The notes under the pieces: model-generated | The model's database searches: none | Seen by the model: the letters and a program-made list of their open reading frames with translations, nothing else | What the model was told of the DNA's origin: nothing | Shown here: one piece after another, positions 1 through 64,000 of the stretch | How positions within the stretch are numbered: position 1 is the stretch's first letter | Layout: every line of letters begins with the position of its first letter | Made by a program: the position numbers and the translations under genes | Origin: Amphiura filiformis | Lineage: Eukaryota; Echinodermata; Ophiuroidea; Amphilepidida; Amphiuridae | Length of the DNA: 64,000 nucleotides | Reading direction: 5' to 3' | Assembly (NCBI RefSeq): GCF_039555335.1 | Contig: NC_092628.1 | Coordinates: 94,251,782-94,315,781 of the forward strand

Positions 1-38
1 TCCACTAATGTAGCAAAAGAAAACCCCAAACCCATAGT

Positions 39-546
39 CAGTGGTGGCACAAGGATTTTTTGGGGGGGGGCAAAGTGAATTTGCCACAAAAAGTGGACAT
101 TTACATAATTTTTTGGGTTTTTTTGCCTCAAAAGTGAAATTTATTCAATCGAGCACCTTTTGGTGACAGAATAAGTTGTACCATTAACTTATTCTGTAGC
201 CAAAAGGTGCTCGATTGACCCCCCCGACAAAAAATGAAAGAAAAAGTGCCCTCTGACAAAAAAAATGAAAGAGAAAATCAGGAGGGCAAAGAAAAAGAAA
301 AAGGGCCAAAATAGCGCGCACATTGTAACAATAAAGCCCTTTTTTAGCCGGATAATGGGCGAAAATAGTGTAAAATACTATTTTTTTCGCGCTACGCGCG
401 CACATCATCCCAATAAGGCCCTTTTCGGGAAGCTCGAAGACATACAGTATCTATGTATTGTATGATGCAACTGCAATTTGTTTAAATGTCTCTGCCCCAA
501 AAATTTATTTTGCCCCCCCCGACCAAGAAAGCTGGCTACGCCCCTG
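39..546. mobile_element. MITE-like element with CAGTGG...-type ends, copy 1
   Basis: The left end reads CAGTGGTGGCACAAGG and the right end reads GCTGGCTACGCCCCTG, which are imperfect inverted repeats of each other. The interior (a G-run, 'gggcaaa', AAATGAAAGA blocks, 'gggccaaaatag', 'gaccaagaaagctggctacg') recurs at 19724-20011 and, in reverse orientation, at 35770-36123. There is no coding capacity. It is inferred to be a non-autonomous DNA element; its superfamily is unknown. Confidence 0.6.
146..217. repeat. 72-bp near-perfect hairpin inside the MITE
   Basis: Two 31-base arms (146-176 and 187-217) are inverted copies with only about two mismatches, around a 10-base loop. The arm begins CAATCGAGCACCTTTTGG. 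It could be a nested smaller element or the internal symmetry of the host element. Confidence 0.7.
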
Positions 547-1342
547 TGCATAATCTAACTTAGGGGTAACAAGAGCATTTGATAACATAACAAGAGTGTG
601 ATGTGGAAGAAAATGTCTACAACGCCTAAAAATACCAATTTTTTAAAAACATTTTAAGATAAATAATCACTGTGGGAGGACCATGACATATTATAATCAA
701 ACTTAACACCTAGATATTTGAACTCATCAACCTTTTCAATAATACAATAAGATTTACATTACTAAATTTATCCATGATATGATCATTAATTTAGTTTTAT
801 CTACATTTAAAATGGGCAAAAGGAGGTTAGGGTTATGATTAGGGTTAAGGTTAGAGGATGTCATGGTTAGGGTTAGGGACCTCCTTCTAAGTACCCCGAT
901 CCAACGCTTTCCTATCAGCAATATACCTTGTGTACTGACATGTTCTTAGTAGCTAAAAAAAGTAGTTTCCCCTGCATAATTTTGAATATTCTTTTATTCA
1001 TACAATACCGTACGATTTAAACACAAAATATCTCACACGTTACCGACCAAACGTACCGGCAAAACGTAATTTAAGATTATTTACCAGAGGTATCAAAACC
1101 AGAGAGTAGTAAGAAATATATATATGGCGGGTTTTACTTGAATATTCAACACGACATGTTCACTGATAAACATCCCAGAACATAAACAAGCACAAGCACT
1201 TACTAAATTTTGCTTCAAACAACAAACCATAACTGGTATAAATGAATAAGAGACAGTGAACATGATAAACATGATAAATGAAAATACAAATCCTCCCTCT
1301 TTTTTTGTCATGAACGCATACGCTATTGGATCCCTTGCCTGT
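547..1342. other. AT-rich non-coding stretch with telomere-like repeats
   Basis: No gene is seen. At about 825-885 there are degenerate TTAGGG-type repeats (GGTTAGGGTTATGATTAGGG and neighbours), bracketed by AGGAGG on the left and CCTCCT on the right, so the patch may be the centre of a small inverted repeat. Confidence 0.4.
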
Positions 1343-1524
1343 CCAGCAAACACAAAACAATTTACAGAAAATGTTTAAATGTCAGGTTATATAAAGTGTA
1401 TAAAAACGTTTTAATAACATTAAAAAAAAAATTTTTGAAAACCTTTTGCCCAAAATCCTTTACAATAACGTTTTAAACACGTTTTCATGACCTTTATATA
1501 ATCCGACATTTAAATTTTGCTGGG
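1343..1524. mobile_element. Palindromic MITE with CCAGCAAACACAAAAC ends
   Basis: The element starts CCAGCAAACACAAAAC and ends ...AAATTTTGCTGGG. Its subterminal parts are inverted copies: 'tgtcaggttatataaagtgta' on the left is mirrored by 'gacctttatataatccgaca' on the right. Related copies lie at 4638-5041, with a right-end fragment near 5490-5570. Confidence 0.65.
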
Positions 1525-1712
1525 TATCTAATGACTGAAAAGAGACCTTCGTATGGCAGATTGCACTTGTTTGCTAAAATCAAGTGTCTTTGACTTTGAG
1601 TCAGTCCAAGTTCAGCGTTCCTCCATCAGGAATTATAAACAAGTTGTTCAAAGAGTCTTCAGCCGTTTTCTTGCAGCTGTCTCTGATGAGAATCATATCG
1701 TGGGTGCTGGTT

Positions 1713-2813
1713 GTAAGAATTATTGTCTATTATGGGAATTGACGGGTAAGAATTACTGTCTCATGGGAATCGAGGGTAAGAAATACGGTCTCTTGTGGGA
1801 ACCGATGGGCAAGAATTACGGTCTCTTGTGGGAATCGAGGGGTCTTATGGGAACCGAGGGGTAAGAATTACTGTCTGTTATGGGAACCGAGGAGTAAGAA
1901 TTACGGTCTCTGAACTGATGGGGTAAAATTACTGCCACTTGTGGAAACCGAGCGGTAAGAATTACAATATCCTATGGGAAACGAATGGTAAGAATTACTG
2001 CCTCTTATGGGAATCGAGGGGTAAGAATTATGGTCTCTTATGGGAACTGGTGGGTAAGAATTACGGTCTGTTGTGAGAGCCGAGGGGTACAAATTACTAT
2101 CTCTTGTGAGAGCCGATGTGTAAGAATTACTGTCTCTGATTGGAACCGAGGATAAGAATACCTGCCTCCTATGGGATCCAAGGTGTAAGAAGTACTGTCT
2201 CTAGTGGGAACCGAGGGGTACAAATTACCGACTCTTGTGAGAACCGAGGGGTAAGAATACTGTCTCTTATGGGAACCGATGGGTAACATTACTATCTCTT
2301 GTGAGAACAGAGAGGTAAAAACTACTATCTCTTGTGCGAACGGAGGGTAGGAAGTAGGAACTACTGTCTCTGATGGGAACCGAGGGGTTACATACTTTAT
2401 CTTGTGAGAACCGAGGGGAAAGAATTGCTGTCTCCGATGGGAACCGATGAGTAAGAATTACTCTCTCTTCATGGGATCCAAGAGGTAAGAATTACTGTCT
2501 CTAGGGGGGGGACCGAGGGGTAAAAATTACTGTCTCTTGTTAGAACCGATGGGTAAGAACTACTCTCTCTGATGGGAACAGAGGGGTAAGAATTACTGTC
2601 TCTGATGGGCACCGATAAGTAAGAACTACTGTCTCTGGTGGGAACCGCGGGGTAACATTACTATCTCTTGTGAGAACCGATGGGTAATAATTACTTTCTC
2701 TTGTGAGAACCGAGGGGAAAGAACTACTGTCTCGGATGAGAACCGAAGGGTAATAATTATTCTCTCTGATGGGAACCGATAAGTAAGAATTACTCTCTCT
2801 CTCTCTCTCTCTC
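1713..2813 (+). repeat. 33-bp minisatellite array, about 33 diverged copies
   Basis: The tandem unit is about 33 bp and is recognised by GGGAACCGAGGGGTAAGAAT followed by TACTGTCTCT and a variable GAT/TGT/TAT. Copies vary by substitutions and small indels, and the array ends in a (CT)n run at about 2795-2813. Because 33 is a multiple of three, short open frames appear by chance; none looks like a gene. Confidence 0.85.
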
Positions 2814-3199
2814 CAGAGGATGATTTAAGGAAGCCCCATCATGCACTGCAAACGTGTTATCACCAGAGTTTCAACTGCCACTTTACTTTTCAAATCCCAT
2901 TGAATTCTGTGCAAAAGACGTTGTTTAAGAATTGTGCGTGTGTCATTATTAGTTGGTCGATTTCAGATCTAAAGTGATGTATGCATGAAGGATAATTCAC
3001 ACCATCTGTAGGTAACATAAAATGTGAAATCGACCAGCATTGTGAATGCGTTTTTATTGTAAATATACCAGTCCAAATTCAAATTTAACCATGGCCGCCA
3101 ATGCAGTGTGCGAGCAATCGTGTCATGTTCACTCACACAGCTGTGCTAACCGCAAGTCAACACAGTGGCGTGGTGGGAAGTGCTTAAATCATCCTCTGC
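2814..3199. other. Unique sequence between two blocks of the 33-bp array
   Basis: No coding potential or repeat is recognised. It interrupts the 33-bp minisatellite, which resumes at about 3200. Confidence 0.5.
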
Positions 3200-3423
3200 T
3201 CTCTCTCATAGGGATAAGAATTACTTTCTCTATAGAGGGAACCGAGGGGTAAGAATTACTGTCTCTTACGGGAACCGCGGGGTAACGTTACTATCTCTTG
3301 TGAGAACCGAGGGGAAAGAACTACTGTCTCGGATGAGAACCGAAGGGTAATCATTACTGTTTCCTATGGGAACCGAGGGGTAAGAATTACTGTCTCGAAT
3401 AGGAACCGATGGTTAAGAATTAG
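3200..3423 (+). repeat. Second block of the 33-bp minisatellite
   Basis: About six or seven further units with the GGGAACCGAGGGGTAAGAAT core. The sequence matches units of the 1713-2813 array, including its GGGAAAGAACTACTGTCTCG variant. Confidence 0.8.
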
Positions 3424-3624
3424 AAAGATATGTCAATAAAAAGTAAGAACGTTGCTGCCTTACTGATGTAGTACAGACAATACGGTTATTCAAGTTTTTG
3501 ATATTTTTTTGGATTTGGTTTTAGTGGTGTCCCACGGTTGTGGCTAAGCAGTTTAATCAAATGCAATCTGCCAATCTCCCATATCTATGTTACAAACGGA
3601 AAACCGTTTCGGCTTTCCTTTTAG

Positions 3625-3630
3625 TTTATT
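3625..3630 (-). terminator. Polyadenylation signal AATAAA for the T-box-less paralogue
   Basis: TTTATT on the plus strand reads AATAAA on the minus strand, about 67 bases past the stop codon of the last exon at 3697. The position fits a short 3' UTR. Confidence 0.5.
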
Positions 3631-3696
3631 ATGTCACTGTTTGGCGTCAAATCGTCATGGATAAATGGACACTGACCATGATTGGAAGGCCATTGA

Positions 3697-4382
3697 TCAA
3701 GGATCGTCTTTGCTGCGGATTGCATCAATGAAATGTGATGGTGGGATAGCCAGCGGCATGCTATAACGACGCCTTTCGTTACCGCGATTCGTTTGTGGCA
3801 GTGGAGATAGTGTCGCCACATTCCTTTGAATTGCCGTGCTTTCCGAGATTTCAATAACCTTGCTTCTTCTCTTAGTAGTGGAATGGTCTGCAATCCAAGG
3901 TGTGGTGTCTCGAACTGTGGTAATGTCGTTAGTACTGACGACTCGCCTGATGTCATGACTGAAATGTCGTACAGGCGCTGGGCCCTTGTTAGTGTACTTG
4001 ATGTGGACTTTAGTGGCGTCACCCTTTGAATGTATCGCCGGTATGACGCAGTTGTAGCTTTTGGAACGGAGGTTGACGTTACTGTGTGAACGTCTGCCTT
4101 CACTCACCCTGAAACGGGCCAGATCTCTTCGGCCGGGTGGCATCAACTGGTTCGTATGGATGTTTTCCTCTATGATCTTGGCGTTATGATCAGCCAAATT
4201 GACGTCATTGTTGCTGTAAACTCGACGAACAGGATGAATAGACCTGTATGGCTCATAGCGACGAGCCTTTGTTTGTCGATGATGTGTTTCCGTTGACAAG
4301 CTTCGAGGATCTCCAGACTTGGAGTTTGAGCGCCTGATTGGTGGTCTGATCTGCATTTCAGACTCCCTATTACAGGGTGAAC
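3697..4382 (-). CDS. Exon 3 (last) of the T-box-less paralogue
   Basis: The acceptor is ...CATTTTAG at 4383 and the stop TGA is at 3699-3697. Exon 2 supplies G and this exon GT, making Gly (phase 1). It encodes GSPCNRESEMQIRPPIRR and onward, 228 residues rich in Arg, Ser, Asn and Thr. Short motifs recur (VYSNNDVN, VVSTNDIT, RSHSNVN). No known domain is recognised. Confidence 0.65.
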
Positions 4383-7300
4383 CTAAAATGACATAAGCAA
4401 TTTAAAAAAATTACAACAACATGAAATGATAACATGAAAAATTCATATACCATAATTATGGCTTTGATCTTGGAATATCCAATGTACTCCTGCATCTCGC
4501 TTATTAGGTGCATTCTCAACACATCCTTACAGGTTGCATCTACTGGCAATGAAAAAGTAATCGATCTAGCTACCATCTTTTACTGTTTTACGATTTGGAC
4601 GCAGAAACGCCAAAGGAGAAAAGGACGTAAGGTTTCTCAGCAAACACAAAACGTTTTCGACATCATTCGCAAAAGGTTGTAAAAGATTTCCCCTGTTTTA
4701 TATAAAAGGTTGTCAGAAAACGTTTAAATGTCAGGTTATATAAAGGGTATATTAAGGGTATAAAACGTTTTTATCACATTAAAAAACATTTTTTGATAAT
4801 CTACTGTCCAGCAAACACAAAATGTTTTACAGAAAACGTTTAAATGTCGGGTTATATAAAGGGTATAAAACGTTTTAATCACATTCCAAAAACATTTTTG
4901 ATATTTTGTTATATTTATGTTATTTTGGGGTTGAAAAAATATTTTGCAAAAATGTTTGCCCAAAATATTTGCTATAACGTTTTAAAAACGTTTCATGACC
5001 TTTATATAACCCAACATAAACATTTTAAGAACATTGCTGGGTGCAAATATTTCAACATAATGTTGTTTAAGGGGGTACTACACCCCTGGCCAATTTTGTG
5101 CCTATTTTCGCATTTTTCTCAAAAATTATAGCACATTGGTGACAAGTAAGATATGTATATTATAAGGGCAAGGACTACAACTACTGTACTTAAAATTCAG
5201 CAACTCAAAGCAAGTAGTTATTGATTTATTGATCAAATATTGGTTTTCCCTCATTTTTGACTGTAACTCCACAACTGTTGTCTGTGCTGAAATAAAATTC
5301 CCAGTGCAGTAGTTGTAGTCCTTGCCCCTATAATATACATATCTTACTTGTCCCCAATGCGATATAATTTTTGAGAAAAATGCAAGAATAGGCACAAAAT
5401 TGGGCAGGGGTGTAGTACACCCTTAAGTGTTGACAAAATATTTGGCAACAAATATTTGCAAAAATAGTTTACAAAATATTCTTGTAGTGTGTCTTCATAC
5501 AAAACGTTTTAAAACGTTTTCATGACCTTTATATAACCCGACACTTAATGTTATTAAAACATTTTTACCTAAACCAAGAGGAGGCACTGTTCCAGTGTCG
5601 AGGAGCTGAAAATAACCCTTTGCCAGCACCTACACCAGTAGGTGCAGAATCTGGATTTTCCCTCATGGATTTATCTATGGGGGTGCTCCCAACCTACTCA
5701 TCTCTACCTTTCACCTTCACTCTTTCTATAATCTTTTCTTGCTATATTTTTTTTTCATTTCGCAATCCAGTTAGCAAGGATAGGTGAGTCAAAATAGTTG
5801 GCTTGGTAGGATAGGGGAGATTACCGACTGTAATATCATTCTGGGGTACAGGATATACGTAGATCCCCAGTTTGATGGTGAAGGCGAGCGCCACATGGGC
5901 ACCTTCTTGTGTGCCATCCCCTGTATACCGTGTTCAGTTATACTGTTTATAGTTGCAGGAAGTGTGGACGCTAACTGGTATTGTGTCTATCCCTTCCATC
6001 TTTCTCTCTTTCTCCCCAATCATAGAGTAAAAGTAGGTTGTAGTAACATCTTGTGATGCAAACAACATCTTGCAATCAGGGTGAGGTAACCCTATTAACC
6101 TGTACCGACAACACGCATCCTGCCAGCGCGTCAGTATATGGCAGAAACCCCCCATGAATTATGAAGTACAAGAATAAGGAAGGCCGTAGAACCCAAGGCC
6201 ATAATGGGTACCATGCATCTATATAGATGGTTTGAAATCGCCCAGTCATATAAGGCAAGACCTCCGAATGACGTTCTGCAGTCAAAGCCACGAGGAGGCT
6301 CTAAGGCGGGGAAGAGTGGAAGTTTCAGAATGGAGAATAGGAAGACTGGACAAGAATTATTTGTTTGCACATACAACACAAGAACAATCAGAACAGAAGA
6401 ATTCTTACAACATTTGTTGGAAGAGTTAGAGGAATTCAAGTGGGACATCATTGGTTTAGCAGAAACAAGGAGAGAAGAGGAAGGGTTGGAAGAGATTGAA
6501 GGGGGAGCTTGGTTGCAAACAGAGGAACAACAGAAGATGAAAAAAGACAAGAGGAGGTGGTTTCCTGATACATTCAAAAATCAAAGACTACATTATAGAG
6601 GTGAAGAGTTACTCAAATCTGGTCATCTTACTAAGACTTTAGCTAGCTGGAAAGGAAGAGATGTGCATCATCCAGGTATATGCACCAACAATTGACCATG
6701 ATGATGATGAAGTGGAGCAGTTATCACAAAGGCGTTGGAAGAGCACAAATCAAATTATACTATAGTTTAATGCTAAAGTCGGTAAACAACAAGAAGGTGA
6801 AGAAAATATCTTTGGAAAATTTGGAGTTGGAGAAAGAAATAGAAGGGGTGAGACCATGATAGAATTTGCTGCCCAACACAGTCTTATGATCATACTGGAC
6901 TTGGGAAAGCCCAAACGGCCATACCAAAAATCAAATTGACTTTATACTCAGTAGTCAGAGAGGAATTGTGAAAAACTGTGAAGTCATCACTAGAGTAGAT
7001 ATCGCTAGTGACCACAGAATGGTGAGAGCCTGCATTCACATCAGCAGGAAGTTAGCCAGACTTAAATTCATCAAGAGCCAGAGAAAGAAGAAAGTTAACT
7101 TGCTTAAACTAAGAGAAAGGAAGGAAGAATTTTAAATCCAATTGCAAAATATATTTCATATCTTGGAAGATGAACATCTCAACATAGATGACAGATGCAG
7201 CCTGATAACATACATCATCCTAGAAGAGGCAGCATCTGTAGCACCTCCAAGTAAAAGCTCCAAACAGAAGACAGAAGAGGATATTGAAATCGACCAATTG

Positions 7301-10300
7301 AACTCAAAGAAATTAATTCGAAATTAAGTCGAAAGAAGGTCAGCATCCAAAACGACGCGAGAAAGATGGTTCACCAACTTCAAATAGGGAGGAAATCCTC
7401 AAAATATGTTCCGACTTCTATATATAAAGAACTATACAATTCACACGCAGAGGCCAAGAAGCCAAAATAACATCACCAGAAAACTCAGAATTACCAGACA
7501 TATCATTTCGTGAAGTAGAAACAGCAATCAAGGAGATGAAGAAAAACAAGGCACCAGGATTAGGTGAGATAACAAAGGATATTCTCGAGGAGGGAGGAAG
7601 TGAAGTAATAACCCATCTAGCAAAAGTGTTTAACTAAATCATTACCAAAAAATGCATCCCAAAATCTTGGAAAGAAGCAAAAATCATTCTTCTTCACAAG
7701 AAGGGAGACAAAGCAGACATCAAGAATTACAGACCCATTAGTTTTCTCTCACATCTGTACAAAATGTTCACAAAAATTCTTCAAAATAGACTAAAGAAAG
7801 AACTGGATGAACATCAACCACAAGAGCAGGCGGTTTTTAGAGAAGGTTTCTCAACCATGGACCACCTACTTGCAATAAACCAACTTATAGAAAAGTCAAA
7901 CGAATACCAGCATGACTTATGTATTGGATTCATTGATTACGAGAAAGCATTTGATTCCGTAGAACATCAGGATCTCTTCCAAGCACTGAGAGAAATAGGT
8001 ATAAATGAAGGGTATGTTTGTATTCTGGAGGATATATATTATATACACAGATGCAACATCTCGAATCCATCTGGATAGTGACGTTTCTGAAATTGTTAAG
8101 ATATCCAGAGGAGTTAGACAAGGAGATACGTTGTCACCAAAGATATTCACAGCAGCTATGGAGGATATCTTCAAAAAACTACATTTGGATGAAAGAGGAA
8201 TCAATGTTGATGGAGAAAAATTAACAGACCTCCGATTTGCAGATGATGTTGCCCTTACTACCTCAACAGTGAAGGACATGGAAATACAACTTTCTGACTT
8301 GAATTTAGAAAGCAAGAAGGTGGGATTGAAAATGCACAAAGGAAAAACACAATATATTACAAATATGGCAACAGATGAAAAGATCATCATTGAAGATCAG
8401 GAAATTGGAAGAGTTGATGAGTATAAATATCTGGGCCAAACACTGAGGGTTAAAGGATTGTTCGAAGGAAGAAGTATTGAGAAGGACAAAACCAGGATGG
8501 AGTTGCTTTGGAAGACATAAAGAAATATTATGCAACAAAAATATACCCATGTCACTCAGAAGGAAAGTATACAATCAAAGTGTCCTTCCAACAATGATGT
8601 ATGGCTCTGAAACATGGTCATCAACTAAATACTCCAAAAAGAGCAAGGAGGAGGCTCTAAGGCGGGGGAGAGTGGAAGTTTCAGAATGGAGAATAGTAGG
8701 AAGACTTGACAAGAGTTATTTGTTTGCACATACATCACAAGAACAATCAGAACAGAAGAGTTCTTACAACATTTGTTGGAAGAGTTAGAGGAATTCAAGT
8801 GGGACATCATTGGTTTAGCAGAAACAAGAAGAGAAGAGGAAGGGTTGGAAGAGATTGAAGGGGAGCTTGGTTGCACAACTGAGGAACAACAGAAGATGAC
8901 AAAAAGACAAGAGGAGGTGGTTTCCTGATACATTCAAAAATCAAAGACTACATTATAGAGGTGAAGAGTTACTCAAATCTGGTCAGCTTACTAAGACTTT
9001 AGCTAGCTGGAAAGGAAGAGATGTGCATCATCCAGGTATATGCACCAACAATTGACCATGATGATGATGAAGTGGCGCAGAAAACAAAAATATACCCATG
9101 TCACTCAGAAGGAAAGTATACAATCAATGTGTCCTTCCAACAATGATGTATGGCTCTGAAACATGGTCATCAACTAAATACTCCAAAAAGAGCAATGGAA
9201 CGGCAAATTTTAAACATCTCACTGCGAGACAAAGTAAGGTGCTCAACCATCAGACAGCTGACCGATGTTGCAGACATTTTGAGAAAAATCAAACAATCAA
9301 AACGGAGATGGGCTGGACATGTTGCCAGAAGAAATGATAACAAATGGACAAAGAGATTGTTAGAATGGCAACCAAGAAGTTAGCGCCATGTACTCATTAC
9401 CAGTGGAGACACGAGGTAGCTGGGCCGGGTGGGGCAAAGTAAAATGGTAAAATTTGGTATCCCCTCCCCCTCAAAAAAAAAGGGGGGTTTTAGGTGATTA
9501 TTTGTTTTGACTGCGGAAAACCAAGGACCGAAGTCTTGGAGGACGTCTTTTTGATTTTGGCCCTCTGGAAATTGTGTCTGGCCTACATAGAGTAGGGCAC
9601 CAAAGTTGTTTTTTCGGTGACACACAAATCTCAAATTTTGGCTCAAATAAGCGAAAATTTTAATGATATTGAAACTCAAAAGGTGGCGAAGAACGAGTGT
9701 TCCTGAGCGCCACCATTGATTTACCATTAAACAAAATCTTACCGTGACTGCGTCTCATTCGAAGCGTTCCATCTGTCTTACCAAAGATCTTCTCATTATG
9801 ATAAGGTCTGGAAGATCGAAATATTAAAATGAAATTCATAGTAATGGAGTATGCCACATCCAACTATTGGGCTAACAAAGTCAAAAGTCGTTTTAATAAC
9901 TTTGAGCGACAAGCCTCTTCTCTCAGCCAAAAACCTCAAATAGTAGTATTTTTTGGTCTTAAATGTTTGTTCAACTTTTAACGTCTATATACCTTTACAA
10001 AACTGCATTTTGAAAGTTCTAAAGTATCGCTCGAGATATGTATGTGCTTTTGAAGTATGTCTTAATGTTATTTTCAATATACAAACAAAAAAACGATGAA
10101 GTTATAAATCAGTATTGGTTTATCATACATTTTTATACATACCTTTGAACCCGATGGAGAATCAATTCGTCATCACGTTGGTGAACCCCTATCCACATGT
10201 TACCATGTTTCACATGGGGGTCATTTTTATTAAGTAATTTAATTTTACCACCATCATAATCACCACCACCACCATCATCATAATCACCACCACCACCACC

Positions 10301-10804
10301 ACCACCACCACCACGTTCCTGTAAACATAAGTCAAAAAGTTCTGATATATGCGTCTTAGTTGCAGCCACGTTCTTGTTTTCCTGTTTGGAACGCCAGTTT
10401 GGTGGTGTAAAGTTATCATGACTGCTTTCTTCAGTCATCCTGTGTTCATTGAGTTTCATCAGAAGAAGTTTGTTGATGTGCTCTTTCTCTGGAACAATTA
10501 ATGATCTCGGTTGACTGAACTCACTCTTTGTGTAACTGAAATTAGAGCCGCCAGGAGGAAACGCAGAAATAAACGTGGAATCATCTAGCTCCAATGGTGG
10601 CAAGTGCAGTTGTATATCAGGCATACTACTGACATTGTCAACACATCGTTGGCGTGTTCTATTAGAAGTGAAAGATGTCAGGCTTGTACCATGGAAGATT
10701 CCTTGATGATGCGCGAGCCACTCAAACTCAGGACTGGAATCCCGACTGTCTTTTTGCAGGAGTGAATCGATGGAGAAAGCTCGAGCTTTTGCAGATAACG
10801 TCAT
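3697..10804 (-). CDS. T-box-related protein with eh1-like motif but lacking the core T-box (3 exons)
   Basis: Exons 10804-10143, 9807-9743 and 4382-3697 join in frame (intron phases 2 and 1) to give 470 aa and a stop. Residues 1-16 are MTLSAKARAFSIDSLL. FSIDSLL at 10-16 resembles the eh1 motif that binds Groucho/TLE corepressors, and 12 of these 16 residues match the T-box gene at 18431. Exon 1 ends GNMWIGVHQ then DDELILHRVQ-R, which aligns without gaps to the first strand of a T-box (W, E, I, L, R and R shared) and ends at the same codon and phase. The exons for the rest of a T-box are absent: intron 1 is only 335 bp and shows none. A Gly/Asp/Tyr-rich run (about 167-187) is coded by a trinucleotide repeat. 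The C-terminal 228 residues are basic, Ser/Arg/Asn-rich and unrecognised. Inferred: a former T-box factor now acting, if at all, through its corepressor motif. It could instead be a decaying gene. Confidence 0.65.
4638..5041. mobile_element. Two nested or tandem copies of the CCAGCAAACAC palindromic MITE
   Basis: A truncated left copy (4638-about 4804) is followed by a more complete one (4808-5041) that starts CCAGCAAACACAAAATG and ends ACATTGCTGGG. Both carry ATGTCGGGTTATATAAAGGG and the inverted 'ccttTATATAACCC' block, as at 1343-1524. They lie in the large intron of the T-box-less paralogue. Confidence 0.6.
5067..5426. mobile_element. TTAA-flanked foldback element, copy 1
   Basis: It begins TTAAGGGGGTACTACACCCC and ends GGGGTGTAGTACACCCTTAA. 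The two halves are long inverted copies of each other, including 'ataagggcaaggactacaac' mirrored by 'gtagtccttgcccctataat'. TTAA at both ends suggests insertion into a TTAA target, as in piggyBac-like elements. A second copy is at 20899-21265. Confidence 0.7.
5427..6194. other. Non-coding intron sequence
   Basis: It contains a right-end fragment of the CCAGCAAACAC MITE (about 5490-5570, 'catgacctttatataacccg'), then unrecognised sequence with a pyrimidine-rich stretch near 5700-5770. No exon with convincing splice sites is seen on the minus strand. Confidence 0.35.
6330..7060 (+). pseudogene. LINE apurinic-type endonuclease domain, broken
   Basis: One frame gives CTYNTRTIRTEEF...WDIIGLAETRREEEG. 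After about 6560 the homology continues in another frame (GGGFLIHSKIKDYIIEVKS), then a further frame gives ESPNGHTKNQIDFIL and VDIASDHRMVRA, which holds the catalytic SDH. Several stops and shifts show it is dead. Function before decay: nicking target DNA for reverse transcription. Confidence 0.8.
7520..8520 (+). pseudogene. LINE reverse transcriptase domain, broken
   Basis: It reads NKAPGLGEITKDILEEGG, a stop at about 7635, KKGDKADIKNYRPISFLSHL, then GFSTMDHLLAINQLIE and FIDYEKAFDSVEHQDL. A frameshift near 8040 follows, then GVRQGDTLSPKIFTAAMEDI, LRFADDVALTTST (catalytic ADD) and DEYKYLGQTLR. The order and spacing fit a RTE-type polymerase. Stops and a shift make it inactive. Confidence 0.85.
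8646..9080 (+). repeat. Duplicated LINE endonuclease segment inserted in the LINE 3' end
   Basis: This stretch repeats 6291-6721 with few differences (GGAGGCTCTAAGGCGGG start, GATGATGATGAAGTGG end). It is flanked by a direct duplication of about 115 bp of the 3' region: 8534-8647 and 9083-9197 both carry 'atacccatgtcactcagaag' through 'ctccaaaaagagcaa'. Confidence 0.85.
9384..9742. other. Intron sequence without recognised features
   Basis: It lies between the LINE 3' end and exon 2 of the minus-strand gene. It has a poly-A/poly-G patch at about 9472-9487. Frames on either strand show no known domain, and in particular no T-box. Confidence 0.4.
9743..9807 (-). CDS. Exon 2 of the T-box-less paralogue
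   Basis: The acceptor is TTTCGATCTTCCAG and the donor is CACG/GTAAGA. The 65-bp exon enters in phase 2 and leaves in phase 1, coding (R)PYHNEKIFGKTDGTLRMRRSH(G). Exon 4 of the T-box gene also enters in phase 2 and leaves in phase 1, so this exon may be its counterpart. Residue similarity is weak. Confidence 0.65.
10143..10804 (-). CDS. Exon 1 of the T-box-less paralogue
   Basis: The ATG at 10804 has context CACCGAAATGACG. The donor is TTCAAAG/GTATGT at 10142, leaving AG (phase 2). It codes for 220 residues starting MTLSAKARAFSIDSLL. The last 18 residues, from Trp204, keep the spacing of the first T-box strand (W...E-L-I-L-x-R-x-x-R). Confidence 0.75.
10242..10318. repeat. Coding trinucleotide repeat (CCA/TCA type) in exon 1
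   Basis: A run of CAC, CAT and AAT triplets on the plus strand reads on the minus strand as nine glycines, then DYDD, four glycines and DYDGG. Length variation here would change the protein without shifting the frame. Confidence 0.8.
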
Positions 10805-11153
10805 TTCGGTGTGTCGTTTGATGTGCTAATCTAGAACGTTCAATCTAAGCATGAAATTACCTAAAAATTAAAGAAAACAAATGAATAAGTGAATCGGTGC
10901 TTGTATCGATCAGCTCCTGTCAACGTCAAAAAACTGACATAAACTCTCTTTGTGATAATAAGAAATTCTTTTTTATCTTTTAATATGACTACTTACAACC
11001 TGCTAAGATCCAGGGCTAAACTCAACTCAGACACTCGACAAAAATATATCTACCTTCCAAGTGAAAAATATGCAAACTTTTCAGAGCCTGTTGAAGAACC
11101 AGTTCAATTATAATTTCAAACCAGCGGAAGAAGTACGTCGTATGATTTATTAA
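10805..11153. promoter_or_regulatory. 5' region of the T-box-less paralogue
   Basis: This is the sequence directly upstream of the minus-strand ATG. No clear TATA box or recognised binding site is seen. A promoter is inferred from position only. Confidence 0.25.
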
Positions 11154-11315
11154 GCGGCCCATACACGTTTAATTATATTGGACAATATCAAAGTCCCGAG
11201 ATATAAAATCTACCATTATACACTATTAATGATCGTGTGTACAGTACACAGTGGTATATATTTTGTATCTCGGGTCTTTGTTATTACCCAATATAATTGA
11301 ACGTGTGTGGGCCGC
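11154..11315. mobile_element. 162-bp palindromic MITE with GCGGCCCATACACGT ends
   Basis: The left end GCGGCCCATACACGTTTAAT is mirrored by the right end ATTGAACGTGTGTGGGCCGC. The inner blocks 'cccgagatataaaat' and 'attttgtatctcggg' are also inverted. It is a short non-autonomous element between the divergent T-box-related genes. Confidence 0.75.
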
Positions 11316-11790
11316 ATAAGGTATATTTCACCTGGGTTAACTACTAAGAAAAATCAGGTAAGCAAAGTAGCATGCAAGTATCCTATTTGATTCACATCCC
11401 GTGACAAATTAATTGAATCTGAATTTACCGAAAGGTACTTATAACAATATGAAGCCTAACAAATGAAGAAGACTGAATCGCTGCATGGGAAGGTAGGCGA
11501 GAAACCTAATTTATAATGAATATTAAATCTTTATTGGCTTCTTTTAGCATTGTTTATAGTCCTTGATGTTGTTGAACTTGTTGTTTATCAAGTTATGATT
11601 TAAATCATTCGTTGGATAGTTAATTAGTTTTTAGTTTTGTTACAAGACCTCGAATAAGGTGTATGTATTAATAAGCACGTTGTAAATCCTTCTGTATATA
11701 TTATGTATATGTGTCTTCTTCGTCGTCGTCTTCTTCTCATTTTCCCCAGTATTTACATTTTGTAGCCACCAGTGCTTTTTCACGCTATAT

Positions 11791-11835
11791 GGCACCCGGA
11801 CGTGGAAAGTCAACGCTGCTTTCAGTGTTGTATCA
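11791..11835 (+). repeat. Single diverged copy of the 47-bp satellite unit, outside the array
   Basis: GGCACCCGGACGTGGAAAGT continues as CAACGCTGCTTTCAGTG and then TTGTATCA, matching the satellite unit along nearly its whole length. It lies about 700 bp left of the array. The GGACGTGG form agrees with dispersed copies at 21.8, 22.0 and 27.7 kb rather than with the array's TACACGTGG, so it may resemble the ancestral unit. Confidence 0.75.
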
Positions 11836-12550
11836 ATCTTTTGTAACTGCAATAACATCGTATCGTCACCCTCATAACAAAACTGCCTAAGTCATTCTTA
11901 CATGTTTTTCATTTGCAATTTTGATTTTCTGAGTAATAAACCCATAATTGATCCAATTTCCAGCCGCATTCTTCATTAACTTGTGGAATACATCAAAAGA
12001 GATGTGTTTTTACAGATTTCCATTACGCACATTTTAAGCTTATTTTAAAGTGTGGAAGATCAAGTTAAGAAATTAATTCGTAATTCAAGAAAAAGTATTA
12101 TAGGCCTAGGTGCAGGAAGACAGGTTTTTGAGAGTGCAAGAACATGAGCACATAGGATACTCTTGCAACTTTATTTGACTTCAATGCTTGGTATACTAAG
12201 GGGTTATGGCTTGGCACGTTGGTTTCAACACCTTATACCAACTGTTCCGGGAACTGTTCCCGGTCTGAAAGAAGGGAGTAGCCACTACTGTAATGTGATT
12301 CCCTGATGTCAACAGTTGCTGCACTGGAGAGGGAGTGTTCCCGGGAACAAAGCGCTCAACCCACCGCCGCCCGTCCCAAGTCGGGGGCAGTGCAGCAGAA
12401 TGTTAGATTGATGGAACAGGATTTATAATATATCTACCTGGGCTTAATACAGCAAACAACAACTTGCTTCATCTGTACACGTCCTTAAAAAACGTTGATT
12501 GCAGACCAAGCCAAGAAGCAGCCACTCCACGGCTATGGACTTTCACTCAA
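11836..12550. other. Intergenic sequence left of the satellite array
   Basis: No gene is seen. It contains 'gttccgggaactgttcccgg' (about 12243-12262) and a second GTTCCCGGGAAC palindrome near 12340, of unknown meaning. Confidence 0.35.
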
Positions 12551-15500
12551 GGCACCCTACACGTGGAAAGTCTACTTTGCTTCCATTGTTGTATCAGGGC
12601 ACCCCACACGTGGAAAGTCTGCTTTGCTTCCATTGTTGTGCCAGGGCATCCTACACGTGGAAAGTCTACTTTGCTTCCATTGTTGTATCAGGGCACCCTA
12701 CACGTGGAAAGTCTACGTTGCTTCCATTGTTGTACCAGGGCACCCTACACGTGGAAAGTCTACTTTGCTTCCATTGTTGTATCAGGGCACCAGCACATGG
12801 AAAGTCTACTTTGCTTCCATTGTTGTATCAGGGCACCAGCACGTGGAACGTCTACCGTCCTTCCACTGTTGTATCAGGGCAACCTACATGTGGAAAGTCT
12901 AGTTTGCTTCCATTGTTGTATCAGGGCACCCCATACACGTGGAAAGTCTACTCTTGCTTCCATTGTTGTACCAGGGCACCCACACCTACTGGAAAGTCTA
13001 CTTGCTTCCATTGTTGTATCAGGGCACCCGTAAAGTCTACACGTGGAAAGTCTACTTTTGCTTCCATTGTTGTACCAGGGCACCCTACACGTGGAAAGTC
13101 TACTTTGCTTCCATTGTTGTATCAGGGCACCCTACACGTGGAAAGTCTACTTTGCTTCCATTGTTGTACCAGGGCACCCTACACGTGGAAAGTCTACCTT
13201 GTTTCCATTGTTGTATCAGGGAACCCTACACGTGGAAAGTCTACTTTGCTTCCATTGTTGTACCAGGGCACCCCACACATGGAAAGTCTACTTTGCTTCC
13301 ATTGTTGTACCAGGGCACCCTACACGTGGAAAGTCTACTTTGCTTCCATTGTTGTATCAGGGCACCCTACACGTGGAAAGTCTACGTTGCTTCCATTGTT
13401 GTACCAGGGCACCCTACACGTGGAAAGTCTACTTTGCTTCCATTGTTGTATCAGGGCACCAGCACATGGAAAGTCTACTTTGCTTCCATTGTTGTATCAG
13501 GGCACCCTACACGTGGAAAGTCTACTTTGCTTCCATTGTTGTACCAGGGCACCCCACGTGGAAAGTCACATTGTTGTAAGTCTAAAGTCTTTGCTTCCAT
13601 TGTTGTACCAGGGCACCCTACACGTGGAAAGTCTACTTTGCTTCCATTGTTGTACCAGGGCACCCTACACGTGGAAAGTCTACCTTGCTTCCATTGTTGT
13701 ATCAGGGCACCCTACACGTGGAAAGTCTACTTTGCTTCCATTGTTGTACCAGGGCACCCTACACATGGAAAGTCTACTTTGCTTCCATTGTTGTACCAGG
13801 GCACCCCATTGTTGTACCAGGGCACCCTACACGTGGAAAGTCTACTTTGCTTCCATTGTTGTATCAGGGCACCCTACACATGGAAAGTCTACTTTGCTTC
13901 CATTGTTGTATCAGGGCACCCTACACGTGGAAAGTCTACTTTGCTTCCATTGTTGTATCAGGGCACCCCCTACACGTGGAAAGTCTACTTTGCTTCCATT
14001 GTTGTATCAGGGCACCCTACACGTGGAAAGTCTACTTTGCTTCCATTGTTGTATCAGGGCACCCCACACATGGAAAGTCTACTTTGCTTCCATTGTTGTA
14101 CCAGGGCACCCTACACATGGAAAGTCTACTTTGCTTCCATTGTTGTATCAGGGCACCCTACACGTGGAAAGTCTACTTTGCTTCCATTGTTGTACCAGGG
14201 CACCCTACACATGGAAAGTCTACTTTGCTTCCATTGTTGTACCAGGGCACCCTACACGTGGAAAGTCTACTTTGCTTCCATTGTTGTACCAGGGCACCCT
14301 ACACATGAAAGTCTACTTTGCTTCCATTGTTGTATCAGGGCACCCTACACGTGGAAAGTCTACCTTGCTTCCATTGTTGTATCAGGGCACCCTACACGTG
14401 GAAAGTCTACTTTGCTTCCATTGTTGTATCAGGGCACCCTACACGTGGAAAGTCTACTTTGCTTCCATTGTTGTACCAGGGCACCCTACACGTGGAAAGT
14501 CTACTTTGCTTCCATTGTTGTATCAGGGCACCCTACACGTGGAAAGTCTACTTTGCTTCCATTGTTGTATCAGGGCACCCTACACATGGAAAGTCTACTT
14601 TGCTTCCATTGTTGTATCAGGGCACCCCACACATGGAAAGTCTACTTTGCTTCTATTGTTGTATCAGGGCACCCTACACGTGGAAAGTCTACTTTGCTTC
14701 CGTTGTTGTATCTGGGCACCAGCACGTGGAAAGTCTACTTTGCTTCCATTGTTGTACCAGGGCACCCCACACATGGAAAGTCTACTTTGCTTCCATTGTT
14801 GTACCAGGGCACCCTACACATGGAAAGTCTACCTTGCTTCCATTGTTGTACCAGGGCACCCTACACGTGGAAAGTCTACTTTCCTTCCATTGTTGTACCA
14901 GGGCACCCTACACATGGAAAGTCTACTTTGCTTCCATTGTTGTATCAAGGCACCCTACACGTGGAAAGTCTACTTTGCTTCCATTGTTGTACCAGGGCAC
15001 CTACACATGGAAAGTCTACTTTGCTTCCGTTGTTGTATCAGGGCACCAGCACGTGGAAAGTCTACTTTGATTCCGTTGTTTTATCAGAGCACCCCACACG
15101 TGGAAAGTCTACTTTGCTTCCATTGTTGTACCAGGGCACCCCACACATGGAAAGTCTACTTTGCTTCCATTGTTGTATCAAGGCACCCTACACGTGGAAA
15201 GTCTACTTTGCTTCCATTGTTGTACCAGGGCACCTACACATGGAAAGTACTTTGCTTCCGTTGTTGTATCAGGGCACCAGCACGTGGAAAGTCTACTTTG
15301 ATTCCGTTGTTTTATCAGAGCACCCCACACGTGGAAAGTCTACTTTGCTTCCATTGTTGTACCAGGGCACCCTACACATGGAAAGTCTACCTTGCTTCCA
15401 TTGTTGTACCAGGGCACCCTACACGTGGAAAGTCTACTTTGCTTCCATTGTTGTACCAAGGCACCCTACACGTGGAAAGTCTACTTTGCTTCCATTGTTG

Positions 15501-17279
15501 TACCAGGGCACCCCACACATGGAAAGTCTACTTTGCTTCCATTGTTGTACCAGGGCACCCCACACATGGAAAGTCTACTTTGCTTCCATTGTTGTACCAG
15601 GGCACCCTACACGTGGAAAGTCTACTTTGCTTCCATTGTTGTACCAGGGCACCCCACACATGGAAAGTCTACCTTGCTTCCATTGTTGTACCAGGGCACC
15701 CTACACGTGGAAAGTCTACCTTGCTTCCATTGTTGTACCAGGGCACCCTACACATGGAAAGTCTACTTTGCTTCCATTGTTGTGCCAGGGCACCCTACAC
15801 GTGAAAAGTCTACCTTGCTTCCATTGTTGTACCAGGGCACCCCACACGTGGAAAGTCTACCTTGCTTCCATTGTTGTACCAGGGCACCCTACACGTGGAA
15901 AGTCTACTTTGCTTCCATTGTTGTGCCAGGGCACCCTACACGTGAAAAGTCTACTTTGCTTCCATTGTTGTATCAGGGCACCCTACACGTGGAAAGTCTA
16001 CTTTGCTTCCATTGTTGTACCAGGGCACCCCACACATGGAAAGTCTACCTTGCTTCCATTGTTGTACCAGGGCACCCTACACGTGGAAAGTCTACCTTGC
16101 TTCCATTGTTGTATCAGGGCACCCTACACATGGAAAGTCTACCTTGCTTCCATTGTTGTACCAGGGCACCCTACACATGGAAAGTCTACTTTGCTTCCAT
16201 TGTTGTACCAGGGCACCCCACACATGGAAAGTCTACCTTGCTTCCATTGTTGTACCAGGGCACCCTACACGTGGAAAGTCTACTTTGCTTCCATTGTTGT
16301 GCCAGGGCACCCTACACGTGAAAAGTCTACTTTGCTTCCATTGTTGTACCAGGGCACCCTACACATGGAAAGTCTACTTTGCTTCCATTGTTGTGCCAGG
16401 GCACCCTACACGTGAAAAGTCTACCTTGCTTCCATTGTTGTACCAGGGCACCCGACTACCTTGCTTCCATTGTTGTACCAGGGCACCCTACACGTGGAAA
16501 GTCTACTTTGCTTCCATTGTTGTGCCAGGGCACCCTACACGTGAAAAGTCTACTTTGCTTCCATTGTTGTATCAGGGCACCCTACACGTGGAAAGTCTAC
16601 TTTGCTTCCATTGTTGTATCAGGGCACCCTACACGTGGAAAGTCTACTTTGCTTCCATTGTTGTACCAGGGCACCCCACACATGGAAAGTCTACTTTGCT
16701 TCCATTGTTGTATCAGGGCACCCTACACGTGGAAAGTCTACTTTGCTTCCATTGTTGTACCAGGGCACCCTACACGTGGAAAGTCTACTTTGCTTCCATT
16801 GTTGTGCCAGGGCACCCTACACGTGAAAAGTCTACTTTGCTTCCATTGTTGTATCAGGGCACCCTACACGTGGAAAGTCTACTTTGCTTCCATTGTTGTA
16901 CCAGGGCACCCCACACATGGAAAGTCTACCTTGCTTCCATTGTTGTACCAGGGCACCCTACACGTGGAAAGTCTACCTTGCTTCCATTGTTGTATCAGGG
17001 CACCCTACACATGGAAAGTCTACCTTGCTTCCATTGTTGTACCAGGGCACCCTACACATGGAAAGTCTACTTTGCTTCCATTGTTGTACCAGGGCACCCT
17101 ACACATGGAAAGTCTACTTTGCTTCCATTGTTGTACCAGGGCACCCTACACATGGAAAGTCTACCTTGCTGCCGTTATTGTATAAGGGCACCCTACATGT
17201 GGAAAGTCTTTCGATTGTCGTATCAAGGTACCATACCCCATACGTGGAAAGTCTAGACATTGTTTCCAATGTTGTGTCT
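12551..17279 (+). repeat. 47-bp minisatellite, about 100 tandem copies, each with a CACGTG or CACATG core
   Basis: Each 47-bp unit starts GGGCACCC, carries TACACGTGGAAAGTCTAC and ends TTGTTGTATCA or TTGTTGTACCA. CACGTG is the palindromic E-box (bound by bHLH/bHLH-Zip factors in animals), often replaced by CACATG. Recurrent variants are CCAGCACGTGG, CCCCACACATGG and GTGCCAGGGCACC...CACGTGAAAAG. Single-unit indels occur, for example near 13020-13060, 13555-13590 and 16450, and the last two or three units (17165-17279) are degenerate. No TAA, TAG or TGA occurs in the consensus, and 47 is not a multiple of three, so all three forward frames stay open for kilobases. This is not evidence of coding. 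It lies between two divergent T-box-related genes. Confidence 0.95.
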
Positions 17280-18430
17280 CTCTATCGTGCATCATTAATT
17301 TAACGTTACGGGCAGAACGTTCTTCGCTAACGCATCTCCCGTATCTTCTTATTTCTATCCTTCTAATTAATAGTTGTCTTCGTAGTTTTAATTGTTCCAG
17401 TATTTGCATATGAAAACTATCTGTAACTTCAAAAGAGGAAGGTCTACATTGCTGATAGTATTGCAGAGGTCGCATATACTCAGCTTGTACGTCGTCTGCG
17501 AGTACTGCATGGGACCCTTTACTTCTTTGTTTGGGACGGTTTGGACCCCTTACATTACAAGTTGAAATTTCCCTAAAGTCAAAATATGAGTGTCCAAAAA
17601 CGCGGCTCGCGAGAGCCAAAAAAAAAAAAAAAAAGGGGGGGGGGGGGGCTGGGAGAAATTTCGACAAACCGTATCTGCAACCAAAACCGCTTAGAGTTGA
17701 GCGCTATTTTCCCCATGCATGTGTTCATTATTCCCAGAGAGGTATACTACAAATGATTTTCAACAAATTCTGAAGTCGAGGTTTTTAGCAAATTTGTTGA
17801 CTTGGCATCGTTTATAAATTTGAGAACAGAGTTGACAACTTACCCTTTGGACTTTCCTTCTTTCTGCGAATTGTTAGTGTTCTTCTGCTTCTTCTCCTTC
17901 TCTCTTTCGCATGGTTATCATCATTATCATCATCATCATTATCATCATCATTATTTGTCGTAGGAAAGGACATGCGCAAAAGTCGAATAATCGTCGTCAA
18001 TCAAGTTAATTACTGCACGCCCATCCTAAAAAATAGCGCCTTTTTCATGATTCATAAATAATTGAAAATCAACGTTTTTCTCATTTTCCTCCAAGATTAC
18101 GTAGACCTATTGATACTGGCAACAATACAATAAGTTGTAATTGGTGATTGCTTAATTAAGACACAGGAATGGCTCAATATAGCACCATTTCTTGTAAAAC
18201 AGTGTTAATGATGATGCGCGCGCAAAGCCTGTTTTTGTTTTCTATATAGCTAATGAGCACCTTAATGAAGACTTACGCGTACACGCCCTAAGAAATATCG
18301 ACAATTGGGTAAGGAGCTCGATGAGACGAGCAGCAGCTCAGTAAATATAAATATTGCTATCAAGTTTAGCAGCCAAATTGACGCAGACGACGGCCATAAA
18401 CTTAGCTGAATTACCTATTAGAGTAACAAG
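17280..18430. promoter_or_regulatory. Intergenic region upstream of the T-box gene
   Basis: No gene is seen. It holds an A-run joined to a G-run (about 17618-17650) and an ATC/ATT triplet repeat (about 17918-17955). A TATA-like AAATATAAATATT lies at about 18343-18355, some 80 bp before the start codon, and could mark the core promoter. That is weak evidence. Confidence 0.3.
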
Positions 18431-19294
18431 ATGACCCTGTCCAGAAATGCCACCGCTTTTTCAATAGACGCATTACTCTCTCGACAAGATTCGTTTAAAT
18501 CCGATCAGACTAACCTTGAAGTCGGAAGCGCTGCGTTGAAATCGGTTTCCAGCGGTAGTAGTGGGCCTAGCACTAGTAAACCCTATCCGATACTAGATGC
18601 GGCATTCTCAAAACCTTTGCAGCATGACAATTCTGGAGTTTGTCTACCGGACAAGACACAGGAAGCTATATCGCCGGTACGCACGACATTACCGCTCGAT
18701 TTTGCGAGCAGTTTCGCTTCTATTGAAAATCGTCTGCGTCAGATATCAGTACAATCCCCAGAATTACCGCAGACTTTTAGCGGTAAAGGTGAAGCAGCCG
18801 ACAGAAATTCGTCATCGCCACGCCCTGGCCTATCTTCGTCGTCTAATGGTGGAATGACCAAATCTGCTAAAAAGTACCAGTCGGAACATCAACTAACTAT
18901 CCCATCTTTTAAGATTCATGTAGATAACATGAACGAGAATGTCCCGTTAGATGGTTCCTCTCCAGAATCAATACAAAATACCACTCTTGATCGGCGTTAT
19001 AGCGCACACTCAACAACATCTACAGAAAAGGCAGAAATCGAGGAAGCTCTGATGTGCTTAAAACACAATGCAGTAGGCCGTATTACGGACAAGCCTTTAG
19101 CGGTAGATCAATGGGTCAGATCTACCTTGGAATTCACCACGTCTCATGAAAGTGAAACTAGTCATACGAGCCAGTTTGCCGGGGAAAGCGTGTTTCAGAG
19201 CGTGAACGGAATAAAAAGTCACCTTGGTTAATTCGGATCTGTGGAAGAAGTTTAATCGTTGTGGTACCGAGATGATTCTTAACCGTGCGGGAAG
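18431..19294 (+). CDS. T-box gene exon 1: N-terminus and first T-box strand
   Basis: The ATG context is AACAAGATGACC. It codes [16 protein letters not shown], then a long Ser/Thr-rich linker. The frame from the ATG hits TAA at 19229-19231, but T-box homology ([20 protein letters not shown]) runs through the end in the next frame, to the donor GGAAG/GTAAGA at 19295. The switch lies in the A-run at 19213-19217. Confidence 0.85.
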
Positions 19295-22200
19295 GTAAGA
19301 GCTAAGAAGTCCATCTTATTTTTGTTCCAATTATCAATACCCCTGTAGTTTTCAGTGCCAACAGATTATGTATTTAGTAAAAACAGAATTTCGTCTAACA
19401 TATTTCTTATTGTAAACAAAATAAATTATAAACCTATGCTGAATTAAGGATACTGCCCTAGATTGCGACAATAATACGTCTGTCGGTATATCTGAATTTG
19501 TCATACCTATACCCGACAAATCTGAAAAGCGCGTGGTTATAGACTGGATGGAGTAAGACTGGAGCATCAATGCAATGCCCGTAACTAATGGTAGAGTTCA
19601 CAAATAGTTACGACGCATCCATCGTATACTCTTTATCATGTTTATATGTTTTACAAGTTAGTTACGATGGTTTTAAAGACTTATGATGGGGTTAAAGGAC
19701 TTATGACGCGTCGCAACTGAAAGCAGTAGCGTAGCCATGGGGGTAGGGGCAGAGTACCCCCTGACAACAAATGAAAGAAAAAAGTACCCCCTGACAACAA
19801 AATAAAAGAGAATATTTGAAAGGAACTAAGGAAAGAAAAAGGAGCAAGGAGCCCGTTTTCCATGAAAATTAATCCCGATCATGGGCCAAAATAGTGTAAA
19901 ATACAATTTTTGTCACAACAAAGCCTTTTTTGAAGCGCGAAGACTTTACGTGTACATTCTCTCTAAATAACTCGATTCGTGTCCCGACCAAGAAAGCTGG
20001 CTACGCTCTTGAGTGAAAGTCGACCACGGTGCTACTAACCGATTGCATAATGTTTAAACCATATATGGGTGTATGTATCACGGCATAAGTCCTTAATTTA
20101 TCCCATCGTAACTTGAGTTCGTATAGATATCGCAACTCTAACATGTAAAAGTTCTTGTAAACCCTGTGGAAGAGTTACGACGGATTTCGCACTTTCGACG
20201 CGTCGTAAATGTTAGTGAAATGTATCCAATTGAATCGCATACTCGTGTTCTTGAAATGTGCTTTGATAAGATGTTTTATAAATCCTTACTGATTATACTC
20301 TTTCTGTTCCAGACGCATGTTTCCCAGTATGCTCGTCACTGTAAATGGTCTAGAGGAATCGGTAGTATACAGGATTCGTTTACATATCGCTCCCGCCGAT
20401 GGACAACGCTACAAATTTATCAACTGTCAGTGGCTACCGGTAGGAAAGGCTGATGGTGAAACAGCCTGCACATACTTCGAGCATCACGACTCACCCAATA
20501 CCGGAGCCTTCTGGATGAAAGGGAACGTTTCTTTTTCAAAGTTGAAGATTACAAATAATAAAGAAAACGTCGAAAGAAACGTAAGTTTACTTTTTTATAC
20601 ATTATCTTTATAAGATCGTATTAATATAAAGGATATTTTGATAGTATTTTCATGTTGAGGGGCAATAGTGTTATTGCGGACATCATTTTGGTTGTTCGTA
20701 CTCGACCACATCAAAAATAATGGAAGTGGTAACAGTACTATTTAAATATTTGATTTTGTTACCATTCTGCGTACTTCCGAGCTCTATGCAAGTAAAGTAG
20801 AATTATATTACGTTTAGTATTTTGCTAATTTTAATATGCATAATTAATTATAGAGGTTATTGGAGTTCATTATGAAATACACCTCCGCATGTGGGAGATT
20901 AAGGGGGTACTACACCCCTGTGGTAAATTCGTGACTATTTTTGCATTTTTCTTAAAAAATAATACCACACTGGTAACAAAAGTTATGTATACTATTGGGG
21001 CAAGGAATCAAATTACTACACTGAAATTTCAGTGACTCAAGACAAGCGGTTCAGTTTATATGATAGGAAATGAGGTACATTCGAGCGGTACCTCTTTTCT
21101 TATCATAAATAACGAACCGCTTGTCTTGGGTCACTGAAATTCCAGTGTAGTAATTGATTCCTTGCCCCTATAATATACATAACTTTTGTAACCACTGTTT
21201 TATTAGTTTTTGAGAAAAATGCAAAAATAGACACAAATTTATCGAGGGGTGTAGTACCCCCTTAAAGTCATGTCTTTCATAGGGATGTGTGGATTTTGAC
21301 TGGAATAGTCAGTCCCATTAGATTCGCACAGTTAATTCCTATAGATGTGCTTTGCCGTTTGAAAAAAAAAGCTACAAAATGCAAACAGACAAGACGGAAT
21401 ACATAAATAATGTGCATGCATCTTCATTTTTTCACAGATCGTTTTGAATTCAATGCACAAGTACATCCCACGCATCGTGATAATTCGAGAAGTCAGCCCT
21501 GTATCAGATGTCACTCAACCACAGGTGACTTACTTCAGTTTTCCCGAAACTGCTTTTATTGCGGTAACGGCCTATCAGAATCAACAGATAACACAACTGA
21601 AGATACAGAATAACCCGTTTGCTAAGGCCTTCCGTGACGCTGATGTTGCCGCGTAAGTAATCGTATATGCATTATTATATAAATTTAAGTATCACGAAAT
21701 CGCGTGTATATATCGTACGCGATGTGGAAAAGGGTCAAGGGAGGTGAAGAGGACGAAGTGATGTGCAGTGGCACTGCAGTTATATCACGCTGATACAATA
21801 TTGCAAGGAATGTAAACTTTCCACGTCCTGGGTGCCCGTGAAGCAGTCACAGTCAGTGGTATCAAAGGCACATACCGAGAGAAGAGGGGGAGAAACATGA
21901 GGAAGAGATAAAGAATAAAAAGAACAAGAGGGAGAAGAAGGGGAGGAGGGGAGAAGAAGTGATATTCAGTGTTACTGCACTAATATGACAATGTGATACA
22001 ATAAATACAGAAAGCAAACAATGTAGACTTTCCACGTCCTGGGTATTTTTAAAGATGTTATAGGCCTATCACAAGAAAGCGATTCCATTCAATAGCATCA
22101 ACTTTCAACAACAATAACAGTGGCCAGACGTCAATACAACCAGCAACAAAACAATCGTAGCCATTACAACTTTTCATCAATACCCCAGTATGATTTTATC

Positions 22201-25200
22201 CTGTTATTTAGAACCATTTTTTCCTGATATTTTTAGCCAGGGTGAAACTTGCCCCCTGTCGGTACGCCTCTGACAACAGCAGCAGTGTTGATAATCACCA
22301 TCAAATCCTGCCGTTTTTGTATTGTTTCAGATTGCTTCAGAGTTCACATGGCCTGTCTCCCGACATGGCGTATAGCGATGGCTACCAACACCATTCATAC
22401 ATCTCACGTCGTGGTAAGTTGCTTTATGATTATAAATATTATGCCTCATATATTGGGAAAATGTCAAAAGTTGGCGGAAAACAATCTTAAACCGTACAGA
22501 CTTTATAATATGGCGCCTAAAATGAGGACACGGTAGCTCAGTGGTTACGGCCTTGGACTCATAATATGAGAGCTTGCTCGACGTGCGTGGGTTCGAACCC
22601 CCGTCCCACCACCGTGTTGGGCCCTTGGGCAAGGCGCTTTGCCTCGCTTGTCTCACCCACCCAGGTGCAACGGGAAGCTGTTAGGGGTATAGTCACAGTC
22701 GTTGTACTGATAAACCCTGCGCCATTTGTAGACTGCAAACGTGGTTCCGACATATTCTAATGACGGCGGAATAAATTTAAAAGCGCTTTGAGGCTGTTTA
22801 CATCATAAAGCTCTATATAAATATCTACATTTATTTAAAAATGGATTTTTTCGGCCCTGATTTGGTAAAACGATCTAACTAGAAATTTGGACATTTTGAG
22901 ATAAATCCATATCATGGGTAATGTGAGGGCGCTCTTTCCATTGGTGACATCCTCAAATCACCACCATGCCACCAAATAATGAGATTTTTATATTTTCTAA
23001 GACATTAGATCTGTTTAATAATTTATTTTATTCAAAAAGAAAAACGGCAAGTGTTCAAACTTTAAAGCTCTTTTTCACGAAACAGCGATTTTAATTTCAA
23101 GTTAGATCATTTTACCAAATCAGGGCCGCACTCTCAATCATTCTGTCCTGTATGCATAACACAAACGTTCTTTCCGGCCTTTCCAGAACCATTTTCAGGT
23201 CTAAATAATTCTTTTGAACCACTTAAAGTTCCACATACAAGACAGCTCAAGGTACTACTTAGAACCATTTTGCTAAGAGTGATTTTACTGACATTCAGAG
23301 AATCGAACACAGTATACCTACTTACAATTTATTATTCATTTTTTATTATCGTTTCTTTAACAGGTTCCAGCCCTGATTATAGACCTTATAAAAAATTGGT
23401 CTCTGCAAATGAAACGAGCGATCGTCGGCGGAGTTTGCCCGGGACAACACCTTACCTCAAACCAAACAATGCCTTCCTCCGACCACCGTCCGGTTTCGCC
23501 AATATGCCTTGGTATAGTAAACTGGAGAAACCTTGTCGCTTACCACGAGAGAGCGATCATGGAGGGTCTGCATGTTCGTCTCTATTGTCGCTTGAATCTG
23601 GTTTTGGAGATTCCCCTATCCCAACAGAAATGTCAGAAAAGGTATAAATGCGGAATACCAGTAGCTTTACAAGATTATGTTGTCAAAATTCGACTCAATA
23701 ATATCAAGACTAAAAAGCAGTGGCGGCGGAAGCATTTTAATTGTTAAAACATTTAGGGGGGGTCGGTTTTTTGGCTTTTCTTTTTTCTTCTTCTTTTTTT
23801 GTGGAATTTGCTTGCATATTTAAACCCAAAATGAAGGTGAATTTTGTAATACCGGGCCAGTGTGGTAATTTATCGGCAATAACATAATGTATCACGGTTT
23901 TATGATATCCAGCTATGTGTAATCGATCAGGCAAGAGCGTTGAATATATTTAAATAAAGCGCCTAAAGTCAGGTGGGTGACACCTGTCCATCTCCCGACA
24001 CACCCCAATAAATATTTAACCCGTGCGGTTTATGCAGACACCTTTCAGAGTAGTCTTGGCACTTTATGCAGAAATATTCCATACATAATGTAAAGTCTGT
24101 ACTTATAGTCTGATGATCATCTATAGTAGTATGATCAGTACAAAAAATCCAAAGCGATTTTAAAATTATTGTCTAAAATTAAAAGAACCGCTTTGTAGCG
24201 GGAATTTGTGTAAGTTACACAGCTGAAATTGTGAAAGGGTTGAAAGACTACATTATGATTATGGCATAAACAAGAATATGTTCGTTTTGTCTTTGTTCGC
24301 TTGAAACTTTCGTTACCAATCGGCGGTCTTGAATCGCATTAAATCGACGTCACACGTTCACGTAGCGTGTCCACTTGGAAAATCTAATGTCTGTTAGTGT
24401 ATGCCAATCCAATAAATGACATTTTAAACCATCCAAGTTCCAGTATTATTTATATCGTATTCTATCATTAACACAACCTTGCAGGTTCGATTAACTAAGT
24501 CCAAATCAACAGAAGTGTACAGTGGGAAAAAAGTGCAGCAACACCAATCATTCGGTGCGTCTGGAGGTTGCGGGTCCGCATCCAATTTATCCGTCGCCAA
24601 TGATGTCTACTGGACGCACTCACCAAACCCACGCATCGAACTAGAAATATCAGAAAAGGTAAATACGGGATACCAGTAGCTTTACAGAAATATGTTTTAA
24701 CTGAAAAACAGTGGCGGCGGAAGCATTAACATATAGGGGGTCGATTTTTGGGCTTTTCGTTTTTGGAATTTGCTCGCAACCCAAAATGAAGGTGAATTTT
24801 GTTATTTACCGGACCAGTACGGTCAATTTATCAGCCATAACATAATGCATCACAATTTAATGACATACGTGAGAACAATGGTACCACTTTCTCAGGTGGT
24901 GCGCTTACACATGTCTTTATTGTGGTCACTTTATTGATTTTCGCCTGCTTGTGTAAAGCGTCGAGATGCTGCCGGATCATTGACCAATTTAATGGCGGAA
25001 CTACTTTTATGAATAGCCAGTCGGCAAATCAAATTGGCATCAAAGGAACAATGCGTTACGTAATCTATTTCTTCTTCTTTCTATCTAAGCTCCTTGATCA
25101 GTACACTGTTCAATGGCCTTATTGTGGTAGATGTCTCATTTAAGTCAGATTATCATAATATGCTATAATTAGGGTCGGGGTTACGGTTGTTAGGGTTAGA

Positions 25201-25638
25201 GGTTAGGGTTATGGTAAGGGTTAGTAACCCTTACCCTAGTTAACATACCGTCTGTCTTAAATGAGACATTATTATTTATATCGTATTCTATTATTGCAGG
25301 TTCGATTAACCAAGTCCAAATCAACAGAAGTGTACAGTGGGAAACAAGAAAAAAGGCAGCAGCACCAATCATTCGGTGCGTCTGGAGGTTGCGGATCCGC
25401 ATCCAATTTATCCGTCACCAATGATGTCTACTGGACGCACTCACCAAACCCACGCATAGAACTACCTCCTTCTCATTCTTTATCCTCCTTGCCCTTACGA
25501 TCTCCGCCGATGAGCAAACGACGTTTGGAACCACCCAATTGTATTGCATTTAATCTCAACATACCACTTAAGAGATGTCGGAGCATCTCCCCTTCAAGAA
25601 TGACATCATCACCAACGGATATGCCTACTGACCAATAA
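18431..25638 (+). CDS. T-box transcription factor, 7 exons, with an apparent 1-bp frameshift
   Basis: Exons: 18431-19294, 20313-20580, 21438-21652, 22331-22413, 23364-23641, 24485-24658, 25300-25638. All junctions are GT-AG with matching phases (2, 0, 2, 1, 0, 0). With one surplus base in an A-run at 19213-19217 discounted, the product is about 739 aa. FSIDALL at 10-16 is an eh1-like corepressor motif. The T-box (about 261-448) shows [67 protein letters not shown] and [10 protein letters not shown], so DNA binding at T-sites is expected. Parts recall Brachyury (FSK, PFAKAF) and parts Tbr/Eomes (SPNTG); I cannot assign a subfamily. The C-terminus is Ser/Pro-rich with a basic PLKRCRS patch. Exon 6 is a partial duplicate of exon 7. 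The gene is divergent from the paralogue at 10804. Confidence 0.88.
19213..19217 (+). other. Probable one-base frameshift in an A homopolymer at the T-box start
   Basis: With five A the frame reads NGIKSHLG and stops. With four A it reads [16 protein letters not shown], the expected beginning of a T-box. The T-box frame has a stop (19212-19214) just upstream, so the domain cannot be reached without a shift, and no sensible intron fits here. Sequencing error, an allelic null or a real frameshift are all possible. Confidence 0.75.
19724..20011. mobile_element. CAGTAGCGTAGCC-ended MITE, copy 2 (T-box intron 1)
   Basis: It starts CAGTAGCGTAGCCATGGGGG and ends GAAAGCTGGCTACGCTCTTG. The interior 'gggccaaaatagtgtaaaat' matches 39-546 and, in reverse orientation, 35770-36123. 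Confidence 0.65.
20313..20580 (+). CDS. T-box gene exon 2: central T-box
   Basis: The acceptor is CTTTCTGTTCCAG and the donor GAAAC/GTAAGT. It enters in phase 2 (AG+A = Arg) and leaves in phase 0. It codes [17 protein letters not shown] through [16 protein letters not shown] and [16 protein letters not shown], the central strands of the domain. Confidence 0.92.
20899..21265. mobile_element. TTAA-flanked foldback element, copy 2 (T-box intron 2)
   Basis: It begins TTAAGGGGGTACTACACCCC and ends GGGTGTAGTACCCCCTTAA. The halves are inverted copies ('attggggcaaggaatcaaat' and 'attgattccttgcccctata'). It is the same family as 5067-5426. Confidence 0.72.
21438..21652 (+). CDS. T-box gene exon 3: C-terminal part of the T-box
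   Basis: The acceptor is CATTTTTTCACAG and the donor GCCGC/GTAAGT. It enters in phase 0 and leaves in phase 2. It codes [19 protein letters not shown], then [20 protein letters not shown] and [13 protein letters not shown]. Exons 2 and 3 together are 483 bp (161 codons), so removing both keeps the frame. Confidence 0.92.
21770..22050 (-). repeat. Two direct copies of a longer relative of the 47-bp satellite unit (T-box intron 3)
   Basis: On the minus strand ACCCAGGACGTGGAAAGT followed by TTACATT or CTACATT occurs at about 21812-21833 and 22020-22043. Each is followed by a TGTATCA or TATTGTATCA block and a GTGCAGTAACACTG-type block. The two copies, about 210 bp apart, flank a purine-rich stretch. 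Confidence 0.6.
22331..22413 (+). CDS. T-box gene exon 4
   Basis: The acceptor is GTATTGTTTCAG and the donor TCGTG/GTAAGT. The 83-bp exon enters in phase 2 and leaves in phase 1, coding (A)[19 protein letters not shown] then HHSYISRR(G). It lies just after the T-box and has no recognised motif. A slightly later AG ('gcttcag') is possible but breaks the frame. Confidence 0.8.
22524..22835 (+). mobile_element. tRNA-derived SINE
   Basis: A tRNA-like head has an A box (TAGCTCAGTGG) and a B box (GGTTCGAACCC) at promoter spacing. It is followed by a body with CCCTTGGGCAAGGCGCTTTG and a tail AAGCGCTTTGAGGCTGTTT, then ATAAAGCTCTATATAAAT. The B box ends a tRNA-like T-arm, but the head is not a clean tRNA gene. 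It lies in intron 4 of the T-box gene. Confidence 0.85.
22852..23129. mobile_element. 278-bp inverted-repeat element in T-box intron 4
   Basis: The left end CGGCCCTGATTTGGTAAAAC is mirrored by the right end TTTTACCAAATCAGGGCCG, extended by 'gatctaact' and 'agttagatc'. It has no coding capacity. Confidence 0.65.
23364..23641 (+). CDS. T-box gene exon 5
   Basis: The acceptor is TTTCTTTAACAG and the donor GAAAAG/GTATAA. It enters in phase 1 and leaves in phase 0. It codes [20 protein letters not shown], then [14 protein letters not shown] and a Ser-rich [15 protein letters not shown] end. No domain is recognised. Its final bases and following intron are partly copied after exon 6. Confidence 0.82.
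23620..25100 (+). repeat. Segmental duplication within the 3' part of the T-box gene
   Basis: The end of exon 5 plus about 250 bp of intron (23625-23910) recurs from 24641 to 24870: TCAGAAAAGGTAAATACGGG matches TCAGAAAAGGTATAAATGCG, and both then carry 'cagtggcggcggaagcatt'. The intron end before exon 6 (TTTATATCGTATTCTAT) recurs before exon 7, and exon 6 repeats the first half of exon 7. The block at 24870-25100 recurs after the stop codon at about 25735-26010. Confidence 0.8.
24485..24658 (+). CDS. T-box gene exon 6, a hybrid duplicate exon
   Basis: The acceptor is CAACCTTGCAG and the donor GAAAAG/GTAAAT, phase 0 at both ends (58 codons). It codes [16 protein letters not shown], then [15 protein letters not shown] as in exon 7, but ends EISEK like exon 5 (EMSEK). 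Including or skipping it keeps the frame, so it could be optional. Confidence 0.7.
25133..25268. mobile_element. Small foldback with telomere-like centre (T-box intron 6)
   Basis: The ends TGTCTCATTTAAGTCAGA and TCTGTCTTAAATGAGACA are inverted copies. Between them lie TTAGGG-type repeats (GTTAGGGTTAGAGGTTAGGG), then the reverse GTAACCCTTACCCTAG. Confidence 0.65.
25300..25638 (+). CDS. T-box gene exon 7 (last)
   Basis: The acceptor is CTATTATTGCAG (phase 0) and the stop TAA is at 25636-25638. It codes [57 protein letters not shown], and a tail [20 protein letters not shown]. The basic MSKRR and LKRCR patches could be nuclear-localisation signals (inference). Confidence 0.82.
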   Translation, partial: VRLTKSKSTEVYSGKQEKRQQHQSFGASGGCGSASNLSVTNDVYWTHSPNPRIELPPSHSLSSLPLRSPPMSKRRLEPPNCIAFNLNIPLKRCRSISPSRMTSSPTDMPTDQ

Positions 25639-25734
25639 CAAGAGTCCGTTTGTGTTTGGATTTATAACGTAGGCTAACAATAGATTATGAAAAGAAGTTG
25701 ACGGAGAACCAATCGTAAAAAGCTGCACACACTT

Positions 25735-26010
25735 GAGCTGTGTGAGAACACTCCTACCACTTTATCAAGTGGTGCGCTTACACATAACTTCCTATTCATC
25801 ACTTATTGACAGTCACCTACCAGGAAAATCGTTAATATGCTGTCGGGTCAGTGACCAATTTAATGGTGGAACTCCCTTGCCCGGCTCCTTTGTTCGAAAC
25901 AATGGTACCACTTTTATGAATAGCCTGTCGGCAAATCAAATCGGCATCAAAGGAATAATGCATTACATAATCTATTTTTTCCCTTCCTATCTAAGCTACT
26001 TGGTTAAGTC
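25735..26010 (+). repeat. 3' copy of the T-box intron 6 block
   Basis: 'gtggtgcgcttacacat', 'gaccaatttaatgg', 'actttTATGAATAGCC' and 'tcggcaaatcaaat' match 24895-25100. It lies just downstream of the T-box stop codon, so part may be 3' UTR. Confidence 0.7.
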
Positions 26011-26026
26011 CGTCGACTTGTACCAC

Positions 26027-26130
26027 AATAAATAAATAAATAAAATAAATTTCGGTGTTTTATATAGCGCCTTTTCCGGATCTTAGAGGGATCAAAGCGC
26101 TGTAATTTCGCTGCCATGGTGGATCATCAC
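26027..26130 (-). mobile_element. SINE 3' tail, reverse orientation
   Basis: An AATAAATAAATAAATAAAATAA run is followed by TATATAGCGCC and GATCAAAGCGCTGT. Read on the minus strand this is the AAAGCGCT...GGCGCTATATA tail common to animal tRNA-SINEs and similar to the tail at 22780-22835. The AATAAA here could also serve as a T-box gene polyadenylation signal. Confidence 0.5.
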
Positions 26131-27135
26131 AATCAGATCGCATCAACTAGGCTGGTTGCAGCCGAACTTGGCGCAAACCTATCCGCACTTAGATTGTAAC
26201 ATCCACCAATTATCTATGCAGCTCCCCAAATTCCATTGGGTGAAGGAAGTTTTTGATAGCCAAACAACTAATAGCCATGATAGCGAAAAAGTATTACACC
26301 CCCTAAATAACAGTACCGTATATCACCACACAGAGAATGACGTAACGGAAAACTTACTCGCCGGATAAGTAACAATAACTTTATATTGTTTTATAAAAGG
26401 TATAGGCCTACCAAGAATTTGAACTAAATTTACTTCAGATGTCAAGACCTTTGTAAATATTCTCTGGTTAACGTATGTTAAAGTTGTGTTTGGGTATTTG
26501 TTTAGTAAATATAGATGTATAAACACGGACCGTCGTTGTGTAATCCGCAATTTCATCATGAAACAAACAAGCAAACAAAATATAAAATGTCGTACAGTCA
26601 GTAATATCGTTCACGCCAGGTTAAGAATTATTTTGTATAGGCATCAAAGCACGTTTCTTTATAAACTGCCCGCCGGCTTCTGAGAGTAGCTTCTAATACA
26701 AAATGAGCCCATACTTGTACTCCGCGCTCGGTGAGCGATTGGTTAAAAACCAATCATTGGCTAAAATCCAATCGCTAATAGCTCAGCGATGTAATTATAT
26801 TCAGCTATGTTGTGATATGATGGTGTAGATTATTTTGATGTGATATTCTCAAACCCTTTAATATATACTGTTATTTTTGCTTTTTGTACAAAACATTTGT
26901 AAGACTTGCAGTTGAATATATGTGTTAAAAGAATATGATAAGCGTTACTGTGCGTATTGAAAGTCCACTCTACGTCTTGAAAACAAAAACTAACGAAAAT
27001 CGAATTTTCTTTAGTTGGCAACGTTAATGAGGATGATGAGCATGCGCAGATCGTAAAAATTAGTCATTTCAGCTGATACATGGCAACGCTGCTCGCGTAA
27101 TGGGGAAGAAGCGTGTATTTTTGTGGTAACCGGTG
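26131..27135. other. Intergenic region right of the T-box gene
   Basis: No gene is recognised on either strand. A local inverted pattern, 'gcgattggttaaaaaccaat' and 'attggctaaaatccaatcgc', lies at about 26733-26775. Confidence 0.35.
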
Positions 27136-27285
27136 GTGTGCTTAGTCTCGATCGGCCTACCCGTCGGCCTATCTCGAACAAACTTGCCATGCGTGGCTGT
27201 TGAAGAACTAGTGGATTCGCCTATCATGGCAATTTCTGACACGAAGATATAGGGATGATGACGCTGTGGATCAGGTGCATGTACA
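27136..27285 (+). repeat. Dispersed repeat, copy 1 (pair at 30611-30755)
   Basis: GGCCTATCTCGAA, 'ccatgcgtggctgttgaa' and CACGAAGATATAGGGATGATGACG recur in order at 30611-30755. No coding capacity is seen. Confidence 0.6.
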
Positions 27286-27644
27286 TTCTGTAATGTTATA
27301 GACTACGGCTATACGTCCGCTAAAACATCTCGGGATTATATATCCTTAGAGTCCAAAAAATTCTTTATTTGTACAACATATCAATGCATTGCACTGTATA
27401 ATGTAACTCGGTATTCAGCTGAGATACAATAAGATGTGTGTTGTGCGGCAAAACTATAATTCTTGGCGTTTTCATTAGTTATAATAGTTTTTATCAATAA
27501 AGTAAATAGATACCATGGTACATCTATAAACTCTTCACAAGGCCACAATTAAGTCATTTTGTGTGTGTGTATAAAGTAGAGTGGTTTCCAGTTTCACTTT
27601 TCATTTCCCTGTGATATTCACTGTTGCTATTGTAGCTTGACGGG

Positions 27645-27860
27645 CACCCAGGTCGTGGAAAGTCTACACTACAGCCAGTACTGTATCACAGGTGCACCAG
27701 GAGGCCGGTCGAGTGCAGATACGTCGGAACACACTTTCCATTATACGGAATAAATGCTAACCTCATGAAAAAGCGTTATCCAACGGATCTGCAGTCGACC
27801 ATTCTGGAAGTCTACAATACTGGTTGTACTGTAGTGTAGACTTTCCACGCCCTGGGTGCT
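27645..27860. repeat. Inverted pair of satellite-unit relatives
   Basis: At 27652 the plus strand reads GGGCACCCAGGTCGTGGAAA then GTCTACACTACAG and TACTGTATCAC. At about 27828-27851 the inverse appears (GTGTAGACTTTCCACGCCCT then GGGTGC). The 'cagtac'/'gtactg' flanks also pair. This looks like a small element whose ends carry the sequence that was amplified in the 12.5-17.3 kb array. Confidence 0.6.
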
Positions 27861-28384
27861 GTGACTCGTGAGCCGGATCTACGCCATTTTACACCCGATA
27901 TTGAACACTTTAAAAAGCCATATTGAGCCACATTTGTTAACAGCGTTTTATCATGAATAAAATAAAGGTTTATTGGTTTCTCATTGCAAAGCTTACATGT
28001 ATTATTTATAATAATAGAATATATACATTAAAAGAAAAAGATATTTGATTCTTGTAGCTTCTTCTTATTGTTGATAACAGACAGGTAGCTACAGGTTGAC
28101 CACTAATTCTACTATGCCCTTTCCTGTTCCTTTTACTGCTTCTCCTCGTCCGCATTCTCCTCTTATAGTGTTTGTCTTTGATACTACACGGCATATTTTA
28201 GTTTTAAGGACACTTAATTTTTTTGATGTGATCTTAAACTTGGGATGGGTTTCGATGAAATTACATGCAGAAAAATTATGAATACATCGAGCAAATAATG
28301 TATCGATGAGTGCAGTAATCGTCAAAAGACGTTTTAATAGGGAAGTTTAAATGGTAAATGGAGCCAGATTTTTCCAGTTTTAGC

Positions 28385-28610
28385 CATTTAAAAGGGCATT
28401 TCGTGATCCACAGCCTCATCCCCCACTTTTCTCAAAAAAGCTGAGATTTTTATACCACTGGATACCTCTGGCTACATAATGTTTATGTACCAAATATTTC
28501 TTGCAGATTAATTTGTTTAGCAAAAATATTGCCAAATTTGAATTTCGTTCTGGTATACCAGAACGAAATTACAACAGTGGCCTCATGGAGCAGTGCACAG
28601 TGTCGACTTC
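28385..28610 (+). repeat. Left half of an AAAGGGCATTTCGTGATCC element
   Basis: GGGCATTTCGTGATCCACAG through 'ggctacataatgtttatgta', 'ttgcagattaatt' and 'ccagaacgaaattacaaca' to GGAGCAGTGCA matches the left two thirds of the complete copy at 59350-59668. The missing right part appears at 30738-30865. Confidence 0.7.
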
Positions 28611-29080
28611 CTATTCGATAAATATAAATTTAATACTCCGTTGGTGAGCGACGGGCGACTGGTATTTCACCGAACGCAAGAAAAGGAGTTCTATCTGATT
28701 GGCTAGCAATCGATCGCTTAGGTCGCTTAGTAGTCAACTACAAACTCAAAACTGAGCATCGTATTCAATTCGATTGAAATCGATATTCTATTATTGCCGT
28801 AAATAAAGAGAGTGATAGTGTGTCAATAATGTACATTGTATTGCAGCTGGATTTTACATGCATTCTTTTATATCATTTTTTTCTCAAAGAGTTGAATATG
28901 ATCAAAATTTTTACTCAGGATTTCAAATTTTTACCCGCAAATTGCAGTTAAACATATCCACAGCAAAATACCGGTCCTCACTAATTAGTGTATTTAATTT
29001 CCAGTTAGTGTATTTAAGATAAAACCTGACAACAAATAAAATTTTCTTGCAATATAAATATCATATGGGATACTGATATG

Positions 29081-30540
29081 GTAGGCCGCAACCGCCACAA
29101 CGTGGAGCTGCTACGCGTAGCTGACTTTTTGCTCCGTGGAGCCAAATTGACCAATCATGATCATGTTAGAGTTTTTCATTACTCGGGAGGTAAAACTGAC
29201 TAATTAAGTACGACTTACTCATTACGTGAAGCGAATTTATTCATTAAGAATTTGCCAGACGAGCGTCACGTAGTTGCAAGATATCCTCGGTCACGAAAGT
29301 TATGATTCAAAAAGTAGTTTATGAAAAGTACGAACTGACTTATTATTAAGATGGACATGCACTCATAAGAAACTCATACAGTATTGTACATAACTATATA
29401 GCTAGGCAGAGTGGTGGTAAACTATGCACACAGTTCTGCGATCTGCAGTGTATCGCCGGGAGCTAATTTGTATAACTTGCGCGGTGTCCCTGCGGAATTC
29501 GACCTTCAGCAAACTGCAAACCAGTTCGGATTTACTTTATATACTAGTAGTAGGCCATACATACTGTAGTTACTGTCCGTTTTCCTATACACAATACTCA
29601 GTGCGCTCACCATTGACGCGTGACCTTTACAAATAGTGTATGTTAGAAGTACAGGCCATTGCCTAGTTGACGTCACTACTGTGTAAAAAATAACCGGCCA
29701 ATATTTAAAGTATTCTCTGAAATTCTAGAAAATATAGTTTTGCAACATGTCCTAAATTATTAGCTAATTTAGGTGTTTGGAAATATTGGTACTTTTGTAC
29801 CAAAAAATATGAAGAAATTATTTCTAAACCGTGTTATGTCATTAAGCTTCTCATTTTCAAGAACGCTGGTTAACAATAAGCAGACTATTGTCTCATTTCG
29901 TAAACAAAAGCCCACAGTATTGTTACCTTGCGTTCGCTTTATAATCGTTCACCCAACTGAAACTATAATACCAGCTCATTGCTCATTGCACAGGTAAAAC
30001 AGACACAAGTGCAGTGTGTATTTAACCAGAGAAGATCTGATGTAACATAGTTGAGCCGTTTTCATTGAGTGTTATCTTGGTTTAATAGCTTTTAATAGGG
30101 TTTAAGTCCTTCAAAGGTCGTGGTGAGTTCTACTGTAGACATGACTGCATCATGATTATTTTTAAGTCAACAACATTCAACAATATGATCACCGTGATAG
30201 TATGAGAGTATCAGTACCGTGGGTGTCAGTGATCCTGGCCTGACACAGTAGACAAACAAACAAACAAACACGCCACACACATGACACATGCATGCAAGGT
30301 AACATTGACTATACACTAATCAAACAATGGTATTGATCCTGTACAACTGGTCGTGGTTTATTTACAATCGATTCATTTAAAACATTAATTTTGGCAAGAG
30401 TTTTCTCTCTCTGGAACGAGGATGCATCCACTGGCTCCGCGTAATGAAAAGATCTAACATGATTGGTCAATTTAGCTCCGCGAAGCGAAAAGTAAGCTAC
30501 GCGTAGCAGCTCCACGTTGTGGCGGTTACGGCCAGCCATA
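29081..30540. mobile_element. 1.46-kb element flanked by inverted repeats of about 120 bp
   Basis: The left end ATGGTAGGCCGCAACCGCCA then CAACGTGGAGCTGCTACGCG is mirrored at the right end (30419-30540), which on the minus strand reads ATGGCTGGCCGTAACCGCCA. Homology continues through 'ttgaccaatcatg' and 'tttttcattac'. The interior has no transposase that I can recognise, so it is probably non-autonomous. Confidence 0.6.
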
Positions 30541-30610
30541 TATTGATCATGCGAAAATCGTAAAACATAGAATAGAAACAGTGTGGCAGGCGCTCAAAAT
30601 CTCAAATTGT

Positions 30611-30755
30611 ATGCTTAGCCTGAGTTGCACGGCCTATCTCGAATAAAATCACCATGCGTAGTTGTTGAAAAACGTGAGGATTCATCGTACTATCACGGCA
30701 ATTTTTAACACGAAGATATAGGGATGATGACGGTGTGCAGTGTATACACATAATC
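30611..30755 (+). repeat. Dispersed repeat, copy 2 (pair at 27136-27285)
   Basis: The same ordered blocks occur as at 27136-27285: GGCCTATCTCGAA, 'ccatgcgtagttgttgaa', CACGAAGATATAGGGATGATGACG. Confidence 0.6.
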
Positions 30756-30865
30756 ATGCATAACTCGCAAACGCAAAATCGGAATCAACTGAAATTTTGG
30801 GAATAAGCTTTTTTCGTGGATATCTACTGAAAAATGTCATAAAAAGAGGATGCTATAGGATCACG
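30738..30865 (+). repeat. Right half of the AAAGGGCATTTCGTGATCC element
   Basis: ACACATAATCATGCATAACT through 'cggaatcaactgaaatttt', 'ttttttcgtggatatctact' and GGATCACGAAATCCT matches the right third of 59350-59668. Its end is an inverted copy of the element's start. Confidence 0.7.
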
Positions 30866-31039
30866 AAATCCTCCTTTAAATAAAAACCGCAGTGTACTTT
30901 TTAATATTAATGTAAAAAGAGGTTCAAGGAAGCCATATTCTCCGTAGTTCACTTGTCCATTGTGCATACTCTGGCTATTTACGTTTAGCATAAAACTCCA
31001 ATTTGTATTAAGGGCTGGGGTATGAACGTTTGGACAGTA

Positions 31040-31645
31040 TTTATTTTGGGACATTAGAGCACATCAGACATATCGAATTGCATTCTGAATACGAAAAGAA
31101 TGTCATTCTGATATCAAATAATTTTGATTTTTCAAATTCGCAATTTAATACACATTTTATGGCAAATCATTAAAAATTGATATTTTTGATATTTAACAGT
31201 ACTTGAAGTAAACTTTATAAAATCTGATGATTTATACTTAAAGTGTATGTAGCTGGGATGAAAAGCCGACGATCAATTGACAATTTTGACCTTTCGTATT
31301 GAAGATATTGATTTTTTCCCCAAAACACCAAAAAAATTAGGTCTTTTTGGGAAAAAATCCATATCTTCAATATGAAAGGTCAAAATTTTCAATTGACTGT
31401 CGGCTTTTCCTCCCTACACTACACTTTAAGAATATATCATTAGATTTATATAATCTACTTCGAGGACTGTTATATATCAAAAATTTGAAAAATATCAAAT
31501 TTTTATAATTTGTCATAAAATTTGTATTATATTGTGATTTAAAAAAATGAAAATTATTTGATATCAGAAAAACATGCTTCGTATTCAGAATGCAATTCGA
31601 TAGGTCTGAGGTGCTCTCATGTCCCACAAAAAATACTATCGAAAC
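31040..31645. mobile_element. 600-bp foldback element
   Basis: Two arms of about 290 bp form a large palindrome centred near 31336: 'gggacattagagcacatcag' is mirrored by 'tgaggtgctctcatgtccc', 'gaattgcattctgaatacg' by 'cgtattcagaatgcaattc', and 'gacctttcgtattgaagata' by 'tatcttcaatatgaaaggtc'. No coding capacity. Confidence 0.75.
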
Positions 31646-32949
31646 GCAATAAACGCTCATTTTGGATCCCTTAATTTGTGTATAATTGATATATTTTCAC
31701 AACTGATCTTTTCAGTCACTGTACTCCTTCTGTTTGTTAGCTTTCCAATTTTTTAATCGGGCTTTCGTGATCAATACACTGGTAGATCCCAAAATCAAAA
31801 GAGGGAAAAAATAACTGTGTCCAACAGCACTGAGCAGGTACTGAACAATTGCAATGCAACATCAAATTTGCAGTAAAAATCTTTGATTTTTATACATGTA
31901 GTTTGCTATTTTTGGCCAAAGGTAAAGCCACAATGTACGACCTTATAATATGAAATTGGTTAATTTTTTTCAAACCTGATTTTTTGGCATAGGCCTATTT
32001 GTAATGTTTACACATGTCCCAACATGCATGCTCACAACTTCATGCTCACAAAGACGTCTTTTTGAAGAAAATCACTGACTCCAATTATAATATCGGCACA
32101 TTGTATATTTTGAGTTCAAATCAATTTGTTGTTGTTGTTTTGTATTTTTAGACACTATGTCACTTGGGAAATGTCTAAATTTTGCCAAAAACGGCAAAAA
32201 TTATGCTGTTGGCCAAGGTTGACATCCAACATGGTCAAAGTTTGTGCAACTTTCTGCAGCTCTGTGCAAAATTTAGGCATCACTTTTACAAACTTTTCTC
32301 TCAACTAAATACAAAGTTATTGTCCACACTATGGAATTTCCTGCAGCACTCCCAGTCCTTGTTTTGTTTAAAAAGATAATAGGCCCTAAAACAATAATTG
32401 TTCATCATCTCATGGTATTTTACACAAACACACTGCAATGATGGATTGATAGTTGTTTTTGTGTCTCCATTTATTTCAAATGTATTAATATACAAGTACT
32501 TTCATACAAAGATGACAATTGCAAATAGTGCTAAAAATTGTGAAAGCTGTCATGATTTAAACTGCATAGAAAGTATTTACAAATAAGTTTACACAGGAAA
32601 AGGTACACATGCATGATTGCTACTATCAAAGACTTTTTTTGCCACGGCAGTGGCACTAATATGGAATTTGCACTTAAAACACTTAAGTTCACGGATCAGG
32701 TGTATAGTACATGTACTTTGAGCTACTTCTACAAGAAGCTTTTATATTTTACTTTTTTATATTTTAAAACTTGAGTATTCATAATTATCTGGATATGGTA
32801 CTGTTCAAGACATAGATATAAAAAAATAATAATTCTGAATACATCATCGCTAAGAATGACATCTGCATTACACATGAACATACATATTTATTTTATTTTT
32901 ATTTTTTTATACAGGTAAAATATGTGATAAAATCATGAATATTGAAAAT
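31646..32949. other. Intergenic stretch without recognised features
   Basis: AT-rich sequence. No gene, splice-bounded exon or repeat is recognised on either strand. Confidence 0.35.
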
Positions 32950-33482
32950 AAACTGAGCTCAAAAAGAAACTTATAATTTTTCACAAGGTCATATCTTGAA
33001 ATCCTGTCCATCAAATTGAACCAAAATTACACACAGATTTACTTCAATACTCTACTCTTAACACATGTCAGTAACCAAGCAGTTATCCAACTGACACAAC
33101 AGCAAAATGCACTGACATGGGACAGCTTCCTGGACCACATTCACAGCCCAGCCCTGTTACATGAAAAAAGTGTATGAAAAGCAGAAAGCAGCACCGTTTT
33201 ATCATCTGTGCAAGGATCTTGTGTGCATTCTCACAGATTTTTTGTCCTGGGTGCCAAATGTTGGGCTGTGAAAGTGAAGGAAGTCCAGGAAGCTGTCCTG
33301 TGACAGTGCATTTTGCTGTTGTGTCAGTTGGACAACTGCTTGGTTAATGACATGTGTTTTGAGTAGGGTATTAAGGTAATCCTGTGTGTCATTTTGGTTC
33401 ATTTTGATTGACAGTATTTTAAGATATGACCTTGTGGTTCACAAGTTGTAAAAAATTATAAGTTTCTTTTTGAGCTCAGTTT
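32950..33482. mobile_element. 530-bp foldback element with AAACTGAGCTCAAAAAG ends
   Basis: The left end AAACTGAGCTCAAAAAGAAA is mirrored by the right end TTTCTTTTTGAGCTCAGTTT. The arms of about 220 bp include 'tgacacaacagcaaaatgca' and its inverse. Short frames inside are mirror images of each other and not genes. Confidence 0.75.
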
Positions 33483-34748
33483 AATTGGTGGGAATGAGTT
33501 CACATTTAATACAGTTCTTTGGACAAAACAGAACAATGTCTTAATCATCACTAGCTGCCACACCTTTCATTGGCTTATTCAAAATGAACATATAAATAAC
33601 ATTCTGGGTGTGTTTTTCACAATAAATCCCTACACATTGGGGTAAGTCTTTCCATGTTTAGAAAACTCATCAAAAATGGCAAAAAATCCTTAGAAATAGG
33701 TCCATATATTTTGAAAAAAAAATGGTCTAAAAGAGCACAAATAGCTGTTTTTGAGTCAAAATTACGGGTACTCTTAGAAATGGAGTAGGGTTCTGAATCT
33801 CAGGTGGCATATTCCATCAAAACATAATTCAAATACCCCCTGGCCAGCTCTGATCATAACAGGTTTATATACGGAGGTCAAAATTGTGATAGAATTATCA
33901 CTTGTTAATTATTATTTGTGACAATGGCTTCATTTTAATGATATTTGTCATTTGACAAAACAGAACAACATGAATACTGCTTCATCAAGTGGCTGTATTG
34001 AAAACAAACATACATATATACACATACATAACATGTTTTTCATTATACAGGTTGTTAAAATTATGACTAAATCCTCACATTTTCTCACAGGGTCGTACAA
34101 ATTGGGATAAAATCCTTACAATTTAATAACTACTGTACAATGAACTCATATTTAGTGACTTTTTAAATAATTTTAACTGTTTAATTAAATTTAATTAAAG
34201 TTAAAACTGCTTTGTCATCCACTGGCTCACACCCAGTAAATTTAATTTGCTCTTCGAAATCATAAACAAAAACATATTTTCTAATTATTGAATCAAATTA
34301 ACATCGAATCAAATTCTAATTAACAGAAAGGTGTGTGTGTGGTCACTGGTCACCTTATTTACTAATTAGTATTTGTACTAATCAATCATAGTCTACTACC
34401 TTACTTGATCACCTTGGCAGCTTTGGAACTATAAATAAAAACCCATCATAAAACACATGTCTAACCCTAACACTGAACCCTGCTTTTTGATATCGGAAGT
34501 CGAAGAAGATCCGAAAAAGTCAAGAAGAAGAATTTTTGACTTGGCACCCCCGGGATTCGAACCTTTGACCCCCCGCATGCCAACCGAACGATCACAGACC
34601 GGTAGCTATACGGGTTATTGCTGCCCGGCCAGCAATTCCGTGAGCATTTAACACTTAGGGTGATTGCGTCATCGCAGACCCTGGGGATTCATGCATGCGC
34701 AGAATTAACAGGTGTTAGGGTTAATTATGTGGTTTGTAAAGTGAATTG
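33483..34748. other. Intergenic stretch with a possible tRNA-like fragment
   Basis: No protein gene is seen. On the minus strand about 34545-34625 there is GGTTCGAATCC (B-box-like) and, upstream, TAGCTACCGG (A-box-like). The acceptor arm does not pair well, so this is probably a tRNA-derived SINE remnant rather than a tRNA gene. Confidence 0.35.
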
Positions 34749-34899
34749 GGCTATTCCAGTTAAAATCTGTATACCCCCTATGGAAGACATGGTAGATTTC
34801 AAATGGTGACATCCATTCATTTTGCAATTGACACTCCCTGTGTGGGACATTGAGGTCATGTCTTACAAAGGGGGTGTATGGATTTCAACTGAAATAGCC
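34749..34899. mobile_element. MITE with GGCTATTCCAGTTGAAATCC-type ends, copy 1
   Basis: The left end GGCTATTCCAGTTAAAATC and the right end GATTTCAACTGAAATAGCC are inverted copies. 'tatggaagacatg' and 'gtcatgtctta' are also mirrored. A related full copy is at 55844-56014, with partial copies near 21268-21318 and 36299-36395. Confidence 0.7.
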
Positions 34900-35111
34900 A
34901 ACTTTTATTTTCAAACAAAGTACAATTTTCCTGAGGATCATCAAAATTAAAGGTGTGTGACCTGTTTAATAGCCTCATCCCCCAACTTTACTTCATCACA
35001 ATGCAGATCATGTGAAAGTTCATATTTTTCTCATGAGCAAAGTAACATTAAGGCTTTAAAGATGTTTTCTTTAAATGTGGTATGAACAAAAACATGGTAG
35101 TTTGGTGGTTA

Positions 35112-35229
35112 CCCCGGGTAAAAGCAGGGGGTGGCCAAAACGAAGGGGTGGCGGAAGAAGAAGGGGCGGCAAAAAGAATTAGTAAAGAAAAAAGGGCGGA
35201 AAAAATTTGAAAAGTATAAAAAAATTTGA
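35112..35229. repeat. Fragment of the GTGGCGTACC element
   Basis: CCCGGGTAAAAGCAGGGGGT, 'gcggaagaagaaggggcggc' and 'aaaagaattagtaaagaaaa' match 53090-53180 and the inverse at 49190-49250. Confidence 0.65.
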
Positions 35230-35622
35230 GTAAGGTCAGTAACTTGCATATTTGAGATATCATCAACATGTAGTGCTACAGGGTACCGGTTCCTAGCCTC
35301 TAAGTAGTGTTATTCATGGTAGTTTATTCTATAAAGCTCCTGGAGCATAACATGTTGAAGGAATCTCAATTTTGCCCAGTAACTTTGGCTAGTGTAAAAA
35401 AAAGTTAAGATTCAGCTCTGTCATGTATGTACAATATAATTATAGAAACTTACATACAGGGAATGTATTCAAAAGTTAAACTTTACAACAAATAGCATTT
35501 ATTATATTTAATAGAAATCACTACACTCTATTATTTGGGTGGGCTTTATAAAAATTGTAAAATCTCTACTAATACAGATTGATTAATATATTATATTTAC
35601 AAGGTTCAAACATAATTAATAA

Positions 35623-35769
35623 TACATTACTTAATCATACATAATTGTAACACTTTCACATTAAGTAGCCAGAACCATCCCTATCCAACACTTGAAGTAC
35701 ATTACTTATTCATACATAATTGTAACACTTTCACATTAAGTAGCCAGAACCATCCCTATTCAACACTTG
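35623..35769 (+). repeat. 75-bp tandem duplication
   Basis: TACATTACTTAATCATACAT through 'agccagaaccatccctatcc' and 'aacacttg' (35623-35697) is repeated almost exactly at 35698-35769. It sits directly against the MITE starting at 35770. Confidence 0.85.
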
Positions 35770-36123
35770 CAGTAGCCAGCTTTCTTGGTCGGGGGGGGGG
35801 GCAAAATAGATTTTTTGGGGGCAAAGATGAAAAAAAATTCCCCAGTTGCATCATTTTGACCCGGTATTATTGGTATACATATACCATTTTTTTAGACAGA
35901 CTAAACTTGTCTTTGAGTTCCCAAAACAGGGCTTTATCAGGACAATGTGTGCTCGTAATGGTGTTTTACACTATTTTGGCCCATGATCTGGGTAAATTTT
36001 GTCGGGAAACAGGCTCATTTCTCCTGTTCTTTTCCTTCCCGATTTTCTCTTTCATTTCTTGTCACAGGGGCACTTTTCTCTTTAATTTTTGTCCTTCCCT
36101 GCCTTCTACTGGCTATGCTACTG
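35770..36123. mobile_element. CAGTAGC-ended MITE, copy 3 (reverse orientation)
   Basis: It starts CAGTAGCCAGCTTTCTTGGT and ends CTACTGGCTATGCTACTG. The interior 'gtgttttacactattttggc' is the inverse of the blocks in copies 1 and 2. Confidence 0.65.
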
Positions 36124-38048
36124 ACTTGAAGTGCTTCAGGCAATACGCCAAGCATAGCGACCAAGCTTTTGTATTGTATGGAGGATGGTTAACACTCTGA
36201 TTCTAATATGTAGGTCATGGTCACAACGATATAAGAAGTTCAAATGCAAAACCTGATATACAAAGGCTACCTTGTGTATTACAAGTGTGGTTTTCAAATA
36301 GAGTTACCTGAATGGGTGACTCCATTTGAAATCTACACCCCTGTATGAAAGGTCATGTCTTCCATGGGGGGGGGGGGGGTGTATGTATTTCAAATGGAAC
36401 AGTCCATCCTTCATACCATCTGCTTACTCATTACCTTCAATAAAAAAAATTACAAATTAACGAGCTTAAAATACTTAGGGGCTATCATTTTCTTCGGAAG
36501 GGGGTCCCAAATTTACAAAAAGTCGGTGTCAATAAAATGGTGCCCCCCCCCCTATTTCAGCTAAAAATATTATTTTTGGTCATCAAAAAGTTTATAACCC
36601 CCCTTATTTTTCTTTCCAAAATTTTTTGACCCCCAGTATATTTGATACTCCTTCCGAAGAAAATGATAGCCCCTTATTGCACACATTCATATTCAAATTA
36701 CTATTTTATGAAGTATGATCATTGCTAACTATCCATGTTTACTTACAGTAAAGCACAATATTTTCGTACCACAAAATTTTCACCATTTGAAAGATCATAA
36801 TTTTTGTGGCACATAATTTGACAGCTTTACAGTATTTGCATGCATACAGTAAAAACACGATAGTTATCATATGTGCTTACTATAGAGTGCTTTTGAAAAC
36901 ATGAAATTGTACCAAAGTCTGGCGCTTTACTGACTGAGCTAATGAGGTTGAGACACAAATTTGCAGGTTTACTTGTTTGTGTATAACTATGCGTATCGAT
37001 GATTTGCTCAAAACCCTTTACACTTTTATGGATGGAGCACTTCATGTTTGCATGTTTTAAAAGCGCTCGAAGCACATATGCTAACTATCGAGTTTTACAG
37101 TATACAGCATGCAGTTATTTCATATTTTGGCATACTACTATAACAAATGTATGATAAAACATAACAAAAGCAGAGGAAGCAGCATTGGAGATAACTGGAA
37201 TGTATTATTATTTACAAAGAGGAGGATACTACTATCTTGTAAGAATCTGATATCATTTCTATAATATACATGGAGATTAAAGTTAATAATAGATTTTTAA
37301 ATCCACAATTTTGGTATAAAATGACTGAAAATGGCTCCAAAGACCATCTGGAATCAATAGGAAAAAAGGCCATGGTTGACACATGTAGCTCAATGTTTAC
37401 CAAGGCACAGCACTTTGTTTCAAATTTGCAATGAGCCATATAAATGTAGCGCAAAGTGTGTGCAAAATATCCACTAGATAATTGTATGTCCAGTAGATAA
37501 CTGCAGCACCTATTGGTCCTAAACACAATGACCTAAGTAGTCTTGCCTATATATGCCATTCTTTGAGAAACCACCCCTTGGTATCTCTTTATAAAACTAT
37601 TTATTTTACAAAGCACATAATTGCACACATTTTTCAAAGGACCCAATAGTTAATTTCAACACTCCCAAATCAAATGCTTTGCATTTTGATAAGTGTGGAA
37701 AATACCAGAATGAATTATATTTCTGGATTTGTTAAAATAAGTCCCTGTATAAACTTTGGCAATATGCTAAAAAAAATTGGCTAAATTACAGTATTTGGAT
37801 TTTATTTACACCAACATTTAATAAATATCAAACTGTACAAATCATACTCCGCCATGACCTTAGGCAATGCAGAAACCTGAATTTCACCATAGTGCCCTAA
37901 ATTTTGATCACATGACCAAATATAGAATAAATCACAAAGTTTAGGAGACTATGGTAAAAGATCCAGGTTAATGAGGTGCAACACATCATATGGAGAGTTA
38001 AGAGAAATTCTTTTAAATATGCACATTTAACAAGAAAAATGTATAAAA
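36124..38048. other. Non-coding region downstream of the NTPDase gene
   Basis: It includes a partial copy of the GGCTATTCC MITE family near 36299-36395 and the MITE at 36850-37099. The NTPDase 3' UTR is expected here: minus-strand AATAAA occurs at 37801-37806, about 245 bases past the stop. No other gene is seen. Confidence 0.4.
36850..37099. mobile_element. 250-bp MITE with a tRNA-like A-box segment, copy 1
   Basis: The ends are inverted repeats (GTAAAAACACGATAGTTATC and GCTAACTATCGAGTTTTAC). On the minus strand the interior reads TTAGCTCAGTCAGTAAAGCG, like a tRNA D-arm. A homologue is at 57540-57795. Confidence 0.6.
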
Positions 38049-38282
38049 TCATACTCCCCCATATCCTTGGTCAGCTTCTTCATATGGATGTTTAGGAGAA
38101 TTTCTTTTCGATAGAAACCCCGCAATTATCAGTACAAAACCCAAAATAAATATAATTACTAATGCAGCTAAGACACCATAGAAAGCAGAATCTGGTACTT
38201 CCATACAGGTAGATTCTACAGGAATACGATTGGTGGCGTTAATCATGTAGCCCAGAGACCATCCTAATTCCACTCCCTTAAT
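38049..38282 (-). CDS. ENTPD-like: NTPDase last exon: C-terminal membrane segment
   Basis: The acceptor is TTTTTTTCAACAG, phase 0; the stop TGA is at 38051-38049. It codes IKGVELGWSLGYMINATN, a hydrophobic segment (about FYGVLAALVIIFILGFVL) and a short cytoplasmic tail ending YEEADQGYGGV. Confidence 0.95.
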   Translation of the reverse strand: MKGVELGWSLGYMINATNRIPVESTCMEVPDSAFYGVLAALVIIFILGFVLIIAGFLSKRNSPKHPYEEADQGYGGV

Positions 38283-41200
38283 CTGTTGAAAAAAAGAAAG
38301 GAAAATATAAATAGCAAAAAGACAAGCTTAAATATGTTGTTCTTTCAAATTTGATATTATGATGTATATTGTTACTTTATTTGTCAAAGCTGGTGACAGC
38401 ACTTTTTAGCTATGTGGCCCGAGATAACTGACACTTATTGAAAATCTACACACAAACATTCAATTACACAGTTCATCTTGTCATTGTCAATGAAAATGTC
38501 AAAAAGGATCAATGGAACTTTTCAATTCATAATATACTAACATGTTTCACCCTGATGTGACAGTGACATCAGTGCCCATTTCATTGGGTGCAGCCTCAAA
38601 TCGCTAGCATTCGTTCAAAGCGCTTGTGTACACATGCACACGCTTAAAGATGCCGCATAGATGTGCAAGCAAAACAGCTCCTTCAACGTGTTGACGTCAC
38701 TGCCACATCGGGTGAAAATTGGTATAAAAGTTTTTTAGAGCATTTAAAATAAATCATTTTAAGTAACTAAATTATGCAAAAATTTCCCTTTTTGGCAATA
38801 ATTGTTGCAGGTAATCAAAATGTATGGCAGACAACCAAAACCATGAGGTCAGGTTGTCCACTGGACACCCTCCATTTGTGACCCATCACATCGAACCACA
38901 TCAGTTGTTGGAAATCCACATTTAAAGATAATGGAGAAAATATATAAAAAAATAAAGAAATAATTTTGAACTGTATTTGTCACATAAAATCACCATTCTC
39001 CATGCCACATCAATGGATGAGGTGTCAATTTAAAGCATAAAAGTAGTCCACTAACTTGGCGATGAAATCTGGAAGTCCATTTTTGACGATAATTGCCATG
39101 TTTCGAAGTGATGTGTCACATTTTGTCCTTATTTCAAGCACTGCTCTCATGCAAATGTAACAAGTTAACTATAGCACAACCAAAAGCTACAAAATGCTAC
39201 AGCACAAAATGACTTCAAGTGCAAGCTATATGATCCGAGTCTGTAATAATCTGATCACAAATAAAGGCACGTAAACCTTGGGAGACCAAGGTACACACAC
39301 ACCTGTGGCTTGCCATACCTGGTAGCATGCTCCACACTCAATGGATCCATGGCTAAAAACTAATTCGGAAAAAACAACTTGTCTCTAATCTTCTTTCTTT
39401 TAGCTATGTTTTATTTGTCAAAACAGAATAATATTTTTTTAAATCCCAAATAATTAGTGCTGTATGTTTTGGAATGGGGAGTAAGGGAGGCACCAGAGAT
39501 TTTTGAGTTTCAGTAGTCCCTCTTAGTGGTACTTACATCTGAGACAACTTCAATATCCCAGTTATCCTCACCAAACTTATAGCCATCAACCCACAATGTC
39601 CAAATGTAGTGAATTTCAAAGCAATACAGCAACAGGTATTTGTTGTAACCTGGCATAGCCTTAAGCTGAAGAGAAATAAAAGTTTACGGAGACAACGATA
39701 TCAGTTTAAATATATACATGGTACACTGCAATCAGTGGCGTGGTCAGCATTTTTGGATGGGGCCAAAGGGGCAAAATGTGACAAAAATTGTCATAGTTGG
39801 TCATAAAATACCTAAAAATGTAAAATATCATGACGACCAGCATCCCACGGGTGGAGGTGGGACAAGATGGGGAGGGCAAAATGTTCCTCAGAGGGCAGTT
39901 TCCCCGTTTGGCTACACCACTGATTGTAATTTACTTATGACCCAGGTTTACTCCATGCCTGAAGAGTGTCAAATAATGTGGTTTTAAATAGGGACCTACT
40001 ACCTGCTTGTCTTATACAAAGCATTCCAAAAGTGATAACCCAACAAAATATACATCCACAACATTTGTCCTGGACCATAGCATAACTTCCTATGGGCCCT
40101 GTGTCTTTGCACACCATTGTGACAGTACAACACGCTGCACTCTAAAGTATGATTGAAATTTCAGATCCTGGTAAAAAGGTTAACTTATACTGGTTTCATA
40201 CTTTCCTGCAGCTTGCCGCTTTGCCGACAATTTTGCTTCACTGCGCAGTCACATCAGAAATGGCAGCAGTAACCAGCGACAAGCCGATATATTGATCACT
40301 CAACCACTTTGCCCAAAGCGGCAAATTGCTAGGATTTGAATTCCAGTCAACTCGGAGCAGTGCTGCTCTGACCTAGTGGCATAGCCAGGATTTTTACATG
40401 GGGTGGCCAAGGGGACTTTCAGGAGGAGCAGAGTTTGATTAAAATGATAAAAAATGGCCTAAAAATTTAACAATTCCTGTTCCAGGGGAGAAGAGGGTTA
40501 AGTTTGCTTACCTCATCGTAAGTTTTATTGCAGAAATCATAGCGTGTATCATTCACTTCTTTCATTGTTGGCTTCGTTGACAAATTTAAGCCTTCAAATA
40601 CCTTTGCAAATACACTGAAAGCCTGCAAGAAAAGTTGATGCAATTTCACAAATTAACATCTATTTGATATGTGATATGAGGTATCAATGTGATATGTGCG
40701 CCATAATTTATTTAAACCCCCACATTTAAAATCATCATTTCCCAGGAAAATGGCATACAGCAGGCCGGACAGTAACATGTGTAAGTCTATTTCACCTTTT
40801 AGGCATGGATAGTCTGGCAAATATGGGCTAATTATTCCCTGAGCATCCAATGTGCCATGCATTAGTAGGACTACAACTGGTATTTTCCGATCAGTTTATA
40901 GTCTCATTTCATATCTCATATCTGCTTGCTTTAAGGTTGGTGCCAACCCTGGAACTTCAGGGTTCATTGCTAAATTCAACAACTCTTCCTATACCTTTGT
41001 ACAGGAGCCAAGCATTGTTAATCTGTGATGAATCCACACTTTTCCAGTAGCGTATACGCTAACGCAGGGTTACGCATACGCGTTACCCGTGAGCGCGTAA
41101 AATTCATCATGACTGGAACTTATGCGTAAACACTTTCTTAATGTTATTAAAGTAGCAGTTAAACATAACCACTTCATTCTTTTGTTTTATTGCTGATAGG

Positions 41201-44200
41201 CTATCAACATAGAAATCACCGATGTTATGGTTGACTGGCTATAACAGATATTCCGAATGGAGGCATCATGAGAATTAGACGATATTTAGCTTGTTTTTGT
41301 TGTTGAAAGGGATTCGATCATGTTTCACCGTTGTTCATCACCAATTAACAACTCGCGTACGGCGTGTCTGCGTGGTTTACCGCAGCCGCATTGTTGGTTT
41401 AAAGCATATACTTCATACTTTCAACATATATTTTGAATAGCACAAATTTGATGAATCCAACTTTGACATCAGATGTAAAAATGCTCAGTTTTAGAGAATA
41501 TCCATACAGCTTCTTGATAACATATCACCTCCCTCTCTCACACATAAATTATTATCAAAGATAATTTTTCTGTGAGCAGTGAAAGTTGATGCCACACAGG
41601 GACTAAATATGGAGTTGTGGATTATTATGGATGCTCCCAACTTAATCGTCATGTACAATAATCCAAATAAGGATTTGTAATGGTTTGTAAGGTCTAGGCT
41701 TTGTTACTTGAGCCCGGGGACTTGAGCAATAGAATGAGAAAGAAATTTACCACCTCCACTCAACTTTGATATCCAGTTGTTGTGGTGAAAAAATTAAGAA
41801 AACAGCCTTGCCTTACCAGAAATTTGCCATATGGCTTTGGTTGGTGCACTCCGTCAAAAGAACATGGTGGTTTGTCACAAGTAGTATAATTAAACAACTG
41901 TGATGTGATTTCTGCACATTTCACTGCATTGCTTGTTCCAACCAAATAATAGGTTGTAGCATTGGGCCCCGATCCATGAGGTGTACTACAGGGTGGAGTC
42001 CATAAATAGGCAGCATCAACTGCTTCAGTATAGCCTACTGCAGCACAAGGGTTATCAGTAGCATTTAAGTATCCTGAGTTCTGTAGAAAGAAAAGGAAGG
42101 AAAAGAATTGGAGAACATCATCTTATACATTGTATAACACAGACGGTATCATTATTTTAAGTAGAACAACAAGGCTGACAAAGAACAAGTTGTTTTACGT
42201 CATAGTAATGGTATCGCAATGTTATATGAGTCTAACTACATCATGGTAGTTGGCCGTAAATGTGTAATAGTGATAATGTATATAAACCACTTGACATCAT
42301 TGTTTATCAACAAAGGCGAGGGACTGGTCTATCGTTATGCTTGAATAAACTGCTACACTATTCAATGGCTTACTTGTACTATATGAAATGTGGTGGGCGG
42401 TTTAAAATGCACGTGCCATGAGCAAACTACGATGTTTTTTCACACACTGCAGGGCTAAGAACAATGGAAATTGCCATAATTTGTGCGCATACATGTACTG
42501 CCGGGCAATGACGTCACATGTCAAGTGGTCTATACTTACATTAAAAGTAACAGCCTCGATGTGAGATTACATAACATGCACTCATATTATGACCATATAG
42601 TATGCATCCTTGGTGTAAGATATTCATGAGTTAGACTAGTGTAAAGACTTCATTGAGGAATTAAGCAGCTGATGGAATAAAGCTGTATAACCCTTAAATA
42701 CAAGATTTTTGTGCTAGTCGAATCCTGTGCTCTTTTACACAGTAGCATAAGTCAAAATAATGAACCTAAACATACCTCAACTATTTGCGCTTTATATCTC
42801 CTTAATATTTCATTGATACCATAACATAGATAGCTATGTGAATACACATGATAGTCTGTACCATACAGCCTTAGGTAGTAGTCATAACCGGCAGGTAAGG
42901 CTGATGGGTCTTCTGGTATAAATGACATCTGTGTTGAAGCGCCACCAAGATCCATTGCTCCCAGAGTAGGCTTTGCATCTGCTTGGATTCCTGAGGTTAC
43001 GTAAGAGAGAGCAGTTGTAACTGATTCCATAAGAGATCCTGGACCCTGTGAAGGTAGTTGAAACAGTAGAATTCAAAGAAACTATAATTACACTCAATCA
43101 CTTGCACAACATCAATAGCTGCAGCACCACCACCAACAAAAACAACACGAAGCAAAAACATAATATATAATCAGAAGCATTAACACACATAAAAGATGAG
43201 GGACCAGTTACTCTTAAGGCAAAATTCCACTAAATATCAAGAAATGTATATTCTCAATTAATCTCATATCTGAAAATTTTTGACTTTTTTTGACCTCATA
43301 TTTGACCACTTTTAAATGGTCAAATGATTAAAATCTTCCAAATGGCAAATGTTTGTGCGCATTTGTCAAGAAAGTTATTCAGGGACCTAAAGACCCTCCA
43401 TCCCCCCATGTTAACGTGGCTGTGTACTCTAGACATTCTTTCTTTCGCAAAATTGAGATTTGTTCATATGTATGTACTTTGTTATGTTTTTTATAAATAC
43501 AAGGAAAGAAAATCCAGATTTGTAAACTCCAACTGCACTATTTTAAGGATTTTATTTCACTATTTCACTGTGTTTGCAATTTAAAAGGAAAGAAAATCTT
43601 TGCTGTACCAGCGGGGTACACACGCGCAACAAAACATCGCGTTGCGTAGTCGCGCATTTTGTTAACACACAGATACGCTACGCATACGCGACGCTTATCT
43701 GCATGCGCGGCGCATATTATGGAAGTACCACAGAAGCACTGATTTCACAAAAACCTAGTGGTCAAATGGCTCCATTTTAGCTGATAAAATGTGAGTTTTT
43801 TCAAGTTCTTTTTTCCCGATTTAAATATCAAGTTATGAATGAATTTTGCTTAAACTTCTGAAGGGGCTGTGGATTTACCCGATGTTCACATAATGTAAGG
43901 TAGAAAAACGAGAACTGCCGCATTCTCCTGTGAGATTCGATGAAAGTGCAAAATGTGACCACTTTAAACTTCAACAGCCATTATCTCAATGTTCATTTTC
44001 TTGGTAAAATGACGATTTAGGTACACGATAACTCAATCGACTCAAGAAACCGTTTTCTCATTTTTTTAAATATTTTGGTCTATTTCCGATTTTAGGCATC
44101 ATTTTGTGCAAATAAGCATTTGTGAACTTTAAAAAGTTCATTTTGATGCCTTATATGGTCAATATCTCAAAAACTAAGGCCAAAATAAAAAAAAATGGAA

Positions 44201-47200
44201 TGGAGTCTCAAGATTTAGAAAAAACCAAAACAAAAATTTTGGGAAAGAGTGTTTTTTTGTTATGATGTACAAAACAAGAAATGCCAAAAATTCACTTTTT
44301 GTGATTTTCTTCATAATTGTTGTTTTTACACCAAATCTGTATTTATATAAGATTCATTGATGTCTTGCCTTTATAAAAGGTATACATTTTATATGTCTTG
44401 CGTGAATAATTACAAAGTTATGACACTTTTACTACATGCGTATATATGAGAGTACACAGCCACCTTAAAAAGAAATCTATACCACTGGACTGATGTTGCC
44501 ACATTAAGGATTGCCAGCTTGGCCTACACCCTCTGGAGTTCTATGTCCCTGTCAGTACACCCACAGTAAATGTGTCTTTTTGTTGAGTGGTCTATGTATG
44601 GAAATTAATAACATTACACAGCAAAGCAGAATGTTCTTGTTCAAAATGTCTCAACGTGACTCTATAAAGAGCCTCGTTTAGATTAAGTTACAAAAGTTTA
44701 CATTATATTACATCACATCACATCACATCACATCACATCACATCACATCACACCACACCACACCACACCACATCACATTACATTATATTACATACCTCAT
44801 TTAATGTATTTGATAAGTAGTTTGTAGACAACCAGCCAAATGTGCCTTCTTCGCCTCCCTGCAGAATTCGAGCCTGGTACAAAGGCCTTGTGAAATTGAA
44901 TGGATACGATCCCATGACTTCACGTACAGATTCAAAAATAGCATTACTAGTAGAGGGCTCTGTTGCACTGCAAAATGAGACACAAATTAATAAATATTGC
45001 TATTATTTTATATCTATCAAATTATAATATAAAACCAATACAATTTGTTGTTAGTCATGTACTGATTTTACAACATTCAGAAGTATTTTAGTAATACACT
45101 TAACCCACATTTCCCACTGTCACTGTTTTGCTTACAGAGTGCACACCAGTAAATACAAGTCTCCTACACCCTGGGAGAAAAAAAATCAGTGTTTCAAACG
45201 AAGAAACGTGCAATACGACTGAATTAAATCCACTAGAAAAGGCTTAAAACCCAACTATTAGGCCCTGATTCATATTTAATCCTCATTTAGGCCTGGGAAA
45301 TAGATTGTCTGTGAAAAATGAGCAGGATCTGACTTTTTATTACAATTTGGCTAAACTTTCAAAATGTGTTACATTTCAGAAACACCAAGCTATTCGTAAG
45401 TTGGCGTACGCTGTATGGGCTATAGGGTGATCTAGTCGGCATTTTTTGGAAAAAATGCTGGACTCATATATAATTTCTACAATAGATGACTTCATCTGAC
45501 CTTTGACTTGCAGAAAGGGTAAGTTTTGAAGAACTGAGTCGCTCTGGAGTCAAGAAAATGATGTTTTCCTGGACCCTGTTTGTACAGAAAGTCAATGGGA
45601 GCTATTTACTGGTGTGCACCCTGTACGATTTTGACCTTTTGACCTCGGTCACAATGTTTTCCTTCGAGTTTTAAATTGTTATCGCTAAATCCTTCAAAGC
45701 GAAGCTACAAATAACTGTGTAGCATATATCAATTAGGTGGTTTCTAGCTTGTATAGCAAACAACCTGCAGATTTTTGACTATTGAAGGAGTATAAAGGTA
45801 AGATTTGTGTACAAATATAGGGCCTAAATCAGTGATAGGCCTATGCATACTTGGATCACTCAGATCACTGACATAGCATTGTAAGACGATGCATGAGCAT
45901 GCATCGCGAGACTTCCAAATTTGGCACTGCTGTCGTTCTTTATCATATAGAACTGCAAAAGCCTAAGAAAATCATTCCCACCATGGTTCGAGCATGCATT
46001 TAGAAGGCTGTGATTGGCTGAATGGAACCTGCATTGGACACAATGTTGGTAAGCTTAAAAATTGCACTGACCGGTCGACCATTTTTGGTCAGCTTGAACA
46101 TGTTTTAGGCAAGCTAATTTTCATCACTGTACCCAGGCTCTACTCCCAGGGCTTATGTTATATAGTTACTAGCCATGTACAGTGGTGTAGCATGAGATAT
46201 CCTGGGGGTGGGGGGGTGGCACAGGCCACTATGGGGGAGGGAGGGAGGGAGGGAGCATCACCAGGCCCTAGGGGCACCCAAGCACCTTTTCTGCAATTTT
46301 CCTCAGGGATTTTCAAAATTTTAAATCGATTGACAGGGGACATGATGCCCTTTCACCCCCCCCCCACCCCTGCAACCACCCCACCCCACCCCTATGATGC
46401 TACACCACTGGCCATGTATTTTCTCCTCATTTGCTTTTGCAATTTGCTTATCTTCATGTTTGCTAGCTCTTATTTAGAGAGATTAAAATGGGAAATCATG
46501 AAATTAGAATTTTTGTCATTGCTATCAGCAGTAGATAGCAAAATATTCTAAAAATAGTACCATGTCAATTAGCTGATTTGCATAGTAAAAGCCCCTTCAA
46601 ACTGAAAGAAACTAGTCGAATTAAGTTTGCCAATGTTCAAATTTATGATTTATTAAATAAACATAAAAACATAAAAATTCTTTAAGATATTCAATCATTC
46701 ATTTCATTCGGCTGTGAAGCAGGCGACTACAAGGTTTCTCCATGGACTACGATTTGAAGCCAAAGTTCAGAAGGAGAATATTAAGAGAACAAATGGTGTG
46801 TAGAATCAGCAATGGTATCAAGGGGGCATTAAGACATTTCCCTTAACTTGGGCTTTTCCCTTCTGTCAGAACAAAATATCATCCTAGTTTTCCCCAGTTA
46901 GAATAAGAAGATCATTGAAAATTTCAAGCATTTTGAATTTTTGACCCCCTTCCCCATATTTCACTTTGCTTCCCCCCTGGAATTTTTCATTCTGATGTTG
47001 TCAAATTTGGGGCTCGTCATATTTCTTCTTAATACTTACTTGAGTAACCTCATACCAGCTGTGGCTCCTAAGTACTGTGGTGTTGCTTTATGTTCATCTT
47101 GCGCTACATTAGATTTGGCTTGGTCTAGGCAACCTTCTAATGATGGCCCTGCCTCAGCTGGGTTTTCTTGATAGTCTGCTATGCCACCACCTAAAATAGG

Positions 47201-50200
47201 TGAAAAAAGGATTCAACATAGTACAGAATAATGAATCTCTGTGGATTATTTTGCCATTCAATCATCAAGCTTCAATTTAATGTGTATGCTTGTTTGAAAT
47301 TCTTCATGTAATGTAAAGTGTTGAAATGATAGCATGCGCTATGTGCATGACTTTTCTCAAGAGGCAAGATATATGGAAATATCGGATTCCTTGACTATGA
47401 GAGCGATGCTTTTAAGAAGTACACTGTAGTTTTTTTAGTTAAATGGCTAAAATTGGACAAATATGACATCCCACTTGCCTTAAAGGATAACATAAAAGTT
47501 TGTATTATTCTACCCAAAATATAGGGATTTTTGGTGATTTTTTGTTCAGGTAACCAGGGGACTAGTCCCAAGTTGGGGAGGAGGGAACATTGCCCCATGG
47601 CACCGTCGCTGTCTTCAACTCTTTCTATGTTTGATGTCACCTAATGAATACCTTTTAAAACAATTATACGAAATTTTAGATACATTATTAACAAAAGACC
47701 CTTTTCACATTAATGCAAGTGTCAATTTGAAGCTTTAACCTACCCACCTCAAGCTTCAATATATTATCAATGTTGATTCGATGCTGATGATTGAGGTCAT
47801 ACTTTTGTTGACCTAAATCATCAGCATCGAATTGATGTTGATATTATACAGAGGCTTGAGGTGGGGGGTTCAAACTTCAAATTGATGCTTGCATAAATTG
47901 CCAGAATTTACCAATTCACATTAAAAATGTCTACTGTCTGACCTTTTCTGTCCAAATTGCTGAATGTTATTTCTTTGTAAAGTACCAATTTACTGACCTT
48001 TTGGGGTAGTACAAAATGAGAAAAAAATAGAAGAAAAATTATCCAGATCATTATCATCATAGGAAAGAGATAGCTACTAGTTGAAATCCAATAGTATTCT
48101 CTACACGCACTCATGATAATGCATACATAACAACTTATTGCCCACACAGGATAACACTTTCAGCAAATGTCAACCCTAATATAAGCTGCTTGTCAGTCAC
48201 GTTACAGTGTAATTATTAAAGCATCGCTTCATTGCATATCATGTCAGTATGCATACATTAATAAGGCATGTTTTAACCACTTCCATTCTTCATCTCCTAT
48301 GTTTCTTAAGTATTGAAGTCAAGGACATTTATTTTTTGAGGATGTTTCTTTTGAAAAACAAAATGCTTGTTTTTTACTATAATAAGCCTAAAACTGAATG
48401 AAAAGTGAGGTCTTAAAGAACCTTTTTTGTCTTCTATGGAACCAACAAGAAAAATGTATTTTAAACTGAAAGATCCCTTTTGGTTCTTAAAAATGTTATT
48501 TAACCCTGTGCCCAATCATTTTTGGCATTTATAGAACCTTTTTGGTTATTACAGAACCATTGAGGATTTCATATAGAGGACAGATTTTAGAACCATTTTT
48601 TCTACAAGTGTATCACCTCACTTTTCATTCAGTTTTAGACTTATAGTAAAAAACAAGCATTTTGTTTAGTAGTTCAAGACATGTAAAAATTGAAAGAAAA
48701 AGACAATATTTTCTGAAATGTCAAAAATTAAAGTAGGTATTCTTTAACCACATGGACACTATTGCCTTTCTTACACCCCCCCCCCCTGATTGGTTAATTA
48801 TAAGATATAAATGTCTGAGTAACCAATCAATATAGAGCTTATAGATCTCTTAGCAATTTTAAGCTTTATCTCAGTCAGCCCTACTAATTATTCTTACCAT
48901 ATCTCTGATTGGCTCAATACATGATTTAGGCTCTTTGTAACCAATCAAAATAGTTCTTAGAGGCCATTATTTTACCGGTAGCAGTGGCGTACCATAGCCG
49001 CTTCTCCCCCAGGGGGCTGCAGAAAAGGTAAATTTTGCCGCCCCCTTCATCAACAGCCCGAACAGGTTGACCCAATTTTTTTTCGATGGTTTGAAACAGT
49101 GAAGAGCAAAAAAGCCTAAGACTTAAAAGCACAAAAAAATTTGATGTATAGTCCCACTTTTTTCCAAAATTTTTAAACCTTCTTCATAATTCTTCTGCCC
49201 CTTTTTTCTTTAATAATTCTTTTTGCCGCCCCTTCTTCCGCCGCCCCTTCTTTTTTCTTGACTTCTCTCTTGTCCGAAGGGTCGCTAGTCCAAAGGTTCT
49301 CTAGTCCAAAGGTTTTCTAGTCCGAATATAGAATAAGGGTTAGGGTTAGGGTTTAAGGTTAGGGTTAGCGAGCCTTATTCTATATTCGGACTAGAGAACC
49401 CGATATTCGGACTAGCGAACCTTTCTCAGAATTCGGACTAGCGAATGGTAAATGACTAGCGAACCGGACTAAAGAGCCTTCGGACTAGGGGACCTTCGGA
49501 CTTGAGAGTTGTCACCTCTTTTTTGCCGACCCCTGATTTTACCCCCGGGGGCTCACGACCCCAAAGCCCCCCAAAATATGGGCATGGGAAGTGCCCATTG
49601 GGTAAAACTGTTCTTTCAACTTGAAAGTAATGTTTATTTAGGATTAATGAAGATACATTTAAGAAAACAAAGTAACACTTTTTAAGTGCATGCCTCTGCA
49701 CCCGGGGGGGGGGGGGTACTCAGTACAAATGACCATACGGGGACGTGCGGCAAACATGGGTAGCATTTTCAGCATTCTGGTATATCAATGACCCCCTTTT
49801 CAAAGCCTATTTTGGTATATGAATGGGTCCTTTTTTCAAAATTTTCTCAATTTTTTCGGAAAACAGCCCAATTTTTCCTTAATCTAGCCAAAATGTTCAA
49901 AATTTTCCCAAAATTTTGGGAAAATTTGTAAAAACTAAGACAATTTTGGTTAAATTTGGCCGAAAATTTCGACTTTTGGTATATCAATGGGTCCAAATTT
50001 CTTGAAAAATTGGTATATTTATGGGTCCACTTCCAAAATCTCAGGGGCACGTCCCTACCAAAACCACACTTGAGTACCCCCCCCCCCCCGGGCCTCTGCA
50101 ATGCAATAACTCCTACCTTCAGCCTGACAAGATCCTATTTGTTGAACCTTCCCAGTACCATTAGTTGTATCATCTGGCCATTTGTATATAGACATATTTG

Positions 50201-53200
50201 TATGTGATGAACCAGCATCAAACACTATTCCATGCTGGAAATAAAATAGTACAACAAAATAGTGGTTACCATGGTTACAAAATACAACACAATGATATCT
50301 TGTTTATTTCAAAAGTCACACTCTGGTCAACAGCCTTTATGAAAGTGTTTTAAAAAACAGTACATATATAACCAAAACAACAAACACACACAAACAAACA
50401 AACAAACAAACAAACAAATAAACAAATAAATAAAACAACAACTTTGTGCATCTTGATGGGAGTCTGTCAAGGTACAGTGTAAAAATGTGCCTAATTCGCT
50501 GACGTAGTACATATTACTATCCATTGGTTACTGGTTCAAGCCTAGGCTCATACACCTCTTCCAAATTATGATATGCCATAGGCTCTGTGTTGTGATTATT
50601 TCAATCAGTGGTTCGTAACAAAGAAAGTGTGAGCCAGTTGACCTAGTAATGGTTATTTCTAATGTGCACTATGCCAGTGAATAGTGCACATGGGCTCCTT
50701 TTGCCACAGGGTAAATTTCACATACAAATAAAGAGCTCCCTCGTCTGAAAATCCCAAAAAGAATTAAGGTTCTATGCATTTTGGTGGTGATCTAATCCTA
50801 CCATAACAGATAATACCATTCAGTACATGTGCCATATTGAAAACTTTGTGTCATCTGCGAAACCCAACTTACGCACAAGCACTTATAGATAGTAGAGCAC
50901 TATGCATCTTTTTTCACACATGCTGTCATTGAACCAAACAGATGATGAAGTTCGGGAGGCCAGACAGATGTTTCAAAAACAAATGCTGGGAATACAATAA
51001 TATGAATTCCATATAAATTTTAAGTTCATCTTTACCATAGGTTCATCTTTACCATAAGTTCATCTTTACCATAAGTTCATCTTTACCATAAGATCCATGT
51101 GAATTTTGACAGGCAAAGAGTGCCAGAGATCAAGTAAATCCCAAACTATACTATTCCAAACATATGTATTCTGTTTTGCACTTTTAAAATATTCACTATA
51201 TGAATAGCTAGTACTTTCATGTCAAAACAGGCCAAATCTGAATTCTTGCCCAGGCATAAGGTATTTTATGCAAATCCAATACTAGGGTTGCTATCTCAAA
51301 GATGGACATAACATTTAGTCAGTTTTCTTCATATTCTGTCGATATTTCTGAAAAGAAAATATTTCTAAGGATATTTCTCCCATTTAACAACCATATCTAA
51401 GTGACTTCAACAAATTGTTAATATTTTTAGGTTCGCAGCAGATCTCTGAAAGTTCCTTTAACAAAATATGGAATAAAGCTATAGGGAGCGTGTCTAGAAT
51501 GGTTGTTATTCCATGGTATACAATATATATATACATACAGATATATAGTACACTGGGTTACATCATCCAAATAAACACCTCAAAAGAAATAAGTACCCCT
51601 CTGAACATGTCGTCATAACATCGTAAGGTTTCATTTTGTACCAACAAAACTAACTTTGAAATAATTATATGACTGTTTACTAAGTGCTGTGTGAAAATGA
51701 GAGATTTCCATGACTACAGGGCTGAATGTGCCTAAATTGGAGGCAAAAACTGCCCTTTTCAAAAATCACAAAGTAGGCCTATGCTTGTCACAAAAGTTGA
51801 TTCATGGCTTGTTACTAATGGAAAACCCCATGTGTTTGAGTGCAGTTTAAAATCCTCACCAAGTGAACATTTACTGTAATGTGTATCGATTCTTGATCAT
51901 TCAGCCATGCAAATCCCCTTGGTGCAGAGTTCAGCACAGTGAGTTGTAAGATGGTCAGTTCCATTCCTTGTCCCAATATGCCTTGCAGTTAACAATCATA
52001 GGCCTACTTTGTGACTTTTGGAAAGGCACTTTTTGTCTTCAATTTAGGCTCATTCAGCCCTGAAGTCATGGAAATCTCTCATTTTCACACAGCACTTAGT
52101 AAACAGTCATATAATTATTTCAAAGTTAGTTTTGTTGGTACAAAACGAAACCTTACGATGTTATGACGACATGTTCAGAGGGGGACTTATTTCTTTTGAG
52201 GTGTTTAATTAAGAAATCACTTGCAATAGTGCAAGTCTGTATCTTACATGTAAGCCAGACAGATTCATTATAATAAGACTTAATCAATGCTGTCAGCACT
52301 TGTCCTATAATATCACATTATATAGGACACTTACTGAACCAGATAGTGATATTTACTACCCATGTATTTCATGTAATTTTTATGTTATACATTTCTGTGT
52401 GTCTTAACCCTTGACTTTAACAAGATATTACAACTATGCTGTTTATACAGGAGGGTCTGTGATTGTCAGCTCACTGTCAGCTCCCTAGAAATTTCAAAAT
52501 AAATGTTCTATGTATACTGTACATATCAATTTGTTATCAGTGTGAAGCTATGAGTTTCTTCTCCATCATACCAAAATGCTAAATATTATATCACAATAAG
52601 TGTTGGAAATAAAGGACCATTCAATATTTATGACGGGGGAATGGGATATTGAATTTTAAAGTAAAAAATTGTTGTCCCCCTCACGTCTGCTCAAAATTTG
52701 TTCCCCTTGTTTTCCCAATTTTCTCCATTTAAAACTTTACATACCCCTCATGGTTCAAATAAAATATTCAGATTCCCCCCTCAAGATGCCCAAAAAGTTT
52801 TAAGAGTCCCCATCAAAAAGGTCAAAAAAGGCAACTACTGAACAGTCCACACTATGCCAAAATAAACCTCAGCGGACCTTCTGATTTGAGAATTCTCATT
52901 ACACACACTGTAATACATTTAAAAAAATTAAACAATAACAATGTTTTTTTTTGTCAAAAAAAACCTACAAATATTAATATTTCATGGGGATTTTGCCTGC
53001 ATGGGAAATAATTATTCTTACAACCAGCAAGTTTCAAGTCATGCGCGTATTTTGGGGGGGTGCTTTGGGGTGCTATCCTCCGGGTAAAAGCAGAAATGAC
53101 CAAAAGAAGGGCGGCGGAAGAAGAAGGGCGACAAAAAGAATTAGTAAAGAAAAAAGGCGGAAAAATTTTGATAAGTATAGAAAATTTTGAAAAAATTGTA

Positions 53201-56200
53201 CTATACATTAAAATGTGTTGCTTATAGGGTGCAAGCGCTTTTTTTTTTTTACTCTTCACTTTTTCAAACGACCGAAAAAAAAAAGTGGGTCAACCTTTTC
53301 GGGCTGTTGTTGAAGGGGCGGCAAAATTGAATTTCCTTCAGCCCCCCGGGGTAGGAGCGGCCGCGGTACGCCACTGCAAGCCTACATAATAAATGTAATA
53401 TTTAAAAAAATATAAAATGGAATGGGTGACAACCAACCCCTGCTCCTCAGACATACTCCACCTGGATATATAGAGTGGTATTATATTTTTGTTGTTGGTT
53501 AAAATGAATGCAATAGGATGAAATGACAATAACATATTGATAGCTTTTGGTCACATGTATTATCTCTTTACTTTATTCCACCAGAAAAAATTGGTGTGTA
53601 CCTGGCCGATTTGCAATTGTTTACTATTTTAGCTAAAAAAGGTATATACTGAGTTAAAAAGAAAATTCACAGGGTAGGACTCTTCTCAATTTATTAGCAG
53701 ATAGACCTGGCCAGCCAGGTAAGAGAAGACTAGGGTGGGAGCACTCCCCATGGGCATTCTATCCCTGCTCCCCACCCCACCTGATACGCTACTGGTTCTT
53801 TCATTAAGAAGATAATAGTGTTAAATGGTAAAACGTCATAGCAAGTTCATTACTAGTGATATGCATGCGGTTTATAACGAGTGGTTCACTAATAAACGTT
53901 GAAGGTCTTTAATCTTGACCATTTCATACTGTCATAAGGTTGAATACCCTTGGCTAAGCAAGTAAACGCTTGATCTATAGCTAATTTAATTACATTGTAC
54001 ATCAATTAGATGATGACATCAATTAGGGTGCATATGAGTAGGGTTGCATCACTTCAGCTTTTTAGATGTAGTAGTCGACACCAAATACTTGCAACTAAGA
54101 GTACTAGTTTGTGGCGGTAACCAAGTACCTAAAATGCATGATTTTAGGTATGGTATTAAGAATGGATAGTGCAGGGTGTCTCAGAATGATCTACACCGGG
54201 AACAGTGGTGGCACCAGAAATTTTGTTTTTTTACTGGGGGGGGGGGGGCAAGAGTTCTTACCAGGGCATTTTCCCCCCATGCCCGCCTCGTGACAAATGT
54301 TCATATTATAGAGGTTACAGAATTTTGCGTAGAAATGCTGAATTCAAACAACCTATTTTGATAAATTAATAACATTTCAACATAAAGTTATTTGTAAAAA
54401 GGTTTGTTGTGTTCTGTTCTGACTTTCTATAAATTGTCAATATCTATTGATTATTTATGATATTACAAAACAATGGTAATATATGGAATAAAGGATTTGT
54501 TATGCTGTCCTGCACTTACTTCCTCTAAATAGTTTTTCAACATAGTCATAAAGATCCTGTGTCGTATACTGGGGTACTCAAAAAGGTGGCTTAGTTACAT
54601 TTTGATGTACAGTTTGGATTTCAAAACACTGTCTCTTGAATATTCCTTCACTTAGAAGATTCAATTAGGTCTTAAATTGAGGCTAATTTATTCTATATTA
54701 CTCATGTTTTTAACCTGTTTTAAAATAATTTTTAATTATTTTCTTATGACGTTTGGCATGAAATGTGCCAAGGGTGGCTGAGGATTAGGGGGAGGAGGAT
54801 TAGGGGGAGGGATTCGTATCGTAAATATGATCTAAAACCCCCATTAAAAATTTGAATCTAGTAAAAAAATGTCTAAATGAACTCCCTGACATCTAAACCA
54901 AGTAAATAAATACAGAAGGTCATTTAAAAGACTAATACTTGCTCAGAATGATTGTAAATGTGGAAAAAAGAGGTGGGGTTAAATCCCACCTACTTTGTGC
55001 TTGTTTTTGCCCGCACTCTCTCATTTTTGAACCGATTTCCATAAAAAAAGTGTCAAAATGCTCAGGAAGATGAACCACTTCAAATGAGACGTGTAGGTAA
55101 AATGTTTGAACCATTTCAGTTTTTTGCTATGTAACACAAAGGTACCCCAGGTTGTGACACAAGACCTAAAGTTATTTGTAAAAAGGTTTGTTGTGTTCTG
55201 TTCTGACTTTCTATAAATTGTCAATATCTATTGATTATTTATGATGTTACAAAACAATGGTAATATGGAATAAAGGATTTGTTATGCTGTCCTGCACTTG
55301 CTTCCTCTAAATAGTTTTAAAATATATAATATATATAGATATTAAAATAGATATTAAAATATCTAATGATTATTTATGATGTTATGAAACATTCCTTGTA
55401 CGGATTTAAGGATTTGATATGCTTATGTGACCTAATATTATTTTCCTTTTGAAGATAATTATTGTGGTTTGTGAGTTTCATCATAAATAAAATGATAAAC
55501 TTTAAGTTAATCAATTACAACCAAATTTAAATGATGCAAAACAAAATAATTATAGCTTAATTTAGCTGCAATTTATGCCCCCCTTCTAGCTTCTACGCTC
55601 ATATTTTTATCACTGCTGCTTTCGTAATGTCATCTTGAAGCAACACCTTATAAACTATAAATAGCTGCAGCTACAACTATTGGTGACTCACTAATCAGGT
55701 AACCCTACTTCTCAGTGTTGGAAATAAGGTAAAGGTCTGAAAATCTGCAAATTTAAAATTGATATATAAGTTTAATTAAAGAAGTTAGTTCCCGAGAGTT
55801 TGAAGATTAAATGTCACAATGGTCCACATTCTGTGACCCATTCGGCTATTCCAGTTGAAATCCATACACCCTATGGAAGACATGACCTTAAACTCCCAAA
55901 CAGGGAGTGTAAATTTCATATGGAGTTACCTGAATGAATGAATCCATTTAAAATCTACACCCCCTGTATAGGTCATGTCTTCCATAGGTGTGTATGGATT
56001 TCAAATGGAATGCCTACAAAACCTGGATCATGTTGCCAGACTTTCTTTTGAGATCAAGTTTTTTCTGTATTTTTGGAATGTGATATAATACTACTTAGCA
56101 AAACACAATTAATGAAGAAAAGGGGAGGATTATTTACATATTCTGAGGATCTGACATTCAAGCTTTTGCTCATATATCAGTCTCACTCCTTGGATCTGAA

Positions 56201-58355
56201 ATGAAACTTTGTATTGGAGTATTTAGGGCAATTAAAGTTTATTCTTTTTGGTTTTACACAATAAATTTTCTTGAGCAGAAATTGAGAGAATACCAAACTG
56301 GACAACATTTTACAAGTTGGAACTTTTCCATGAAAAATTAGGGTTCTGTTTCAAATTCTGTCATGTTCCCATAATTCACCACAACTGCAATCTTTCACTC
56401 CAGTTCAGAGGGAGGTTCAAGAATAGCCAGTGAATAGCAAAGTTATGACAACACTCTGACAGAATAGACAGGTAGACACGCGACTACGAAGGCATTATTT
56501 CCGGGATTATTTCACCAGATTTGACATCTGACATTTATCTGAAGCTTCAACTTCATCTTTCTTAGCAATTTATAACAGTATAACAAATCACTTAATACTC
56601 AAGGAAAGATATTGTGATATCAGCTCAAGATTTGCACTACACTTTCAACTGTTTAAAGTAATATCGTAACATTTCGATCAAAAAATGAATTTTACTTTTT
56701 TTCTACAAAATGTTAGTTTTCACTATCATATAATGTGCAAAATGAGGTAAAACAAAAGACAGTTGTTATTTCATTACAGCGCCCATATTATGCATGTCAG
56801 TCATTTGATCATTAATGAGTTCAGTTCAATGTGTTTTCAACAACTCTTCCTATACGTTTGTACAGGAGCCAACCGTTGTTAAACCGTGATGAACCCACAC
56901 TTTTACTGTAGCGTATACGCGAACGTGAGCGAGACTACGCGTTACGCGAGAGCGTAAAATTAAATCACGCCTGGAACCTTTGTGCGTATATGCCAGCTTA
57001 CAAGTTGAATTCAGTAGTATTTTTCAGGTAGCGGCTAAACATTGCCGTTTTATTCTGTAGTTTTATTGCTGATATCAAAAGAGAAATCATTGAAGTTTTT
57101 GTAAGGCTGAGTGGCAATGATTAACTGACATTCCTCGTAAAATAATTGTGAATTATACGATATTTAGCTTCTTTTCGTTGTTGAAAGGATTCAATCATGT
57201 TTCATCGTTGTTCATCACCGTTTAACAACTTGCGTCCGGCGTGTCTGCGTGGTTTACTTCGCTCGGGCAGCTAACCATGCAGACGACGCGGCCGCATCGT
57301 TGTTAAACGGTGATGAACAACGGTGAAACATGATTGAATCCCTAAATGAACATCCAGTAGATACAAACATGCGACAAGACATTTCAGCCATAGTTTGAGT
57401 TTGATTGCATGAATTAAATTTTGTGTTCTGTGATTTTTATTACAAATATCATATTTTGTCACAAATATGCATCAACACTAGCTACTAACAAGATGACTTG
57501 TAGTTGGCATAAAAAGGATCACAGTACAAAAAAACTACCGTAAAAACTCGCTAGTTAGCATTTGTGCTTACTATCAAGCGCTTTTAAAAACATAAAATTA
57601 TACCAAAGTCCGGCGCTTTACCAACTGAGCTTATGGGGGTGAGACACACATTTGCAGGTTTACTTGTTCATATATTACTGTGTGTATCAATGATTTGCTC
57701 AAAACCCTTTACAGTTTTGTTGATGGGGCTCTTCATGTTTGCATGTTTTAAAAGCGCTGGATAGTAAGCACATGTGCTAACTATTGAGTTTTTACGATAG
57801 CTAACAAACAAACAGGCAAACCTACCCAACTTTCCACACAGTCTTTGACATAAAACACGGACAAGATGGCAACTCCTATTAATAGTTCATTTGGGTTTTG
57901 ATGACAGTGCATGCTCACTATGGTAAGGTATTAAATCATATGTACTGACTCAAAGAACTGGCTATCAAAAGCGGTGCATCGATCTGTACATTCACAAAGC
58001 AACTGTGATCAATGGTGTCATTCGGGGTGTCAGTACTTTAAGGAGGCCAAATGGACTAATGCAGACTTTTGAGAGCACATAGGATATCTAATATGAACAA
58101 CAGCAGCCATTGGGCATATGTGGATTGTTTTACTGAAGGCATGCAAACAAACAAACAAACAAACAAGCAAACTTACCCCGCTTTCTACACAGTCTTTCAC
58201 ATAAAACACAGATAAGATTACAACTCCTAGTAGACTTATGAGAGCACATAGGCACCCTAATATGAACAGCACCAGCCATCGGGCACACTTGGGTTGACGT
58301 ATGGAAGGCATGAGTGGCTTGTTGATTGGTACTGCTTCGTCTTGATCGTGATGAT
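38049..58355 (-). CDS. ENTPD-like: Ecto-nucleoside triphosphate diphosphohydrolase (CD39-type NTPDase)
   Basis: Nine exons join in frame on the minus strand: 58355-58177, 50234-50117, 47190-47040, 44967-44796, 43045-42776, 42080-41817, 40622-40512, 39665-39537, 38282-38049. From the Met at 58311 the product is about 527 aa, like vertebrate NTPDase1/3. All five apyrase conserved regions are visible: FDAGSSHT, LGATAGMRLL, LQGGEEGTFGW, MDLGGASTQMSF and DGYKFGEDNWDIE. An N-terminal membrane segment (WLVLFILGCLCALISLLG) and a C-terminal one (FYGVLAALVIIFILGFVLI) fit a two-pass cell-surface enzyme with an extracellular catalytic domain that cuts extracellular ATP and ADP to AMP. Many N-glycosylation sequons (NGT, NAT, NFT, NLS, NKT) support this. 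The acceptor at 58356 and open frame upstream of the Met suggest an additional 5' exon, not found. It belongs to the NTPDase1/2/3/8 group; I cannot choose one. Confidence 0.95.
39537..39665 (-). CDS. ENTPD-like: NTPDase exon with apyrase conserved region 5
   Basis: The acceptor is CTCTTCAG and the donor TCAGAT/GTAAGT, phase 0 at both ends (43 codons). It codes LKAMPGYNKYLLLYCFEIHY and then DGYKFGEDNWDIEVVSD, holding conserved region 5. Confidence 0.95.
39733..39922. mobile_element. CAGTGGCGTGG-ended MITE in an NTPDase intron
   Basis: The left end CAGTGGCGTGGTCAGC is mirrored by the right end GGCTACACCACTG. The 190-bp interior is G-rich and non-coding. Confidence 0.6.
40512..40622 (-). CDS. 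ENTPD-like: NTPDase exon (37 codons)
   Basis: The acceptor is TTTTCTTGCAG and the donor GATGAG/GTAAGC, phase 0. It codes AFSVFAKVFEGLNLSTKP and then DFCNKTYDE, which aligns with the GAFSAFYF region of CD39. NLS and NKT are N-glycosylation sequons. Confidence 0.93.
40977..41405 (+). repeat. Dispersed repeat with CG-rich palindromic tracts, copy 1
   Basis: CAACAACTCTTCCTATACCT, 'gtacaggagcca', 'gtagcgtatacgc', 'atcatgtttcaccgttgttc' and GCGTGTCTGCGTGGTTTAC occur in the same order at 56839-57310. No coding capacity is seen. Confidence 0.7.
41817..42080 (-). CDS. ENTPD-like: NTPDase exon (88 codons), Cys-rich
   Basis: The acceptor is TTTCTACAG and the donor TTTCTG/GTAAGG, phase 0. It codes NSGYLNATDNPCAAVGY, then LWTPPCSTPHG, NYTTCDKPPCSFDGVHQP and YGKFL. 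The cysteines match the disulfide-forming ones of CD39-family ectodomains. Confidence 0.94.
42776..43045 (-). CDS. ENTPD-like: NTPDase exon with apyrase conserved region 4
   Basis: The acceptor is ACCTTCACAG and the donor GTTGAG/GTATGT, phase 0 (90 codons). It codes GPGSLMESVTTALSYVT, then MDLGGASTQMSFIPEDP (conserved region 4) and YGTDYHVYSHSYLCYGINE. Confidence 0.95.
43415..44465. mobile_element. Possible 1.05-kb element with short inverted ends
   Basis: GTGGCTGTGTACTCTA near 43419 is mirrored by GAGAGTACACAGCCAC near 44449-44464. The interior is AT-rich with no recognised protein. The ends are the only evidence. Confidence 0.4.
44711..44779 (+). repeat. (ACATC)n microsatellite next to an NTPDase splice donor
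   Basis: A pentamer run, CATCA about eight times then CACCA about four times, lies 17 bases from the end of the exon at 44796, on the intron side. Confidence 0.95.
44796..44967 (-). CDS. ENTPD-like: NTPDase exon with apyrase conserved region 3
   Basis: The acceptor is CATTTTGCAG and the donor AATGAG/GTATGT. It enters in phase 2 (AA+T = Asn) and leaves in phase 0. It codes ATEPSTSNAIFESVREVM, YPFNFTRPLYQARIL and QGGEEGTFGWLSTNYL. The second Glu of GGEEG lies where the catalytic base of NTPDases sits. Confidence 0.95.
46180..46410. mobile_element. CAGTGGTGTAGC-ended MITE in an NTPDase intron
   Basis: The left end CAGTGGTGTAGCAT and the right end ATGCTACACCACTG are perfect inverted repeats. 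The interior has G-rich then C-rich runs. Confidence 0.75.
47040..47190 (-). CDS. ENTPD-like: NTPDase exon with apyrase conserved region 2
   Basis: The acceptor is TTTCACCTATTTTAG and the donor CTCAA/GTAAGT. It enters in phase 1 and leaves in phase 2. It codes GGGIADYQENPAEAGPSLE, then ATPQYLGATAGMRLL. Confidence 0.95.
47705..47905. mobile_element. 200-bp foldback element in an NTPDase intron
   Basis: Arms 'cacctcaagcttcaatatat' and 'tatacagaggcttgaggtgg' plus 'gattcgatgctgatgattga' and 'aaatcatcagcatcgaattg' form a palindrome. The outer 'tgcaagtgtcaatttgaag' is mirrored by 'cttcaaattgatgcttgca'. Confidence 0.7.
48345..48665. mobile_element. 320-bp foldback element in an NTPDase intron
   Basis: The left arm 'aaaacaaaatgcttgttttt' and 'actgaatgaaaagtgaggt' are mirrored by 'cctcacttttcattcagttt' and 'aaaaacaagcattttgttt'. 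Inner GGAACC/GGTTC repeats continue the symmetry. Confidence 0.65.
48982..49583. mobile_element. CAGTGGCGTACC element interrupted by a nested foldback
   Basis: It begins CAGTGGCGTACCATAGCCGC and ends GCCCCCCAAAATATGGGCAT. The inverse, uninterrupted and about 340 bp long, is at 53040-53377. The difference in length matches the foldback at about 49259-49509, which is absent from the other copy. Confidence 0.7.
49259..49509. mobile_element. Nested foldback built of GTCCGAA/CTAGTCC blocks with a telomere-like loop
   Basis: Repeated short blocks (CTAGTCCAAAGGTTCT, CTAGTCCGAATATAGAATAA) are mirrored by TTATTCTATATTCGGACTAG and GGACTAGCGAACC. Between the arms lies GGGTTAGGGTTAGGGTTTAA then GGTTAGGGTTAGCG. 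Confidence 0.75.
49698..50094. mobile_element. CCCGGGGGG...GTACTCA-ended element next to an NTPDase exon
   Basis: The left end CCCGGGG(G-run)TACTCAGTA is mirrored by the right end TTGAGTACCC(C-run)GGG. 'tgaccatacggggacgtgc' and 'ggggcacgtccctaccaaa' are inverted too. It ends 23 bases from the donor of the exon at 50117. Confidence 0.7.
50117..50234 (-). CDS. ENTPD-like: NTPDase exon with apyrase conserved region 1
   Basis: The acceptor is TTTTATTTCCAG and the donor GCTGAAG/GTAGGA. It enters in phase 0 and leaves in phase 1. It codes HGIVFDAGSSHTNMSIYKW then PDDTTNGTGKVQQIGSCQAE. FDAGSSHT is conserved region 1, the phosphate-binding loop. Confidence 0.95.
51021..51097 (+). repeat. 17-bp tandem repeat, about 4 copies
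   Basis: The unit AGTTCATCTTTACCATA is repeated four times with almost no variation. Confidence 0.9.
51571..52208. mobile_element. 640-bp foldback element in NTPDase intron 1
   Basis: The ends AAACACCTCAAAAGAAATAA and TTATTTCTTTTGAGGTGTTT are inverted copies. The arms of about 215 bp include 'gaacatgtcgtcataacatc' and 'gatgttatgacgacatgttc', and 'gtaggcctatg' and 'cataggcctac'. The central 200 bp is unpaired and unrecognised. Confidence 0.75.
53040..53377. mobile_element. CAGTGGCGTACC element, uninterrupted copy (reverse orientation)
   Basis: It ends GCCGCGGTACGCCACTG. The interior 'gaccgaaaaaaa...gtgggtcaaccttttcgggc' and 'gaagggcggcggaagaagaa' are the inverse of the 48982-49583 copy. Confidence 0.7.
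54383..54536 (+). repeat. Direct repeat of about 150 bp, copy 1
   Basis: AAAGTTATTTGTAAAAAGGT through 'ggatttgttatgctgtcctg' to 'cttcctctaaatagttttt' is nearly identical to 55172-55316. Confidence 0.9.
55172..55316 (+). repeat. Direct repeat of about 150 bp, copy 2
   Basis: It matches 54383-54536 with only a few differences (for example one dinucleotide fewer in 'ggtaatatgg'). The high identity suggests a recent duplication. Confidence 0.9.
55844..56014. mobile_element. MITE with GGCTATTCCAGTTGAAATCC ends, copy 2
   Basis: The left end GGCTATTCCAGTTGAAATCC is mirrored by GGATTTCAAATGGAATGCC. 'ctatggaagacatgacct' pairs with 'aggtcatgtcttccatag'. Confidence 0.7.
56839..57310 (+). repeat. Dispersed repeat with CG-rich palindromic tracts, copy 2
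   Basis: It is homologous to 40977-41405. Here it continues into an inverted segment: AATCATGTTTCATCGTTGTT (57191) is mirrored by AACAACGGTGAAACATGATT (about 57315-57335), so the full element may extend a little further right. Confidence 0.65.
57540..57795. mobile_element. 250-bp MITE with a tRNA-like A-box segment, copy 2
   Basis: The left end GTAAAAACTCGCTAGTTAGC is mirrored by GCTAACTATTGAGTTTTTAC. 'tgtgcttactatc' pairs with 'gatagtaagcaca'. On the minus strand the interior reads AGCTCAGTTGGTAAAGCGCC, the D-arm of a tRNA, but no B box follows. Confidence 0.65.
57826..58142 (-). pseudogene. Broken duplicate of the NTPDase membrane-segment exon
   Basis: From the ATG at 58142 the minus strand reads MPSVKQSTYAQWLLLFIL and LCALKSLH, then a stop; the intact exon has MPSIRQPKCARWLVLFIL. 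Homology resumes after an unrelated stretch of about 140 bp, at about 57890-57830, as IGVAILSVFYVKDCVESW, where the donor-like GTAGGT follows. The copy starts only 33 bases downstream of the true exon's donor. It is split and stopped, so not usable as an alternative first exon. Confidence 0.8.
58177..58355 (-). CDS. ENTPD-like: NTPDase exon with N-terminal membrane segment
   Basis: The acceptor-like TATATTTTTTAG at 58356 is followed by an open frame, HHDQDEAVPINKPL, then MPSIRQPKCARWLVLFILG. The donor is AGCGGG/GTAAGT, phase 0 to the next exon. If the acceptor is used, about 14 residues plus another exon precede the Met at 58311. Otherwise that Met is the start, giving a short cytoplasmic tail before the membrane segment. 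Confidence 0.85.
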
Positions 58356-59349
58356 CTAAAAAATATAAAATGAAGCATATAAATAATTAAAACAGTTATA
58401 CAATGTTGGGTGAGAGGATTATGTTACAAGTTCAAAACAGCTTGTTTAGTCCAAAAATAGAAAATAAAATTACCACATGAAATAGATGTAACAGATGAAA
58501 TATAGTGCACTGACATGAGACATTGTTATTATTGATTCAGCAGATCGATACTTTAGAAATATAATCAATTTGGGTTTTTCTTTCTTGAAAACACTTAATT
58601 GCATAAAAACAAAAACTGGTCGACTGAAACACATCAATAAAAATATCAATCAAATCAATATAACAAAATGAAACTAGTCAAATGAAATGATTTAATATAC
58701 AAGGAATGAATGGTCAAACAGCCATGGCAGGCACAGACTATCCCAATTATGAGAGAAAAATAGAGCAACATATCACTTTGGATCCCTCTCAGTATATTTG
58801 TTACTATGGAAAGTTTGATCTCACCATCTCCTATTACCACAGTCTTATGTTCTACTGATGATACCAAACTATGTGAACTTTGTGATTGGCATGACATGAT
58901 AGTGCATAAAGGTGATTATCCAACACTAGAAAGCAGCCCAGGGCATTGGATGACATCAAGCACATCTCTGGAGTATGACAACAAGGGGATATGAAAGTAG
59001 ATTTGTTTTCAAGCAAAATAAATCTACTTTTCACCCAAAAGAGTCGATTTTACATCAAACTCAATGCACTTATGGACAAAACTGGTGGGTTTTACACAGG
59101 AAAAATAAAAAAACAATAAAATGAAAAATATGGGTTGCCTTTATTTCCAGGGTTTGGTGGGGGAACCAGGGCAAGACTACATGGGAATAGCTAGAAACAT
59201 TTTAGTCTGCCTTATGGGTGCATTACACCAAATCACTGTGCGAAAGGTGCAATGGTGATGAGTTCCGGTTAAAAGTATATGGCTACTGGAGACAATGTGG
59301 CATCCTTAGGGACCATGTTCTTCGTGAGGTTGGCATGTTCTGATTTAAA

Positions 59350-59668
59350 AGGGCATTTCGTGATCCACAGCATCATCTATTTTTATATCAATGGAAACCT
59401 CTGGCTACATAATGTTTATGTACAAAATATATCTTGCAGATTAATTCGTTTGGCAAAGATATCGTGAAATTTTAATTTCGTTCTGGTGCACCAGAACGAA
59501 ATTACAACACATTGTCTATGGAGCAGTGCAATACACATAATCATGCATAACTCGCAAACGCAAAATCGGAATCAACTGAAATTTTGGGAATAAGCTTTTT
59601 TCGTGGATATCTACTGAAAAATGCCATAAAAAGAGGATGCTAGGATCAAGAAATACTCTAAATACTTT
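59350..59668 (+). mobile_element. Complete copy of the AAAGGGCATTTCGTGATCC element
   Basis: It starts AAAGGGCATTTCGTGATCC and ends GGATCAAGAAATACT, which are inverted copies. 'ttcgttctggtgcaccagaa' in the middle is a palindrome. Halves of the same element are at 28385-28610 and 30738-30865. Confidence 0.7.
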
Positions 59669-60705
59669 AAATGAAAGATGCTAACTAATTAATGACTAAA
59701 ATAGATATGAAATTATACAAATCGATTTCACAAGAAAAGTAGGCCCTATCCGAATTACTGCCAACGGAATGTTTTAATGCTAGTTTTGGCATTGAAATAG
59801 CGGCGTCGCTTTTCAACATTTTTTAATAAAAAACTGAATCTGTAAAGTTAACCAAAATTGAAGCTTAAATTAAAATTCAGTTCTTAATTAATACAGGGAT
59901 GACGTAAAAAAGTGAAAAATATTGTCACGTGGGGTAGCTTTGCTCCAAAGCCGACCTATTTTCCATCCAATTGAAAGAAAAAATGAAAAACCATGCCATA
60001 TGCCCTCTGACACTATAGTAAAGACCCGCCGATTTTTAAACTTTTGATATCAAATTTGGTATCAATCTTCGAAGGAAAGTGTATAGAAAATTATATAAAT
60101 TATTTTGCCATAAACTCATCAGACTCTGATTAAATGGGGATGGACCTAGTGGCGACTTTTTAATTAGGCTGTGTTTATTACAGGTTACAGCACAACCAAA
60201 AGACTACCAAAACTGCAGTTCAAATCATATCGATGTTCCTTTTGTACTACTAAAGTGTTGATCACCAGCACATCGATTAATGTGATGTGATCTGGGAAAC
60301 CCTTTGTGTGGTGAAATGTTTCCATTTTTGAATTTTTAGACCAACTGAAATATGACTTTAGCTCTTTTTTAAAACTCTTTCTGTTTTGTTTCTAGGACCT
60401 CTAAATCAGAACATGAGCTAATAAGAATGAAAACATAATAGAAATATAGTTATTACTTAGCTTACCTTATTTTACTAAAAAAAAACCATGAATAGTACAC
60501 CATGCTAATGGTTTTACTATATTGAATCACAAATACAGTCAACAGTTCAAAAGTTAAACTATATTTACATAAATCCAGAAAGTAAATATACACTTGTGAT
60601 ATTGAAAAACCTTTTGCCCGATATTTCATTGAAAAGAAAAATGACTGAGAAGGATTGATATATTTGTGCATGTTGCACTATTAAGGTTAGCAACTATTTT
60701 AAACC

Positions 60706-60826
60706 ATTGCAATTTGGTAGTTTACAGCATCTTGTGAATGGTAGTGAGCTTTGGCAAACATTGCATTGATTCAATGCAATTTTTACCAAAGCTCACAAGA
60801 TGCTTTGAACTATCAAATTGGTTCTT
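60706..60826. repeat. 120-bp hairpin
   Basis: The outer arms 'caatttggtagtt' and 'aactatcaaattg', and the inner arms AGCATCTTGTGA / TGAGCTTTGG and CCAAAGCTCACAAGATGCT with ATTGCATTGATTCAATGCAAT at the centre, make a nearly complete foldback. Confidence 0.75.
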
Positions 60827-62593
60827 GAGTTATGTTGTAAAGAGGGCTGAATCAACAACACGTTTGTAAAACTTACATTACTCATTAACAACAATAAATC
60901 AAGCATGTTTTCAAAGTATATAATTTGTAGAATGAACTTTTGCAAAACATCAACGTATTATTTTTCAATAATATATTGATTTAGATGATGAAAATCGATT
61001 TTTTGGCTGCTTCGACCAACAATACTTCGTCTACCCTTAAACATTTTAGGCTTACCTGATTTTTCCCCAGGTATCTGCAGTCAAGACTCTGTCAACAATT
61101 GACAAATGGCTTTTTAGATGAGTCGTGCAGATAATAATTTGTATCATTTGAAACACGCCACAGATTTAATAGCCACGGGTCATGAATATCAGGCAATACA
61201 TCAGTATTGCCTGATTCACATACTCTCAACTGCGATGAATTTAATGGACATTTTTACCTGTAGACTGAGTCTGCAGGGTTGGCAACCTTTTTAACTTGAC
61301 TGACCAGAAAGACCATATTCGCTCTAATTAAAAGTCAGTCACTTTTAGGGAGTGCTCACAGCAATAAAATCAAAGCAAAAACTGGGGATTCACAAACATA
61401 AGCATATAATAAAATAGCTAGCAGAGCTGTTAAAGTTGGTATTAACCCAAACCCTTTTATATTAGGAGAAATTGCCTTTTTTATACAATTAGCCGTTAGT
61501 ACCCAAAATATGTGCTCTTTCAACTGATGATGAATAATTTCTGGTTACTCTCACTTTTGTTCCATTTTCTGGACCTTTTGAGGGAAAAAAAGTCACATGC
61601 ATGGTTCAAGACAGCTAGAGCAAATGATGGGAAAATTATGTGTGAACACAAAACATGGAACTGATGCCCCTGATTTGCATCAGCATGCTGAATTAAATGT
61701 TTCAAATTTCAACCATTATTTGTGAATGTTTCTAAAAGTTGGTCAAGTTTTTAAAAAATGAAAAAATGTTTCCTAGATCATTAAATCTAGTTTTTGAAAA
61801 TCAATACGAAAAAAATTATACTGACAAAATAATTAGTTACGGTATGTTGTTCAAATATTTGTGGTAAAAATCATGTATTTTTATGATTTTCTCCAAAAGT
61901 GAGCATTTTTACATACATCTGACATCACAGTTGGATTTGTCAGCTTATTTCCATTCAAATATGTGTAATTTAATATAGTTTAGACCAACAATTAGCAGTA
62001 ATGAGGCCAAAAATGTTTGCATAATTCTAAAATTCTCAAGCTGGAAAAAATATGGCCCCTGTCATCCAATACGCCTTAAGCCACAGAATTGGCCAGAATG
62101 AGATTGCTGCACAAGAAAGTGTAAACCCTCATTATCATGCAAGGAACATACAGTATAATGCTAACACCAGACACTACATACATGCCAGATTTGCAAAATC
62201 ATTCATTCTGCAACATAATCCGAATGCACTATTGCAAATAATCCTACACAAACACCCCTGCTCCACGTACAATATGCAAAAAAAAAAATCAACTCACCAA
62301 AGTGAAATTGGTATATTCCAGTATACTTAAGTATGTCCACAAGAACGTATCAAGACACAATACATCCAGTTTAAGGGTTAGTTGAGTACATCTGAACTAG
62401 GCGTGACTATAGTCTGCGATTGCTAATAGCAGGGCATGGGTGTTTACAAAGTGTAGTAACTGCCATATCACTATCCCCATCTTATTATGAATGCCATTAG
62501 ACATGAATCAATGCCCACATCAAAATTCTGCCTATTAATGTATAATAATGTAAGCAATACGCTCCACACCTTTAAAGGTGCACTTCTACATTC

Positions 62594-62829
62594 ACTACTC
62601 AAAATATTTAAAGGATCACACTTACTTATTAAACAAAACCAGCAGTACTATTGTAAATAAGGTGAGTGTTATTCCATTCAATAATATTTAGGCAACTTAA
62701 CACTTGCACTACTGAGTACTGAAGTCCCATGAAACCAAAAGACACTTTGGTCAGCACCATGAGAACAAACAAAAAAGAAAGAAGGAATTTCAGGATTGCC
62801 AAGATCCTTTAAATATTTGAGTAGTGTAT
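62594..62829. mobile_element. 236-bp MITE with ACTACTCAAAATATTTAAAGG ends
   Basis: The left end ACTACTCAAAATATTTAAAG plus GATC is mirrored by GATC plus CTTTAAATATTTGAGTAGT. The interior is non-coding. Confidence 0.7.
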
Positions 62830-63586
62830 ATAGTAACTGTCAAAGTGCAAATTTTCACACTTTCCGCGCTCAATGCAGCTACTGTGAAATAAAAAATGCG
62901 CAAATATGTTAATTTATGTATAGGTCAAAATTGTCAAAGCGTCAAAAATTCTCCACATGAAATTGACCACTTTCACAGTATATGCTTAAGAACCTGAATG
63001 TCTTTTCTTTGTTTTTCCCTCTTTTCCAGGCAAGTGAATTTCAAGAGGATGACAAAAATTTACCCAAAATTTGAAAATTTCCTGAAAGCAATTTGTTTAA
63101 TGCAAACATTCAACACACAAAACACATTTTCTAATTTAAAGGGCAAGGTCTTATGAGGGGCAGTCAATAAGTTCATAGAACAATTTCACTTTTGAACATG
63201 GTCACTGCATACCTTAATGCACCTGTTGCAATTTTCTTGAAACCTGTCAGTGGCGTAGTGTCATAGGGAACGGGGGCATGTGCCCCCAATTCGATTGCAA
63301 AATTTAGAAAATCCCATATCTTTATAGCAGCATGCATGTCATTAGTGGTGAAGTCATCAGGTCTTTTGGACCATGGATGATCTTCAGGTATACTCATTAT
63401 ATGCTTGAACTCGAAGAACCGTTTCACTGCTGTTAAAAATCACTTCATCACCATTCACAGCAACTATACAATGATAAAAATTGAGTTTTTAACTTTGTCT
63501 GGAACAAATTTCATGATGACCCTATGTTCACTTCTGGTGGTACCTGTGAATTCAAGGAAGTAGGCTTGTTCTGCAGGGTGTCCTGC

Positions 63587-63939
63587 CCAGTGGCGTAACT
63601 AGGGTCGGCAGCGCCAGGGCAAGAAACAAAATTAGGCGCCCTACCCCCCAGAATTTCAGTTAATTCTTGAAAGAATTGCGCGTGGAGCGCGCGAAATTTT
63701 GGACAAATAAGGCCTACCACTAATTAATTTTGGTTACTAGAAGTTGAATATCGGTCTTAAAATGTTCTTTCAATATTGATTTTGTGTTGAAATGCTTGGC
63801 GAAGCGAAAATTTTGACTTTCATCACTTGGAGCGGCGCAGAATCGATGCTGGCCCTGGCTGAATTGGTCAATTTGGCGCCCCCCTAACGGTAGCACCTGG
63901 GGCATGTTGCCCCCCTGCCCCCCCTAGTTACGCCACTGG
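63587..63939. mobile_element. CCAGTGGCGTAACTAGGG-ended MITE
   Basis: The left end CCAGTGGCGTAACTAGGG and the right end CCCTAGTTACGCCACTGG are perfect inverted repeats. The interior has short palindromic tracts (GCGCGTGGAGCGCGC) and no coding capacity. Confidence 0.8.
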
Positions 63940-64000
63940 TCCTGCCCGTATATGCAAAAATCAACTATTTTTGCAGTAATGTTGTGAAGGAACAAGCTTT

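Follow-up and report, generated by a model that had tools for sequence, protein, structure and literature searches.

A T-box gene and its head-to-head neighbour

The locus raises the question of whether a gene can descend from a T-box gene, lose the DNA-binding core, and still be kept. In the window (the whole stretch of DNA analysed here, 64 kb long), a predicted gene (gene A) is placed head-to-head with a T-box gene (gene B). Their start codons are separated by 7626 bases (B start at 18431), which agrees with the distance of 7.6 kb given in the initial annotation. We propose that gene A is an old inverted T-box duplicate. It would have lost its DNA-binding core and kept its eh1-like N-terminus, and it may work as a corepressor decoy or adaptor. 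We give this reading a probability of about 0.58. How the exons of gene A join, how its T-box would have been deleted, and what the gene does are inferred from one genome, one 64-kb window, public profiles, and literature; the joins themselves are predictions.

Exon structure and coding signal of gene A

Gene A presents three exons on the minus strand (10804-10143, 9807-9743, and 4382-3697). As first annotated, they join in frame into a stop-free protein of 470 amino acids, with GT donors and AG acceptors at all the predicted joins. The exons measure 662 nt, 65 nt, and 686 nt, and the joining phases are 2 and then 1. Exon 1 (10143..10804, minus strand) consists of 220 codons plus 2 nt and exits in phase 2. 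It begins with MTLSAKARAFSIDSLL, which includes the eh1-like FSIDSLL, and it also carries a Gly-rich GGT repeat. Exon 2 (9743..9807, minus strand; 65 nt) goes from phase 2 to phase 1. Exon 3 (3697..4382, minus strand) provides 227 whole residues after a split Gly codon and terminates in a stop, with an AATAAA poly(A) signal 67 nt downstream. This C-terminal half is basic (pI 10.75). Intron 1 has 335 nt and intron 2 has 5.36 kb. A retroelement is present in intron 2 at 6165-8928 on the plus strand. It contains RVT_1 at 7638-8520, and its pieces are partly repeated.

Leaving the tandem arrays out, the longest open runs of the window belong to exon 1 of gene B (269 codons), exon 3 of gene A (234), and exon 1 of gene A (230). 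No Markov null reached an open run of 200 codons (0/60). With a codon score trained on 911 codons, mostly of gene B, exon 1 of gene A obtained +0.055 and exon 3 obtained +0.13. Presumed non-coding DNA (2000 windows of 220 codons) had a mean of -0.138, with a standard deviation of 0.051 and a maximum of 0.002. Exon 3 reaches +0.163 in another frame, above its own. Likewise, exon 1 without the Gly repeat drops to +0.018, below the +0.052 of another frame. The composition of gene A is thus coding-like, but it does not prove the frame, because both exons score higher in other frames (exon 1 once the repeat is removed).

Exon 2 is the sole open phase 2-to-1 mini-exon (30-300 nt) in the introns of gene A with both sites this good. 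Control DNA contains no equivalent, either in 9 kb or in 12.9 kb; the splice-site weights behind these counts and the acceptor scores are approximate. The acceptor of exon 3 is moderate (2.76 bits), and about 6% of the AG sites on that strand are equal or better. An alternative acceptor inside exon 3 (exon start at 4366) joins exon 1 directly to exon 3, in frame, and gives 443 amino acids. Since this direct join exists, the transcript may lack exon 2 or include it only optionally.

These observations bear on another explanation. The T-box exons of gene A could be located to the left of the window or have been lost by misassembly, with exons 2 and 3 as drawn being wrong or alternative. The window ends 3.7 kb beyond the stop of gene A, and assembly can fail in a 5.36-kb intron with a reverse transcriptase element and partly repeated pieces. 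Moreover, the joins are only predicted, and the exons can be joined in frame in more than one way. Nevertheless, exons 2 and 3 have open frames with compatible phases, the sites of exon 2 are good, and there is a poly(A) signal after the stop. We regard this explanation as unlikely.

The 470-residue protein shows no family in a Pfam scan with E values up to 10. CesT matched a 59-residue piece of gene A (E 0.084) and a glycine-rich family the exon-1 open reading frame (E 0.0034), both weakly and under the curated Pfam cut-offs; the source of the latter match is the Gly repeat. A sequence search of the PDB with gene A returned 13 matches, the best with an E value of 1.2, and the viral contigs scanned with gene A gave no match. 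Structure predictions from the single sequence were uninformative, with a mean pLDDT of 34.8 for the exon-1 frame and 36.3 for exon 3. Gene A lacks the stops, the frameshifts, and the intron loss of a pseudogene; it has two predicted introns and an open frame of 470 codons.

Organization of gene B

Gene B is encoded on the plus strand. Its exon 1 (18431..19294) contains the eh1-bearing start and the start of the T-box, and exits in phase 2. The T-box continues in exon 2 (20313..20580) and ends in exon 3 (21438..21652). This domain, spanning exons 1-3, is recognized by Pfam with an E value of 2.3e-70, and its best PDB relatives are the T protein and TBX5. Exon 4 (22331..22413; 83 nt) goes from phase 2 to phase 1. 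The end of exon 5 (23364..23643) is uncertain, with a weak donor. The 3' exons (24485..25638) include two near-identical tandem copies, from 24485 on and from 25300 on, and the stop is at 25636-25638. The tandem copies of a late exon, at 24479-24643 and 25294-25464, are 95-96% alike.

In exon 1 of gene B, the eh1 frame and the T-box frame are one base apart at a run of A (19213-19217). The eh1 frame stops at 19229-19231, the T-box frame opens after a stop at 19212-19214, and both frames overlap there. Inspection by eye gave no convincing splice pair reconciling them. An assembly error could account for the offset, as could a polymorphism or real damage to gene B. It leaves the frame of gene A unaffected.

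A shared N-terminus, probably kept by selection

The N-termini of both genes share 12 of 16 residues, aligned without gaps from Met1 (BLOSUM62 score of 53; 10757..10804, minus strand, in gene A). Among the 54,443 stop-free windows of 16 residues in the six frames, gene B itself scores 74, gene A 53, and the next one 30. In 100,000 permutations, none equalled the score of gene A. The likeness noticed in the initial annotation, including the eh1-like FSIDSLL, is therefore upheld. By inspection, this motif (residues 10-16 of gene A) follows the eh1 pattern FSI..LL close to the N-terminus. The identity also reaches beyond the eh1 core, with MTLS and two alanines. Of the evidence that the two genes are probably related, the N-terminal match is the firm part.

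We also considered the silent changes. In the first 16 codons, the 12 that encode the same residue include 11 degenerate codons, and 10 of these 11 differ silently. Divergence was simulated from a B-like ancestor for both copies, at seven distances with 4000 runs each. The simulation assumes this ancestor, equal mutation rates, and the mutation model chosen. When gene A drifted freely, at least 12 identical residues together with at least 10 silent differences appeared in 0 of 4000 runs at every distance. A constrained gene A reached the joint outcome in up to 674 of 4000 runs (constraint of 0.05) and up to 136 of 4000 (constraint of 0.2). Because simulated free drift never gave this outcome, the duplication would be old. 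Under the same model, selection would have kept the eh1-like start of gene A during much of the time since.

Gene A might instead be a recent relic, functional until lately, whose frame is still open by luck. The selection signal at the N-terminus is an average since the duplication and would fit such a history. However, drift throughout the post-duplication time is excluded in the simulation, and the predicted frame of 470 codons is free of stops and frameshifts. A recent relic is, in our judgement, slightly less credible than T-box exons lying elsewhere.

The end of exon 1 resembles the first T-box strand

The initial annotation read the end of exon 1 as a match to the first strand of a T-box. 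In gene A, this degenerate match (MWIGVHQRDDELILHRVQ, then R at the join; 10143..10198, minus strand) has the same intron phase as in gene B. Compared with the T-box start of gene B, the exon end WIGVHQRDDELILHRVQ, again followed by R, is identical in 5 of its last 18 whole residues. These 18 residues were scored without gaps against the T-box starts of gene B, TBX5, and the T protein, and the scores were summed. Permutations reached the individual score in 1 of 20,000 cases against gene B, 0 of 20,000 against TBX5, and 16 of 20,000 against the T protein. The window has 3016 phase-2 GT ends preceded by 18 or more open codons; by the summed score, gene B reaches 204, gene A 66, and the next end 47. 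If 60 or more open codons are required (n = 593), gene A is first and the next end scores 31; both rankings concern a position that had already been picked in the initial annotation.

A profile of T-box starts placed the exon-1 open reading frame of gene A at rank 507 among the 1786 frames listed (2816 given), and the stretch that it aligned differs from the exon end. The EMI...GRRMFP core is present in all three aligned T-boxes and mostly gone in gene A, which has DELILHRVQR and then PYHN. This is unlike a working T-box, and it also argues against T-box exons of gene A located elsewhere. The position, the phase, and the rank after gene B agree with the initial reading. The T-box profile and Pfam miss a T-box in gene A, for which reason we grade the strand match, seen in the sequence, as suggestive.

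Both ends of exon 1 have to be weighed against convergence, that is, a gene A unrelated to gene B, with an eh1-like motif of its own and next to gene B by chance. Eh1 motifs seem to have arisen several times in association with different domains (PMC1310626). The similarity between the two genes is confined to 16 plus about 18 residues, and the T-box profile misses the strand match. Against this, the identity extends past the eh1 core in register from Met1, and the end of exon 1 agrees in position and phase too. Convergence seems to us quite improbable, a little more so than a recent relic.

Absence of a T-box match and proposed history of the loss

We searched the whole window outside the exons of gene B for a T-box. 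The best hits were at chance level, both with tblastn using T-boxes (E 0.92) and with the T-box profile (E 3.9). Across the whole window, with this tblastn search and with an HMM of three T-boxes, only the three T-box exons of gene B rose above chance. In the three-sequence profile, the exon-1 open reading frame of gene A had rank 508 among the 1824 listed. The T-box family PF00907, with a domain of about 180 residues, was not found in gene A, against an E value of 2.3e-70 for gene B. These profile results, like the Pfam scan of the protein, speak for the loss of the T-box and against the strand match.

The initial annotation proposed that exons 2 and 3 of a B-like gene were deleted. In gene B these exons total 483 nt, which is divisible by three, so dropping them preserves the frame. 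As was also annotated, exon 2 of gene A enters in phase 2 and exits in phase 1, like exon 4 of gene B. This agreement is about a 1-in-3 coincidence, because the phase of exon 1 leaves only the exit phase free.

The sequences do not follow the phases. In a comparison of 18 segment pairs of both genes elsewhere, the best pair was matched by 53 of 300 shuffles. A descent of exons 2 and 3 of gene A from exon 4 onwards of gene B is unsupported (62/300 shuffles for exon 2 against exon 4; 140/300 for exon 3 against exon 5). Exon 2 as a leftover of T-box exon 3, aligning to KTDGTLRMRRSH/RVGGTQRMITSH of the T protein, was rejected as probable chance. There, 73 of 2000 shuffles reach the score, uncorrected, and 752 of 2000 do so against TBX5. 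We likewise rejected the retroelement as a deletion scar; it is in intron 2, and the loss of B-like exons 2 and 3 is expected in the 335-nt intron 1.

With phases that fit and sequences that do not, a deletion of exons 2 and 3 with exon 4 kept is a weak suggestion. Four points speak for a T-box paralogue without its core, as initially proposed: the relatedness of the N-termini, the place and phase of the exon-1 end, a locus with no T-box above chance, and an eh1-like start that selection would have retained. A descent of exons 2 and 3 from later exons of gene B has no sequence support.

Gene A as a possible corepressor decoy or adaptor

According to the preferred reading, an inverted T-box duplicate, the duplication of an ancestral T-box gene would have left gene A head-to-head with gene B. 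Then, gene A would have lost nearly all of the DNA-binding T-box and retained the ancestral eh1-like N-terminus. By analogy with other eh1 T-box proteins, this tag may bind Groucho/TLE. The protein is probably nuclear; its basic C-terminal half is compatible with this and is not proof. Without a T-box, the protein would not by itself be brought to T-box sites, which leads to the roles of decoy or adaptor. As a decoy, it would draw the corepressor away from T-box repressors such as gene B. Alternatively, as an adaptor, it would carry the corepressor to other partners.

An N-terminal eh1 motif is described for the T-box proteins TBX18, TBX20, TBX22, MLS-1, and MAB-9, among others, in PMC1310626 and PMC3154951. 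The latter also reports that MLS-1 of C. elegans binds the Groucho protein UNC-37 through this motif. According to PMC6071992, TBX18 without the eh1 motif has its repression reduced by about half. Gene A resembles these factors (TBX18, TBX20, TBX22, and MLS-1 and MAB-9 of C. elegans) in its eh1-like motif near the N-terminus. In contrast, they have a T-box, and gene A has none beyond the degenerate first strand. The end of exon 1 of gene B falls inside the first T-box strand; gene A retains that end and its phase.

Adaptors of the Ripply/Bowline type bring Groucho/TLE to T-box factors (PMC4178057). They may be a functional analogue of gene A, with no DNA binding of the T-box-factor type. The two differ in that gene A carries an N-terminal eh1-like motif and is without WRPW. 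Ripply/Bowline proteins use the WRPW motif and are not known to derive from T-box genes.

Id proteins are relatives of transcription factors that lack DNA binding, keep an interaction part, and act by titration. They keep the dimerisation domain, whereas gene A would have kept a corepressor tag. In the literature searched, the titles and abstract openings among the matches listed do not describe a T-box paralogue without a T-box.

More tentatively, and at less than even odds, gene A could be a dedicated decoy or adaptor free of DNA binding that tunes the Groucho-dependent repression exerted by its neighbour. It would then be a separate intact gene and not a splice form. If this is true, duplication and loss of the DNA-binding domain can turn a developmental transcription factor into a pure cofactor-handling protein. 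Selection would persist on a short start tag after the domain is lost, and the locus would be a natural test of what eh1 titration alone achieves in T-box networks. As both genes are side by side, shared regulation and a B-specific antagonism are directly testable.

Repeats and other genes in the window

The DNA comparison of both loci gave a single strong match, which is non-coding. It is a palindromic repeat of about 375 bp, present at 5067-5426 (intron 2 of gene A) and 20899-21266 (intron 2 of gene B), about 73% alike in both orientations. This repeat is MITE-like. A 47-bp minisatellite array occupies 12547-17209, between the two genes, and related single units seem, by eye, to be present elsewhere in the window. 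Arrays of 33 bp are located at 1713-2800 and 3210-3422. Together with spliced genes of T-box and CD39 type and the retroelement, these minisatellites make an animal origin of the DNA most likely. Finally, exons of a GDA1/CD39-type nucleoside phosphatase gene are present on the minus strand at 41760-50303; 3 of 10 scanned stretches match this family.
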